A stretch of 64,000 bases of DNA, taken from NCBI GenBank assembly GCA_905181835.1, contig CAJIZF010000001.1, positions 62,001 through 126,000 of the forward strand. Reading direction: 5' to 3'. Each line of letters begins with the position of its first letter. Position 1 is the stretch's first letter. The notes under the pieces are model-generated. The model was not told where the DNA came from. It made no database searches and worked only from the letters and a program-made list of their open reading frames with translations. Positions 1 through 64,000 of this stretch are shown one piece after another. The translations under genes were made by a program, and so were the position numbers. This DNA is from an uncultured Flavobacteriaceae bacterium. GTDB lineage: Bacteria; Bacteroidota; Bacteroidia; Flavobacteriales; Flavobacteriaceae.

Positions 1-165
1 AAAAATATTGCCGCCTCCAATTACTATTGCAATTTCGACACCTTTATCTGTTAATTGCTTAATATCCTCGGCATACTCTTTTAGACGGTCGGGATCGATT
101 CCATATTGGCGGTTGCCCATTAATGCCTCACCTGATAATTTTAGTAGTATTCTTTTGTATTGCAT
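1..165 (-). CDS. pyrH: UMP kinase, N-terminal part (truncated by window edge)
   Basis: Reverse-strand translation [55 protein letters not shown] matches the UMP kinase N-terminus; position after tsf fits the rpsB-tsf-pyrH order. Confidence 0.9.
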
Positions 166-231
166 AGTAGAAATATCTGATACAAAAATAAAGAAAAAAT
201 TTGACCGACTCCAGAAGAAAATAAGTAATAA

Positions 232-261
232 AAAAAACCGATCGGTCAGATCGGTTTTTTT
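232..261 (-). terminator. Intrinsic terminator downstream of tsf
   Basis: Inverted repeat AAACCGATC-GGTCA-GATCGGTTT with flanking A/T tracts between tsf and pyrH. Confidence 0.75.
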
Positions 262-277
262 ACAATTAAAAAAGAAT

Positions 278-1240
278 TTAACCTAGAGTAACTCTTTCGA
301 AAGAGACTACTTCGTTACCTTTAGATGTCACATAATCCGCAACACTTTGCTTTTCATCTTTGATGAAATTTTGATCAAGTAAACATTGTTCTTGATCTAA
401 AGTTGTATTGTCAGAAATAAATCGCTCTAATTTTCCAGGAAGTATTCTGTCCCAGATCTGCTCAGGTTTTCCCTCTGCTTTTAGTTCGTCTTGTATTTTA
501 GATTTTGCAGTTTCAATTGCTTCATCAGTTAATTGAGCTCTAGAAATAAATTGTGGTACGTTAATCAGGTGTTTCCCTAAACGACCTCTTTCAATATTGT
601 CTTTTTCTATCACAGCAATTCTAGCTTCTGTTTCTGAAGCGACAAATGCGGGGTCAAAATCTTTGTAAGATAAAGTAGTAGCTCCCATAGAAGCAACTTG
701 CATTGCAATATCCTTAGCAACAGTGTCAGCACTGTTTTCACCAGATGCCAATCCTACTAAAGCAGCAATTTTATTTCCGTGAATGTAAGAACCTACAAAT
801 GGAGCTGCTAATTTTTTAAATTCATTAATTTGAATTTTTTCTCCAATAACTCCTGTCTGCTCAATCATTTTTTCAGCAACAGTCATACCTCCAAAATCTG
901 CATTTAAGAAAGATTCTTGATCATTACAGTTCATTGCTAATTCTGCTAAACTAGTAGCTAGAGCAACAAAATCACTATTTTTTCCAACAAAGTCAGTTTC
1001 ACATCCTAATACAATTAATGCCCCTTCTGTTTTGGAGTCATTTACTACTGCGATTGCGGCCCCTTCACTAGAATCTCTATCGGCTCTTTTTTCTGCAACT
1101 TTTTGTCCTTTTTTACGGAGTATAGCAACAGCTTCATCGTAGTTGCCATCTGCCTCTACAAGAGCTTTTTTACAATCCATCATTCCAGCACCGGTTGCAT
1201 CTCTTAATTTTTTTACGTCTGCGGCTGTTATGTTTGCCAT
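278..1240 (-). CDS. tsf: Translation elongation factor Ts
   Basis: [45 protein letters not shown]; adjacent to rpsB. Confidence 0.98.
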
Positions 1241-1344
1241 CTTTTATTAAAATTTTAGTTATTTAATTAATTTATAGAAAAGTCGTTATAGTAATCCTTG
1301 AAAAGAATAAAACTAAAACGACTTTTTTGATAAGTATGCTTATT

Positions 1345-2184
1345 TTATTCTTCTTCTGAAGAAGCTTCTTTAATATCTACTGATGCAACTCTTTTTCGAG
1401 CAGTTTTAGCTTTTGGAGCTGGTGTAGCTTCCTCTGCTGGTGTAGCTTCCGGAGTTGTGTCAGCTTCTTTTCCTGCTTTATCTTTCCCGTTTTTACGGCT
1501 ACTAAGACCCTCAATAACAGCATTAGAAACACTAGTCATAATTTTTTCAATTGATTTTGAGGCATCATCATTTGATGGAATTACATAATCAATTACATTG
1601 GGATCACAGTTTGTATCAACCATTGCAAAAATTGGAATCTTTAATTTTAAAGCCTCCTTAACCGCGATGTGTTCACGAGTGGTATCAACTACGAATAGAG
1701 CACCTGGTAGACGCGTCATGTCTGCAATTGAACCCAAGTTTTTGTCTAGTTTTGCTCTGGTACGATCTACCGCTAAACGTTCTTTTTTTGATAAAGAATT
1801 GAATGTTCCATCTTGCTTAGATCTGTCGATAGCCGCCATTTTTTTTACAGCTTTTCTGATAGTTACAAAGTTGGTAAGCATACCTCCTGGCCATCTTTCA
1901 GTGATGTAAGGCATGTTCGCTTTCCCTGCTTTATCAGCAACAATATCTTTTGCTTGTTTTTTTGTAGCTACGAAAAGAATTTTTCGTCCACTTGCTGCAA
2001 TTTTTTTAAGAGCTTCATTAGCTTCTTCTAATTTCGCAGCTGTTTTATAAAGATTGATAATGTGGATTCCATTTCGCTCCATATAGATATAAGGTGCCAT
2101 ATTAGGATTCCATTTTCTGGTTAGGTGACCAAAGTGAACACCTGCGTCAAGTAACTGTTTTACTTGTTCGTTGTTATTTGCCAT
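1345..2184 (-). CDS. rpsB: 30S ribosomal protein S2
   Basis: LLDAGVHFGHLTRKWNPNMAPYIYMERNGIHIINL...RWPGGMLTNF; S2 family. Confidence 0.98.
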   Translation of the reverse strand: MANNNEQVKQLLDAGVHFGHLTRKWNPNMAPYIYMERNGIHIINLYKTAAKLEEANEALKKIAASGRKILFVATKKQAKDIVADKAGKANMPYITERWPGGMLTNFVTIRKAVKKMAAIDRSKQDGTFNSLSKKERLAVDRTRAKLDKNLGSIADMTRLPGALFVVDTTREHIAVKEALKLKIPIFAMVDTNCDPNVIDYVIPSNDDASKSIEKIMTSVSNAVIEGLSSRKNGKDKAGKEADTTPEATPAEEATPAPKAKTARKRVASVDIKEASSEEE

Positions 2185-2232
2185 TTTTGTAATAGTTTAC
2201 GTTCTTGTGTTATTATAGATAGCAACTTTTTT

Positions 2233-2275
2233 AAAAAAAAGTTTAGATGCTAAACTAACTCTCCGACTCTCGGAG
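2233..2275 (-). promoter_or_regulatory. Two consecutive hairpins in the rpsB leader, the second followed by U8 (attenuator-like)
   Basis: On the minus strand CTCCGA-GAG-TCGGAG then GTTTAG-CAT-CTAAAC followed by TTTTTTTT; about 50 nt before the rpsB ATG. Confidence 0.5.
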
Positions 2276-2301
2276 TAACAGCGATTTTTAAAAATTTATT
2301 T

Positions 2302-2317
2302 GTCAAATATATTTGAC
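2302..2317 (-). promoter_or_regulatory. Bacteroidota-type -7 element TATATTTG inside a perfect 16-bp palindrome upstream of rpsB
   Basis: GTCAAATATATTTGAC; minus strand contains TAnnTTTG. Confidence 0.45.
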
Positions 2318-2374
2318 TGTATAAGAACTTGTTACTTAATTCAGGCGCCCAAAGGCGCCCAAGTAAGTTATATT

Positions 2375-2761
2375 TTAACGTTTAGAGAATTGGAATTTCT
2401 TACGGGCTTTTTTCTGACCGAATTTCTTACGCTCTACCATTCTTGGATCTCTAGTTAATAACCCTTCAGGTTTTAGTATTGATCTATTTTCTTCATTCAA
2501 TTCGCACATTGCTCTTGATATTGCTAAGCGAATTGCTTCTGCTTGCCCAGTATTACCTCCACCAAAAACATTCACAGTTATATCAAATTTCTTTGTGTTA
2601 TCTGTTAACATTAGTGGTTGCATTACTTTATATTGTAGTGTACCTGTTGTAAAGTAATTTTCGAACTCACGCTTATTAATGCTAATGTTACCTTTTCCTT
2701 TGGCAATATAAACACGCGCAACCGCATTTTTTCTTCTACCTATTTTATGTATTACTTCCAT
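2375..2761 (-). CDS. rpsI: 30S ribosomal protein S9
   Basis: [32 protein letters not shown]...DPRMVERKKFGQKKARKKFQFSKR. Confidence 0.98.
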   Translation of the reverse strand: MEVIHKIGRRKNAVARVYIAKGKGNISINKREFENYFTTGTLQYKVMQPLMLTDNTKKFDITVNVFGGGNTGQAEAIRLAISRAMCELNEENRSILKPEGLLTRDPRMVERKKFGQKKARKKFQFSKR

Positions 2762-3240
2762 TACTTTTTAGAGTTAAGATTAATGGTTCTTGGTTTTTGT
2801 GCTTCTTGTCCGTGTTCAGTTCCAACGTAAACTTTCAAGTTTCTGAAAAGAGCAGCTCCTAATTTATTTTTAGGCAACATCCCTTTTACAGCTTTTTCTA
2901 ATAGTCTAGCTGGGTCTTTCCCAAACATTTCTTTTGCAGTAAGACTACGCTGACCACCTGGGTAACCTGTATGTCTTATGTATGATTTATCTTCCCATTT
3001 GTTTCCTGACAAAGTAATTTTTTCAGCATTGGTAATGATAACATTATCACCACAGTCAACATGAGGAGTAAAATTAGGTTTATGCTTTCCGCGTAATAAT
3101 ATTGCTACTTCACTCGCAAGACGACCTAAAGCTTGACCTTCAGCGTCAACAAGTAACCATTCTTTATTTACGGTAGCTTTGTTAGCTGAAATTGTTTTAT
3201 AACTTAGTGTATCCACTTTTAATTTTTTTGCTACTTGCAT
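2761..3240 (-). CDS. rplM: 50S ribosomal protein L13
   Basis: [34 protein letters not shown]...[25 protein letters not shown]; start may instead be the GTG at 3216. Confidence 0.97.
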
Positions 3241-3289
3241 TCACCTACAAGTAGTGTTAAACATTCCTTCTTTTGGATAAATCGGGCTG

Positions 3290-3297
3290 CAAATGTA
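3290..3297 (-). promoter_or_regulatory. Probable rplM-rpsI promoter -7 element (TACATTTG)
   Basis: TAnnTTTG consensus on the minus strand about 50 nt upstream of rplM. Confidence 0.4.
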
Positions 3298-3428
3298 ATA
3301 TTATTTTATTGAATTACAAACAGTCACAATTTTTTATTAATAAATGTTTAAAAATAAAATTAACAGGTCTTATAAATTTACTAATAATTAAATTACTTTT
3401 ATAATTAAATGTACCTAAGTAATTTAAA

Positions 3429-4430
3429 ATGAAAAGAAGAAGTTTTTTAAAAAAAGCCTCCCTAACGGGAGTTGCTGTTGCTGTTGGATCTAATTTAATT
3501 GCAAAAAACGCTAGAGAGGAAGAGAAATCAGATAGTTTGTATGATGGAGTTGCTAAAGATTTTCCGATAGTAATTTCGACTTGGAATGTTCCAAATGCCA
3601 CTTTAAAAGCAGGCGAATTATTAGAACTGGGCTATTCTTCCATAGATGCAGTAGAACAGGGCTGTATGATTGAGGAAGCCGATATTAAAAACCAATCTGT
3701 TGGTTTTGGCGGTCGCCCAGATCGAGACGGAAACGTAACCTTAGATGCCTGCATCATGAATAAAAAAGGAGATTATGGTGCGGTAGTTTACATGCAAAAT
3801 ATCGTTCATGCAATTTCAATTGCAAGGAAAGTTATGGAGAACACTCCTCATGTAATGTTAGCTGGAAAGGGTGCTGAAGAATTTGCTGTCGCTTCGGGTT
3901 ACAAAAAAACTAATTTATTGACCCAAGAATCTAAAATTGCCTGGGAAAATTGGAAAAAAGAAGCCGATTACCAACCGATTATTAATATTGAAAATCACGA
4001 TACCATTGGAATGTTAGCAATTGATAAAAATGGAGATATTTCTGGGGGTTGTACTACAAGCGGCTTAGCCTACAAAATGGCAGGGCGAATTGGAGATTCT
4101 CCCATTATTGGTTCGGGCTTATTTATAGATAATGAAATTGGTGGTGCCACGGCTACAGGGATGGGTGAAGAAGTATTAAAGACTGTCGGTAGTTTTTTAA
4201 TTGTGGAATTAATGAGGCAAGGTAAAAGTCCACAACAAGCCTGTGAAGAAGCAATTCGAAGAATTGTAGTTAATAACTCTAATTTTAAGAATTTTCAGGT
4301 GGGGTATATTGCTATTAATAAAAAAGGAGAAACTGGGTTTTATTCAATTCACGAGTATTTTAGTGTTTCCATATATGAAAATAAAATATGTAAGAATCAT
4401 TTATCAGATTTTTACAATAAAAACGGATGA
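3429..4430 (+). CDS. Exported N4-(beta-N-acetylglucosaminyl)-L-asparaginase / isoaspartyl peptidase family Ntn-hydrolase
   Basis: Twin-arginine-like signal MKRRSFLKKASLTGVAVAVG; HDTIGMLAIDKNGDISGGCTTSGLAYKMAGRIGDSPIIGSGLFID with the nucleophilic Thr motif. Confidence 0.9.
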   Translation: MKRRSFLKKASLTGVAVAVGSNLIAKNAREEEKSDSLYDGVAKDFPIVISTWNVPNATLKAGELLELGYSSIDAVEQGCMIEEADIKNQSVGFGGRPDRDGNVTLDACIMNKKGDYGAVVYMQNIVHAISIARKVMENTPHVMLAGKGAEEFAVASGYKKTNLLTQESKIAWENWKKEADYQPIINIENHDTIGMLAIDKNGDISGGCTTSGLAYKMAGRIGDSPIIGSGLFIDNEIGGATATGMGEEVLKTVGSFLIVELMRQGKSPQQACEEAIRRIVVNNSNFKNFQVGYIAINKKGETGFYSIHEYFSVSIYENKICKNHLSDFYNKNG

Positions 4431-4450
4431 TCTAGTCCAGTTATATAGAT

Positions 4451-5090
4451 TTACTTAACTATAATTTCATCGACAAAAACCCAAGCTTTCCCTTGATAAG
4501 GAGCTCCTAAGTGCCATTCTGGTAAATCTCCTAGGTTTTTAGCAATGATTTTTACATATCTAGAAGTAGTCTCCTCTATTTTAAAATGTACTGTTTTAAT
4601 TTTAGTCTCTGAAGAAGCCTTTTGAGAATCGATTTTATAAGTAGGTGAAATTTTACGAAATGTATCGTCGACAGCCACGTAACATTCAACTTCGGTCGGG
4701 TAAAAAATCCAGCTTCGTTGATCTTGTAAAAAATTTACCTCCACCGTTTGAATTGATTCGGTACTCCCTAAGTCAATGGTTGCAATCAAATCAGTATTTT
4801 GATAACCCTGCCAAGATCCTGTTTTAAAATCTGAAGATCCTCGAATGCCGTCTATTAGGGCATTATTCCCTCCTGCATTGTATTGATTAGCGTATTCTGT
4901 TTCTAATTTTATAGTCCTGTTTGGATTAATTTTATAAAAATTAGTATTAATTGTATCACTTTTAATTCCATTATAAACCGCATAGGTTCTTAAATCTACC
5001 GCCTCTGAAATAAGGATAGGGGATGCGTATTCTTTAAAATTATCAGAACCTAAACTATAAAATATAATTGCTTCACTTATTGCATTAGCT
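4451..5090 (-). pseudogene. Frame-displaced C-terminal segment (chitobiase-like plus F5/8 type C-like) of the upstream GH92 gene
   Basis: Open frame with no credible start, NAISEAIIFYSLGSDNFKEYASPILISEAVDLRTYAVYNG...DLIATIDLGSTESIQTVEVNFLQDQRSWIFYPTEVECYVA; follows the GH92 stop directly in a shifted frame. Confidence 0.7.
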
Positions 5091-7377
5091 AATGGCAGAC
5101 CGTTGTTTCATTTTTAAACGCTATGTCACCTTCATTAATATAGGGTGCGGGAGTAATGAGGTGTTCTTTAATTTCAGTTCTCGGTTCTTGCCCTTCTATA
5201 GTTCCCCATTTGGAAGGAGAACTACTCATTTCAAAAGTTAGAGTACCTCCCGCCATAATTTCGTCATGTTTTAAATAAGTCCTATTAAGTTCTAAATTAT
5301 TTAATAATACTTTATTAATGTAAATATGAGTTGCTGAAACATTTTCTGCCTGTATTATAAATTTTTTGCCGTTTTCAAGATTAATAGTAGCTTTTTTAAA
5401 AAGCGGGCTTCCAATAATATAGTCGTTTGATCCTGGTGTTACCGGGTAAAACCCCATGGAACTTAAAACATACCAGGCGCTCATTTGGCCACAATCTTCA
5501 TTTCCTGAAACACCATCGGGTTCATTTTTATAAAGTTCTGTAAGAATTTGATTTACTTTTTCTTGAGTTTTAGCGGGTTGATTCACAAAATTATAAAGAT
5601 AAGCCATGTGGTGACTAGGCTCATTCCCGTGGGCATACTGTCCAATCAGTCCAGTAATATCTGGCTGTTCACGTCCTGATGTTTGAAGTTGAGCAGAAAA
5701 CATGGTATCTAAGTGATTTTCAAGCTTCTTTTTACCTCCCATTAGGTTCATTAAGCCAGAAATATCTTGAGGTACGTAAAGGCTGTATTGCCAGGCATTT
5801 GCCTCGGTATAGTTAAAATTCACCTCGTAAGGATCAAAGGGAGAAAACCAAGTATTTCGGAATCTCCCTCGCATAAAATTAGTTTCGGGATCAAAAATAT
5901 TTTTATAGTACTGTGCTCTTTTAGAGAACAATCTGTAATCAATATCTTTACCCATAGCTTTTGCCATTTGAGCAATCGTCCAATCGTCATAGGCATATTC
6001 TAAGGTTTTTGATACCGACTCACTTTCTTCTTCCATCGGTATAAAACCAAATTCCTTATAGGATTTAAGACCTAGTTTATCCTGGAGAGCACTATGCTTC
6101 ATTGCCTCAAAAGCTTTTTCGGTATCATACCCTCGTATTCCTTTTAAAAAAGCATCGGCAATTACCGGAACCGCGTGATAGCCTATCATACAATCGGTAT
6201 AGTTTGCCGATAAGTCCCATATTGGCATAATACCTCCTTCTTCATACTTTGCTAAAAAAGTATTGATAAAATCATTGGTTTTATCCTGTTCTATAATCGT
6301 GTAAAGAGGATGTGTGGCTCTGTAAGTGTCCCAAAGAGAAAAAACCGTATAATAATCAAACTCATTTGTTTGATGAATTTTTAAGTCCATACCACGGTAG
6401 CGACCATCCACATCTTGATATAAATTTGGAGCGATCATGGTATGATACATAGCGGTATAGAAATTAGTTAGATTATCTTGACTTGAACTTTCTATTACAA
6501 TTTTTGTTAATTGCTTTTCCCAAGTAGCTTCGGCTTTGGTTTTAATATCCTCAAAAGATAGCGAACCTATTTCTGCTTCTAAATTTTGACGTGCTCCAGC
6601 TTCATCAACTGGTGAAATCCCTATGTTAATTATAATAGGCTCGTTTTTTGGATTAACAAATGTCAACGCAGTTTTTCTTTTTTTAGGACTTCCATCTTGA
6701 GAAGGTTGTATACTATCCGAAAAAGCATGCGAGGTTTTAATATAAAAATACAATCGTTGATCTTTAGCCCAAGCATCAGAGAAACGGTAGCCCTGTAGCT
6801 GAGTATTGGAAATTTTTTCAATAGTTGCATCCAATACTTTGTCACGATGTTCCAAATCTAAAATCACAATCTGGTTATTAGAAGTTGGAAATTGATATTT
6901 ATGAATTCCACTTCTTTTTGAAACCGTTAAACCTACATCGATATCAGTACTATCTAATTTTACATGATAATATCCCGGAGAGGCTTCTTCATTTTTGTGA
7001 GAGAAATGTGCTCGATATCCTTTTTTACCATCAGCACCGTTATGAAAATTTATTGCATTGGTTGGCATTAATAAAATGTCTCCATAATCACTTACGCCAG
7101 TCCCACTAAGGTGCGTATGTGAAAACCCATAAATATATGCATCACTGTAATGATAGCCACTGCACCCGTCCCAACCCTCTAGACGAGTATCCGGACTTAG
7201 TTGCATCATTCCAAATGGCATAGTCGCACCCGGATAGGTATGACCATGGCCACCGGTACCTATAAATGGATTTACATAGTTGATTAGTTTTTTCTCACTT
7301 AGTGTGGATGGTGTTTTAGATTCCCTTGTGCAACTAAAAAATAGCAGCGAAATAATAAGCAAAATAAAATTTTTCAT
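5089..7377 (-). CDS. GH92 family glycoside hydrolase (alpha-mannosidase-like), lipoprotein
   Basis: LINYVNPFIGTGGHGHTYPGATMPFGMMQLSPDTR...GYHYSD..I.GFSHTHLSGTG; GNEDCGQMSAWYVLSSMGFYPVTPGS; N-terminal lipobox-like LLFFSC. Confidence 0.93.
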   Translation of the reverse strand: MKNFILLIISLLFFSCTRESKTPSTLSEKKLINYVNPFIGTGGHGHTYPGATMPFGMMQLSPDTRLEGWDGCSGYHYSDAYIYGFSHTHLSGTGVSDYGDILLMPTNAINFHNGADGKKGYRAHFSHKNEEASPGYYHVKLDSTDIDVGLTVSKRSGIHKYQFPTSNNQIVILDLEHRDKVLDATIEKISNTQLQGYRFSDAWAKDQRLYFYIKTSHAFSDSIQPSQDGSPKKRKTALTFVNPKNEPIIINIGISPVDEAGARQNLEAEIGSLSFEDIKTKAEATWEKQLTKIVIESSSQDNLTNFYTAMYHTMIAPNLYQDVDGRYRGMDLKIHQTNEFDYYTVFSLWDTYRATHPLYTIIEQDKTNDFINTFLAKYEEGGIMPIWDLSANYTDCMIGYHAVPVIADAFLKGIRGYDTEKAFEAMKHSALQDKLGLKSYKEFGFIPMEEESESVSKTLEYAYDDWTIAQMAKAMGKDIDYRLFSKRAQYYKNIFDPETNFMRGRFRNTWFSPFDPYEVNFNYTEANAWQYSLYVPQDISGLMNLMGGKKKLENHLDTMFSAQLQTSGREQPDITGLIGQYAHGNEPSHHMAYLYNFVNQPAKTQEKVNQILTELYKNEPDGVSGNEDCGQMSAWYVLSSMGFYPVTPGSNDYIIGSPLFKKATINLENGKKFIIQAENVSATHIYINKVLLNNLELNRTYLKHDEIMAGGTLTFEMSSSPSKWGTIEGQEPRTEIKEHLITPAPYINEGDIAFKNETTVCH

Positions 7378-7471
7378 TGTAAGATTTTAGAACATTAATA
7401 TACAAAAAACACCTCGTAAATAACAAACTGAATAAAATGCGTTAAGGTTTTGAGAGTTTTATATCAAGTTC

Positions 7472-7493
7472 TGTGTATCAATTGTGTATCAAT
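7472..7493 (+). repeat. Perfect tandem duplication of an 11-mer (TGTGTATCAAT x2)
   Basis: tgtgtatcaattgtgtatcaat about 60 nt upstream of the 7555 ORF. Confidence 0.8.
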
Positions 7494-7554
7494 AATTAAA
7501 GATTGATATCGTATCTTTACAATTATTAAATATAAATTTAAAATATCAACTACT

Positions 7555-10500
7555 ATGAAAAAAACTATTTTTTTAATTTTTATTTTTCTAACTCCTACAC
7601 TTATATTGTCCCAGGATTACATTGGGAAGGTTGCTGAGAAAGTCCAATCAAAGAAAATTAAATTTGGAAAGTTTAAATCATATAATTTTTTTGATTTAAG
7701 ACCTGACCGATCTGATAATAATATCAGTTCAGGATTTGAGCTAGCAAGTAAAAATTATTCCGAAGCTGTAGATAAAGGTATCATACTAACGTTTGATCAA
7801 GCTAAAGTAGCTGCTATTTACGATCAAGATCCTCAGCAAATGGAAATAACTATTCCTTTTAAAACAAATGGAGAAACGGTTCAACTAGAGTTGTTTCAAA
7901 AAGATATTTTTTCACCAGACCTGAAAGTAATGACAAGTGATGGTAGAGATATAACCAATATCATGGATAGAGGTAAACATTATCGTGGGATTGTGTCAGG
8001 CAATAACAATTCTCTGGTATCTGTAAGTGTATTTAGAAATGAAATTGTAGGGTTTATCTCGTTTAATGATGCAAATTATATTATTGGCAAATTAAAAGAT
8101 TCTAAAAGTAAACACATCATTTATAAAGAAACTGATCTTCGTCAAACAGAAGAGTTCAATTGTTCTACAGAGGATAATGGGGTCAGTTATACTTCAGAAG
8201 AAATAAATTATAATGAAAACAGAGATCCAGGTGATTGTGTAAATATTTATGTAGAAGCCGGACAATCTGTATATAATTCTTTCGGAGGAGATTTAGTAAG
8301 TACAACTAATTTTTTAAATGGGGTCTTTGGTCAAAGTTATGTGATTTATGCTAACGAAGGGATTACCATGCAAACATCCAGTATGCTTGTTTGGACAACA
8401 CCAGATCCATACGTTGGACCATCGTCTGCAAATTATAATGCTCAATTTAAAGCTAATACCGCTCAAGGAGCTTTTAACGGTGATTTAGGTCATTTAGTAG
8501 AAGTTGATAATGTTGGAGGTATAGCAGCAGGTTTTAGTGGAATTTGTAATCCAGATACCGATCAGAGTTTGTGTTTTAGTGGATTTTCTGGAACAGGATA
8601 CAATAATGTTCCTACTTATTCTTTTAACGTTTTTATTTTAACTCATGAGATGGGACACCTTCTAGGTTCAAGACACACGCATGCTTGTGTTTGGAATGGA
8701 AATGGAACTGCCATAGACACTTGTTCTGGATTTACGGAGGGTGGTTGTCCATTAGTAGGTTCTCCGCCTAGTGGAGGAACCATTATGAGTTATTGTCACA
8801 ATGATCCAGTAGGTATCAATTTTACTGAAGGTTTCGGTCTTCAACCAGGTAATGTAATTAGAAATACAGTAAATAGTCCTGGAAACTGTTTAGGAGGTTG
8901 TAGCCTTGTCCAAATTGTTTGTCCTGCAAATATTAATGTGGATAACGATCCTGGTACTTGTGGTGCAATTGTTGCTTTTGAGGCTACAGTAACAAACCCG
9001 ATACCAACGTCGGTAATTACCTATTCACAAAATCCAGGAACAGTATTTCCTGTTGGAACAACTACTGTTATAGCTACCGCAACAAATGCTAACGGAACTG
9101 ATCAATGTACGTTTACCGTAACCGTAACCGACGTTGAAGCACCAACGATAATTTGTCCTGCAGATATTATAGTGAGTAATGATTTAGGAGAATGTGGAGC
9201 TGTTGTAACCTTCGAAGATCCTGTTGCAGAAGATAATTGTTCTAGTAGTTCTGGATTGAATGAAGATTTCGAATCAGGACCAAACGGATGGACGACAGGT
9301 AGTCTTGGAGCTGCAAATAACTGGTTAATATCAGATAATTCAGGTGAAAATTTCCCATTTGGTAATTTAATGTATGGTGTTCCTCACTCTGGTGATTTTG
9401 GACATGAAAACTCATTTTTATTATCCCCTGTCTTTGATTCAACAGGTGGAGGAGATTTCGAATTTGATTATTTTGTAAATAATGAAGACGATCCTTATGA
9501 TCAAGAGATTGTTCAAATCTCTTTTAATGGAGGTGCGTCTTGGACTACAGTAATTGGGACTCAACTACCAAACAATCCGTCAACAATACAAAGTACAAGC
9601 TTTAGTATTTCACCTGCAAATGCTACAGCAAATACTAGAGTTCGATTTATATACGATACAATAGACGATTGTTGTGGTCCACAGGACGGATTTTGGGTAG
9701 ATAATATCAGCTTTGGTGGAAGTGGAGGTTTAGTTGTAACCACTTCCTCTTCATCAGGAGATACATTTCCTGTTGGAGTAACTACTGTTACTGCTACTGC
9801 TGTTGATGGAGTTGGAAACACAACAACCTGTAGTTTTGATGTAACGGTTACTGATACTGAAGCTCCTACGATAACTTGTCCTGACGATATTACAGTGAGT
9901 AATGATTTAGGAGAATGCGGAGCTGTTGTAACCTACGCAGATCCAGTAGCAGAAGATAATTGTGATCTAATTTTAGATGAAAGTTATTGTAAAGAAATGA
10001 ATGTTACAAGATTGATAGATTCAAACAATGAAACGGCCACTTTTGAGATAAGTACTGATGAATGGCACTACCTAGCTATTACCAAGTCTGATGACTTGAC
10101 AGGTAAAATTTATCTAGACGGAAACCTTGTTGGAGAGGGAACTTTTTTAGATGTTAATTATAATTGGTCTCAACTATATCTTGGCGTAAGTTATTTTACT
10201 TCTTGGCGTAAACATTTTAAAGGTTGGCTTGATGAGTTTAGAGTTTCCTCTGTTGTAAGGACAGAACAGGAAATTCTAGAAAATTTTGAAGCGAATACGA
10301 GTCTCGAATTAGATGCCAATACTTTAGGTTTGTGGCATTTAGATGAGCCTAACGGAAATTTCTTCAACAATTCAGTACCAGGAATGGATGATGGAGTATT
10401 ATTTTCTGGAGCTCAGTTTACAGACGGCAGGTTTGGAAACTCAGTTTACTTTGATGGGATAGATGACAGGGGTGATTGCTATACCAATATTCCAGAATCT

Positions 10501-11763
10501 AATGTAACATTCGAAATATGGTTAAAGATTCAAGGAGAAGAAGAGCAAGAAAACGTAATAACTCCGTTTGAAGCTTACGGCTCGTACAACACTTCATCAG
10601 ATATTTTTGATAATTGTGATAGTGGAGGAAATGTATCGGGAGTTATCGATCTTGATGGCGTTAATGATTATATTCAGGTTGAAGGTGGAATTTTAAATAA
10701 CGTTAATTCTGGCACCCTACAAGTTAGTTGTAAGTTTGACCCTTCAACAAATCATAAGAACATTTTCTTTTATGGTTCTGGTTCTGACAGTGAACCTGGT
10801 ATTGAGCTTAGAGCAAATGAACAAGGACCATATTTTTCTTGGCATCCAGGTCCTGGAAATGTCCAGTCAATTTATGTTGATGAATACGTTGATGTTTTTG
10901 AATGGCACACATATACTGCTCAATGGGACGAAAACTCAATGGAATTATATGTTGATGGAACTTTAGTTGCAAGTAGTACTGCGTTCGGACCAGCCCTATC
11001 TAATGTATTTGCTAATATTAGGATTGGAAGAATGGGCAACAACACATCAACTTACACCAACCTATCGCTAGACTTCGTAAGACTTTACAATAGTAAATTA
11101 TATTCAGATAATTTTGATACTTGTCAAACACCACCCTCTGAAAATTTAATTCTTGATTTTGAGTTTAACAATGATAATAACACAGTTGCCACTGATTTAT
11201 CTGGTAATAATTATGATGGGACAATATATAATTCTCCTTTGTGGCTAGAAGAACAAACTAACGATTGTCTTGCTGATACATCTCAAACTGGTGTAACTCA
11301 AACGGCTGGACTAGCAAGTGGAAGTGCATTCCCGGTGGGCACAACCACTAATACATTTGTGGTAACTGATGGAGCTGGAAACACAGCAACCTGTAGTTTT
11401 AATGTAACAGTAAATGATACCGAAGATCCAACCTGGGTAACACCACCAAGCGATTTAACAGTTGCCTGTGACGGTTCTGGAAATACAACTGAATTTAATA
11501 ACTGGTTAAACAATACTTTTTCTGGAATAGACAACTGTGGTTCGGTAACCATAACAACTAACAGTACCGGTTTAAGTGACGATTGCGGAGCTACAGGAAC
11601 TGAGACGGTAACTTTTACCCTTACAGACTCTAATAACAATGCCATAACTCTTGATGCTACCTTTACAATTGTAGATACAACAGATCCAACTATGGATGTT
11701 GCTGCGTCCGATAGCACCGTAGAATGTGATGGTACTCAGCAGATGCATTTACAGCATGGTTAG
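7555..11763 (+). CDS. Reprolysin-like zinc metallopeptidase with HYR, MAM-like and LamG-like domains; N-terminal portion of a type IX secreted protein
   Basis: Signal peptide; HEMGHLLGSRHTHACVW zinc motif and IMSYCH Met-turn; HYR repeats (CPADIIVSNDLGECGAVVTF...FPVGVTTVTATAVDGVGNTTTCSFDVTVTDTEAP). Confidence 0.85.
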   Translation: MKKTIFLIFIFLTPTLILSQDYIGKVAEKVQSKKIKFGKFKSYNFFDLRPDRSDNNISSGFELASKNYSEAVDKGIILTFDQAKVAAIYDQDPQQMEITIPFKTNGETVQLELFQKDIFSPDLKVMTSDGRDITNIMDRGKHYRGIVSGNNNSLVSVSVFRNEIVGFISFNDANYIIGKLKDSKSKHIIYKETDLRQTEEFNCSTEDNGVSYTSEEINYNENRDPGDCVNIYVEAGQSVYNSFGGDLVSTTNFLNGVFGQSYVIYANEGITMQTSSMLVWTTPDPYVGPSSANYNAQFKANTAQGAFNGDLGHLVEVDNVGGIAAGFSGICNPDTDQSLCFSGFSGTGYNNVPTYSFNVFILTHEMGHLLGSRHTHACVWNGNGTAIDTCSGFTEGGCPLVGSPPSGGTIMSYCHNDPVGINFTEGFGLQPGNVIRNTVNSPGNCLGGCSLVQIVCPANINVDNDPGTCGAIVAFEATVTNPIPTSVITYSQNPGTVFPVGTTTVIATATNANGTDQCTFTVTVTDVEAPTIICPADIIVSNDLGECGAVVTFEDPVAEDNCSSSSGLNEDFESGPNGWTTGSLGAANNWLISDNSGENFPFGNLMYGVPHSGDFGHENSFLLSPVFDSTGGGDFEFDYFVNNEDDPYDQEIVQISFNGGASWTTVIGTQLPNNPSTIQSTSFSISPANATANTRVRFIYDTIDDCCGPQDGFWVDNISFGGSGGLVVTTSSSSGDTFPVGVTTVTATAVDGVGNTTTCSFDVTVTDTEAPTITCPDDITVSNDLGECGAVVTYADPVAEDNCDLILDESYCKEMNVTRLIDSNNETATFEISTDEWHYLAITKSDDLTGKIYLDGNLVGEGTFLDVNYNWSQLYLGVSYFTSWRKHFKGWLDEFRVSSVVRTEQEILENFEANTSLELDANTLGLWHLDEPNGNFFNNSVPGMDDGVLFSGAQFTDGRFGNSVYFDGIDDRGDCYTNIPESNVTFEIWLKIQGEEEQENVITPFEAYGSYNTSSDIFDNCDSGGNVSGVIDLDGVNDYIQVEGGILNNVNSGTLQVSCKFDPSTNHKNIFFYGSGSDSEPGIELRANEQGPYFSWHPGPGNVQSIYVDEYVDVFEWHTYTAQWDENSMELYVDGTLVASSTAFGPALSNVFANIRIGRMGNNTSTYTNLSLDFVRLYNSKLYSDNFDTCQTPPSENLILDFEFNNDNNTVATDLSGNNYDGTIYNSPLWLEEQTNDCLADTSQTGVTQTAGLASGSAFPVGTTTNTFVVTDGAGNTATCSFNVTVNDTEDPTWVTPPSDLTVACDGSGNTTEFNNWLNNTFSGIDNCGSVTITTNSTGLSDDCGATGTETVTFTLTDSNNNAITLDATFTIVDTTDPTMDVAASDSTVECDGTQQMHLQHG
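9145..9240 (+). repeat. HYR half-domain DNA repeat, copy 1
   Basis: Near-identical to 9868..9963 (…agtgagtaatgatttaggagaatgYggagctgttgtaacct…agaagataattgt). Confidence 0.8.
9868..9963 (+). repeat. HYR half-domain DNA repeat, copy 2
   Basis: Near-identical to 9145..9240. Confidence 0.8.
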
Positions 11764-13435
11764 CAGACAACGGAGGAGCAGAGGCCTCGGATGCATGTTC
11801 TGGAGTTACTTGGACCAACGATAGTACTGGCCTTAGTGATGCTTGTGGAGCTACTGGAACTGAAACCGTAACTTTTACGGCGACCGATGCCTGTGGAAAC
11901 TTTAGCTCAACTACTGCTACTTTTACGACAGAAGATACTACAGCACCTGTAATTGGTTGTCCTGGTGATGTCACTGCAGTGACTGAAGATGGTGATTGTG
12001 GTGCTATTGTAAATTTCCAACCTGCAGTAGCTATTGATAATTGTGGATCGGCCTTTACTTACCAAACAGGTGGTTTAGGAAGTGGATCGGTATTCCCAGT
12101 GGGTGATACCCTTATTGAGTATACTGCACAAGATGATTGTGGAAATTTAGCTACCTGTACCTTTACCGTAACGGTAATCGATGACGATGCACCAGTGGCA
12201 ATTTGTCAAGACTTAACGGTAATCTTAGATGATACTGGTAATGCAACGATCACTGCCGATCAACTTAATTTTGGATCGAATGATAATTGTGGCGTGGAAA
12301 GTTTAGCTATCAATGTGGATACTTTTGACTGTTCGAATGTAGGTGCTAATCAAGTAACCTAACAGTAACGGATATCCATGGCAATACTGCTACTTGTGTT
12401 GCTAGCGTAACCGTGTTAGATAATACGGCTCCAATTGCAGTTTGTCAAGACATTACGCTAGAATTAGGTGATGATGGTACGGTGACTATTGATCCATTAG
12501 CGATGTAGATGGTGGTTCCAGTGATGCTTGTGGTATAGCTTCTTACGAACTTAATATCGGATACTCTTGATTGTAGTAATCTAGGAAATACCGCAGTGAT
12601 TCTTACCGTAACGGATGTTAATGGAAACCAGAGTTCTTGTTCAGCTATAGTTACCTTAGAAGATAATACTCCTCCGGTATTAGTATGTAATGATGTTACG
12701 GTTGAGCTAAATCAAGATGGAGTGGCCTTTATTACCCCTTCATTAGTTGCTGATATTACAGATAATTGTGGAATAGGCGCAGTGACCGTTGATGTGCAAG
12801 AAGTTTCTTGTGCAGATATTGGAACGCCAGTAACGGTTAATGTATTTGCGAATGATGGCAATGGAAACTCAGCAGTTTGTTCGGCTGTTGTAACAGTAGT
12901 TGACTTATTAGCACCAGAAATAGTATGTCCTGATGACCAGGTAGTAAATCTGGGTCCTGATGGCACCTATACCCTAGGAGATTACATCGGCGATGGCAGT
13001 GCAACGGCTACCGATAACTGTACCGATCCTGTTACTATATTTACTCAAGATCCAGTTGCTGGCACTGTACTAGGTTTTGGAACGCAAGTGATTACTTTCA
13101 CTGCCGAGGATCAGTATGGAAACGTTTCTACCTGTAGTTTTGAATTGGATATTCAGGAGATATTAGGTGCAGGTGATGTCGAAGATTTTGCTTCTTTAGT
13201 ATTGTATCCAAACCCTGCCGATAGCAAAGTAAACTTAAGTAACCCAAGACAGATAGACCTAAATAATGTGACAATTTACGATCTTACGGGTCGAATCGTT
13301 CATAAGGTAGACTTAAGAACTATGGGATCTGAAATTACAATTGATATTGCTACCCTTGCCAATGCTATCTATATGGTAGTAATCAGAGGAGATCAACGAA
13401 TTTCTACCAAACAATTAATAGTCAATAACTACTAA
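11741..13435 (+). pseudogene. Frameshifted continuation of the HYR protein, ending in a type IX secretion C-terminal sorting domain
   Basis: HYR-like sequence continues across several frames (ADAFTAWLADNGGAEASDACSG…; LTVTDIHGNTATCVASVTVLDNTAPIAVCQDITLELGDDG…; DVDGGSSDACGIASYELNI…) and ends VLYPNPADSKVNLSNPRQIDLNNVTIYDLTGRIVHKVDL…ISTKQLIVNNY. Confidence 0.85.
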
Positions 13436-13457
13436 TTGGATTAATTTCTAAATAAAT

Positions 13458-13492
13458 AAAAATCCCCCTCCCAGAAGAGGGGGATTTTTTGT
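13458..13492 (+). terminator. Intrinsic terminator after the HYR gene
   Basis: AAATCCCCCTC-CCAGAA-GAGGGGGATTTTTT. Confidence 0.9.
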
Positions 13493-13553
13493 TTTATTTT
13501 ATTTAAATTGAGGTAATAGTTTAGTAGATTTATAGACTTAAATAAATATAAAT

Positions 13554-16391
13554 ATGTCTGATCAAAAACGCCTATTTCTTGTTGATGCCTTCGCGCTGAT
13601 TTTTAGAGGTTATTATGCCTTTATTAAAAATCCAAGAATCAACTCGAAAGGTGTTGACACCTCTGCCATTATGGGTTTTATGAACTCTCTTTTGGATGTA
13701 ATAAAAAGAGAACGCCCGGATCATTTGGCAGTTTGTTTTGATAAAGGAGGAAGTAAAGCAAGAGTTGAAGCTTATCCGGCTTATAAAGCCAATAGAGACG
13801 AAACTCCAGATGCTATTAAAGTTGCTGTTCCTTATATTTATGATATTCTAAAGGCCATGCATATCCCGATTATGGTAAAGGAAGGCTTTGAAGCTGATGA
13901 TGTCATTGGAACACTCGCTAAAAAGGCAGAAAAAGAAGGTTATAAAACCTTTATGGTAACTCCTGACAAAGATTTTGCGCAATTAGTTTCTGACAACATA
14001 TTTATGTATCGTCCAATGTTTGGAGGTGGTTATGAAACATGGGGAATCCCTGAGGTACAGAAAAAATTTGATATTGAACGTCCAGAGCAGGTTATCGATT
14101 ATTTAGGTATGGTAGGCGATACCGCTGACAATATTCCTGGATTACCGGGTGTTGGAGACAAAACCGCTAAAAAATTTCTTGCTGCTTACGGAAGCATGGA
14201 GGGGCTATTAGAAAACACCCAGGAACTTAAGGGTAAAATGAAAGAAAAAATCGAGGAAAACAAAAGCTTAGGAGTTCTATCTAAACAATTAGCAACTATT
14301 ATGTTGGACGTCCCTGTTGAGTTTCATGAACAAAATTTTGAAATGTCTCAACCAGATATGAAGGCTGTAACAGCTCTTTTTCAAGAGCTGGAGTTTAGAC
14401 GGTTAATCGATAATTTCACTAAAACATTTACTAAAACAGTTTCAACAGTAAATGAGCAAATTACTAAGGAGGTTAAATCTTCAATAAAAAAAAGCGAGCC
14501 ATCTTCGGCGGGTCACGGACAATTTTCTCTTTTTGGAGGTGACGGAGAACCCACGGAAAACACACTTGACACTACTAGAAAAAGTATAGTCAATACCGAG
14601 CATTTTTATCAGACCGTTCAACCAGGTATGGGAACGAAATTATTTATTCAAAATTTATTGAAACAAAAATCGGTATGTTTTGATACTGAAACTACAGGGC
14701 TGAATCCAATTACAGCAGAATTGGTTGGTATCGCGTTTTCTTGGGAAGTAGGAAAAGGATTTTATCTTTCTTTTCCAGAGAATCTTAGCGAGGCACAAGA
14801 TTTAATAGAAATACTTAGACCTTTCTTTGAAGACGAATCGATTCAGAAAATAGGACAGAATTTAAAATACGATATTAAAGTCTTATCAAAATACAATATA
14901 TCTGTTCAAGGAAAATTATTCGACACCATGCTAGCCCATTACCTAATCAATCCAGATATGAGGCATAACATGGAAGTACTAGCCGAAACCTATTTAAATT
15001 ATACACCAATTTCAATAGTTGAACTCATTGGTAAAAAAGGAAAAAATCAACTTTCTATGCGAGATATTTCCTTGGAAAAAATTACTGAATACGCTGTTGA
15101 AGATGCAGATATTACGCTTCAATTAAAAAAACATTTTGAAAAAGAATTAAAGGAAGCAAAAACACAAAAACTATTTGATGAAATTGAAATTCCTTTACTA
15201 CGTGTTTTGGCAGAAATGGAATTAGAGGGAATTAATTTAGATGTCCCCTTTTTAAATGAATTGGCAAAAGATTTAGATAAAGATATCGCTCAACTGGTTT
15301 CAAAAATTTATGAATTAGCAGGCGAGGAGTTTAATATAGCTTCCCCAAAACAATTAGGAATTGTTCTTTTTGAAAAAATGAAATTAGTTGATAAACCAAA
15401 AAAAACTAAAACAGGACAATACTCTACCGCTGAAGATGTTCTCTCTTACCTAGCAAAAGAGCATGAAATTGTAAAATATATTCTTAAGTATCGGGGACTC
15501 GCCAAACTAAAAAGTACTTATATAGATACCTTACCTATGCAAGTAGAACCAACAACAGGAAGAGTACATACCGATTACATGCAGACAGTCGCAGCAACTG
15601 GAAGATTAAGTAGTAATAATCCTAATCTACAAAATATCCCCATTCGAACAGAAAGAGGAAGACAAGTTAGAAAAGCTTTTATTCCAAAAAACAAGGATTA
15701 CGTGTTACTTGCAGCTGATTACTCTCAAATAGAATTAAGGATTATAGCAGCTTTAAGCGAGGAAAACAACATGATTGAAGCCTTCGCTCAGGGAGAAGAT
15801 ATTCACGCATCCACGGCTGCAAGAGTATTTAATGTTGACTTAAACGAAGTAAGTAAAGAACAACGAAGCAATGCTAAAACAGTCAATTTTGGAATTATTT
15901 ACGGAGTGTCGGCATTTGGATTAAGTAATCAAACAGATTTATCTCGTTCAGAAGCCAAAGAGTTAATTGAAACCTATTATACGTCGTATCCAAAACTTAA
16001 AAGTTTTATGAGTAAACAAGTTGATTTTGCTCGTGATAATGGATATGTTCAAACTGTTTTAAATAGGCGTAGGTATTTAAATGCTATCAATGCATCAAAT
16101 GCAATTGTCCGAGGTGCTGCCGAACGGAACGCTATTAACGCCCCCATACAAGGGAGTGCTGCAGATATTATTAAAATTGCAATGATTCATATTCAACAGA
16201 AACTAAATGCAGAAAATTATAAAAGTAAAATGTTACTTCAAGTCCACGATGAATTGGTTTTTGATGTTTTTAAACCTGAATTAGAAAAACTTAAATCACT
16301 CATAAAATTTGAAATGGAAAATGCCTTTAAGCTATCTGTAAACTTAGATGTAGATTTAGGGACAGGCGATAATTGGTTGGAGGCCCATTAA
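13554..16391 (+). CDS. polA: DNA polymerase I
   Basis: 5'-nuclease N-terminus FLVDAFALIFRGYYAF, 3'-5' exonuclease domain FDTETTGLNP, polymerase motifs AADYSQIELRIIAALS and LLQVHDELVFDV. Confidence 0.98.
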   Translation: MSDQKRLFLVDAFALIFRGYYAFIKNPRINSKGVDTSAIMGFMNSLLDVIKRERPDHLAVCFDKGGSKARVEAYPAYKANRDETPDAIKVAVPYIYDILKAMHIPIMVKEGFEADDVIGTLAKKAEKEGYKTFMVTPDKDFAQLVSDNIFMYRPMFGGGYETWGIPEVQKKFDIERPEQVIDYLGMVGDTADNIPGLPGVGDKTAKKFLAAYGSMEGLLENTQELKGKMKEKIEENKSLGVLSKQLATIMLDVPVEFHEQNFEMSQPDMKAVTALFQELEFRRLIDNFTKTFTKTVSTVNEQITKEVKSSIKKSEPSSAGHGQFSLFGGDGEPTENTLDTTRKSIVNTEHFYQTVQPGMGTKLFIQNLLKQKSVCFDTETTGLNPITAELVGIAFSWEVGKGFYLSFPENLSEAQDLIEILRPFFEDESIQKIGQNLKYDIKVLSKYNISVQGKLFDTMLAHYLINPDMRHNMEVLAETYLNYTPISIVELIGKKGKNQLSMRDISLEKITEYAVEDADITLQLKKHFEKELKEAKTQKLFDEIEIPLLRVLAEMELEGINLDVPFLNELAKDLDKDIAQLVSKIYELAGEEFNIASPKQLGIVLFEKMKLVDKPKKTKTGQYSTAEDVLSYLAKEHEIVKYILKYRGLAKLKSTYIDTLPMQVEPTTGRVHTDYMQTVAATGRLSSNNPNLQNIPIRTERGRQVRKAFIPKNKDYVLLAADYSQIELRIIAALSEENNMIEAFAQGEDIHASTAARVFNVDLNEVSKEQRSNAKTVNFGIIYGVSAFGLSNQTDLSRSEAKELIETYYTSYPKLKSFMSKQVDFARDNGYVQTVLNRRRYLNAINASNAIVRGAAERNAINAPIQGSAADIIKIAMIHIQQKLNAENYKSKMLLQVHDELVFDVFKPELEKLKSLIKFEMENAFKLSVNLDVDLGTGDNWLEAH

Positions 16392-16490
16392 AAAATTATT
16401 CACGTTTACGGGTGAAATCAATTAAAGCATTAATTATTATTATTACGGTTGTAAAAATTAGATTTAATTTAATATTTTTAAATAAAAAAA

Positions 16491-17399
16491 TTGACTTTAT
16501 TAAAACCCATATTATACTTTTCGCTCTTTAAGTATCCTTTAACCGAAGAAGAGATATTTATTTTTTCCAAAGCAGAATCAAAAGAGCAAATTAAATTAGA
16601 TTTAATTGAGTTGGTAAACGATGATATAATTTATAAAATTGATGACTTTTACTTAACGGAAAATAATGAAACACTAATTAAAAGAAGGCTTGAAGGAAAT
16701 AAAATGGCTAAAAATATATACCAAAAAGCCTTAACTGTTTCTCGATTAATTTCTAAATTTCCTTATGTAGAGGGTGTGGGGATTTCAGGCTCTTTATCCA
16801 AGGGTTATTATGATGACGATGGAGATATTGATTTTTTTATTATAACCAGCCCAAATCGATTATGGATTGCTAGAACCTTCCTAATTCTCTATAAAAAAAT
16901 ATTTTTATTAAATTCTAGAAAGTATTTCTGTGTTAATTATTTTATCAGCTCCAATGCGCTAGAGATTGAAGAAAAAAATATATTTACCGCAACCGAGTTA
17001 ACAACGTTACTCCCTATGTTCGGTAACGGTAGTTTCCATAAATTTTACGAAAAAAATAAATGGGTAGAAAATTATTTGCCAAATAAAACTGTTACAGAAG
17101 GCTTATCAAAACTAAATTTGGTCAAAAAACCAACGGTCACAAAAATTACTGAATATTTTTTAGATTCGAAAATAGGAGATTGGCTTGACGCTGCTTTTTT
17201 AAGAATAACATACCATAAATGGAAAATTAAATTTAATCATTTAGAAGAAAGGCAATTTAACGTGGCGATGAAGTCCACAAAAAATATATCGAAACATCAT
17301 CCTTTAAATTTTCAACGAAAAGTAATTGATCGCCTAAACAATAGGTACGACGAATTAAGAGAAAAACATAATATTCACATCGCTAAAGAAAATGCTTGA
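16491..17399 (+). CDS. Nucleotidyltransferase (Pol-beta superfamily fold) protein, TTG start
   Basis: GVGISGSLSKGYYDDDGDIDFFIIT (GS...DxD motif). Confidence 0.75.
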   Translation: MTLLKPILYFSLFKYPLTEEEIFIFSKAESKEQIKLDLIELVNDDIIYKIDDFYLTENNETLIKRRLEGNKMAKNIYQKALTVSRLISKFPYVEGVGISGSLSKGYYDDDGDIDFFIITSPNRLWIARTFLILYKKIFLLNSRKYFCVNYFISSNALEIEEKNIFTATELTTLLPMFGNGSFHKFYEKNKWVENYLPNKTVTEGLSKLNLVKKPTVTKITEYFLDSKIGDWLDAAFLRITYHKWKIKFNHLEERQFNVAMKSTKNISKHHPLNFQRKVIDRLNNRYDELREKHNIHIAKENA

Positions 17400-18561
17400 T
17401 ATTCTTTTTTCACATTCCTACTATTATCCGTTGGATCAAAAACAATGGAATAATAAAACTCCTTATCCTCCTTTAGGAACCATATACGCTGCATCATTAT
17501 TAAGGAAGAGTGGTTTTTCAGTCTCCCTTTTTGATACTAACTTAAGAGATAATCCCTTTGAAATTGAAAAAGAAATTCAGGATCAAAAGCCCTCTTTTTT
17601 AGTTATTTATGATGATGGATTTAATTATTTAACAAAAATGTGTCTTACCAATATGCGAGAGGCTGCTTTTGATATGATTGCCATCGGAAAAAAGCACAAC
17701 TGTATCGTCATCGTAAATAGCTCAGACAGTACAGATCACTATAAAAAATATTTGAACAAAGGAGCTGATTATGTCCTATTGGGTGAAGGAGAAATTTCGT
17801 TAAAAGAATTGGTGCTTAAACTAGGAAACAACGAGCAAATCGATTTGTTAAAAGGAATCGTATATAAGAATGATCTTGATTATACGATCAATCCAAAAAG
17901 GGAAGTTTTAAAAGATTTAGATGAACTGCCCATGCCTGCTTGGGATTTAATTGATATTAATGCGTACAAAGATGTATGGGCTAAAAGCGGAAAAAATTTC
18001 ACTTTAAATATTGCAACCACAAGAGGATGCCCCTATAAATGCAATTGGTGTGCGAAACCTATTTATGGTGTTCGTTATAATTCACATTCACCAGAATATA
18101 TTACCAAATTAATCGCTACCCTGAAAGAAAATTACAGCGTTACTAATTTTTGGATGTGTGACGATATTTTTGGGTTAAAACCCAAATGGGTTCAAAATTT
18201 TAATACCGTATTAAAAGAAGCAGAATTAAAAATAGCATACACAATACAAAGTCGAGTTGATTTATTACTGAAAGAAGATACTATAGATGCATTGGCAGAA
18301 AGTGGTTTAAAAGAGGTTTGGGTAGGAGCTGAAAGCGGTTCTCAAAAAATATTGGATGCAATGGATAAAGGCACACAATTAAATCAAATTTATAAAGCGA
18401 CTCAGTTATTAAAATTAAAAAAAATCAAAGTGGCCTTCTTTATTCAATTTGGTTATTTGAACGAAACTAAAGATGATATTTCCAAAACAATTGAAATGAT
18501 TAAAGAACTGCAACCAGATAATATTGGAGTTTCTGTATCCTACCCATTGCCAGGGAACTAA
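17392..18561 (+). CDS. B12-binding-type radical SAM protein (copy A), prematurely terminated
   Basis: YPPLGTIYAASLLRKSGFSVSLFDTN N-terminal Rossmann; TTRGCPYKCNWCAKPIYG (CX3CX2C); ends SVSYPLPGN* where SYPLPGTKFYE is expected. Confidence 0.88.
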   Translation: MLDILFSHSYYYPLDQKQWNNKTPYPPLGTIYAASLLRKSGFSVSLFDTNLRDNPFEIEKEIQDQKPSFLVIYDDGFNYLTKMCLTNMREAAFDMIAIGKKHNCIVIVNSSDSTDHYKKYLNKGADYVLLGEGEISLKELVLKLGNNEQIDLLKGIVYKNDLDYTINPKREVLKDLDELPMPAWDLIDINAYKDVWAKSGKNFTLNIATTRGCPYKCNWCAKPIYGVRYNSHSPEYITKLIATLKENYSVTNFWMCDDIFGLKPKWVQNFNTVLKEAELKIAYTIQSRVDLLLKEDTIDALAESGLKEVWVGAESGSQKILDAMDKGTQLNQIYKATQLLKLKKIKVAFFIQFGYLNETKDDISKTIEMIKELQPDNIGVSVSYPLPGN

Positions 18562-18859
18562 GTTCTATGAAATGGTTAAAGATGATCTAAAATTTAAATC
18601 AAACTGGAAAGATTCTGACGATTTAGCGATGATGTTTCAAGGAACTTTTAATTCAAGATTTTATAAAAAACTACACCGATATGTTCATAAAGAATATAGA
18701 AAAAGTCAGGCGATTTTTAACTTTCATCAACTTCTCAAAAATCCTTTTTCAATTTCAAAAGATAAAGTACGTTCGCTTCTTTTATATTTTTATTATGCTC
18801 CGTCCTCTTTATTTGATAAAATAATATTGGATAAAATGAAACATACCCATGAAAGCTAA
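18562..18859 (+). pseudogene. C-terminal remainder of radical SAM copy A in the +1 shifted frame
   Basis: GTKFYEMVKDDLKFKSNWKDSDDLAMMFQGTFNSRFYKKLHRYVHKEYRKSQ continues the rSAM C-terminus. Confidence 0.8.
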
Positions 18860-19634
18860 TTTTGATCATCACGCAATAAATTACGATGCGTATTTCTCCA
18901 ATTCATTAATTGGAAAAGCGCAACGGGAACGTGTTCACTATTTTTTAAATAAACAACTTGAAAAGAAGAAAAAAAACTTGCGGGTGCTAGAAATTAATTG
19001 CGGTACCGGAATCGATGCCAATTGGTTGGCTAAAAAGGATCATTTTGTTATTGCTTCTGATATTTCCTCTAAAATGGTCGAAATTGCAAAAAAGAAGTAC
19101 GATCAATCAAATTTAATTTTTAAGCAATTGGATATCCAAACTATCCACACAGAAACTTTTAAAGAAAAGTTTGATTTACTTTTTTCTAATTTTGGAGGAT
19201 TAAATTGTTTATCAAAACAAGACCTAAAAGAATTTCTGAATAATTCAAAATCAATTCTAAAATCTCAAGGGATGTTAGCTCTTGTTATTATGCCTAAGCA
19301 TTGTATTTGGGAACAGCTTTATTTTTTTCTTAAAGGGGATTTTAAAAACATGAAAAGAAGAAACACAAATAAAGCCTTAGTAACTAATGTTGATGGCATA
19401 CAAATTCCTACGTGGTATTATAATTATCAAGAACTAGTCAATTTGCTATCTGAGCAATATAAAATAGTATCTTTAAATCCAATTGGAATTGCGATCCCAC
19501 CTTCTTATTTAAATCCTTTTTTTAAAAATAAAAAAATACTTTTTGAGATCCTAAAGTGGAAAGAAAAATTATTAAATCATTGTATGTGGGCAAATTTATC
19601 GGATCATTACTTAATTGTACTTCAAAAAAAATAA
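18849..19634 (+). CDS. Class I SAM-dependent methyltransferase
   Basis: LRVLEINCGTGIDANWLAKKDHFVIASDISSKMVEIAKKKY. Confidence 0.88.
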   Translation: MKANFDHHAINYDAYFSNSLIGKAQRERVHYFLNKQLEKKKKNLRVLEINCGTGIDANWLAKKDHFVIASDISSKMVEIAKKKYDQSNLIFKQLDIQTIHTETFKEKFDLLFSNFGGLNCLSKQDLKEFLNNSKSILKSQGMLALVIMPKHCIWEQLYFFLKGDFKNMKRRNTNKALVTNVDGIQIPTWYYNYQELVNLLSEQYKIVSLNPIGIAIPPSYLNPFFKNKKILFEILKWKEKLLNHCMWANLSDHYLIVLQKK

Positions 19635-19638
19635 TCAA

Positions 19639-21024
19639 ATGAGTATTGTTTTAACACATGGTTATTATCTAAACAAAGATCCAAAGGAGGCAAGTATAAT
19701 GAAGCCATACGCTCCTCTTGGTTTATTGTACCTATCAAGTTATTTAAATCAAGAAAAAATTAAAAATCTCGTATTCGATTCCACCTTTTCAAATCAGGAA
19801 ACTCAATTAGAATTTATAGCCCGGGAAAAACCATTTGTAGTTGCAATTTATACCAATTTAATGACTAAAATAACGGTCATTAAGTTGATTAAATTATTGA
19901 TAGCTGATCCTAAATATGGATTTCCAAAAATAATTTTAGGGGGTCCCGATGTGACCTTTAATATTCAAAATTATTTAGATACCGGAGCTCATTTTTTAAT
20001 TATTGGAGAGGGGGAACAAACCATAGCTGAGTTATACCAGTCTATTCAAGAGAATTCGGATTATAGTTCTATTACTGGAATTGCTTATAAAGAAAATAAT
20101 TCGGTAATAAAAACACCGCCAAGAATAAAAATTAAAGATCTCAGTCAACTTCCTCTTCCCAACAGAGAAGGTATTAATATTCAAAAATATTTAGATACTT
20201 GGAAAACTAATCATGGTAAAAGTTCTATGACTATTAGCACTCAAAGAGGATGCCCTTATACCTGTAAATGGTGTAGCACTGCTGTATACGGACAAAGTTA
20301 CAGAAGAAGACCTGCTAAATTAGTGGTTGAAGAGATGCGTATGCTTCAAAAGCAATACAATCCTGACTCCATCTGGTTTGTTGACGATGTTTTTACGGTC
20401 AGTCATAAATGGATGGAAGAATTTTGTAATGAAGTAACTAAACAAAAGGTTTTGATCCCTTTTGAATGTATCACAAGAGCTGAAAGATTAAATGATAAAG
20501 TTCTTGAACAATTAAAACAAACAGGCTGTTATCGTATTTGGATTGGAGCCGAAAGTGGTTCTCAAAAAATTATAGATGCTATGGATCGTAGGGTAGATGT
20601 TAGTACTGTGAAAAATGCCATTAGAGAAACAAACAAAAAAGGAATTGAGTCAGGAACCTTTATCATGCTTGGATACCCTAACGAGACTGAAGACGATATT
20701 TATAAAACCATTGACTATCTTAAAGAAGCCAATCCAAAATACTTTACCATTACGTTGGCTTACCCAATAAAAGGGACTTCCTTATATTCAGATATTGAAG
20801 ATAAGATAACAAAACAGCCTGCCTGGGAAACCTCAACAGACAGAGATATTGATTTTAAAAGAACATATTCAAGAAAGTATTATGATTATGCTATCAGAAA
20901 AGTAGTGAATGAAGTTAATTATCATAAAGAACTAATAAAGGGTAAAAACAAAAGCTATTATAAGGCTGCCAAATTAAAAATAAAGTCATGGTTAGCTGGT
21001 AGCTTAATGATGGTAAGTAAATAA
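19639..21024 (+). CDS. B12-binding-type radical SAM protein (copy B)
   Basis: YAPLGLLYLSSYLNQEKIKNLVFDSTF; STQRGCPYTCKWCSTAVYG; IWIGAESGSQKIIDAMDRR. Confidence 0.9.
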   Translation: MSIVLTHGYYLNKDPKEASIMKPYAPLGLLYLSSYLNQEKIKNLVFDSTFSNQETQLEFIAREKPFVVAIYTNLMTKITVIKLIKLLIADPKYGFPKIILGGPDVTFNIQNYLDTGAHFLIIGEGEQTIAELYQSIQENSDYSSITGIAYKENNSVIKTPPRIKIKDLSQLPLPNREGINIQKYLDTWKTNHGKSSMTISTQRGCPYTCKWCSTAVYGQSYRRRPAKLVVEEMRMLQKQYNPDSIWFVDDVFTVSHKWMEEFCNEVTKQKVLIPFECITRAERLNDKVLEQLKQTGCYRIWIGAESGSQKIIDAMDRRVDVSTVKNAIRETNKKGIESGTFIMLGYPNETEDDIYKTIDYLKEANPKYFTITLAYPIKGTSLYSDIEDKITKQPAWETSTDRDIDFKRTYSRKYYDYAIRKVVNEVNYHKELIKGKNKSYYKAAKLKIKSWLAGSLMMVSK

Positions 21025-22139
21025 TGAAAAAGACAGTAATTATAATATTAATTTTATTGACTTCGTGTACCAATTCAACCTACAATGATATTGTAGAGGA
21101 GGATTTTTCGCTAACACTTAAATGGAACAAGAGTTACGAGCAAGACACCATAAGTAACGCAATTATTGGTTTGCAATGGTGCCTGTCTTATCTTGGAGCT
21201 ACACTCCCAATTACTGAAAACGGTATTAAAAATCAAAATCCATTTATAATTTTAAAAATAAATAAATTAGGTTTTAATGTCGATGCGTTAGAAAAACTCA
21301 AGCGACTAAATACTGTTATTAAAGCAACTGAAGAATATCAAATTACTTCAGCTATTGATCTGGGTAGGTATGTAAGTCTATTAATAGGTTCTTCTGAACA
21401 TTATTATGAAATAACAGGGGTCCCGTTTTTACTTTCCGATTTATCAACTTCTTATGAACTCAAGAACCTGGGCGGTTATGTTAATAATTCTAGTGTTTCG
21501 TATGAAAATCGAATCATTAGATTTTCTGAACAAGATGGTTTTAACCAGTTGTTTTTATGCTCAGAAATTAGTCCGGAGTCTGAAGAGATTTTAGAGTACG
21601 AAACCCTTGATTTAATGCAAAATGGTCAAGTTAGATTTGGTATTTACAACAAAGATGGTTTTCGAATTTCAAACTCCGATCCTCAACATAGCAATGCGGG
21701 AAAACCTGCTAAATGTATTTGGTGTCACGAATCTGAAATTCAACCATTATTTAATATACAAGATAATTATGATGGGTTTATCCCCTATTTAGACTTTAAA
21801 GATTTACTGATAGATTTTAAAGTAACACATAGAAATTTACAAAATTCTTTAGTAGATGGAGTTGATTTTCAGGAATCTTTACAGCATATACAAACAGAAT
21901 TACTTTACATATCTTTTATGGAGCCATCTGCAATGCGCTTAAGTATAGAATGGAATATTAATATCAATGAAATTGAAAATTTATTAGACGGAATTCCAAC
22001 ACATAATTATGATGAATTCCCTTTTCTCGGGAATCTTTATTTTAGAGAAGAGATTGATCAATTTGCCCCTTTTTCAGGACTACCAGTTTCCAGTAGTGTT
22101 CGGGAAAAATCTGAAATTGAAGTGAATCATTTAAACTAA
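21024..22139 (+). CDS. Lipoprotein with a single c-type heme motif (CIWCH)
   Basis: N-terminal MKKTVIIILILLTSCTN lipobox; SNAGKPAKCIWCHESEIQPLF. Confidence 0.65.
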   Translation: MKKTVIIILILLTSCTNSTYNDIVEEDFSLTLKWNKSYEQDTISNAIIGLQWCLSYLGATLPITENGIKNQNPFIILKINKLGFNVDALEKLKRLNTVIKATEEYQITSAIDLGRYVSLLIGSSEHYYEITGVPFLLSDLSTSYELKNLGGYVNNSSVSYENRIIRFSEQDGFNQLFLCSEISPESEEILEYETLDLMQNGQVRFGIYNKDGFRISNSDPQHSNAGKPAKCIWCHESEIQPLFNIQDNYDGFIPYLDFKDLLIDFKVTHRNLQNSLVDGVDFQESLQHIQTELLYISFMEPSAMRLSIEWNININEIENLLDGIPTHNYDEFPFLGNLYFREEIDQFAPFSGLPVSSSVREKSEIEVNHLN

Positions 22140-23312
22140 ATGTCTAAAAAAAGTAAACATATTAGGCGGCTAAAAACCATTTCATTATTTGGCGTAAGTC
22201 AATTAATATCTGTTCTGTCAATAGTTATACTTTCTTTAATTATTATTAGATTTCACTCGACGGAGTTGTGGGGACAATATGCAGAGGTGCTTATCTGGAC
22301 CAATGTGTTTTTACTTTTTCTATCTTTTGGAAATAATGATTATTTATTAAAATCATTTAGTAAAAAACCTTCAACAATAAATCAAAAATGGTTAAATAAT
22401 TTTATAGCTAGAAGTATTCTATTAGTGCCAAGTATTATACTTATTTATTTTATCCCTTTTTTTAAAGGCATTGAACCACTTATCTTTACTCTAATTATTC
22501 TTCAATTTATAAATCAATCGTTTAAATCCTTAATTGTATATCACAGAAAATTTCAATTAAATATTATTATTGAATTATTGGCTTTAAGTCTTATGTTAAG
22601 TCAGGTTATTCTAAAAATTGAATATTTATCCTTAATTATCATCATCAAAATTATTTGCTTTGTTCATTTTATAAAACTTATTGCGTTTTCTATATTTCTA
22701 TTTAAAGACTTTAAGCAAATAAAATTATTAGTTCAATTTAGTGAATTGAAGAAATCATTACCCTTTTTTATACCTTTAATTATTGGGACTTTTAGATCAA
22801 AAATAGACACTTATTATGGAGCGCATTTTTTTAATCCAATTCAGTTAAGTAAATATCAAGTATTAATAAGTTTTTTAGCTTTAGCTCAAATGTCTAGTGC
22901 TTTTGCAATCACTCCTTATCTTAAAAATTTTTATAGATTAAAAAATGAATCGGTTTCAAAAATTCAAAAACAGTTTTTTATTTATGGTTGGATATATGCC
23001 ATTATAGTGATTTTTGTGACTTTTATCATACTGTCTAAAGTATACCAACTAGCCTATTCTCTAATACAATATAGTTTAGCATTTATATTCATTATACCAT
23101 TATTTTTACATATTCTATTAGTAAGTGAATACTATAAAAAAGAGCAACAATATAGAATTGCTTTATTTACATCTATTATAGTATCTATTCAATTTTTTAT
23201 AGGATATTACTTAATAAAAAATTGGTCTTTAGATGGAGCTCTATTAGTTAAAGCTTTTGGACAATGGTGTATTGTAATTTTATTATGGGTTTGGATTAAA
23301 AGGCGAAAATGA
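22140..23312 (+). CDS. Multi-pass membrane protein, Wzx/MOP-superfamily flippase-like
   Basis: About 12 hydrophobic segments; TISLFGVSQLISVLSIVILSLIIIRFHSTELWGQYAEVLIW resembles polysaccharide-type flippases. Confidence 0.7.
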   Translation: MSKKSKHIRRLKTISLFGVSQLISVLSIVILSLIIIRFHSTELWGQYAEVLIWTNVFLLFLSFGNNDYLLKSFSKKPSTINQKWLNNFIARSILLVPSIILIYFIPFFKGIEPLIFTLIILQFINQSFKSLIVYHRKFQLNIIIELLALSLMLSQVILKIEYLSLIIIIKIICFVHFIKLIAFSIFLFKDFKQIKLLVQFSELKKSLPFFIPLIIGTFRSKIDTYYGAHFFNPIQLSKYQVLISFLALAQMSSAFAITPYLKNFYRLKNESVSKIQKQFFIYGWIYAIIVIFVTFIILSKVYQLAYSLIQYSLAFIFIIPLFLHILLVSEYYKKEQQYRIALFTSIIVSIQFFIGYYLIKNWSLDGALLVKAFGQWCIVILLWVWIKRRK

Positions 23313-23509
23313 AAAATTATATAAAAAATATATTAATTAGTCTTTGGGGTCCATTTAAGCCAAATAAAAATCAATTTTTTTTATTTATTATTGGATTACC
23401 AAGAAGTGATAGTTCATTACTAATGTATATACTTGAATCTAATAATGAATTAATTGGATATGGTAAGTATTTTATTAAATATACCAGTTCAAAAAAACCA
23501 TTAAGTTGA
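23309..23509 (+). pseudogene. N-terminal fragment of a sulfotransferase-like protein
   Basis: FFLFIIGLPRSDSSLLMYILESNNELIGYGKYFIKYTS resembles the 5'-PSB loop (GLPRSGSS/TLL) region; ends after 66 aa. Confidence 0.5.
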
Positions 23510-24261
23510 ATAAAAAGAAAAACATACTCATTGTAGGATATCCGAAAAGTGGCACAAATTGGTTGAGTAGATTAGTGGCCGAAGTATTACAGTCTAATTT
23601 TAACGGTGATTGGGGTTTTGAAACTAAAAATGCCTCAAGGTTAATTTTTGAAAACAATAATTCTGAGTATCAAGTTTTTAAATCTCATCATTTTTTTTCA
23701 GATATTAAAACTGCCAGTATAGAACCTATTTATAAGATTATCTATATCATTCGTGACCCTAGAGATATTGTGATATCTGGGACCTACTTTTTCAATTTTA
23801 ATTCATTACTTATAAAAGTTTTAAATAAATTAAGTTTAGGGTTTATAAAGTCAGATTTATCATTTAGAAAGAAAAAGAAAAAAATGATAAATGCTGTATT
23901 ATATGGTGATTATAAAATTACTCCCTGGTTAGCCTTATCTTGGGAAAAACATGTAACAGCATATATAACAAATGATATATATATCATTAAATACGAAGAT
24001 TTATTAGATAATACAGAAAAGGAAATTCAAAAATTAATAGCATATTTAAATTTAAATATAGCAAATGATCAAATTGAAAAAAGTGTCAAAAAACAATGTT
24101 TCGAAAATAGAAAAAAAGAAGTAGTTACTTTAAAACACAAATATCTAAATAAATTAGTTAGAAAAGGATCTCAGGGATATTGGAAGAATAATTTTACTGA
24201 GAAAGAAAAAAATCTTTTTAAAGAAGAATTAAATAATAAAATCGAATACTATTCTTTTTAA
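23506..24261 (+). CDS. PAPS-dependent sulfotransferase (Sulfotransfer_1-like), TTG start
   Basis: ILIVGYPKSGTNWLSRLVAEVL; YIIRDPRDIVISGTYFF; RKGSQGYWKNNFT. Confidence 0.85.
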   Translation: MNKKKNILIVGYPKSGTNWLSRLVAEVLQSNFNGDWGFETKNASRLIFENNNSEYQVFKSHHFFSDIKTASIEPIYKIIYIIRDPRDIVISGTYFFNFNSLLIKVLNKLSLGFIKSDLSFRKKKKKMINAVLYGDYKITPWLALSWEKHVTAYITNDIYIIKYEDLLDNTEKEIQKLIAYLNLNIANDQIEKSVKKQCFENRKKEVVTLKHKYLNKLVRKGSQGYWKNNFTEKEKNLFKEELNNKIEYYSF

Positions 24262-24276
24262 AGTAAATTACAATTT

Positions 24277-25797
24277 ATGAATAACAAAATTCTCATATTT
24301 AACCCTAAAAGTGCCAATGCTAAACATCGAATTCCAAATTCTATTTTACAAGTGGGAGCTTCTATTTATGGGATTTACGAATTTGTATTTGTTGATGGAA
24401 ATTTAGAAAATGACCCTTGGGAGAAAATTGATTCTTATTTTCAATCAGGAAATTTTAAATATTTTTGTAGTACGGTAATGCCAGGGCCTCAATTAAGACA
24501 AGCCATCCCTTTTACTAAAAAAATAAAGGAAAAATATCCAGATTGTATTACTATTTGGGGTGGATATTTTGCTTCCAACCAATACCAAGTTTCCATCTCG
24601 TCTGGTTTTGTAGATTATGTTATAAATGGACCTGGCGATATTGCTTTTCCTTCATTAATTAGGGTTTTAGAGGATAATAATCATACTGAAATTTCAACTA
24701 TAAAAAACCTGATCTTCAAAAATGAAGAAGGTGAAATCATAAAAACAGCAAAAGAAGAACTGTTAGATCAGGATTCGTTGCCGAAATTACCTTATCAACA
24801 TTTAAATAGTTTTTACAACTTAGAAAACTACTTAAGTAAAACTTTTTTAGGAAGAAATACCTTTAGTTACCATTCTAGTTTAGGCTGTCCTTTCACTTGT
24901 TCTTTTTGTGCCGTAGTTCCTATTTATAAGGGTCGTTGGAAAGCAAAATCTGCAGAATCAGTTTATAAAGATGTAAAATATTTTAAGGATACTTATCGTA
25001 TAGAAGCCATAGAGTTTCATGATAATAATTTCTTTACTTCCAGGAAAAGAGTCATCGAATTTTCTGAATTGATTAAAAACGATGGGATCACTTGGTGGGG
25101 GGAAGGAAGAATTGACACTATAAACAAATACAGTGATGCCGATTTAATTTTAATGAAAGAAGCTGGTTGTAAGATGATTTTTTTGGGAGCTGAAACAGGT
25201 AATGATGAAATCCTAAAACAAATGAATAAAGGAGGAACTCAAACTGGGGAAACCATCAAACAGTTTGTAAAAAGGTTATATCCAATTGGTATCATCCCAG
25301 AACTTTCTTTTGTATTAGGTATGCCTGCTGAAACTCCCGAAAAAGTGATGGCTCAAATAGAATGGGACATTAATTTCATAAAAGAAGTTAAACAAATTAA
25401 CCCTGATGCTGAAATTATTATTTATTTGTACAGTCCCGTAGCTACCGAGGGATCTGAGTTGTATGAACAAATTCAAAAAGCAGGCTTTAGTTTTCCTAAA
25501 AATCTTGAAGATTGGTTAGCTCCAGCTTGGGAAAATTTTGATTTAAGAAAAAATCCACTAACGCCCTGGCTTACTCCAAAAATGGTAGATCGAATTATGA
25601 ATTTTGAAACGGTTTTAAATGGCTATTATCCAACTGCTACCGATTTTAAAATTAAAGGATTTAAGAGGATCTTGTTAAGGGGTGTTTCTAAGATTCGATA
25701 TATAACGGGTTTTTATAAATATCCTTATGAAATAAAAATCATGCATAAAATTTGGAAATATCGTCAACCTGAAACTCAAGGCTTTTACTCTGAATAA
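24277..25797 (+). CDS. B12-binding-type radical SAM protein (copy C)
   Basis: SSLGCPFTCSFCAVVPIYKGRWKAKS; EAGCKMIFLGAETGNDEILKQMNKGG. Confidence 0.9.
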   Translation: MNNKILIFNPKSANAKHRIPNSILQVGASIYGIYEFVFVDGNLENDPWEKIDSYFQSGNFKYFCSTVMPGPQLRQAIPFTKKIKEKYPDCITIWGGYFASNQYQVSISSGFVDYVINGPGDIAFPSLIRVLEDNNHTEISTIKNLIFKNEEGEIIKTAKEELLDQDSLPKLPYQHLNSFYNLENYLSKTFLGRNTFSYHSSLGCPFTCSFCAVVPIYKGRWKAKSAESVYKDVKYFKDTYRIEAIEFHDNNFFTSRKRVIEFSELIKNDGITWWGEGRIDTINKYSDADLILMKEAGCKMIFLGAETGNDEILKQMNKGGTQTGETIKQFVKRLYPIGIIPELSFVLGMPAETPEKVMAQIEWDINFIKEVKQINPDAEIIIYLYSPVATEGSELYEQIQKAGFSFPKNLEDWLAPAWENFDLRKNPLTPWLTPKMVDRIMNFETVLNGYYPTATDFKIKGFKRILLRGVSKIRYITGFYKYPYEIKIMHKIWKYRQPETQGFYSE

Positions 25798-26468
25798 TGT
25801 CAAAGTTAAGAAACATTATAAAACGTATTACACAGCCATTTTTAAAAACCGGTTTAGCTTACTATTATCGAAAACCACGAAAATACAACTATCAGGATAT
25901 TGAAGTTTTGGTGCATCCAGAAGTGTTTCCTCCTCATCTAACCTTAAGCACTAAAATATTACTAGATTATATAGTTGAATTAGATTTAAAAAACAAAGCT
26001 TTTTTGGAGTTGGGTTGTGGTTCTGGAATTATTTCACTTTTGGCTAGTAAAAAAGGAGCCTTTGTTACTGCTACAGATATTAATAATATTGCATTAGATC
26101 ATTTGAAAAAAGCCTCTTTTGAAAATCAACTTAAAGTAGAGATCATTGATTCCGATTTATTTAAAAACTTAAAAAATAAATCCTTCGATTTAATTATAAT
26201 CAATCCGCCATATTATCCTAAAAAAGCAAAAAACATAAAAGAAAAAGCTTGGTTTTGTGGTGAAGATTTCGAATATTTTAAAGGTCTATTTAATCAATTA
26301 CCAAACTTCATAACCAACCACAATCAGGTGAATATGATTCTCTCAGAAGATTGTCAAATCGAAATCATTACTTCGATAGCATCATTAAACAACTTAAAAC
26401 TAACTTCTGTCTATGAAATTTCAAAAATGGGAGAAACCAATAATATTTTTGAGATAAATCTCAAGTAG
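25797..26468 (+). CDS. HemK/PrmC-like SAM methyltransferase
   Basis: FLELGCGSGIISLLASKKGAFVTATDI; DLIIINPPYYPK (NPPY motif). Confidence 0.83.
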   Translation: MSKLRNIIKRITQPFLKTGLAYYYRKPRKYNYQDIEVLVHPEVFPPHLTLSTKILLDYIVELDLKNKAFLELGCGSGIISLLASKKGAFVTATDINNIALDHLKKASFENQLKVEIIDSDLFKNLKNKSFDLIIINPPYYPKKAKNIKEKAWFCGEDFEYFKGLFNQLPNFITNHNQVNMILSEDCQIEIITSIASLNNLKLTSVYEISKMGETNNIFEINLK

Positions 26469-26485
26469 TAGAAAAAAATCTACTA
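26466..26485 (+). terminator. Weak hairpin at the end of the radical SAM cluster
   Basis: TAGTAGA-AAAAAA-TCTACTA starting at the stop codon; no strong U tract. Confidence 0.3.
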
Positions 26486-26593
26486 TTGGTTCATTAAATC
26501 TTTTGCTAATTTTTATCCAATAAGTTAAAGATTGGCTAAATTTTATAAATGTTATGTGAAACATATTATATTTAAAAAATAATTATCCGTTCA

Positions 26594-27820
26594 ATGCGTT
26601 GGTTTTTTTTTATTATAATTTATACTCTGATTGATTTATATGCCTTACAAGCAATCAGAACTCTCACAAAAAATTTCTGGATAACAGGGATTTATTTATT
26701 TGTCTCTTTAGTGGTTATCGTTTCATTATATTTTTTATTGAATTCAAATAGTTCAACTCACTTCTCTCAACCTCCAATAAGCTATTTGTTCGGTATATTT
26801 TTGGCTTTAATGATTTCAAAAATACTAGTGATTATTTTTATGTTAGGAGAGGATATAACACGACTTATATCAGGATTTTATTTTAAAATTTTTACAAATG
26901 AGCAAAATTTTTATATACCATCCAGAAGAAAATTTTTAAGCACACTTGCTTTAGGAGTTGCAGCAATACCTTTTTCTGCTTTATTATATGGTATGATTAA
27001 AGGGAAGTATAATTTTAAAGTATTAAAATATGAATTGGAGTTTGCTGACTTGCCGGAGGCATTTGACGGTTTTACGATGACACAAATAAGTGATATTCAT
27101 AGTGGTAGTTTTGACAATAAAAACAAAATTTCTTATGCTGTAGACTTAATAAACCAACAAGATAGTGATGCTATATTCTTTACTGGAGATTTAGTCAATA
27201 ACGTTGCTGATGAAATGGATGATTGGAAAGAGTTGTTTTCTAATTTAAGTGCGAAAGAAGGTGTTTTTTCTGTTTTAGGAAATCATGATTATGGAGATTA
27301 TGTTCGTTGGAACAGTAAAGAAGAAAAATTAAAAAACTTAGATAAGCTTAAAAAAATTCAGTCTGAAATGGGTTGGAATTTGTTGTTGAATGAGAATTTT
27401 TATATAAAGAGAAAAAATCAAAAAATTGCAATCGTTGGAGTTGAAAACTGGGGTGAAAATGGCTTCAAACAAGCAGGAGATTTAGACGCAGCTTGTAAAA
27501 ACATTAATGATAGTGATTTTAAAGTCTTATTGAGTCATGACCCTTCGCATTGGAAGTCGAGAGTTAAGAATGATGATCGTAATTTTCAATTAACTTTAAG
27601 TGGTCATACTCATGGAATGCAGTTTGGTATCGAAATACCAGGTTGGATAAAATGGAGTCCTGTTAAATATAGGTACGAGAACTGGGCAGGTATTTACGAA
27701 GAAAAAGGAAGATTTATAAATGTAAATCGTGGATTTGGGTTTTTAGGCTATCCGGGTCGGGTAGGAATCTGGCCTGAGATTACTGTGATAAAGCTCAAAA
27801 AAAAGGACTCTAATGCATAA
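26594..27820 (+). CDS. Membrane-anchored metallophosphoesterase
   Basis: MTQISDIHSG, FFTGDLVNN, VLGNHDYGDY, LSHDPSHW, TLSGHTHGMQFG. Confidence 0.93.
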   Translation: MRWFFFIIIYTLIDLYALQAIRTLTKNFWITGIYLFVSLVVIVSLYFLLNSNSSTHFSQPPISYLFGIFLALMISKILVIIFMLGEDITRLISGFYFKIFTNEQNFYIPSRRKFLSTLALGVAAIPFSALLYGMIKGKYNFKVLKYELEFADLPEAFDGFTMTQISDIHSGSFDNKNKISYAVDLINQQDSDAIFFTGDLVNNVADEMDDWKELFSNLSAKEGVFSVLGNHDYGDYVRWNSKEEKLKNLDKLKKIQSEMGWNLLLNENFYIKRKNQKIAIVGVENWGENGFKQAGDLDAACKNINDSDFKVLLSHDPSHWKSRVKNDDRNFQLTLSGHTHGMQFGIEIPGWIKWSPVKYRYENWAGIYEEKGRFINVNRGFGFLGYPGRVGIWPEITVIKLKKKDSNA

Positions 27821-27834
27821 TTCCCTGAAAACAC

Positions 27835-27842
27835 TATATTTG
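27835..27842 (+). promoter_or_regulatory. Probable promoter -7 element (TATATTTG) of the thioredoxin-like gene
   Basis: TAnnTTTG consensus about 32 nt before the ATG at 27874. Confidence 0.45.
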
Positions 27843-27873
27843 CAGAACAGTTTTTTACCAATACTAAGAAATT

Positions 27874-28170
27874 ATGTCAAAATTTGGAGAATTAATTGAA
27901 ACCCAAGTTCCTGTTTTATTTGATTTTTATACAGACTGGGACGAAGCATCAAAAGAAATGCATCCCGTACTAAGAGATGTTGCGGCTGCTTTAGGCGATA
28001 AGGCTAGAGTTATAAAAATTGATGTCGAAAAAAATGAAGAATTATCCAAAGCACTCCGTGTTAAAGGATTACCAACTCTAATGATTTACAAGCAAGGCGA
28101 AATGAAATGGCGCCAAAGCGGAGAACAAGACGCTAATACATTAATTGGTCTTGTTAATGAATATGTTTAG
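27874..28170 (+). CDS. Thioredoxin-fold protein lacking the CxxC active site
   Basis: VPVLFDFYTDWDEASKEMHPVLRDVAAALGDKARVIKIDVEKNEELSKALRVKGLPTLMIYKQGE. Confidence 0.88.
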   Translation: MSKFGELIETQVPVLFDFYTDWDEASKEMHPVLRDVAAALGDKARVIKIDVEKNEELSKALRVKGLPTLMIYKQGEMKWRQSGEQDANTLIGLVNEYV

Positions 28171-28235
28171 ATAAACTTTCTAGAATAATACATTATAATC
28201 CATTTTTGACACCGCGGTGTTAATAAAAGTTATTA

Positions 28236-31200
28236 TTAATCTAAAGAATCTAGCAAATCGTCATTAAAAATTTCTTCCTCCACTTCCAATAAGTCATTTT
28301 GGTTATCTGAAAAATTGAATTTTTGAAGATACTCATTAAATTTTTCAGCTTCAACAACGGTATACTCTTGATTGTCAAAAGAAGCCAAGACATCTAACAG
28401 CCCTCTGTAGCGCCCTAAATCACTAAATATTTCATCTCCAATAGCCTCTTGTTTATTGTAGCTTAGTTTACTGTAGAAGAATAGATGTTCTTGATAATGT
28501 CTAACAACAGATTGGTATACTGCTCGTGCTTTTTCAACTTTATTTATTTGATAGTAATAGAGGATAAAAGGCTCTAGCAGGGAATAAAACTCAAAATAAT
28601 CTACAGGCATTTTTTCCATAGCTAAATCTAGTACGTTTTCTGCTTTATCATATTGACCTTCTTCAATCAACACATTTGCTAATCTTGAGAGCGTGCTTCT
28701 GTAAGTTATTCCATTTCTTCTTGTTTCCACATCATGATAAATAGCTGAATCACCACTATTTCCCCATTTCCAATTCATAACGATGCTGTACATTTTTTCT
28801 CCATCTATTCGTCCCATTTCATAGGGATTATTTTTATCTAAAGGAGTTCGAATAGGCACTAGTTTATATAGAACGCCTTCTAATTGTAAAAATTCTTTCA
28901 TCCAAATATAATCGTCGTCTCCAAAAGCACCTCCACTAAAATAGATAGGACGCTCCCAATTATTATTTGCAATTACATCTAACATTAAGAGTCTATTTTT
29001 ATAAATAACATCTCCTTTTAAAGTTATATATATGTTGGGAACTATTTTATCAGCATCTTTAGGATCAACAATTCCGTTTTGCAAAACAGCTTCTTTATCT
29101 ACAGGAATTTTAATCACTTTCGTTGGGAAAGTGTTAACCCACTGTCTGCTTTCCAATTCTACTTGTGTTTTTTTACTGTCATTAGCAACAAAATCCATCC
29201 AATCTTTAATATTAATAGTATCTTTTCTTGTTTTTTGAAAAAACAGAAAGTCTCTCGAGCCATACTTGTATTTATCATGGCTAAGTTGAGAGGGTATCGG
29301 ATCGCTATCAAAAGCTTTCTTTTTCATATCGTCAATGTACCAATCGGTCTGAAAAAGACTGGTATTAACAATTCGAACATCTTGCCGGTATTTCTCAATT
29401 CCTTGGGCATACCATAATGCAAAGGTGTCATTATCACCGATGGTAAATATAATTGCATTTTCATCACAGGAATCTAAATACATTTTTGCCATAGATTGTG
29501 CAGTGTATCTATTAGACCGATCGTGATCGTCCCAGTTTTGTGACCCCATTAAAACAGGAACTGCCAATGCAGTTGAAGCTAAAACAATTGGAACCGCTAA
29601 TTTTGGTTTTATTTTTTCTTTGACTATTTCAAACAAAGCATATACTCCAAAACCAATCCACATTGCAAAAACATAAAAAGATCCAACCAAAGCATAGTCT
29701 CGTTCTCTTGGTTCGAAAGGTCTTTCATTTAAATAAATTTTTAAAGCTATACCAGTAAAAAGAAAGAATATTAAAAGTACCCAAAAGTTTTTAGGATCAT
29801 TTTTATAATGAAATAAAATTCCAATAATTCCTAGTAAAAGAGGTAACATAAAATAGGTATTTCTAGCTTTATTATGTTTCGAATCACTTGCTATAAATTC
29901 TTGAGGGCCTAACCTTGCATCATCAATAAAATTTATTCCGGTAAGCCAATTTCCGTGTAAATCAGTGTATTCCCCTTGTTTATCGTCTTGTCTTCCACTA
30001 AAATTCCACATAAAATATCTCCAATACATGTATCCAAATTGATATTCAAACATATAGGCAATATTTTGTAGGAATGTAGGTTTTTGGATATCTAAAAAAG
30101 GCCCAAAATCTTTTAAAAAATCATCTAAATCCTCAACACCAACATTACCAGACCTGATGTCCTGATTAAAATCTTTTACAATATCGATTAATCTGGATTC
30201 TCCCAGGTATTCTCTCTTTATAGTAAATTCAAGGCCATCGGTAAATTGCATATAATTAGTAGCATGTTCCATACTCCACATTCTTGGAAACAAACCTTTT
30301 TGAGCATCGTCGGTATTTTGTGAAGCATTTACAAAATCATTAACGATTATATACTTGCCATTTTCTTCATCTTTTTCAAATTTAGGTTTATCATCTTTGT
30401 AAGGTTTTTTTGGATCTAAGCCTACATATTTTTCTGTAAATAGGGGGCCATAAAAAAGATGTGTTTCAGGGTATTGCTCTCTGTTGTAATAGGCTAATAA
30501 TTCTCTTGCATTATTTGGATTGTTCTCGTTAATCATAGTTCCAGCATTGGCTCGAACGGGGAGCATTATCCAGCTAGAAAACCCAATAAATATAAAAAGT
30601 ATAGCTAATAGTAAGGTGTTAAGTTTTACATATTCTTTTTCTCTTGTAAACCTTAATAAATAATAAAACAAACCTGTGAAAAGGAAACCTGCTATAATAG
30701 TTCCTGAATTGAAAGGAAGTCCAATACTATTTACAAAAAATATTTCTGATGCACTAAAAAATTTAAGCGTCATGGGGAGTAGTAACTTAAATATAAATAG
30801 TAAAATAGCTACCATAACAATATTGGCGATTAGGAAATTTTTTAGGGTTACCGATTTATAATTTTTAAAGAAATATAGCATTCCCATAGCTGGAATTGTA
30901 AGAAGTCCCATAAAGTGAACCCCAAAAGATAGACCAATTACGAAAGCGATTAAAATGACCCATCTATCTCCTCTTGGCGTATTCATATCTCTTTCCCATC
31001 GCAAAGCCAAATAAAATAAAACAGACATAATAAAGGTTGCCATAGCATATACCTCTGCTTCTACAGCATTGAACCAAAAGCTATCTGAAAATGCAAATGC
31101 CAGAGACCCTATTGCTGCACTGCCCAAAATTGCATGATAATTTTGTTTTTTTAACTCAATTTTTTTAGAAACAATAGTAGTTAATAACATGGTTAGTGAC

Positions 31201-31490
31201 CAAAACATAAATAGTATGGTAAAAGCGCTTGCAAAAACTGACATTAAATTTATGGTTAGGGCAATATTTGTAGCTTCCAATGCAAAAATTGAGAAAAATG
31301 CTCCTAAAATTTGGTATAATGGAGCTCCAGGAGGGTGTCCAACCTCTAAATTACTAGAGGTAGTAATGTATTCTCCAGCATCCCAAAAACTTGCTGTTGG
31401 CTCGACAGTTAACCAGTACGTTAAAAGTGCTATTGTAAATACAAACCATCCTAAAACATTATTCCATTTTTTAAAATTGAAGGAATCCAT
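28236..31490 (-). CDS. DUF2723 family membrane protein (protein O-mannosyltransferase-like)
   Basis: FTIALLTYWLTVEPTASFWDAGEYITTSSNLEVGHPPGAPLYQILGAFFSIFA. Confidence 0.92.
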   Translation of the reverse strand: MDSFNFKKWNNVLGWFVFTIALLTYWLTVEPTASFWDAGEYITTSSNLEVGHPPGAPLYQILGAFFSIFALEATNIALTINLMSVFASAFTILFMFWSLTMLLTTIVSKKIELKKQNYHAILGSAAIGSLAFAFSDSFWFNAVEAEVYAMATFIMSVLFYLALRWERDMNTPRGDRWVILIAFVIGLSFGVHFMGLLTIPAMGMLYFFKNYKSVTLKNFLIANIVMVAILLFIFKLLLPMTLKFFSASEIFFVNSIGLPFNSGTIIAGFLFTGLFYYLLRFTREKEYVKLNTLLLAILFIFIGFSSWIMLPVRANAGTMINENNPNNARELLAYYNREQYPETHLFYGPLFTEKYVGLDPKKPYKDDKPKFEKDEENGKYIIVNDFVNASQNTDDAQKGLFPRMWSMEHATNYMQFTDGLEFTIKREYLGESRLIDIVKDFNQDIRSGNVGVEDLDDFLKDFGPFLDIQKPTFLQNIAYMFEYQFGYMYWRYFMWNFSGRQDDKQGEYTDLHGNWLTGINFIDDARLGPQEFIASDSKHNKARNTYFMLPLLLGIIGILFHYKNDPKNFWVLLIFFLFTGIALKIYLNERPFEPRERDYALVGSFYVFAMWIGFGVYALFEIVKEKIKPKLAVPIVLASTALAVPVLMGSQNWDDHDRSNRYTAQSMAKMYLDSCDENAIIFTIGDNDTFALWYAQGIEKYRQDVRIVNTSLFQTDWYIDDMKKKAFDSDPIPSQLSHDKYKYGSRDFLFFQKTRKDTINIKDWMDFVANDSKKTQVELESRQWVNTFPTKVIKIPVDKEAVLQNGIVDPKDADKIVPNIYITLKGDVIYKNRLLMLDVIANNNWERPIYFSGGAFGDDDYIWMKEFLQLEGVLYKLVPIRTPLDKNNPYEMGRIDGEKMYSIVMNWKWGNSGDSAIYHDVETRRNGITYRSTLSRLANVLIEEGQYDKAENVLDLAMEKMPVDYFEFYSLLEPFILYYYQINKVEKARAVYQSVVRHYQEHLFFYSKLSYNKQEAIGDEIFSDLGRYRGLLDVLASFDNQEYTVVEAEKFNEYLQKFNFSDNQNDLLEVEEEIFNDDLLDSLD

Positions 31491-31634
31491 AAATTATTAT
31501 TTTTTATTTGCAGCGAATTTACTAATAAAATAAAAGCTCAGTAAAAAAAAGTTAACGTATTAATACCTTCATATATTTTACACTAAAAATATAATATTTA
31601 TTAAAAAAATATTTGTGCAAGCCAAAGTTTGTAT

Positions 31635-31642
31635 TAAATTTG
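31635..31642 (+). promoter_or_regulatory. Promoter -7 element (TAAATTTG) of tRNA-Gln
   Basis: TAnnTTTG with upstream TTG near 31612. Confidence 0.5.
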
Positions 31643-31659
31643 CATCCGCATTAAGGTAA

Positions 31660-31731
31660 TGGCCCATGGTGTAACTGGCAACACGTCTGTTTTTGGTATA
31701 GAAGAGTCTAGGTTCGAGCCCTAGTGGGCCA
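31660..31731 (+). tRNA. tRNA-Gln (anticodon TTG)
   Basis: 7-bp acceptor stem TGGCCCA/TGGGCCA; anticodon arm CTGT-TTTTGGT-ATAG; TpsiC arm CTAGGTTCGAGCCCTAG. Confidence 0.92.
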
Positions 31732-31747
31732 ACAAACATCACATCAA

Positions 31748-31779
31748 AACCTAATTCATATATGAATTAGGTTTTTTTT
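31748..31779 (+). terminator. Intrinsic terminator after tRNA-Gln
   Basis: AACCTAATTCATATATGAATTAGGTTTTTTT. Confidence 0.85.
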
Positions 31780-31795
31780 ATTTCCATAAATCATA

Positions 31796-32620
31796 TTAAA
31801 TTTTAAATGTCATAACAGGCATGTTAGCGTGATTTACAAGGTCTTCACTTACACTTCCATTAAAGAAATGCGCCAGTCCTCTTCTGCCATGTGTTCCCAT
31901 GCCAATTAGATTCGCATTCGTTTCGGATGCAAAATTTAAAATTCCCTTTTCTATAGAGATATCATTATAAATATGAACACTAAAATTTGAATCATCCATA
32001 TCTCTTATAAAACTTCTTATTTTAGTATTAATTTCTTTTGTTGTTTTAAATTCACTTGGAGTATTTATATAAAGTAAATTTATATGAGTGTTGGTTCCTT
32101 CGGCAAACTTCTTTGCTTGGTTAAAGGGAATTTTACACTCCTCTGAAAAATCGGTTGCATATACAAAATTATCAGTTTTAAAATCTTCATGGTTGTTTTT
32201 TATAACGAGTACAGGGATTTCAGAAGTACGAACTACTTTTTCTGTATTACTTCCTATAAACAGTTCCATAAACCCATTAGTTCCCTGTGAACCCATGATA
32301 ACAAGATCGATGTTTTTTTCTTTCACAACTTCATTTACATCTTTGTAAACCTCCCCATGGCCAATGATTGCTTCATGTATTAAAAGCCCCTCTAAATATG
32401 GTTTTTCGAGTAACTCTTCAAAATATTTTTCTGCTAGTTTTATAAAAAAAAGAGATTCAGGCATTGCTCCATTAGCTCCAGAAGAAGACAGGTGTGTTGG
32501 GAGTTCAAGTGAATTTAGCACATAAATTTCACTTTCATTTTTCTTTGCCAGTTGAGCAGCTACTTTCAAAGCATTTTCTGCCTGTTCAGAAAAATCGGTT
32601 GGTACTAATATGCGTTTCAT
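31796..32620 (-). CDS. Universal stress protein, tandem UspA domains
   Basis: MKRILVPTDFSEQAENALKVAAQLAKK...VIMGSQGTNGFMELFIGSNTEKVVRTSEIPVLVI; ...GMGTHGRRGLAHFFNGSVSEDLVNHANMPVMTF; first codon placed at the internal Met. Confidence 0.93.
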   Translation of the reverse strand: MKRILVPTDFSEQAENALKVAAQLAKKNESEIYVLNSLELPTHLSSSGANGAMPESLFFIKLAEKYFEELLEKPYLEGLLIHEAIIGHGEVYKDVNEVVKEKNIDLVIMGSQGTNGFMELFIGSNTEKVVRTSEIPVLVIKNNHEDFKTDNFVYATDFSEECKIPFNQAKKFAEGTNTHINLLYINTPSEFKTTKEINTKIRSFIRDMDDSNFSVHIYNDISIEKGILNFASETNANLIGMGTHGRRGLAHFFNGSVSEDLVNHANMPVMTFKI

Positions 32621-32708
32621 AAAATAATTTTTACTGTGATTTATCAAGATATTAATTTACAAAAAATTTTCATAAGAATAAAGGTTTTTTTTAAAGTTAA
32701 AAAAACAC

Positions 32709-32716
32709 TATATTTG
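32709..32716 (+). promoter_or_regulatory. Probable rimP-nusA-infB promoter -7 element (TATATTTG)
   Basis: TAnnTTTG upstream of rimP. Confidence 0.5.
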
Positions 32717-32741
32717 CACCTAAATTGATACAAAACTAGCT

Positions 32742-32768
32742 GAGGGGACCAAAAAGTCCCCTCTTTTT
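32742..32768 (+). terminator. Terminator-like hairpin in the rimP leader (putative attenuator)
   Basis: GAGGGGAC-CAAAAA-GTCCCCTC-TTTTT, 8-bp perfect stem, about 13 nt before the rimP ATG. Confidence 0.7.
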
Positions 32769-32781
32769 ATAGCTAAAATTA

Positions 32782-33246
32782 ATGAAAAAAATAGTAGCAG
32801 AATTACTTGAAAAAGCTTTAGAAGAAAACGAATCTTTATTCCTTATCGATTTTAGTGTCTCTGAAAATAATCAAATAAGAGTGGTTATAGATGGTGATAA
32901 TGGAGTAACTGTGAATGACTGTATTGCTGTTAGTAGAGCCATAGAGCATAATATAGATCGAGAAGAAATTGATTTTTCATTGGATGTTTCGTCGGCTGGA
33001 GTATCAGAACCACTTCTGATCCCGCGTCAATTTCTTAAAAATATTGGCCGTAATTTGAAGGTGAAAACAAGAGATAATGATGTTTGTCAAGGAAAACTTG
33101 AAAAAGTAGATAGTAAAAATATTGAACTCCGTTGGAAAGTTCGAGAACCAAAACCTTTAGGTAAAGGAAAAGTTACTGTTCAAAAAGAAGCGGTAATAGA
33201 GTATAAAGATATTGTTGAAGCAACAGTTATGATAAAATTTAATTAG
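32782..33246 (+). CDS. rimP: Ribosome maturation factor RimP
   Basis: SLDVSSAGVSEPLLIPRQFLKNIGRNLKV; upstream of nusA. Confidence 0.93.
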   Translation: MKKIVAELLEKALEENESLFLIDFSVSENNQIRVVIDGDNGVTVNDCIAVSRAIEHNIDREEIDFSLDVSSAGVSEPLLIPRQFLKNIGRNLKVKTRDNDVCQGKLEKVDSKNIELRWKVREPKPLGKGKVTVQKEAVIEYKDIVEATVMIKFN

Positions 33247-33252
33247 AAGAAT

Positions 33253-34485
33253 ATGGAGAATTTAGCATTAATCGATTCTTTTTCAGAATTTAAAGATGAT
33301 AAGTTAATAGACAGAGTAACATTAATGTCTATTTTAGAAGACGTTTTTAGAAACGCTTTAAAAAGAAAATATGGTGATGATGATAATTTTGATATTATTA
33401 TCAATCCAGATAAAGGAGATTTAGAAATTTGGAGGAATCGAGTGGTTGTTGCAGATGGTGAAGTTGAAGAACCTAACCAAGAAATTTCACTTACTGATGC
33501 TCAAAAAATAGAATCCGATTACGAAATTGGTGAAGATGTAGCTGAGGAAGTGAAATTAATAGACCTAGGCCGTCGTTCAATTTTAGCGTTGCGCCAAAAT
33601 CTTATTTCTAAGATACACGAACATGATAACACAAATATTTTCAAGTACTTTAAGGATTTAGAGGGAGAAATATATACGGCTGAAGTTCATCATATTCGTC
33701 ACCGTGCAATCATATTACTAGATGATGAAGGTAATGAATTGATTTTACCAAAAGAAAAACAAATCCCATCAGATTTTTTCAGAAAAGGAGATAATGTAAG
33801 AGGGATTATTGAAGGGGTAGAGCTTAAAGGAAATAAGCCGTTAATTGTTATGTCGCGAGCTCATCCTAAGTTTTTGGAAAAATTATTTGAGCAAGAAATT
33901 CCAGAAGTTTTTGATGGATTGATTAATGTAAAAAAAGTAGTTCGTATTCCAGGAGAAAAAGCGAAAGTAGCAGTAGACTCTTACGATGACCGTATAGATC
34001 CAGTAGGAGCATGTGTTGGAATGAAAGGTTCCCGTATTCACGGTATAGTTCGTGAGTTAGGCAACGAGAATATTGATGTAATTAATTTTACAAATAATAC
34101 TCAGTTGTATATCACAAGAGCGCTTAGCCCTGCCAAAATAACTTCAATCAAATTAGATGAAGATAATAAAAGAGCAGAGGTAATATTAAAGCCTGAGGAA
34201 GTTTCAAAAGCAATAGGTCGTGGAGGACACAATATACGTTTAGCTGGTTATTTAACAGGTTATGAAATTGATGTATTACGAGAAGGAGCTGAGGAAGATG
34301 TAGAATTATCAGAATTCAAAGATGAAATTGATGAGTGGATTATCAAAGAATTTGAAAAAATTGGATTAGATACTGCAAAAAGTGTATTGGAAAATGACCT
34401 AAAAGAATTAGTCAAAAGAACTGATTTAGAGGAAGAAACTATACAGGAAGTATTAAATATATTAAAAGAAGAATTTGAAGATTAA
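33253..34485 (+). CDS. nusA: Transcription termination/antitermination factor NusA
   Basis: S1 and KH motifs; [39 protein letters not shown]. Confidence 0.97.
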
Positions 34486-34541
34486 GTGGTAATTTAACTG
34501 CATTTTTTAAATTTAAATTGAAAACAGGAGAAAGCATTTAT

Positions 34542-37310
34542 ATGGCTGAAGTAAAAACAATGAGACTTAATAAAGTTTTGCGCGAGTTCAACATTTCATT
34601 GGATCGTGCAGTTGAATATTTAAGTTCAAAAGGTTACGAGGTGGAGTCTCGGCCTACAACTAAAATTTCTAGTGAAGAATACCAAATACTCTTAGATGAA
34701 TTTCAAAAAGATAAGAGTAAAAAAGTAGCCTCAAAGGAAGTTGGTGAGGAAAAAAGAAAAGAAAAAGAAGAAATTCGAATTGCTTCCGAGCGGGAACTTG
34801 AAGAAAAGCAAAAGAAAATCGAAGCATCCAAAAAGTTAATTAAAGCTGAAGTTAAACTTGAAGGCTTAAAAACTCTCGGAAAAATAGACCTCGAAGGCAA
34901 AACTCCTAAGGCTAAAGAGGAAAAAACTCCACAAGACAAAAAAGAAGTCACCACTCCTGTAAACAAAGAGATTTCTGTCAAAAATGAAGAATCCACTGAG
35001 GTAAAAATGCCTGATAGCGATGCTTCAAAAATTATTAAAAAAGAAATTTCTTCAGAAAAGAAAGAAGTATTACCTGCAAAAGAAAAAGTTTCAGCTCCTA
35101 CAAAAAAAGAAACTATTGCTAAAATAGATGTAACCAAGGACTCTGAAAAAAGTATATCTGAATCCGAGAAGGTAGTAACTCAATACAAAAAATTGGATGG
35201 CCCAAAGATAACAGGAGAGAAAATTGATTTAACACAATTTAAAAAACCGGAAAAGAAAAAGAAAGAAACCACCGATGCAGATAAAGAGAAAAGAAGTAAA
35301 AGAAGACGAATAAGCAAAGGTCCTGCAAAAGGTAACGGTCGTGGTGGAAACCAAAATAATAGAGGTGGTCGTAAAAAACCAGCTCATACTCCTAAAGAAG
35401 AGCCTAGTGAAGCGGAAGTTCAAAAACAAGTTCGAGAGACTTTAGAGAAATTACAAGGAAAGTCTTCAAAAGGAAAAGGAGCGAAATATAGAAGAGAAAA
35501 AAGAGATGTTCATCGCCAAAAAACAGAAGATGATCAAGCTTTGCAAGATGCAGAAAGTAAATTACTTAAGGTAACAGAATTTGTCACTGTAAGTGAAGTA
35601 GCTACTATGATGGATGTCCCAGTAACTCAAATTATTTCAGCTTGTATGTCCCTTGGAATGATGGTGACTATGAACCAGAGATTAGACGCAGAGACCTTAA
35701 CTATAGTTGCTGACGAATTTGATTACTCGGTAGAATTTATTACTGCAGATATTGAAGAATCTATCCAGGTAGAAGAAGATGCTCCAGAGGATTTAACTAA
35801 TAGAGCTCCTATTGTTACGGTTATGGGGCACGTTGATCATGGTAAAACTTCATTATTAGATTACGTTCGTAAAGAAAACGTTATTGCTGGTGAGTCAGGT
35901 GGAATAACACAACATATTGGCGCCTACAGTGTCACTCTAGAAGATGGTCAACAAATAACTTTTTTAGACACACCAGGACACGAGGCCTTTACGGCAATGC
36001 GTGCTCGTGGTACGCAAGTAACAGATTTAGCTATTATTGTTATAGCGGCAGATGATGATATTATGCCCCAGACAAAAGAAGCGATTAGCCATGCTCAAGC
36101 AGCTGGCGTTCCAATAGTTTTTGCAATCAATAAAATTGATAGACCGACAGCAAACCCAGATAAAATTAAAGAAGGCTTAGCACAAATGAATTTGTTAGTT
36201 GAAGATTGGGGTGGGAAAATTCAATCTCATGATATTTCAGCAAAAACAGGAGATGGAGTTAATGAATTACTAGAGAAAGTTTTGTTAGAGGCTGAATTAT
36301 TAGAACTTAAAGCAAATCCAAATAAAGTTGCAAACGGAACAGTTGTTGAAGCGTTCTTAGATAAAGGTAGAGGTTATGTTTCGACCATTTTAGTCCAAGG
36401 AGGTACTTTAAAAATTGGAGATTACTTATTAGCGGGGCAATGTAGTGGAAAAGTAAGAGCGATGCACGATGAGCGAGGAAATAAGATACAAGAAGCTGGT
36501 CCAGCCACACCGATATCTATTCTAGGTTTGGATGGTGCGCCACAAGCTGGTGATAAATTTAATGTATTTGACGACGAAAGAGAAGCAAAAGGTATTGCTT
36601 CAAAAAGAACTCAATTGCAAAGAGAACAATCTGTTAGAACTCAGCGTCACATAACATTAGATGAAATTGGCCGTAGAATAGCATTAGGAGATTTTAAAGA
36701 ATTAAATGTAATCTTAAAGGGTGATGTTGACGGTTCAGTAGAGGCTTTAACAGACTCCTTTTTGAAATTATCAACAGACGAAATACAAGTAAATATTATT
36801 CATAAAGGGGTAGGAGCCATTACAGAAAGTGATGTGCTACTAGCATCTGCTTCTGACGCAATTATTATAGGGTTTAATGTAAGGCCAATGGGTAATGCGA
36901 GACAAATTGCTGATAAAGAAGAAATTGACATTAGAATGTACTCCATAATTTATGCTGCAATTAATGACCTTAAGGATGCAATGGAAGGTATGTTGTCCCC
37001 AGAGATGAAAGAAGAAATCACAGGAACTGCAGAAATTAGAGAAACTTTCAAAATTTCTAAGATAGGAACAATAGCAGGTTGTATGGTTATTAGTGGTAAA
37101 ATTTATAAAGATTCTGGAATCCGATTAATTCGTGAAGGAGTAGTAGTTTATACCGGAGAGTTATCCTCTTTAAAAAGATTTAAAGATGATGCTAAAGAAG
37201 TTGCGAAAGGATATGATTGTGGTATGCAAATAAAAAATTACAACGACATTAAAGAAAATGATGTTATAGAATGCTTTAGAGAAATAGCGATCAAGAAAAA
37301 GCTCAAATAA
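34542..37310 (+). CDS. infB: Translation initiation factor IF-2
   Basis: [41 protein letters not shown]; start placed at ATG 34542 rather than the TTG at 34518. Confidence 0.97.
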
Positions 37311-37311
37311 T

Positions 37312-37704
37312 TTAACTTCTATCAGGTTTTAAAATAAATGCAGAAGGATATTTATTTCTTATCTCTATCCTAGCACGATCTGCCTCTAGGCGTGAATTGA
37401 AATTTCCTATCCAAACTTTATAATTTGGAGTTTCATACTTTATAGATGCAGGCCAAGAATCAAAATATTTTTGATATTCCCTTATTATTTTGTTAGCCAC
37501 TTCTAAATCTCCGTAATAAAGTTGGATAGTATATCCGTCAGACAATTTATTTTTAGTTTCTAGCTTTTTTTTTAAAATTAAAAGTTCTGAGATTTTTTCA
37601 TTCGCATTAATTGTAATTGAAGCGTTTTGACTATACGAAAAGCAAACAAAAGCGAGCGTAAAAACAAAGCAAGAAAGAGTTCTGTTGTTAGATTTCAGTT
37701 TCAT
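37312..37704 (-). CDS. Exported SPOR domain protein
   Basis: Signal peptide; GYTIQLYYGDLEVANKIIREYQKYFDSWPASIKYETPNYKVWIGNFNSRLEADRARIEIRNKYPSAFIL. Confidence 0.8.
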   Translation of the reverse strand: MKLKSNNRTLSCFVFTLAFVCFSYSQNASITINANEKISELLILKKKLETKNKLSDGYTIQLYYGDLEVANKIIREYQKYFDSWPASIKYETPNYKVWIGNFNSRLEADRARIEIRNKYPSAFILKPDRS

Positions 37705-37930
37705 AAAAAATATATTAATGCAAATGTAAATTTAATTAACTAAAAAGAAAGCAACTTTACTATTTAGAATTGTTATAAATTACACATTCAGACTCTGTTT
37801 GTATTTCTAAAATTGACTTTTATACCTTATTTTTGCTGCGTTATTTAAGGTAGTCAGGCCCTTTATTACTTATTGATTTGAAAATGAACTAACTACGATC
37901 TTGGAATTGAAAAAAAAATTAATCATTAGT

Positions 37931-39202
37931 ATGAAAAAGATGAATTACCAGAATTTATCATCAAAATTATCACTTCTGTTGTTAGCATTTGTGTTAGCGT
38001 TTTCAACTAACATTTTAGCACAAGAAAAAGGTGATGCAATAGCCGGGGAAGCGCTTTACAAGTCAAATTGTGCTGCTTGCCATAAACTAGATAAAAAAGG
38101 AGTAGGTCCAGCTTTAAGAAATGTAGCTGAAAAATACGAAAGAGATTGGCTCTATAAATGGATTAGTAATAGTCAAGGTTTAATTAAATCAGGAGACTCG
38201 AAGGCAGTTGCTTTGTTTGCTGAGTACAATAACTCAGTGATGACTTCATTCCCAGGATTATCAAACAATGATATTGATAATATTCTTGCTTATACTAGCC
38301 TCCCAAAACCTGAACCAAAAGTTGCTGTAGCTCCAATTGCCACATCAAACAATGATGACGGGAACTTACAAAATATAATACTTGCAGTGCTTGTTCTAAT
38401 TTTATTGTTGTTGGTAACAATGTTTTATCTAGTAGCTAAGTCTTTAACTAAATTATCTCAAGCAAACGGAGTTGAAGTTAAAACTGCAACCAAAAAGCCT
38501 TTGTGGAAAGTCATTGTACAGAATCAATTTTTAATGTTGGTTTCAGCTATCATGTTTTTATTAGTTGCGGCTTATTTTATGTATGCATTTTTCATGCAAA
38601 TAGGTATAGATCAGGGTTATGCTCCCGTGCAACCAATCCACTATTCGCACAAAATTCATGCAGGAGCTAATAAAATAGATTGTAAGTATTGTCATTCTTC
38701 AGCTGTAAAAAGTAAGCATTCTGGGATTCCTTCTTTAAATGTTTGTATGAATTGTCATAAAAATATTGCTGAGTACAATGGAGAAGAAGATTTAGCTAAT
38801 GGTTACACAAAAGAATTTTACACAAAAGAAATAGCTAAGCTATATGAAGCTGTTGGATGGGATGACGCCGATCAAAGATATACAGGCGAAGAAAAACCAG
38901 TTAAATGGATTCAGATACACAATCTTCCTGATTTTGTATACTTCAATCACTCACAGCATGTAAATGTTGCTGGAGTCGAATGTCAAACTTGCCATGGGCC
39001 AGTTGAGGAAATGGAGATAATGTATCAACATTCTCCACTAACCATGGGGTGGTGTATTGACTGTCATAGAGAGACAAATGTCGATTTAAAGAATAATGAT
39101 TATTATGAAAAAATCCATGAAGAGCTTTCAAGAAAATATAATGTAGATAAATTAACCGCTGCAGAGTTAGGTGGATTAGAATGTGGGAAATGCCACTATT
39201 AA
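37931..39202 (+). CDS. actA: Alternative complex III subunit ActA: cytochrome c domain fused to a pentaheme cytochrome
   Basis: Six CxxCH motifs (CAACH, CKYCH, CMNCH, CQTCH, CIDCH, CGKCH); upstream of actB. Confidence 0.9.
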   Translation: MKKMNYQNLSSKLSLLLLAFVLAFSTNILAQEKGDAIAGEALYKSNCAACHKLDKKGVGPALRNVAEKYERDWLYKWISNSQGLIKSGDSKAVALFAEYNNSVMTSFPGLSNNDIDNILAYTSLPKPEPKVAVAPIATSNNDDGNLQNIILAVLVLILLLLVTMFYLVAKSLTKLSQANGVEVKTATKKPLWKVIVQNQFLMLVSAIMFLLVAAYFMYAFFMQIGIDQGYAPVQPIHYSHKIHAGANKIDCKYCHSSAVKSKHSGIPSLNVCMNCHKNIAEYNGEEDLANGYTKEFYTKEIAKLYEAVGWDDADQRYTGEEKPVKWIQIHNLPDFVYFNHSQHVNVAGVECQTCHGPVEEMEIMYQHSPLTMGWCIDCHRETNVDLKNNDYYEKIHEELSRKYNVDKLTAAELGGLECGKCHY

Positions 39203-39256
39203 AAAAAATGAAACGACGGGCCTATTAATAGGTGTGTCATTAAATTAATTATATAA

Positions 39257-42200
39257 ATGTCATTAAACAAGAAATACTGGAAAAGTGTTGAAGAACTGGA
39301 CGAAAATAGTTCTATTGTTAAGGCGCTTCAACAAAACGAATTCGTTGAGGAAATCCCAGTTGATAAATTTTTAGGAGATAAAGAAACATTAGAAACTTCT
39401 TCAACATCTCGTAGAGATTTTCTAAAATATGTTGGTTTTTCAACAGCCGCTGCATCGTTAGCGGCATGTGAAGGACCCATTAAAAAGTCAATTCCTTATG
39501 TTGTATTGCCAGATGAAATCATTCCTGGAATAGCAAACTATTATGCGACAACAATTGCTGATGGGTTTGATTTTGCCAATATATTAGTAAAAACTAGAGA
39601 GGGTAGACCCATAAAAATAGAACGTAATAGACTTGAACAAAGTTTTGGAAGTGTAAATGCAAGAGTACATGCTTCGGTTTTATCTCTGTATGACGTTAAT
39701 AGGTTGCAAACACCTTTAATTTCAAATGAACCAGCAACTTGGGAAGCTTTTGACTCGGCCTTAGAAAATAAATTAAATGCCTTAAAAGAAGAGAAAATAG
39801 TTCTTCTAACACAGACATTTGCTAGTCCTTCTACTTCAAAATTAATAAAGAAATTTACTTCGAAGTATCCAAATGTTAGTCATGTTATATATGACACTGT
39901 ATCGTCATCAGAAGCTTTAGATGCATTCCAAAGTAAATATGGTATTAGAGCTTTAGCTGACTTCGATTTTTCAAAAGCGGAAGTAATTGTTTCTGTTGGT
40001 GCTGATTTCTTAGGAGATTGGCAAGGAGGAGGTTTTGATTCTTCTTACGCAAAAGGACGTATTCCAAGTGAAGGAAAAATGTCTCAGCATTTCCAGTTTG
40101 AAGCAAATATGTCTTTGACTGGAGCTAATTCTGACATACGAATACCAACAACCCCCTCACAACAAAAACAAGTTGTAAAAGCGCTTACAGGTGGTAGTAC
40201 CTCTGGACTTCCAGAATCTGTTGTTGCAGCGATATCAAGTGCAAAAGCAGCTTTACAAAAAGCCGGAGATAAAGGGGTAATTATTACTGGTTTACCTGAT
40301 GTATCAGCTCAATCTAGTATTCTTTCATACAATGAAAGTGTTTCAAGTGTTGTGATGAGTACAGAAAAACCAAAACTGATTCGAAAAGGGAATAGTAGAG
40401 AAGTTACAAATGTTATAAATGATGTTATAAATGGTGATGTTAAAGGATTAATCTCTGTGGGTGTAGATCCTGTATATTCATTTCCAAATAATTTAGCATT
40501 CACTGAGGCTTATACACGTCTAGCACTTACGGCATCTTTTTCTTTTAAGAAAGACGCTACAGCATCCTTATCTCAATTAGTTGCAGCTACTCCGCATTAT
40601 TTAGAGTCTTGGGGAGATACTCAACTTAAAAAAGGAACATTCGGGTTAATGCAACCAACAATTAAGCCTTTGTTTGATACAAGACAGTTTCAAGACAGCC
40701 TATTAAAGTTATTAGGGGTAGAAAAATCATACTATGACTTTATAAAAGAAACCTGGAAGGAATCAATTTTAGAAAGTGCTAGTTGGAATAATGCTTTACA
40801 TGACGGAGTGTTTTTGAGTGATGTTGAAATTGATAACGATGAAATCACTTCAGGGACTGAATTTATATCGTCAAACAAATCAATAGATACAATTCTTCAA
40901 GAAGGAGGTTTAGAACTAACCTTGTATACCAAGATTTCAATGGGTGATGGCCAACAAGCAAACAATCCATGGTTACAAGAAATGCCAGATCCAATAACAA
41001 GAGCCTCTTGGGACAATTATTTAACGGTTTCTGCAGCTGATGCTTCAGAAATGGGCTTAGAAAATAAAAATGTTGCAGACGGAGGTTTAAATGGGAGTTA
41101 CGTAAATGTCTCAGTTGGTGATGTAACTATTGAAAATATTCCTGTTATTATCCAACCTGGACAAGCAAAAGGTTCAGTAGGTCTAGCTTTAGGATACGGT
41201 AAAACAGCATCAATTCAATTTGAAATGCAGACGGGTGTAAATGCATACCATCTTTATAATAATTTTTCTTCTATCCAAAATGTTACCGTTGAAAAAGTAG
41301 CCGGTGAGCATGAATTTGCTTGTGTACAGTTGCACAACACTATGATGGGTAGAGATATTATTCGAGAAACTTCCCTAGAAGTTTTTAATACAAAAGATGC
41401 AAATACATGGAATCCTGTTCCTGTAGTTTCAAAAGATCATAAAGAAATTTCAGTAAACGATCCAGGAGCAGATTTATGGACTTCATTTGATAGAACAATT
41501 GGTCACCATTTTAATCTTTCTATAGATTTAAATGCTTGTACAGGTTGTGGAGCATGTGTAATTGCTTGTCATGCAGAAAATAATGTTCCTGTGGTGGGTA
41601 AAAAAGAAGTGCGTAAAAGTCGTGATATGCATTGGCTTCGTATTGATAGATACTATTCAAGTGAAGATACTTTTGAAAGTGATTTAAATAAAAAAGAAAA
41701 AGCAAACGGTTTATTTGGAGAAACAGGCGTTAAAAGTACGCTGATTTCTATGGAAGATGCTTCGGCCAGTCCAGAAGTAGCATTCCAACCAGTTATGTGT
41801 CAACATTGTAATCATGCACCATGTGAAACAGTATGTCCTGTTGCGGCAACTTCTCATGGGCGTCAAGGACAAAACCAAATGGCTTATAATCGTTGTGTAG
41901 GTACCCGTTATTGTGCAAATAACTGTCCATATAAGGTTCGTCGTTTTAATTGGTTTTTATATTCTGAAAATGAAGAATTCGATTACCATATGAATAATGA
42001 TTTGGGTAGAATGGTCTTAAATCCTGACGTTGTTGTTCGTTCACGTGGAGTAATGGAAAAGTGTTCTATGTGTATTCAAATGACACAAAAAACAATTTTA
42101 GATGCAAAAAATGAGGGGAGAGCCATTAAGGATGGAGAATTTAAAACCGCTTGTTCGGCAGCTTGTGAGTCAGGTGCGATGGTTTTTGGTGATGTTAATG

Positions 42201-42322
42201 ACCATGAAAGTGAAATAAATAAGTTAAGTAAAGATAAAAGAATGTATCACTTGCTAGAAGCAGTAGGAACAAAACCTAATGTGCTTTATCAAGCTAAAGT
42301 GAGAAATTCAAAAGAAGTTTAA
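39257..42322 (+). CDS. actB: Alternative complex III subunit ActB (molybdopterin oxidoreductase-like plus Fe-S domains)
   Basis: TSRRDFLKYVGFSTAAASLAACEGP signal; CTGCGACVIACHAENNVPVVG; CQHCNHAPCETVCPV; CANNCPYKVRRFNW. Confidence 0.93.
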   Translation: MSLNKKYWKSVEELDENSSIVKALQQNEFVEEIPVDKFLGDKETLETSSTSRRDFLKYVGFSTAAASLAACEGPIKKSIPYVVLPDEIIPGIANYYATTIADGFDFANILVKTREGRPIKIERNRLEQSFGSVNARVHASVLSLYDVNRLQTPLISNEPATWEAFDSALENKLNALKEEKIVLLTQTFASPSTSKLIKKFTSKYPNVSHVIYDTVSSSEALDAFQSKYGIRALADFDFSKAEVIVSVGADFLGDWQGGGFDSSYAKGRIPSEGKMSQHFQFEANMSLTGANSDIRIPTTPSQQKQVVKALTGGSTSGLPESVVAAISSAKAALQKAGDKGVIITGLPDVSAQSSILSYNESVSSVVMSTEKPKLIRKGNSREVTNVINDVINGDVKGLISVGVDPVYSFPNNLAFTEAYTRLALTASFSFKKDATASLSQLVAATPHYLESWGDTQLKKGTFGLMQPTIKPLFDTRQFQDSLLKLLGVEKSYYDFIKETWKESILESASWNNALHDGVFLSDVEIDNDEITSGTEFISSNKSIDTILQEGGLELTLYTKISMGDGQQANNPWLQEMPDPITRASWDNYLTVSAADASEMGLENKNVADGGLNGSYVNVSVGDVTIENIPVIIQPGQAKGSVGLALGYGKTASIQFEMQTGVNAYHLYNNFSSIQNVTVEKVAGEHEFACVQLHNTMMGRDIIRETSLEVFNTKDANTWNPVPVVSKDHKEISVNDPGADLWTSFDRTIGHHFNLSIDLNACTGCGACVIACHAENNVPVVGKKEVRKSRDMHWLRIDRYYSSEDTFESDLNKKEKANGLFGETGVKSTLISMEDASASPEVAFQPVMCQHCNHAPCETVCPVAATSHGRQGQNQMAYNRCVGTRYCANNCPYKVRRFNWFLYSENEEFDYHMNNDLGRMVLNPDVVVRSRGVMEKCSMCIQMTQKTILDAKNEGRAIKDGEFKTACSAACESGAMVFGDVNDHESEINKLSKDKRMYHLLEAVGTKPNVLYQAKVRNSKEV

Positions 42323-42348
42323 TAATACTAAGAAATAGCAAAAAAGAT

Positions 42349-43794
42349 ATGGCGTCGCATTACGAAGCTCCTATTAGAAAACCCTTAGTAACTGGAAACA
42401 AATCCTACCACGATGTAACGGTAGATGTTGTAACTCCAGTAGAAGGAAAAGCCAATAAATCTTGGTGGATTGTTTTTTCAATTGCCCTAGCAGCATTTTC
42501 ATGGGGAATAGGGTGTATCATTTATACCGTATCAACGGGTATTGGTACCTGGGGATTGAATAAAACAGTTGGCTGGGCCTGGGATATCACCAACTTTGTA
42601 TGGTGGGTAGGAATTGGTCACGCAGGAACCCTAATTTCTGCAGTATTGTTATTGTTTCGTCAAAAATGGAGAATGGGAATTAATCGCTCTGCTGAGGCAA
42701 TGACTATATTCTCTGTAATTCAAGCTGGTCTATTTCCAATTATTCACATGGGACGTCCTTGGTTAGCCTACTGGGTTGTTCCAATTCCAAACCAATTTGG
42801 CTCTTTATGGGTCAATTTTAATTCGCCATTGCTTTGGGATGTATTTGCAATATCAACTTATCTTTCAGTTTCATTAGTTTTTTGGTGGACTGGATTATTA
42901 CCAGATTTTGCCATGATACGAGATAGAGCCATCACCCCTTTTAACAAAAAAATATACGGTATTCTATCTTTTGGATGGAGTGGTCGTGCAAAAGATTGGC
43001 AACGTTTTGAAGAAGTATCACTGGTATTAGCAGGACTAGCTACACCTCTGGTATTATCTGTTCACACAATTGTCTCTTTTGACTTTGCAACTTCTGTAAT
43101 ACCAGGTTGGCACACTACCATATTTCCTCCTTATTTTGTAGCAGGAGCAGTTTTTTCAGGTTTCGCAATGGTAAATACATTACTGATAATAATGCGAAAA
43201 GTTTCAAATCTAGAAGATTATATTACCCTCCAACACATAGAATTAATGAACATCGTAATTATGATTACCGGCTCAATTGTTGGTGTTGCTTATATAACAG
43301 AGCTGTTTATTGCTTGGTATTCAGGTGTTGAATACGAGCAATATGCATTCCTTAACAGAGCAACAGGTCCTTATTGGTGGGCTTATTGGGCAATGATGAC
43401 TTGTAATGTGTTCTCACCGCAATTTATGTGGTTTCCAAAATTAAGAAGAAGTATTATGTTTTCTTTTATCATTTCAATAGTTGTTAATATTGGAATGTGG
43501 TTTGAACGATTCGTAATTATCGTTACTTCATTGCATCGAGATTATCTCCCTTCATCTTGGACAATGTTTTCGCCAACATTTGTTGATATAGGAATTTTTA
43601 TAGGTACAATAGGTTTCTTTTTTGTATTATTCTTGTTGTATGCAAGAACTTTCCCAGTAATTGCTCAAGCTGAGGTTAAATCAATTTTAAAATCATCTGG
43701 AGCTAATTTCAAAAAATTAAGAGCCGACCACGGAGATGACGCAAAGCATTATGGTGAAGAAGTAGAATTTTCAACTAAAAATAAAAATAATTAA
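42349..43794 (+). CDS. actC: Alternative complex III subunit ActC (NrfD-like)
   Basis: Multi-pass NrfD family; WDITNFVWWVGIGHAGTLISAVLLLFRQKWR. Confidence 0.93.
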   Translation: MASHYEAPIRKPLVTGNKSYHDVTVDVVTPVEGKANKSWWIVFSIALAAFSWGIGCIIYTVSTGIGTWGLNKTVGWAWDITNFVWWVGIGHAGTLISAVLLLFRQKWRMGINRSAEAMTIFSVIQAGLFPIIHMGRPWLAYWVVPIPNQFGSLWVNFNSPLLWDVFAISTYLSVSLVFWWTGLLPDFAMIRDRAITPFNKKIYGILSFGWSGRAKDWQRFEEVSLVLAGLATPLVLSVHTIVSFDFATSVIPGWHTTIFPPYFVAGAVFSGFAMVNTLLIIMRKVSNLEDYITLQHIELMNIVIMITGSIVGVAYITELFIAWYSGVEYEQYAFLNRATGPYWWAYWAMMTCNVFSPQFMWFPKLRRSIMFSFIISIVVNIGMWFERFVIIVTSLHRDYLPSSWTMFSPTFVDIGIFIGTIGFFFVLFLLYARTFPVIAQAEVKSILKSSGANFKKLRADHGDDAKHYGEEVEFSTKNKNN

Positions 43795-43796
43795 TT

Positions 43797-44330
43797 ATGG
43801 CATCTAAAGTTATTCACGCTTTATATACAGACGATGATATCTTATTGCAAGCCGTAAAAATGGTTCGTGAAAAGCATTACCATATAGAAGAAGTATACAC
43901 TCCCTTTCCTGTTCATGGACTCGAAAAAGCTATGGGACTAGCAGATACTAGAATTGCAATAACATCATTCTTGTATGGATTAGTTGGATTGAGTGTTTCT
44001 ATTTTGATGATGGATTTTATAATGATTCAAGATTGGCCTCAAGATATAGGTGGTAAACCAAGCTTTAGTTATTTAGAGAATATGCCTGCATTTGTGCCAG
44101 TAATGTTTGAATTAACTGTTTTTTTTGCAGCCCATTTGATGGTGATTACATTCTACATGAGAAGTAAGTTGTGGCCTTTTAAAAAAGCTGAAAATCCAGA
44201 CGTAAGAACAACAGATGATCATTTTTTAATGGAAATAGACGGCAGTAAAGAAACAGATGTTATTTCTGATTTCTTAAAAAGTACCGGAGCAGTTGAAGTA
44301 AAAATAATTGAAAAGAATGAAGATCACTAA
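43797..44330 (+). CDS. actD: Alternative complex III subunit ActD (DUF3341)
   Basis: HIEEVYTPFPVHGLEKAMGL; position in operon. Confidence 0.9.
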   Translation: MASKVIHALYTDDDILLQAVKMVREKHYHIEEVYTPFPVHGLEKAMGLADTRIAITSFLYGLVGLSVSILMMDFIMIQDWPQDIGGKPSFSYLENMPAFVPVMFELTVFFAAHLMVITFYMRSKLWPFKKAENPDVRTTDDHFLMEIDGSKETDVISDFLKSTGAVEVKIIEKNEDH

Positions 44331-44331
44331 T

Positions 44332-44955
44332 ATGAAAAACATAGTAAACATAGCAGTTACCATACTTATCATGCTAAGCGTCACTTCTTGTTTCGATAAA
44401 AAGAAACCTAATTACAGGTACATGCCTAATATGTATACTTCTGTAGCAGTTGAAACATATAGTGAATATGAAATACTACCTAATGGTCAAGCAGCCTTAA
44501 CTCCAGTGAAAGGTACAATATCTAGAGGTTGGATGCCGTACGAATATGAGAATACGCAAGAGGGAAAGGCTTTAGCCACTAAAGAATTAAAGATACCGTT
44601 AGCGGTAAATGAAGAAAACCTCGCTAAAGGAAAAGAACTATTTAATATTTATTGTGCAATTTGTCATGGAAATAAAGGAGATGGTCAAGGAACCTTAGTT
44701 AAAAGAGAAAAGTTTCTTGGAATACCAAGCCTTGCAGATAAGGGAAGAAATATTACTGAAGGAGATATTTATCATGTGATGATGTATGGATTAAATTCAA
44801 TGGGATCTTATGCTTCTCAAACTAATGAAAAGGAAAGATGGCAGATTACAATGCACGCGTTGGATTTAAAATCTAAATTGAATGGCGAGCCTTTGTGGTC
44901 ATCCACACAGAAAGACTCAATGGAAAAAGAAACCACTTCAAACGAAGCAAATTAA
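44332..44955 (+). CDS. actE: Alternative complex III subunit ActE (monoheme cytochrome c lipoprotein)
   Basis: LMSVTSCFDKKKPN lipobox region; YCAICHGNKGDGQG. Confidence 0.9.
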   Translation: MKNIVNIAVTILIMLSVTSCFDKKKPNYRYMPNMYTSVAVETYSEYEILPNGQAALTPVKGTISRGWMPYEYENTQEGKALATKELKIPLAVNEENLAKGKELFNIYCAICHGNKGDGQGTLVKREKFLGIPSLADKGRNITEGDIYHVMMYGLNSMGSYASQTNEKERWQITMHALDLKSKLNGEPLWSSTQKDSMEKETTSNEAN

Positions 44956-44983
44956 TAAAAAGAATAAAGAGAATAGCTAAGAT

Positions 44984-46303
44984 ATGTATACGTTACCAAG
45001 TAAATTAAAGTTTTTTGCAATTATTCTTATGGTAATTGGTGCCCTAGGAATCGTAACAGGCTTTCTATCCACTCCAAGTAATACTGACGAGGTGAAAGAA
45101 ATGTTAGCATCTAGTCATGATGATGGACATCAAACAGAAGCTACTCATACTGAAAGTCACTCAGAACAGTCTCATGACGAAAATATCCATGATGATGATG
45201 GTCATTACGAGCATGTTTTACATCAACTACAGAATAGACCTTGGTCTTCCTTGTATATTGCCAGTTTCTTATTTTTTATGATATCCCTAGGTGTTTTAGC
45301 ATTTTATGCTATTCAAATTGCATCTCAAGCAGGCTGGTCGCCCGTACTTTTTAGAGTTATGGAAGGAATAACTTCTTATTTGATTCCTGGCGGAATTATT
45401 ATGTTAATACTAATCGGTCTTTCTGCATTTCATTTCAATCATTTATTTGTTTGGGCTGATCCGGAGGTCGTTGCACACGATAAATTAATACAAGGCAAGT
45501 CAGGATGGTTAAATAGTTGGGGAGTTCTTATTAGAGCGATTATATTTATTGGTGGTTGGGTAGCTTATCGTCAAATATCTCTCAAATTATCAAGAAAGCA
45601 AGACGAGGCTACAGATAGCAAATGGTTTAAAAAAAGTTTTAAGATATCAGCAGGATTTTTAGTCTTTTTTATTTACACAGAATCCGTAATGTCCTGGGAC
45701 TGGTTAATGAGTTTTGATCCACATTGGTTTAGCACATTATTTGGATGGTATGTCTTTGCCGGTATGATAGTTTGCGCTGTGACTACCATTGCCTTAGTTA
45801 CTATGGTATTAAAATCTCAAGGTTATTTGGAATACGTAAACGACAGTCATATTCATGATTTGGCTAAATTTATGTTTGGTTTTAGTATTTTTTGGACTTA
45901 CTTATGGTTCTCGCAATTTATGTTGATATGGTATGCTAATATTCCGGAAGAAGTTACCTATTTCGTAACTAGAATAGAAGACTTCAAATTACCATTTTTT
46001 GGGATGGTAGTTTTAAATTTTATTTTCCCAATTTTGGTACTAATGAATAGTGATTATAAGCGAGTAAATTGGTTTGTTGTGATGTCTGGAATTGTTATAA
46101 TTATTGGACATTATGTAGATTTATTTGTGATGGTGATGCCTGCAACTGTCGGAACTTCTTGGTATTTTGGAATTCCTGAATTGAGTTCTGTTGTATTTTT
46201 CCTGGGACTATTTATATATGTTGTATTTACCGCTTTAACAAAAGCACCATTATTGGCTAAAGGGAATCCTTTTTTAAAGGAAAGTAAAAATTTTCATTAT
46301 TAA
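44984..46303 (+). CDS. actF: Alternative complex III subunit ActF
   Basis: Multi-pass protein after actE; MSWDWLMSFDPHWFSTLFGWYVFAG. Confidence 0.9.
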   Translation: MYTLPSKLKFFAIILMVIGALGIVTGFLSTPSNTDEVKEMLASSHDDGHQTEATHTESHSEQSHDENIHDDDGHYEHVLHQLQNRPWSSLYIASFLFFMISLGVLAFYAIQIASQAGWSPVLFRVMEGITSYLIPGGIIMLILIGLSAFHFNHLFVWADPEVVAHDKLIQGKSGWLNSWGVLIRAIIFIGGWVAYRQISLKLSRKQDEATDSKWFKKSFKISAGFLVFFIYTESVMSWDWLMSFDPHWFSTLFGWYVFAGMIVCAVTTIALVTMVLKSQGYLEYVNDSHIHDLAKFMFGFSIFWTYLWFSQFMLIWYANIPEEVTYFVTRIEDFKLPFFGMVVLNFIFPILVLMNSDYKRVNWFVVMSGIVIIIGHYVDLFVMVMPATVGTSWYFGIPELSSVVFFLGLFIYVVFTALTKAPLLAKGNPFLKESKNFHY

Positions 46304-46326
46304 TTTAATTTGTTGATAAGATAACG

Positions 46327-47391
46327 ATGACCGCATTTTTAATAATTTTAGTAATCATTCTTTTTGGAGTAGCTGTCTGGCAGATGAATAAAGTATTCCA
46401 ATTATCAAAGTCGCCAAAATCTGAAGATTCAGAAATAGCATCAGATAGCGACAATAACACACAAGGGTATTTAATGTTAGCCTTTGTATTTTTTATTTAT
46501 GGAAATTTGGCATATTGTTTTTGGGAATGGGGTGATGTAATGCTTCCTGTTTCTGCTTCAGAACATGGAATCCAAACAGATCAGCTGATGCTAACTTCCA
46601 TGATTATTATCTTTACTGTAGGTATTTTTACACAATGGTTACTGCATTACTTTGCTTTTGTTTACAGAGGTAGTAAAGAAAAAAAGGCGCTATTTTATGC
46701 TGAAAATCATCGATTAGAATTTATTTGGACGATCATACCAGTTATTGTATTAGCAGCTTTAATAATTTATGGTTTGTTTACTTGGTCTGATATTATGTAT
46801 GTTGATGAAGATGAAGATCCATTAGTAATAGAATTATATGCTTACCAATTTGATTGGAGAGCAAGGTATTCTGGAAAAGATAATACTCTAGGTAAGGCAA
46901 ATGTTAGACTTATAGAAGGGATCAATCAATTAGGAGTCGATACTTCAGATCCAAATGCACAAGATGATAAAGTTGTAAATGAACTTCACTTACCGTTGGG
47001 AAGAAAAGTTTTATTTAAAATGAGGTCTCAGGATGTTTTACACTCAGCTTACATGCCTCATTTTAGGGCACAAATGAATTGTGTACCAGGGATGATTACC
47101 CAATTTGCTTTTACACCATCAATGACCACTGACGATATGCGAATGAATGATGAAGTAATTGAAAAAGTGGAGTATATTAATCAAATTAGGAAAGAAAAAA
47201 ATATTGAATTATTAGCAAAAGGTGAAGAAGTACTGGAAATGTATGAATTTGATTATTTGTTACTTTGTAATAAAATATGCGGAAGTAATCATTTTAACAT
47301 GCAAATGAAAATTATTGTAGACACTGAAGAAAAGTACAATACTTGGTTAGCTGAACAAGCTACTATTGCTGAAACTATAAAAAACAAATAA
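46327..47391 (+). CDS. coxB: Cytochrome c oxidase subunit II
   Basis: RLEFIWTIIPVIVLAALIIYGL; CuA-type motif CNKICGSNHFNMQM. Confidence 0.95.
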   Translation: MTAFLIILVIILFGVAVWQMNKVFQLSKSPKSEDSEIASDSDNNTQGYLMLAFVFFIYGNLAYCFWEWGDVMLPVSASEHGIQTDQLMLTSMIIIFTVGIFTQWLLHYFAFVYRGSKEKKALFYAENHRLEFIWTIIPVIVLAALIIYGLFTWSDIMYVDEDEDPLVIELYAYQFDWRARYSGKDNTLGKANVRLIEGINQLGVDTSDPNAQDDKVVNELHLPLGRKVLFKMRSQDVLHSAYMPHFRAQMNCVPGMITQFAFTPSMTTDDMRMNDEVIEKVEYINQIRKEKNIELLAKGEEVLEMYEFDYLLLCNKICGSNHFNMQMKIIVDTEEKYNTWLAEQATIAETIKNK

Positions 47392-47407
47392 ATAGCTTAA
47401 AAGAGAT

Positions 47408-49219
47408 ATGTCAGAACACGCTAACAATCACGATGATCACGGACATCACCATAAAGAAACTTTTGTAACCAAATACATCTTTAGTCAAGATCACAAAATG
47501 ATTTCTAAACAATACCTAATCACAGGATTGTTTATGGGAATCATTGGTATCGCAATGTCATTACTTTTTAGATTACAACTTGCTTGGCCAGATCATCAAT
47601 TTACTATTTATGAGATTTTTCTAGGAAAATGGGGAGAAAACGGAGTTATGGATCCTAATGTATACTTGTCTTTAGTTACCATTCATGGTACTATTATGGT
47701 ATTTTTTGTTCTAACTGCGGGATTAAGCGGTACGTTTAGTAATTTGTTAATACCCTTACAAATTGGCGCACGCGATATGGCTTCAGGGTTTCTAAATATG
47801 ATTTCTTACTGGTTATTCTTTCTGTCAAGTGTTATTATGGTACTTTCTTTATTTGTTGAAGCGGGTCCCGCAGCAGCCGGATGGACCATATATCCTCCAT
47901 TAAGTGCTTTGCCACAAGCAATGCCAGGATCTGGTGCAGGAATGACGCTTTGGTTAGTTTCAATGGCTATTTTTATTGCTTCATCTCTTCTAGGGTCATT
48001 AAATTATATAGTGACAGTTATTAATTTAAGAACTAAAGGAATGTCAATGACTAGACTTCCGTTAACAATTTGGTGCTTCTTTTTAACTGCAATAATTGGT
48101 GTTGTTTCGTTCCCTGTTTTATTATCTGCAGCTTTAATGCTTATCATGGATAGAAGTTTTGGAACCTCTTTTTTTCTCTCTGATATTTATATAGCTGGAG
48201 AAGTTTTACACAACCAAGGGGGCTCTCCGGTTTTATTTGAGCATTTATTTTGGTTCTTAGGTCACCCAGAGGTTTATATAGTAATATTACCTGCTATGGG
48301 ATTAGTTTCTGAGGTAATGGCAACAAATGCACGTAAACCAATATTTGGTTATAGAGCTATGGTAGTATCTGTTTTAGCTATTGCTTTTCTTTCAACTATA
48401 GTTTGGGGTCACCATATGTTTATTACAGGAATGAACCCGTTTTTAGGATCTGTATTTACATTTACAACATTATTAATTGCAATACCCTCAGCGGTAAAAG
48501 CGTTTAATTGGATTACAACTTTATGGAAAGGAAATCTTAAGATGAATCCAGCTATGTTATTTTCTATAGGTTTTGTATCTACTTTTATAAGCGGAGGTTT
48601 AACAGGTATTATTTTAGGAGATAGTGCGCTCGATATTAATGTGCACGATACCATGTTCGTAGTAGCTCACTTTCACTTAGTAATGGGAATATCAGCTTTG
48701 TATGGTTTCTTTGCGGGAGTTTATCACTGGTTTCCTATAATGTTTGAAGGAAGACTGTTAAATAAAAAATTAGGATATATTCACTTTTGGATTACTGCCA
48801 TAGGAGCTTATGGAGTATTCTTCCCAATGCATTTTATTGGTATGGCAGGATTACCTAGAAGATATTATACAAATACTAATTTCCCATATTTCGATGATTT
48901 ATTAGAGGTAAATGTTGTTATATCTGTTTTTGCCTTTATAACTGCAGCCGGACAACTATTTTTCTTATATAATTTTATACATTCAATGTTTTATGGTAAA
49001 ATGGCAGGTAAAAACCCTTGGGATTCCACCACACTTGAGTGGACAGCTGAAGTCAAACATATCCATGGAAATTGGAATGGTCCAATACCAGAGGTACATC
49101 GTTGGTCTTACGATTACAGTAAGTTGAATAAGGACAATTCAGACTATGTACTTCCAGGACAAGATTACATTCCTCAACATATTCCACTTCAAGATAATGA
49201 AGACGAATTAAAGCATTAA
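47408..49219 (+). CDS. coxA: Cytochrome c oxidase subunit I
   Basis: WFLGHPEVYIVILPAMG; HDTMFVVAHFHLVMGISALYGFFAG. Confidence 0.98.
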   Translation: MSEHANNHDDHGHHHKETFVTKYIFSQDHKMISKQYLITGLFMGIIGIAMSLLFRLQLAWPDHQFTIYEIFLGKWGENGVMDPNVYLSLVTIHGTIMVFFVLTAGLSGTFSNLLIPLQIGARDMASGFLNMISYWLFFLSSVIMVLSLFVEAGPAAAGWTIYPPLSALPQAMPGSGAGMTLWLVSMAIFIASSLLGSLNYIVTVINLRTKGMSMTRLPLTIWCFFLTAIIGVVSFPVLLSAALMLIMDRSFGTSFFLSDIYIAGEVLHNQGGSPVLFEHLFWFLGHPEVYIVILPAMGLVSEVMATNARKPIFGYRAMVVSVLAIAFLSTIVWGHHMFITGMNPFLGSVFTFTTLLIAIPSAVKAFNWITTLWKGNLKMNPAMLFSIGFVSTFISGGLTGIILGDSALDINVHDTMFVVAHFHLVMGISALYGFFAGVYHWFPIMFEGRLLNKKLGYIHFWITAIGAYGVFFPMHFIGMAGLPRRYYTNTNFPYFDDLLEVNVVISVFAFITAAGQLFFLYNFIHSMFYGKMAGKNPWDSTTLEWTAEVKHIHGNWNGPIPEVHRWSYDYSKLNKDNSDYVLPGQDYIPQHIPLQDNEDELKH

Positions 49220-49257
49220 AGTTTAATAATAATTAAATTTTTTTAACAAGCATAACA

Positions 49258-49287
49258 AAGCCTTTTGATTTCGAAAGGCTTTTTTTA
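49258..49287 (+). terminator. Intrinsic terminator after coxA
   Basis: AAGCCTTT-TGATTTCG-AAAGGCTTTTTTTA. Confidence 0.85.
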
Positions 49288-49331
49288 TTTATTCAATTAA
49301 TGGTTCCCTTTCGATTTGTATATTTGTTTCC

Positions 49332-50354
49332 ATGAATGAACACTTAGATCCATCTGATGAAAATTTTACTCCTGAAGAATTTGAGGTAGAAAAAAAATTG
49401 CGCCCTCTTTCTTTTGACGACTTTTCAGGGCAAGACCAAGTTCTTGAAAATTTAAAAATATTTGTTCAGGCTGCAAACTTAAGAAGCGAAGCTTTAGATC
49501 ATACCTTATTTCACGGACCTCCTGGTCTTGGAAAAACTACCTTAGCTCATATTCTTTCCAACGAATTAGAAGTTGGTATTAAAGTTACCTCTGGTCCAGT
49601 TCTTGATAAACCTGGAGATTTAGCTGGGTTATTAACAAATCTAGAAGAACGAGACGTTTTATTTATTGACGAAATTCACAGACTAAGTCCAATTGTCGAA
49701 GAGTATCTATATTCTGCAATGGAAGACTATAAGATTGATATCATGATTGAGTCAGGTCCAAACGCAAGATCTGTTCAAATTAACTTGAATCCGTTTACCT
49801 TAGTAGGTGCCACAACACGATCAGGTTTGTTAACAGCACCAATGCGTGCTAGATTTGGTATTTCATCTAGATTACAATATTATACGACTGATTTATTGAC
49901 GACCATTGTTCAACGAAGCGCATTAATACTTGGAGTTCCAATTAGTATGGAGGCTGCTATAGAAATTGCAGGTAGAAGTAGAGGTACACCAAGGATAGCT
50001 AATGCCTTGTTGAGAAGAGTAAGAGATTTTGCCCAAATTAAAGGAGACGGTAATATTGATATTAAGATTGCTAAGTTTGCTCTAGAGGCTTTGAATGTTG
50101 ACGCACATGGTTTGGATGAAATGGATAATAGAATTTTAACCACCATCATAGAAAAATTTAAAGGTGGTCCAGTTGGGATAACAACCTTAGCTACTGCTGT
50201 TTCAGAAAGTTCTGAAACCATAGAAGAAGTTTATGAGCCTTTTTTAATCCAACAAGGATTTATAATGAGAACCCCTAGAGGAAGAGAGGTGACAGAAGCT
50301 GCATATAAACATTTGGGAAAAACTAAGGGCCCAACCCAAGGCGGCCTGTTTTAA
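49332..50354 (+). CDS. ruvB: Holliday junction DNA helicase RuvB
   Basis: [19 protein letters not shown]...[16 protein letters not shown]. Confidence 0.98.
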
Positions 50355-50357
50355 ACT

Positions 50358-51284
50358 TTGGATTTTAAATCAACCCATACAGAATTGATTAAAAATGAAG
50401 CAAAAAGACTTGGCTTTCTTTCTTGCGGTATTAGTAAAGCAGATTTTCTTGAAGAGGAAGCACCTCGCTTGGAGCAGTGGCTAAATAAGAATATGCATGG
50501 TGAGATGCAGTATATGGAAAATCATTTTGATAAACGACTAGATCCTACAAAACTCGTTGAAGACTCAAAATCAGTAGTTTCTTTATTACTAAATTATTTT
50601 CCCTCTAATGAACCCCAAGATAAAACAGCTCCTAAAATCTCTAAATATGCTTATGGTGATGATTATCATTTTGTTATAAAGGAAAAGTTGAAGCGATTAT
50701 TAGAATTTATTTATGAAGAAATAGGTGAAGTATCTGGCCGGGCGTTCGTAGATTCAGCTCCCGTTCTTGACAAAGCATGGGCCGCGAAAAGCGGACTAGG
50801 TTGGGTCGGAAAAAATAGTAACCTTATCACAAAAGATACCGGTTCGTTTTATTTTATTGCAGAGTTAATTATAGATTTACCATTAAATTACGACAATCCA
50901 ACTACGGACCATTGCGGCACCTGTACAGCTTGTATAGATGCTTGTCCGACAAAAGCTATTGTAGATCCTTATGTAGTAGACGGAAGTAAATGTATTTCTT
51001 ATTTCACTATTGAATTAAAAAATGAACTCCCTTCTAGTATGAAAGGAAGTTTTGATAATTGGATGTTTGGATGTGATATTTGTCAAGATGTATGTCCATG
51101 GAACCGGTTTAGTAAAGCTCATAGCGAACCACTCTTCAATCCAAATGATAAATTATTATCAATGTCAAAATCCGAATGGGAAGAAATTACAGAAGAGTTA
51201 TTTCAAGAAATTTTTAAAAAGAGTGCAGTTAAGAGGACGAAATTTTCAGGATTAACAAGAAATATTAATTTTCTTAAAATATAG
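50358..51284 (+). CDS. queG: Epoxyqueuosine reductase, TTG start
   Basis: [17 protein letters not shown] and [13 protein letters not shown] double 4Fe-4S motifs. Confidence 0.95.
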
Positions 51285-51304
51285 AGATATAAAATAGTAC
51301 TTAC

Positions 51305-53599
51305 ATGAAAAAAGAAACTATAAGAAAACAAGCTTTAAAATACCATGAATTACCAAAGCCTGGAAAAATAGAAGTAGTTCCAACTAAGAAGTATGCTTCA
51401 CAAAGAGATTTGTCACTTGCTTATTCTCCAGGTGTTGCCGAACCATGTTTGGAAATTGAAAAAAATATAGACGAAGTTTATAGATATACAAACAAGGGGA
51501 ATTTAGTCGCTGTAATTACAAACGGAACAGCAGTTTTAGGGTTGGGTGATATAGGGCCAGAAGCCTCCAAGCCCGTTATGGAAGGAAAAGGATTACTTTT
51601 TAAGATATTTGCTGATATTGATGTTTTTGATATTGAAATTAACGCAAACAGTGTTGAGGACTTTATTAATACAGTTAAAAATATAGCACCCACATTTGGA
51701 GGTATAAATTTAGAAGACATAAAAGCTCCTGAAGCATTTGAAATTGAAAGAAGGCTTAAGAAAGAGCTTGATATTCCTGTGATGCATGATGATCAACACG
51801 GCACAGCAATCATTTCGTCAGCAGCGCTTATAAATGCAGTTGAGATTGCCAATAAGGAGTTAGAAAATATTTCGATAGTAATTAACGGTGCAGGTGCAGC
51901 AGCAATATCTTGCACAAAGCTATACAAATCATTGGGGGTAAAAGCAACTAATATTATCATGTTAGATAGTAAAGGTGTTATCCGAAAAGACAGAGATGAT
52001 TTAACTATTGAAAAAGCAGAGTTTGCAACTAAAAAAGATATTCATTCTTTAGAGGAAGCAATCGAAGGTGCAGATGTTTTTGTTGGCTTATCTATAGCAG
52101 ATATTTTAACCCCAGAAATGTTGATTTCAATGGCAGCTAATCCGATAGTATTTGCATTAGCAAATCCAAATCCTGAAATTAACTATAAACTAGCAATTAA
52201 GACTAGAAAAGATATCATTATGGCTACTGGAAGAAGTGACCATCCAAATCAAGTGAACAATGTGCTGGGTTTTCCTTTTATTTTTAGAGGTGCTTTAGAT
52301 GTTAGAGCAACAAAAATAAATGAAGCTATGAAGATGGCTTCGGTACTTGCATTAGCTAAATTAGCTAAGGAACCTGTGCCTGAACAGGTGAATATTGCAT
52401 ACGGAGAAACTAAACTAATTTTTGGGAAAGATTATATAATTCCTAAACCTTTTGATCCAAGATTAATTAGCACTATTCCTCTTGCTGTTGCAAAAGCAGC
52501 AGTAGTTAGTGGGGTTGCAAAGGAGCCTTTAGATAACTGGAATAAATATGAAGAAAAGCTTTATACCCGAATGGGGAATGATAACAAGATGTTGCGAATG
52601 TTGTTTAACAGAGCAAAAATAAGCCCTAAAAGAATTGTATTTGCCGAAGCAGACCATTTAGATGTTTTAAAAGCCGCTCAAATTATTTTTGAAGAAGGTA
52701 TTGGTATCCCAATTTTATTAGGAAGGAAAGATATTATTTTAGAATTAATGAAAGAAATTGATTTTGATGCCGATATTGAAATTTTAGATCCAAAAAATGA
52801 TGATCAAAACGACAAACTTAAAGAATATGCAAAAATCTATTGGTCTCAAAGGCAAAGAAAAGGAGTAACTCTTTATGCATCAGAAAAATTAATGAGAGAA
52901 AGAAATTATTTTGCATCTATGATGGTAAATGTTGGAGATGCCGATGCGATGATTTCTGGCTATTCTAGAGCATATCCAATTGTTATAAAACCAGTTTTAG
53001 AAACTATCGGAAAATTTGATGGTGTAAACAAAATAGCAACAACAAATATAATGCTTACTAATAGAGGCCCCCTGTTTATTTCAGATACCTCCATTAATAT
53101 AAATCCTACAGCAAAAGAACTTGCAAATATTGCTCAAATGACCAATTATACAATGAAAATGTTTGGCATTAAACCAGTAATAGCTATGATATCCTATGCT
53201 AATTTTGGATCATCAAAAAGCCCAGAGGCAATAAAGGTAAGAGAAGCGGTCTCCTATTTACATAAAATTAGTCCCGAAACAATTGTAGACGGTGAATTAC
53301 AGACAGATTTTGCCTTAAATAGTGCTTTATTAAAAAAAACATTTCCATTTTCAAAACTTGCTGGAAAAAAGGTGAATGCTTTAATTTTCCCAAATTTAGA
53401 CTCTGCCAATAGTAATTATAAGCTTTTAAAAGAATTGAACAATGTAGAAACAATTGGACCAATAATGCTTGGAATGAGAAAAGCTGTTCATATTCTTCAG
53501 CTTGGAGCTAGTGTTGAGGAAATTGTAAATATTGCAGCCGTTGCAGTAGTTGATGCTCAGCAAAAAGAAAAGATTAAAAAACAGCAGAAAAAAAGCTGA
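51305..53599 (+). CDS. maeB: NADP-dependent malic enzyme with C-terminal phosphotransacetylase-like domain
   Basis: YSPGVAEPCLEIEKNIDEVYRYTNKGNLVAVITNGTAVLGLGDIG; C-terminal PTA-like region. Confidence 0.95.
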   Translation: MKKETIRKQALKYHELPKPGKIEVVPTKKYASQRDLSLAYSPGVAEPCLEIEKNIDEVYRYTNKGNLVAVITNGTAVLGLGDIGPEASKPVMEGKGLLFKIFADIDVFDIEINANSVEDFINTVKNIAPTFGGINLEDIKAPEAFEIERRLKKELDIPVMHDDQHGTAIISSAALINAVEIANKELENISIVINGAGAAAISCTKLYKSLGVKATNIIMLDSKGVIRKDRDDLTIEKAEFATKKDIHSLEEAIEGADVFVGLSIADILTPEMLISMAANPIVFALANPNPEINYKLAIKTRKDIIMATGRSDHPNQVNNVLGFPFIFRGALDVRATKINEAMKMASVLALAKLAKEPVPEQVNIAYGETKLIFGKDYIIPKPFDPRLISTIPLAVAKAAVVSGVAKEPLDNWNKYEEKLYTRMGNDNKMLRMLFNRAKISPKRIVFAEADHLDVLKAAQIIFEEGIGIPILLGRKDIILELMKEIDFDADIEILDPKNDDQNDKLKEYAKIYWSQRQRKGVTLYASEKLMRERNYFASMMVNVGDADAMISGYSRAYPIVIKPVLETIGKFDGVNKIATTNIMLTNRGPLFISDTSININPTAKELANIAQMTNYTMKMFGIKPVIAMISYANFGSSKSPEAIKVREAVSYLHKISPETIVDGELQTDFALNSALLKKTFPFSKLAGKKVNALIFPNLDSANSNYKLLKELNNVETIGPIMLGMRKAVHILQLGASVEEIVNIAAVAVVDAQQKEKIKKQQKKS

Positions 53600-53678
53600 A
53601 TCTAGAATGTTTTTTAGCATTTTCAGGGATTGTAGATGCAAATATTTATACTATATTTGAGGCATCAACCGATAGCCA

Positions 53679-54260
53679 ATGATTACCCATCTGCAGGGAA
53701 GACTTGTTGAAAAAACCCCTACTAATATAGTTATAGACTGTAATGGTGTTGGGTATTTTGTGCATATCTCATTACACACATTTTCGAATCTCTCTGACAC
53801 TGAAAGTGTAAAGTTATTTATACACTTACAAGTGCGTGAAGATTCACACACATTATTTGGTTTTTCAACTAAGGTTGAAAGAGAAATATTTAGGTTGTTA
53901 ATATCTGTATCCGGCGTTGGTGCAAGTATAGCTAGAACAATGCTTTCGTCGTTAACACCAGATCAGGTCAAGGATGCGATAGCTCAAAATGATTTTGCAG
54001 CTATTCAGTCAGTAAAAGGAATTGGGTCTAAAACTGCTCAAAGAGTCGTTTTGGATTTAAAAGATAAAATATTAAAAGTCTATGGCTTAGATGAGGTTTC
54101 TGTTACTTCAAACAATACTAACAAAAACGAGGCGTTATCTGCTTTAGAGACGCTAGGTTTTGGAAGAAAACAAGCAGAAAAAATTTGTGATTCTATTGTG
54201 AAAAACGATGGAAATGCTTCTGTAGAAACCATCATAAAGTTAGCTTTAAAAAATTTGTAA
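53679..54260 (+). CDS. ruvA: Holliday junction branch migration protein RuvA
   Basis: MITHLQGRLVEKTPTNIVIDCNGVGYFVHISL; VKGIGSKTAQRVVLDLKDKI. Confidence 0.97.
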   Translation: MITHLQGRLVEKTPTNIVIDCNGVGYFVHISLHTFSNLSDTESVKLFIHLQVREDSHTLFGFSTKVEREIFRLLISVSGVGASIARTMLSSLTPDQVKDAIAQNDFAAIQSVKGIGSKTAQRVVLDLKDKILKVYGLDEVSVTSNNTNKNEALSALETLGFGRKQAEKICDSIVKNDGNASVETIIKLALKNL

Positions 54261-54264
54261 AAAA

Positions 54265-57200
54265 TTGGGAGTAAAAAAATACAATTTTAAAAATAGCTTT
54301 TTCAAGCAAATGTTAGTTTTAAGCGTCCTTTTAGGATTTTTTGCCACATCTTATTCTCAAGATTCAACAAGCACCGGCAGCACTATGGGAAGGATGGACC
54401 TACCAACTCCTACTAGTATCCAAGACCTATATACTTACGATCCAATTACAGAAATGTATATTTACTCTCAAATGGTTGGCGATTTCTCTATATCTTATCC
54501 ATTAATTCTAACAACGGAGGAGTATAGAGATTTAATTCTTAATCAGCAAATGAAATCTTATTTTAAAGATAAAATAGATGCTGCTGATGGTAGAAAAGAA
54601 GGCTCAGAAGAATTACAAAAAAACTTATTACCCGCTTTTTATGTTAATTCTAGTTTTTTTGAATCTATTTTTGGGGGAAATACCATAGAAATAATTCCTC
54701 AAGGTAGCGTTGAAATTGACTTAGGAATGCTTTATACTAAACAAGATAATCCGTCTTTTTCGCCAAGAAATAGAAGTAATTTATCTTTTGATTTTGATCA
54801 AAGAATTAGCCTGAGTTTATTGGGAAAAATTGGTGAAAGACTTCAGATTACTGCTAACTATGATACGCAATCTACTTTTGATTTTCAAAATCAGATTAAA
54901 CTAGAATATACTCCAATTGAAGATGATATAATTAGAAAAATTGAGGTCGGTAACGTTAGTATGCCTCTAAATAGTTCTTTAATTCAAGGTGCTCAAAGTT
55001 TATTTGGTGTCAAAGGAGAAGTGCAATTTGGTAAAACTACTATCACAGGTGTGTTTTCTGAACAAAAATCTGAAACAAGAACCGTTGTAGCTGAAGGTGG
55101 TGCAACGATAACCGATTTTGATATTTTTGCTTTGGATTATGATGAAAATAGACATTTCTTTTTATCCCATTACTTCAGAGATAACTATGATAGAGTTTTG
55201 GCGCAGTACCCATTTATTAATACAAATATTCAAATTACTAGAACAGAGGTTTGGGTTACAAACAGAACAAATGCAACAGATAATGTAAGAAATATTGTTG
55301 CATTGCAAGATATTGGTGAGTCAAACCCAGAAAATATTGGCTTACCCTTTCCTCCAGGGGGATTTATAAATGCTCCAACTAGAGCTTATCCAGATAATGA
55401 TAATAACGATTTTAACCCACTCGGAATTGAAGGTGATGATTCTTCGATACTTAATCCTGCAATTCGAGATATAGCTACAGTGCAATCTGGTTTTAGTGGA
55501 CTTCAAACAAGAGATGGGTTAGATTATGTGACTTTAGAAAACGCTAGAAAATTGAATACTGGAGAATACAAACTAGACACCCAACTAGGTTACATTTCTT
55601 TGAATCAGCGTTTGAATAATGATGAAGTATTGGCTGTAGCTTTCCAATTTACAGTAAACGGAACTGTTTATCAAGTTGGAGAGTTCTCTAGTGACGGTGT
55701 AGACGCATCTGGAGGAACAATTCCTGGTGATGAAGATGATGAACCGATTGAAGGAATATCTCAAAACCTTGTTGTTAAATTATTAAAGAGTAATATCACC
55801 AATGTAGAGGAACCTATCTGGGATATTATGATGAAAAATATTTATCCTCTAGGAGCTTTTCAATTAGAACGAGATGGATTTAATTTGAATATATTATATA
55901 CAGATCCTTCCCCTCAAAATTTTATAACAGCAGCAGAGGGAAGTATCGAATATCCAGCTTTAGATTTACCATCAGATGTTGATAACACACCATTATTAAA
56001 GGTTTTTAATCTAGATCGATTGAACTTTAATGGAGATCCACAACAAGGAGGTGATGGGTTTTTTGATTTTTCACCAGGAATTACGGTAGATACTCAAAAC
56101 GGAAGAATTATATTCACAAACATTGAGCCTTTTGGAAGTCATTTATTTGAAAAGCTAGGAAATACATCCAACGCCTCTGAAGATTACAACAATCCTTTAA
56201 CTTATAACGCAAATCAAAACAAATTCGTTTTTAAAAAGCTTTATGAATCAACAAAAACTATAGCAGAGCAAGAAGAAAGTGATAAAAATAAGTTTCAATT
56301 AAAAGGAACCTATAAGTCTACGGGTGCAGATGGAATTCCTATCGGAGCATTCAACATACCACAAGGTTCTGTAACAGTAACTGCTGGTGGTCGAGTTTTA
56401 GTAGAAGGAGTAGATTATACCGTAAATTATCAATTAGGAAGGGTTCAAATTTTAGATTCTTCGTTATTAAATTCAAATACACCAATTTCTGTTTCTACTG
56501 AAAATAACACTTTATTTGGCCAACAAACCAAAAGGTTTACAGGTTTAAATGTTGAACATATTTTTAATGAAAAGTTCCAAATGGGAGCAACTTTTTTAAA
56601 TTTAAACGAAAGACCTTTAACTCAAAAATCTTCTTTTAGTTCGGAGCCAATCAATAATTCTATTTTTGGTTTGAACGCTAATTACTCTACCGAAGTTCCT
56701 TTCCTTACTAGATTAGTAAACAAACTTCCTAACATCGATACTGATGTGGAGTCCGTTTTTTCTTTAAGAGGCGAATTTGCATATTTATTACCTGGTGCTC
56801 CAAAAGTTTCAAATTTGAATGGCAAAACAACTGCGTACGTCGATGACTTTGAAGCGGCTCAAACTAATTTTGATATAAGCTCTCCATTAACTTGGTTTTT
56901 ATCTAGTGCTCCTATCGGTTTTGGAGGTGAGCAAGGTAACGGAAACCTAGCTAGTAATTATAGACGTGCAAAATTGTCTTGGTATAACATTGACCCAATA
57001 TTTTACAGTTCCCAAAGACCTGATGGAATAACTGTTGACGATATTTCATCCCCTTTTACTAGAAGAATTTTCAGAAATGAAATATTTCCAAATCAAGATA
57101 TTATTCAAGGTCAAACACAAGCATTGTTTTCTTTAGACCTTGCTTTTTCGCCAGCTGAGAGAGGTCAATATAACTATAATCCAGCAGCAAACGGAACCAA

Positions 57201-60200
57201 CACTATTCCGAACCCTGGGTCTAATTTTGGTGGAATTATAAGACAATTAACCACTACTGATTTTGAAAGGTCAAATGTTGAATATATTCAATTTTGGCTT
57301 ATGGATCCGTTTTTATACGATGAGACAGCAGGAAGTGATGGTGGTACTATTACCTTTAATTTAGGAAATATTTCTGAGGATGTTTTAAAAGACGGAAGAA
57401 AGCAGTACGAAAACGGACTACCTGAGGACGGCTCTGATACCAATACGATACCTACCTCATATGGTAAAGTTCCCACAAATCAATCATTACTTTATGTTTA
57501 TGATACACAAGGACAAGAAAGAATTAATCAAGATATTGGATACGATGGTCTGAACGATGGTGAAGAAGCAATATTATATCCTGAATTTTCTGGTTTATCT
57601 GATCCCGCAGGAGATAACTATAAATATTTCTTACAAGCAGAAGGAAATTTAGTGCAACGTTACAACCAGTATAACGGTACTCAAGGAAATTCGCCAGAAG
57701 TTTTAACAAATACTGACAGAGGATCAACTCCTCTTCCTGATGTGGAAGATATTAATCGAGATAACACAATGAACACGGTAGATAGTTATTTTGAGTATAA
57801 TATTGATGTTTATCCTGGAATGGACGCTACCAACAGTGATTATATTACCGATACAAAAGAAATAAATGTTACCCTTCAAAACAACGAGATTATTCCTGTA
57901 AGGTGGGTTCAATTTAAAGTTCCTATTAGTGAGCCAGATGTATCAGTAAATGGCGCTTCAGATTTTAGATCTATTCGATTTATGCGTATGTATTTATCCG
58001 ATTTTGAAGAAGATATGATATTACGATTTGGAACATTAGATTTAATTCGTGGAGATTACAGAAGATATCAAGTTGCTTTAGATGAAAATGCCCAAGATCC
58101 AACGGTAGGGAATACTTTATTTGAAAATTTCACTGTTAGTATTGAAGAAAATGAAAATAGATCTCCTATTCCTTATGTTTTACCACCAGGTGTATATAGA
58201 GAACAACTTAATAATAATAATAATATAATCCGTCAAAACGAACAGTCGTTATCATTAAGAACCTGCGGATTAGACCCAGAAGATGGAAGATCAGTTTACA
58301 AAAACTTTAATGTAGACATGAGGCAGTATAAAAACTTAGAAATGTTTATTCACACTGAATCTATTGAAAACGAAGCTATGCTGTCCGATGGCGATATGGT
58401 TGCATTTGTTAGATTGGGAAATGATTTATCTCAAAATTATTATGAAGTTCAGCTACCATTAAATCCTACCACTTTTGGTAGTTCGTCGCCTGAAGATATA
58501 TGGCCAATTGAAAATAGACTTCTACTTCCGTTTGAATTATTACAGCAGGTAAAAGCACTGGCTTTAGGGGATCAAAATAATATTCCAAATGAAACTTCAT
58601 TTTATTTGCAATCTGAATTAGATCCGAACTTTTCTGGTCCTGAAAATGAGTTAAGAATAGGAATAAAAGGGAATCCAAGTTTTGGTAATGTAAGAACTAT
58701 AATGATTGGTGTTCGTAATAATACAACTAGTGAAATTTGTGGCGAAACATGGTTTAATGAGTTAAGAATGACTGAGTTAGACAATCAAGGGGGTTGGGCT
58801 GCTATAGCTAGTATGGATGTCAATTTAGCAGATTTTGCAACTGTAAGTGCGTCTGGTAGTAAAAGTACTGTTGGGTTTGGCTCAATTGAACAGGGTCCAA
58901 ATCAAAGAAGCTTAGAAGACGTTCAAGAGTATGGTTTGGTTACAAACTTTAATTTAGGACAACTGTTACCTCAAAAATGGGGAATTCAGTTGCCATTTAA
59001 TTATGGTCGTTCAGAAGAACTAATAACCCCAAAATACGACGAAGAATATCAGGATATAGAACTTCAAACAAGACTTGATAATCAACAAGACTCTCAAAGG
59101 CGACAAGAAATTCAAGAGCAGTCAGAGGAATATACCAAAAGGCAAAGTATAAATTTTATTGGAGTTCGAAAAAATAAGGTAGGTAATTCCAAACCAAAAG
59201 TTTATGATATCGAAAACTTCACTTTTTCTTATTCATACAACCAGGTAGATCATAGAAGTTTTGAAGTAAAACAATCAAAAGAACAGAGTGTATTATTAGG
59301 CGGTACTTATAATTATAACTTTCAACCAAAACCTGTAGAGCCATTTAAAAAGAATGACTCTATATTTAGAAGTAAATATTGGAAATTATTAAAAGATTTT
59401 AATTTCAATTATCTACCAACAAATATTTCAGTGGGCTCTAACTATAATAGACAGTACACTGAACAAAAGTTTAGAGAGTTAAACTTACCTGAAGCGAGTA
59501 TTGGTGTTCCCACTCTGTATCAAAGAAATTTCTTATTTGACTGGCAGTATACGATTAATTATAATCTAACAAAATCATTAAGGTTTAATTTTTCGTCCAC
59601 CAACAACCGTACTGTTAAGAATTACATAGATATTTTTGGAAATACAGATAACACTATTGGAGTCTGGGATGGGTTTTTTGATATTGGTGATCCAAATCAA
59701 CATTTTCAATCACTTCAGCTGAATTACGACATCCCCTTTAATAAAGTGCCATTTTTGAAATTTATTAGAGCAACATACTCCTATACAGGAGATTTTCAAT
59801 GGCAAAAAAGTAGTGATTTATTCTTAGATATTCCCATACTTACCGAAGATGGAACAACTCAGTCCTACAATCTAGGGAACTCAGTTCAAAATGCTCAAAC
59901 TCACCGAATTAATTCGAGTTTAGATATGAAGACTCTTTATAAATATGTTGGGCTTATAAAAAGAAAGAAAAGTAAAAAAATTATTCCGCCTGGAACCAAT
60001 TCAAAGGATACAGAAAGTGGCTCTAGAGATGATAGAGATAAATCTTTTGGAAAATCTGGGAAGGAGGATAACCAACAAAATAAAAATTCAAAAAAAGGAG
60101 TAGCAAATCAATCTGGAGACTCTAGAAGTGGTAACGGTGGAACAGAATTCTCAACTTCTCTCACAACTGGAGAAAAGTCTATGAATGTATTGATAGATTT

Positions 60201-61524
60201 AGTTACGATGGTAAAAAAAGTGCAATTTAACTATCAAGAAAATAATGGAATATTTTTACCGGGATATACGCCTACTGTTGGTCTTGCAGGTACATTTAAA
60301 CCAACTGCAGGCTTCACTTTTGGAAGTCAAGCCGAGATCAGGGATTTAGCAGCTAGAAATGGATGGTTAACATTATACCCTGAATTTAACGAGCAGTATA
60401 CCGAAGTAGAGTCTACTCAATTAGATTTTCAAGCAAATCTTATTCCTGTTCAAGGTTTAAAAATTGATTTAACAGCTAGCAGAATTTATTCAGAAAATTA
60501 TGCAGAAAATTATATAGTAGAAAACGATTTATATCGTTCATTGACTCCCAATGTTTTTGGTAACTTCAATATTTCTACCATCTTGATTAAGACTGCTTTT
60601 TCAGCTAGTGACGAAACTACCTCTAAACCATTTGAAGATTTTAGAAGCAATCGTTTAACAATAGCTAAAAGATTAGCTGAAAAGTATTATGGTACTACTA
60701 CATATCCAGTAGACCCTGAAACCGGGTATCCAGTTGGTTTTGGAAAAACTAGCCAAGATGTTTTATTGCCAGCCTTCTTATCAGCTTACAAAGGGAGTAG
60801 TCCTGAGAAAGAAAGTACAAGTATTTTTAGAGATATTCCAATCCCAAATTGGGATTTAAAATATACAGGCTTGATGAAATTTCCTTGGTTTAAAAAGTAC
60901 TTTAAACGTTTTTCATTGCAACACGGTTATCGATCAGGCTATACAGTCAATCAATTTAGAACCAATTTAGATTTTGATATCAATAATCCTCAGGATACTG
61001 ATCAGTCAGGAAATTTTAAAAGTAAAACACTTTTAACCAACGTTAATTTAGTAGAACAATTTTCCCCACTAATTAGAATTGATTTTGAAATGAAAAATTC
61101 AATAAATATTTTATTTGAACTAAAAAAAGACAGAGCATTGTCATTAAGTTTTGCAAATAATTTGTTGACAGAAATTCAAGGGAATGAAATAGTAATTGGA
61201 GCGGGATACCGGATAAAAGATTTAAGGATTGGCACAAATTTTGGCGGAAAGAAACAAATACTTAAAAGTGATTTAAACTTTAAGTTAGATTTATCAAGAA
61301 GAGATAATAAAACAATTATTAGATATCTTGATATTGCAAATAATCAAACAACAGCTGGTCAAACAATTTATGGAGCGCAATTAACCGTTGATTATGCGTT
61401 GAGTAAAAATTTAACAGCACTGTTTTATTATGATCATTCTTTTTCGGAATATGCAATTTCAACAGCTTTTCCACAAACTACGATAAGAGGAGGGTTTACC
61501 TTGCGATATAACTTTGGAAATTAA
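54265..61524 (+). CDS. sprA: Type IX secretion outer-membrane protein SprA/Sov
   Basis: 2419-aa ORF downstream of ruvA; internal VSNLNGKTTAYVDDFEAAQTNFDISSPLTWFLSSAP. Confidence 0.95.
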   Translation: MGVKKYNFKNSFFKQMLVLSVLLGFFATSYSQDSTSTGSTMGRMDLPTPTSIQDLYTYDPITEMYIYSQMVGDFSISYPLILTTEEYRDLILNQQMKSYFKDKIDAADGRKEGSEELQKNLLPAFYVNSSFFESIFGGNTIEIIPQGSVEIDLGMLYTKQDNPSFSPRNRSNLSFDFDQRISLSLLGKIGERLQITANYDTQSTFDFQNQIKLEYTPIEDDIIRKIEVGNVSMPLNSSLIQGAQSLFGVKGEVQFGKTTITGVFSEQKSETRTVVAEGGATITDFDIFALDYDENRHFFLSHYFRDNYDRVLAQYPFINTNIQITRTEVWVTNRTNATDNVRNIVALQDIGESNPENIGLPFPPGGFINAPTRAYPDNDNNDFNPLGIEGDDSSILNPAIRDIATVQSGFSGLQTRDGLDYVTLENARKLNTGEYKLDTQLGYISLNQRLNNDEVLAVAFQFTVNGTVYQVGEFSSDGVDASGGTIPGDEDDEPIEGISQNLVVKLLKSNITNVEEPIWDIMMKNIYPLGAFQLERDGFNLNILYTDPSPQNFITAAEGSIEYPALDLPSDVDNTPLLKVFNLDRLNFNGDPQQGGDGFFDFSPGITVDTQNGRIIFTNIEPFGSHLFEKLGNTSNASEDYNNPLTYNANQNKFVFKKLYESTKTIAEQEESDKNKFQLKGTYKSTGADGIPIGAFNIPQGSVTVTAGGRVLVEGVDYTVNYQLGRVQILDSSLLNSNTPISVSTENNTLFGQQTKRFTGLNVEHIFNEKFQMGATFLNLNERPLTQKSSFSSEPINNSIFGLNANYSTEVPFLTRLVNKLPNIDTDVESVFSLRGEFAYLLPGAPKVSNLNGKTTAYVDDFEAAQTNFDISSPLTWFLSSAPIGFGGEQGNGNLASNYRRAKLSWYNIDPIFYSSQRPDGITVDDISSPFTRRIFRNEIFPNQDIIQGQTQALFSLDLAFSPAERGQYNYNPAANGTNTIPNPGSNFGGIIRQLTTTDFERSNVEYIQFWLMDPFLYDETAGSDGGTITFNLGNISEDVLKDGRKQYENGLPEDGSDTNTIPTSYGKVPTNQSLLYVYDTQGQERINQDIGYDGLNDGEEAILYPEFSGLSDPAGDNYKYFLQAEGNLVQRYNQYNGTQGNSPEVLTNTDRGSTPLPDVEDINRDNTMNTVDSYFEYNIDVYPGMDATNSDYITDTKEINVTLQNNEIIPVRWVQFKVPISEPDVSVNGASDFRSIRFMRMYLSDFEEDMILRFGTLDLIRGDYRRYQVALDENAQDPTVGNTLFENFTVSIEENENRSPIPYVLPPGVYREQLNNNNNIIRQNEQSLSLRTCGLDPEDGRSVYKNFNVDMRQYKNLEMFIHTESIENEAMLSDGDMVAFVRLGNDLSQNYYEVQLPLNPTTFGSSSPEDIWPIENRLLLPFELLQQVKALALGDQNNIPNETSFYLQSELDPNFSGPENELRIGIKGNPSFGNVRTIMIGVRNNTTSEICGETWFNELRMTELDNQGGWAAIASMDVNLADFATVSASGSKSTVGFGSIEQGPNQRSLEDVQEYGLVTNFNLGQLLPQKWGIQLPFNYGRSEELITPKYDEEYQDIELQTRLDNQQDSQRRQEIQEQSEEYTKRQSINFIGVRKNKVGNSKPKVYDIENFTFSYSYNQVDHRSFEVKQSKEQSVLLGGTYNYNFQPKPVEPFKKNDSIFRSKYWKLLKDFNFNYLPTNISVGSNYNRQYTEQKFRELNLPEASIGVPTLYQRNFLFDWQYTINYNLTKSLRFNFSSTNNRTVKNYIDIFGNTDNTIGVWDGFFDIGDPNQHFQSLQLNYDIPFNKVPFLKFIRATYSYTGDFQWQKSSDLFLDIPILTEDGTTQSYNLGNSVQNAQTHRINSSLDMKTLYKYVGLIKRKKSKKIIPPGTNSKDTESGSRDDRDKSFGKSGKEDNQQNKNSKKGVANQSGDSRSGNGGTEFSTSLTTGEKSMNVLIDLVTMVKKVQFNYQENNGIFLPGYTPTVGLAGTFKPTAGFTFGSQAEIRDLAARNGWLTLYPEFNEQYTEVESTQLDFQANLIPVQGLKIDLTASRIYSENYAENYIVENDLYRSLTPNVFGNFNISTILIKTAFSASDETTSKPFEDFRSNRLTIAKRLAEKYYGTTTYPVDPETGYPVGFGKTSQDVLLPAFLSAYKGSSPEKESTSIFRDIPIPNWDLKYTGLMKFPWFKKYFKRFSLQHGYRSGYTVNQFRTNLDFDINNPQDTDQSGNFKSKTLLTNVNLVEQFSPLIRIDFEMKNSINILFELKKDRALSLSFANNLLTEIQGNEIVIGAGYRIKDLRIGTNFGGKKQILKSDLNFKLDLSRRDNKTIIRYLDIANNQTTAGQTIYGAQLTVDYALSKNLTALFYYDHSFSEYAISTAFPQTTIRGGFTLRYNFGN

Positions 61525-61542
61525 TAAAAACCTATATTATTT

Positions 61543-61926
61543 ATGATGAATACACCTTCAAATTTAAAATATACAAAAGACCATGAATGGATTAATGTTG
61601 ATGGCGACATAGCTACGGTAGGAATAACTGACTTTGCGCAAAGTGAATTAGGAGATATCGTTTATGTTGAAGTAGAGACTTTAGATGAAACTTTAAATAA
61701 AGATGAGGTTTTTGGAACAGTGGAAGCTGTAAAGACAGTCTCTGATTTATTTATTCCATTATCTGGAGAAGTAATTGAGTTCAATGAAAGTCTAGAATCA
61801 GAACCTGAAAAAGTAAATTCTGACCCATATGGCGAAGGTTGGATGATAAAAATTAAGATATCAAATCCGGAAGAAATCAATCAACTATTAGATGCAGAAT
61901 CCTATAAAGAGCTTATTGGAGAGTAA
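61543..61926 (+). CDS. gcvH: Glycine cleavage system H protein
   Basis: [35 protein letters not shown]...[13 protein letters not shown] lipoyl motif. Confidence 0.98.
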
Positions 61927-62293
61927 ACAATTGCTTGTTGTTTGTATCCTTTATTCTGTATTTATAACTATACTTTTTTTGCTGCCTACCAAAGAGATTC
62001 CAAAACTATTTGACACTTTCATCCCGATAGATAAATTAGTTCATTTGTTTATATTTTTGGTTTTGACCTTTTTATGGCTATTGTACGTCAATAATGTTTT
62101 AAATGACACAAAACCAATAGTTTTATTATTCATTCTTGTAGCATGTTTATTTTATGGCATATTAATTGAAGTAATTCAAGAACTCTTCGTGTTGTCAAGA
62201 GGAGCAGAAGTTCTAGATGTAATAGCCGATTTACTTGGTGCTAGTTTAGGGCTGTTACTTTTTAGAAATTATAAAAACAGAATTACATCTTGA
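61892..62293 (+). CDS. VanZ-like membrane protein
   Basis: [18 protein letters not shown]...[35 protein letters not shown]; start site uncertain because of overlap with gcvH. Confidence 0.85.
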
Positions 62294-62349
62294 ATTTTTT
62301 TATATACTCAAGAAATTATATATTTTAGCAACCAGTTAAATACACCCTT

Positions 62350-63069
62350 ATGGAACCAAAAAAAAATCCAAAATCAGATCTAAATCGTAGGAGTATGATA
62401 TTTTTCCAATTAGGAATGGTATTAATGCTCTTTATTACATGGAGAGCCATAGAAAATAAAACCTACGAAAAGGCTGAAATAAATCAAGATATGCTTAATC
62501 TAGGTGATGATTTGGAAGAAGATATTCCTATCACAGATATGAATATACCACCACCACCACCACCACCACCACCACCAGCTCCTGAAGTTATTGAGGTGAT
62601 TGAAGACGAAGCAGATATTGAAGAAACAATAATTGAATCTGCTGAAGTGAATCAGGAAGAAGAGATTATGGAAATTGATGAAATTGAAGAGGCGGAAGAA
62701 GAAATTGCAGACGTTCCATTTGCGGTTATTGAAAATGTACCTGTTTATCCTGGATGTGAGAAAAAGAGATCCAATGCTGAAAAAAAGAAGTGTATGTCTG
62801 AAAAAGTTCAAAAATTTGTTCAGAAGAAATTCAATACAGAACTTGCAGGCGATTTAGGACTGGAAGGTAGGCAACGAATAGCTGTTCAGTTTAAAATTGA
62901 TAAAAATGGTGATGTAGTCAATGTTAGAGCACGAGCTCCTCATCCAAAATTAGAGCAAGAGGCCGTAAAGGTTGTGAAAGCTTTGCCAAAAATGGTACCT
63001 GGAAGACAACGAGGAACAGCCGTAGGTGTCCTCTATTCCTTACCTATTTTATTTCAAGTAGAGAACTAA
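62350..63069 (+). CDS. TonB-family energy transducer
   Basis: N-terminal TM, proline-rich spacer, C-terminal RIAVQFKIDKNGDVVNVRARAPHPKLEQEAVKVVKALPKMVPGRQRG. Confidence 0.92.
   Translation: MEPKKNPKSDLNRRSMIFFQLGMVLMLFITWRAIENKTYEKAEINQDMLNLGDDLEEDIPITDMNIPPPPPPPPPPAPEVIEVIEDEADIEETIIESAEVNQEEEIMEIDEIEEAEEEIADVPFAVIENVPVYPGCEKKRSNAEKKKCMSEKVQKFVQKKFNTELAGDLGLEGRQRIAVQFKIDKNGDVVNVRARAPHPKLEQEAVKVVKALPKMVPGRQRGTAVGVLYSLPILFQVEN
62548..62577 (+). repeat. (CCA)10 microsatellite encoding Pro10
   Basis: Ten uninterrupted CCA codons in the TonB gene. Confidence 0.95.
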
Positions 63070-63142
63070 CATGAAACATTTACAATGGTTTAAAACTTAA
63101 AGTAGTCTACACTTATTAGTGCAGAGTTATTAAAAAAATCAC

Positions 63143-63175
63143 AAAAAAAAAGCCCTGGTTATCAGGGCTTTTTTT
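63143..63175. terminator. Bidirectional intrinsic terminator
   Basis: AAAAAAAAAGCCCTG-GTTAT-CAGGGCTTTTTTT between convergent genes. Confidence 0.88.
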
Positions 63176-63202
63176 GTGAACAACTATTCGTTTTTCTTTT
63201 CT

Positions 63203-64000
63203 TTATTCTTTTGCATTTCCTTTTAATCTTTCCATAGCTCTTTCTTCAGGACTTCTAGTATCAACAGGGCCTAATTCATAGGTTAATTCTTCATATAACG
63301 AAGTTAGGAACATTTCAGTAGTGACAGAACCATCGCCAAAACCTCGAGAGTCTAAATTATTGGTAATACTTTTCTTGGCTAAAACAGTTTCTAACGTATC
63401 ACCATTTTTAATCATAATCACTATTTGTTTGGTAATTTTAGTCATTACTTTTTGATAATTTATTAAATCTAGTGCGTTGGCTAAAGTTCCTTTTCCTGGA
63501 ACTACTACGGTATTTTTATCGACAACATCTCCGATTTTTGATATGTTCTCTAACATTGACCCAAGGGTAATTCCATTCTCATAATCTAAATGTGGGTACT
63601 TTTTGTGGGTATAAATAGCTCCTGTGAAAAGTACATTTTCATTTGGCAAATAAACTAATGAATTACCTTCATTACTAATGGACGTAATTTCAATTGTTTT
63701 TGTTTCAATATTTAGATTAAGTTGTTCCGTAAAAGAAAAGTCTGGTTTAAAAGAACCACTGAAGCCTGATTCTCCACTTACTTTTCGTTTTAGCTGACTT
63801 TTTTCAGTTACTCTTTGCGATATTAATAGGACTCCCTCTTTTTTTAAGTCTTTAACTGTCTTTAATGCTTTTAAAACATTCGAGGTTGATATTAAGTATT
63901 TTATGGAAGCTTTTTTATTTATTCTTTTTATTATATTTAAATTTCGATCCATATTGTCTTCTTCCTGAGTATCAATTAAAGTAAATTTATCTTCAACTAA
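63203..64000 (-). CDS. Metallo-beta-lactamase-fold-like protein apparently lacking metal ligands (partial, runs off window)
   Basis: EGNSLVYLPNENVLFTGAIYTHKKYPHLDYENGITLGSMLENISKIGDVVDKNTVVVPGKGTLANALDLINYQ resembles the C-terminal half of MBL-fold hydrolases; frame open upstream of the annotated Met. Confidence 0.55.
   Translation of the reverse strand, partial: LVEDKFTLIDTQEEDNMDRNLNIIKRINKKASIKYLISTSNVLKALKTVKDLKKEGVLLISQRVTEKSQLKRKVSGESGFSGSFKPDFSFTEQLNLNIETKTIEITSISNEGNSLVYLPNENVLFTGAIYTHKKYPHLDYENGITLGSMLENISKIGDVVDKNTVVVPGKGTLANALDLINYQKVMTKITKQIVIMIKNGDTLETVLAKKSITNNLDSRGFGDGSVTTEMFLTSLYEELTYELGPVDTRSPEERAMERLKGNAKE

Follow-up and report, generated by a model that had tools for sequence, protein, structure and literature searches.

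The locus analyzed here raises the question of what is made by a row of ten genes that combines three B12-type radical SAM proteins (rSAM A, B and C) with a nucleotidyltransferase (NT), two methyltransferases (MT1 and MT2), a lipoprotein, a flippase and sulfotransferases. It lies within a stretch of 64,000 nucleotides from an uncultured Flavobacteriaceae bacterium, which is referred to as the window. A preliminary description had read these genes as an undescribed biosynthesis and export cluster for a modified surface metabolite. The reading that we favor, and consider fairly likely, is that the ten genes constitute an allele of a Bacteroidota locus for making and exporting a lipid-linked surface glycoconjugate, with a conserved core arranged around a variable cassette. 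The co-conserved gene set implied by the earlier proposal was thus retained, while sulfation appeared to be a property of some alleles only and the allele in the window a reduced one.

The ORF list of the window contained the approximately ten same-strand genes that had been reported, all on the plus strand and mostly overlapping (16491-26468), together with the overlapping or abutting starts and stops given for them. Domain matches in Pfam or NCBIfam recovered the nucleotidyltransferase, both methyltransferases and the PAPS-type sulfotransferase named earlier, and the AT-richer center was likewise evident, with the GC content along the window dipping to 0.25 at 22-24 kb compared with about 0.33-0.36 in the flanks. 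Promoter and terminator scans of the locus yielded matches at chance level. In the window polA precedes the locus, and rSAM C and MT2 form its other end; a start beside polA was also observed in many Flavobacteriaceae. No initiating sugar-phosphate transferase, nucleotide-sugar pathway genes or clear polymerase were found among the ORFs and Pfam matches of the window locus.

The radical SAM proteins are encoded on the plus strand at 17392-18859 (rSAM A, a core gene), 19639-21024 (rSAM B) and 24277-25797 (rSAM C, 506 aa). Each has a Radical_SAM domain above the Pfam cut-off (77.7 bits for rSAM B and 59 bits for rSAM C), which places all of them in the radical SAM superfamily, and the CxxxCxxC motif was present in 53/53 rSAM A, 56/56 rSAM B and 54/54 rSAM C sequences. 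All three also matched the N-terminal B12-binding domain, but only rSAM B (38.8 bits) exceeded the Pfam cut-off of 32.1 bits, with scores of 28.8 for rSAM A and 22.7 for rSAM C; among orthologs, matches to this domain at E<=0.001 were obtained for 11/11 rSAM A and 6/8 rSAM C sequences. The probable start codon of rSAM B is the ATG at 19639, whose Met is invariant in 12 orthologs. The most conserved of the three is rSAM C, with a mean pairwise identity of 70% across loci. Domain order, CxxxCxxC motif and profile similarity are shared with the B12-binding radical SAM enzymes BchE, HpnJ, PhpK and AprD4, but all scores fell far short of the curated family cut-offs, and therefore rSAM A, B and C are not any of these named enzymes. 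Indeed, no radical SAM protein of the window reached the NCBIfam curated cut-off for BchE, HpnJ, PhpK, HpnR or TIGR04295. A plasmid tblastn search with rSAM C returned distant radical SAM proteins only, whose identity, among the matches listed, was no higher than about 26%.

NT, a core gene (16491-17399, plus strand), encodes a nucleotidyltransferase-fold protein of 302 aa that matches Pfam NTP_transf_2 at 21.9 bits (cut-off 21) and in which the GS and DxD residues are invariant across 33 orthologs. Its AF2 model had a pLDDT of 93 and its best fold matches were aminoglycoside (ANT) and MNT nucleotidyltransferases, at a probability of ~0.98 but an E-value of ~0.02, while comparison of the NT profile with PDB sequences gave no usable match. 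The core gene MT1 (18849-19634, plus strand) encodes a class I SAM methyltransferase of 261 aa (Methyltransf_25, E 4.8e-16) and adjoins rSAM A in 52/55 loci. MT2 (25797-26468, plus strand; 223 aa) is a HemK-like NPPY methyltransferase with a match of the NCBIfam PRK14968 type (E 1.5e-30) that lies under the curated cut-off. In two relatives these genes are fused to glycosyltransferase sequences, with a GT4 glycosyltransferase joined to NT in locus L146 and a GT29-like domain, whose match is under the Pfam cut-off, joined to MT1 in locus L152; such fusions would tie the core genes to sugar transfer.

The lipoprotein (21024-22139, plus strand; 371 aa) carries the CxxCH motif ascribed to it earlier, in the form KCxWCH, and this motif is conserved in its orthologs. 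It matched neither Pfam nor NCBIfam families. Its AF2 model (56 orthologs) is confident, with a pLDDT of 91.9; a Foldseek comparison of the model with PDB structures gave no match at E<=0.001, and its profile found no usable match among PDB sequences. The invariance of KCxWCH across 70 loci is partly circular because the motif seeded that search, and it was also present in orthologs found by a whole-protein profile or through rSAM B, i.e. without the motif as seed. From the motif alone, heme attachment to this protein is putative.

Co-conservation, which had been set as the check on the preliminary description, was found in the 70 lipoprotein loci, in a nested pattern of presence across 396 genomes and in the co-divergence of the core genes. 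The lipoprotein search identified these 70 loci in named Bacteroidota from Flavobacteriaceae, Crocinitomix, Nubsella, Chitinophaga, Aureispira and Saprospiraceae. Most of them also hold NT, rSAM A, MT1, rSAM B, the glycosyltransferase GT87, often GT2, a flippase or ABC exporter, rSAM C and MT2, in an order that is shuffled in Crocinitomix, Nubsella, Aureispira and Saprospiraceae. Certain pairs were adjacent on the same strand almost throughout, namely NT-rSAM A (53/53 loci holding both), MT1-rSAM B (54/54) and rSAM C-MT2 (46/49), with gaps mostly <20 bp. As an independent sample that does not select via the lipoprotein, 396 genomes across the phylum were searched by rSAM C. This gene was present in 17/396 genomes and in 16/16 other carriers sits among core homologs, while rSAM A was found in 27/396 and NT in 29/396, so that rSAM C is nested within rSAM A and rSAM A within NT. 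NT and rSAM A co-occurred with a Fisher p-value of 8e-40, a figure inflated by genome relatedness, and the carriers were spread patchily over about ten families. The lipoprotein was detected in only 2/396 genomes of the phylum sample and in 7/251 of a family sample. This pattern of presence defines the core as NT-rSAM A-MT1-rSAM C and makes rSAM B and the lipoprotein an added module. The sequence comparisons show a conserved core of NT, rSAM A, MT1 and rSAM C that is kept together; in one branch it also includes rSAM B, MT2 and the CxxCH lipoprotein. The core genes co-diverge, with pairwise protein distance correlations of 0.66-0.94, while the flippase does not, the commonest flippase family correlating at 0.26-0.39 with the core and at 0.42 with GT87.

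The part of the locus between the conserved ends is exchanged between close relatives. Compared with the closest relative (G018), the window is 98.9% identical over 13,499-22,165 and 96.6% identical over 24,277-29,507, with no alignment between these segments, and the unaligned interval (22166-24276) coincides with the AT-rich stretch of lowest GC. In the window this exchangeable cassette holds a Wzx-like flippase (22140-23312, plus strand; 390 aa), recognized by its hydrophobic segments and without a Pfam match, as well as a PAPS-type sulfotransferase of 251 aa (23506-24261, plus strand). Among the cluster flippases, 6/37 matched Polysacc_synt (PF01943). The sulfotransferase belongs to its family by a Sulfotransfer_1 score of 104.2 bits (cut-off 22), and the motifs PKSGTNW and RKGSQGYWKN are readable in its sequence. 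Across loci, a census of cassette genes revealed GT2, GT4, GT9 and GT-C glycosyltransferases, sulfotransferases, NKWYS capsule proteins, a SPASM radical SAM protein, ABC exporters, FkbM and other methyltransferases, carbamoyltransferases and acyltransferases. The transporter in the cassettes of relatives is either Wzx or ABC. GT87 was present in 45/69 loci and its GT87b form in 11 more. The sulfated product suggested earlier would accordingly apply to some alleles, but not to the core, since sulfotransferases belong to the swappable cassette.

As glycosyltransferases are found in most relatives, the locus is placed with surface glycoconjugates. According to the mechanism that we envisage, the core enzymes would use nucleotidyl transfer, radical chemistry and methylation to build a shared moiety, either an anchor lipid or a common sugar or head group. 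GT2 and GT87 would add sugars, drawn probably from polyprenyl-phosphate donors in the periplasm, and the lipid-linked intermediate would be moved by a Wzx-type flippase or ABC exporter. Variation of the outer part from strain to strain may come from sulfo-, carbamoyl-, acyl- or methyltransferases, and, as a matter of guesswork, the lipoprotein could be a heme-c/redox or acceptor factor located either in the periplasm or at the outer membrane. A more specific and tentative possibility is that NT, rSAM A, MT1 and rSAM C, together with rSAM B and the CxWCH lipoprotein, use cobalamin-type radical chemistry to make a bacterial surface anchor or head group of a new class that serves as the base for strain-specific glycans. 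Since the conserved part encodes radical SAM and not sugar-nucleotide chemistry, many Bacteroidota from marine and soil habitats are predicted to bear an unusual shared surface moiety. This prediction is directly testable because several of the carriers exist as cultured type strains; Flavobacterium soli DSM 19725 is one cultured carrier whose locus is intact. How a bacterium is perceived by phages, predators and hosts is typically determined by surface glycoconjugate loci with exchangeable cassettes.

B12-type radical SAM enzymes are also common in specialized-metabolite clusters, where they could build a soluble glycosylated natural product for export by the flippase or ABC protein. Among the named proteins in the PDB, those nearest to the radical SAM proteins of the locus include the natural-product enzymes AprD4, OxsB, TokK and CysS, and the patchy distribution would fit such a role as well. 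We nevertheless regard this as unlikely: conserved flanks around an exchanged middle, GT87/GT2 pairs and Wzx-like, NKWYS and GT9 proteins are typical of cell-surface loci, and no NRPS or PKS appeared among the 25 families listed in the census of cassette proteins. A RiPP cluster was set aside, because the abutting genes of the window leave no space in which a precursor could be encoded, and none of the RiPP families scored above its cut-off.

A variable cassette with a flippase and sugar modifiers, along with the heptosyltransferase-like GT9 found in several distant loci, is what might be expected if the locus were a classical capsule, O-antigen or LOS outer-core locus whose radical SAM proteins modify repeat-unit sugars. 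This appears quite improbable, as conservation is among the highest in the radical SAM proteins whereas most glycan and transport genes vary, so that these proteins probably act on a shared moiety; moreover, the window has no nucleotide-sugar synthesis genes, and only a weak EpsG-like polymerase match, and nothing stronger, was obtained in some relatives. The frameshift, truncated sulfotransferase and AT-rich center of the window could suggest that unrelated genes lie together by chance or that the region is a decayed island. Chance is contradicted for the whole gene set by the co-occurrence and co-divergence of the same genes across the phylum, and decay, if real, is confined to the window allele, which leaves this explanation with very little probability.

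No description of the gene set was found in the literature searched, whose reach did not extend to most subscription journals, and the set is apparently undescribed. A known system similar to the lipid-linked glycoconjugate locus that we favor is the Bacteroidota protein O-glycosylation locus (LFG), which has metG followed by wzx at its start and two conserved glycosyltransferases at its end (PMC12871550). Both occur in Bacteroidota and have conserved ends around a variable center, a Wzx or Wzx-like flippase, glycosyltransferases and methylated products, which for the present locus are predicted (PMC12871550), but in many Flavobacteriaceae the present locus starts next to polA, and it has NT/rSAM A and rSAM C/MT2 as its conserved ends; the window copy falls outside the definition of LFG. 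The O-polysaccharide locus of Flavobacterium psychrophilum includes a Wzy polymerase as well as nucleotide-sugar genes, and no radical SAM protein is mentioned in the paper describing it (PMC6519341). Allelic variation between close strains, a flippase and glycosyltransferases (in the present case, those of relatives) are common to both loci, but the present one is without nucleotide-sugar genes and a clear Wzy. Of the genes that define a Wzx/Wzy O-antigen locus (nucleotide-sugar genes, glycosyltransferases and wzy), none occurs in the window locus, and glycosyltransferases occur in relatives. As far as can be judged at the sequence level, the locus would work like the described surface-glycan loci but with a different conserved core.

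The copy in the window is, by its sequence, a reduced allele, with a frameshifted rSAM A, a truncated sulfotransferase and no glycosyltransferase. Described earlier as one gene, rSAM A is in fact split by one extra base near 18552 into two ORFs in different frames (17392-18561, 389 aa; 18524-18859, 111 aa), as seen from Pfam matches and genome alignment. At this site (18545-18560, plus strand) the window reads GCCAGGGAAC and G018 reads GCCGGGAAC, and most relatives, including one that is 99% identical, have a single ORF of about 480-500 aa. The ORF at 23309-23509 (plus strand), previously noted as a sulfotransferase fragment, is indeed a sulfotransferase piece and can now be specified as the truncated 5' part, 66 aa in length, of a sulfotransferase that the relatives G014 and G018 carry at its full 252 aa; it is 62-71% identical to the N-termini of those proteins. 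GT2 and GT87 genes, which most relatives carry between lipoprotein and flippase, are missing from the window locus; elsewhere in its genome no match to GT87 and only a weak (32%) match to GT2 were found. Taken together, these features mean that the locus may be inactive here, or the frameshift, which may be biological, may instead be an assembly error. Single-base indels were also observed in another gene of the window (about 12.36 kb) and in rSAM C of G018. The genome of the window encodes a cobalamin adenosyltransferase and an APS kinase, which makes a supply of precursors plausible.

In G545, a further genome carrying the locus, the gene set was broken inside the nucleotidyltransferase-fold gene and distributed over contig 54 (copy L137) and contig 49. 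One of these two contigs carried the polA-side half together with the B12-type radical SAM gene rSAM C, while the other carried rSAM A, a second radical SAM homolog and the lipoprotein gene, a split that reflects either a rearrangement or an assembly break. An amidohydrolase-like protein of ~390 aa was found repeatedly in distant versions of the locus (L140, L144, L145, L146 and L152).

Upstream of polA, positions 7555-13435 of the window encode a reprolysin/HYR/laminin-G protein, after which additional HYR-type ORFs follow in different reading frames. When the window was compared with contig 15 of G018, the closest relative, single-base indels were seen near 12,358 and 12,559, and the reprolysin/HYR/laminin-G gene may therefore be frameshifted or misassembled. 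Elsewhere in the window, a single run of genes (39257-49219) encoding ferredoxin-domain, NrfD-like, COX2 and COX1 proteins resembles an operon for alternative complex III together with a cytochrome oxidase, and positions 54265-61524 encode SprA (2419 aa; gliding motility/type IX secretion).
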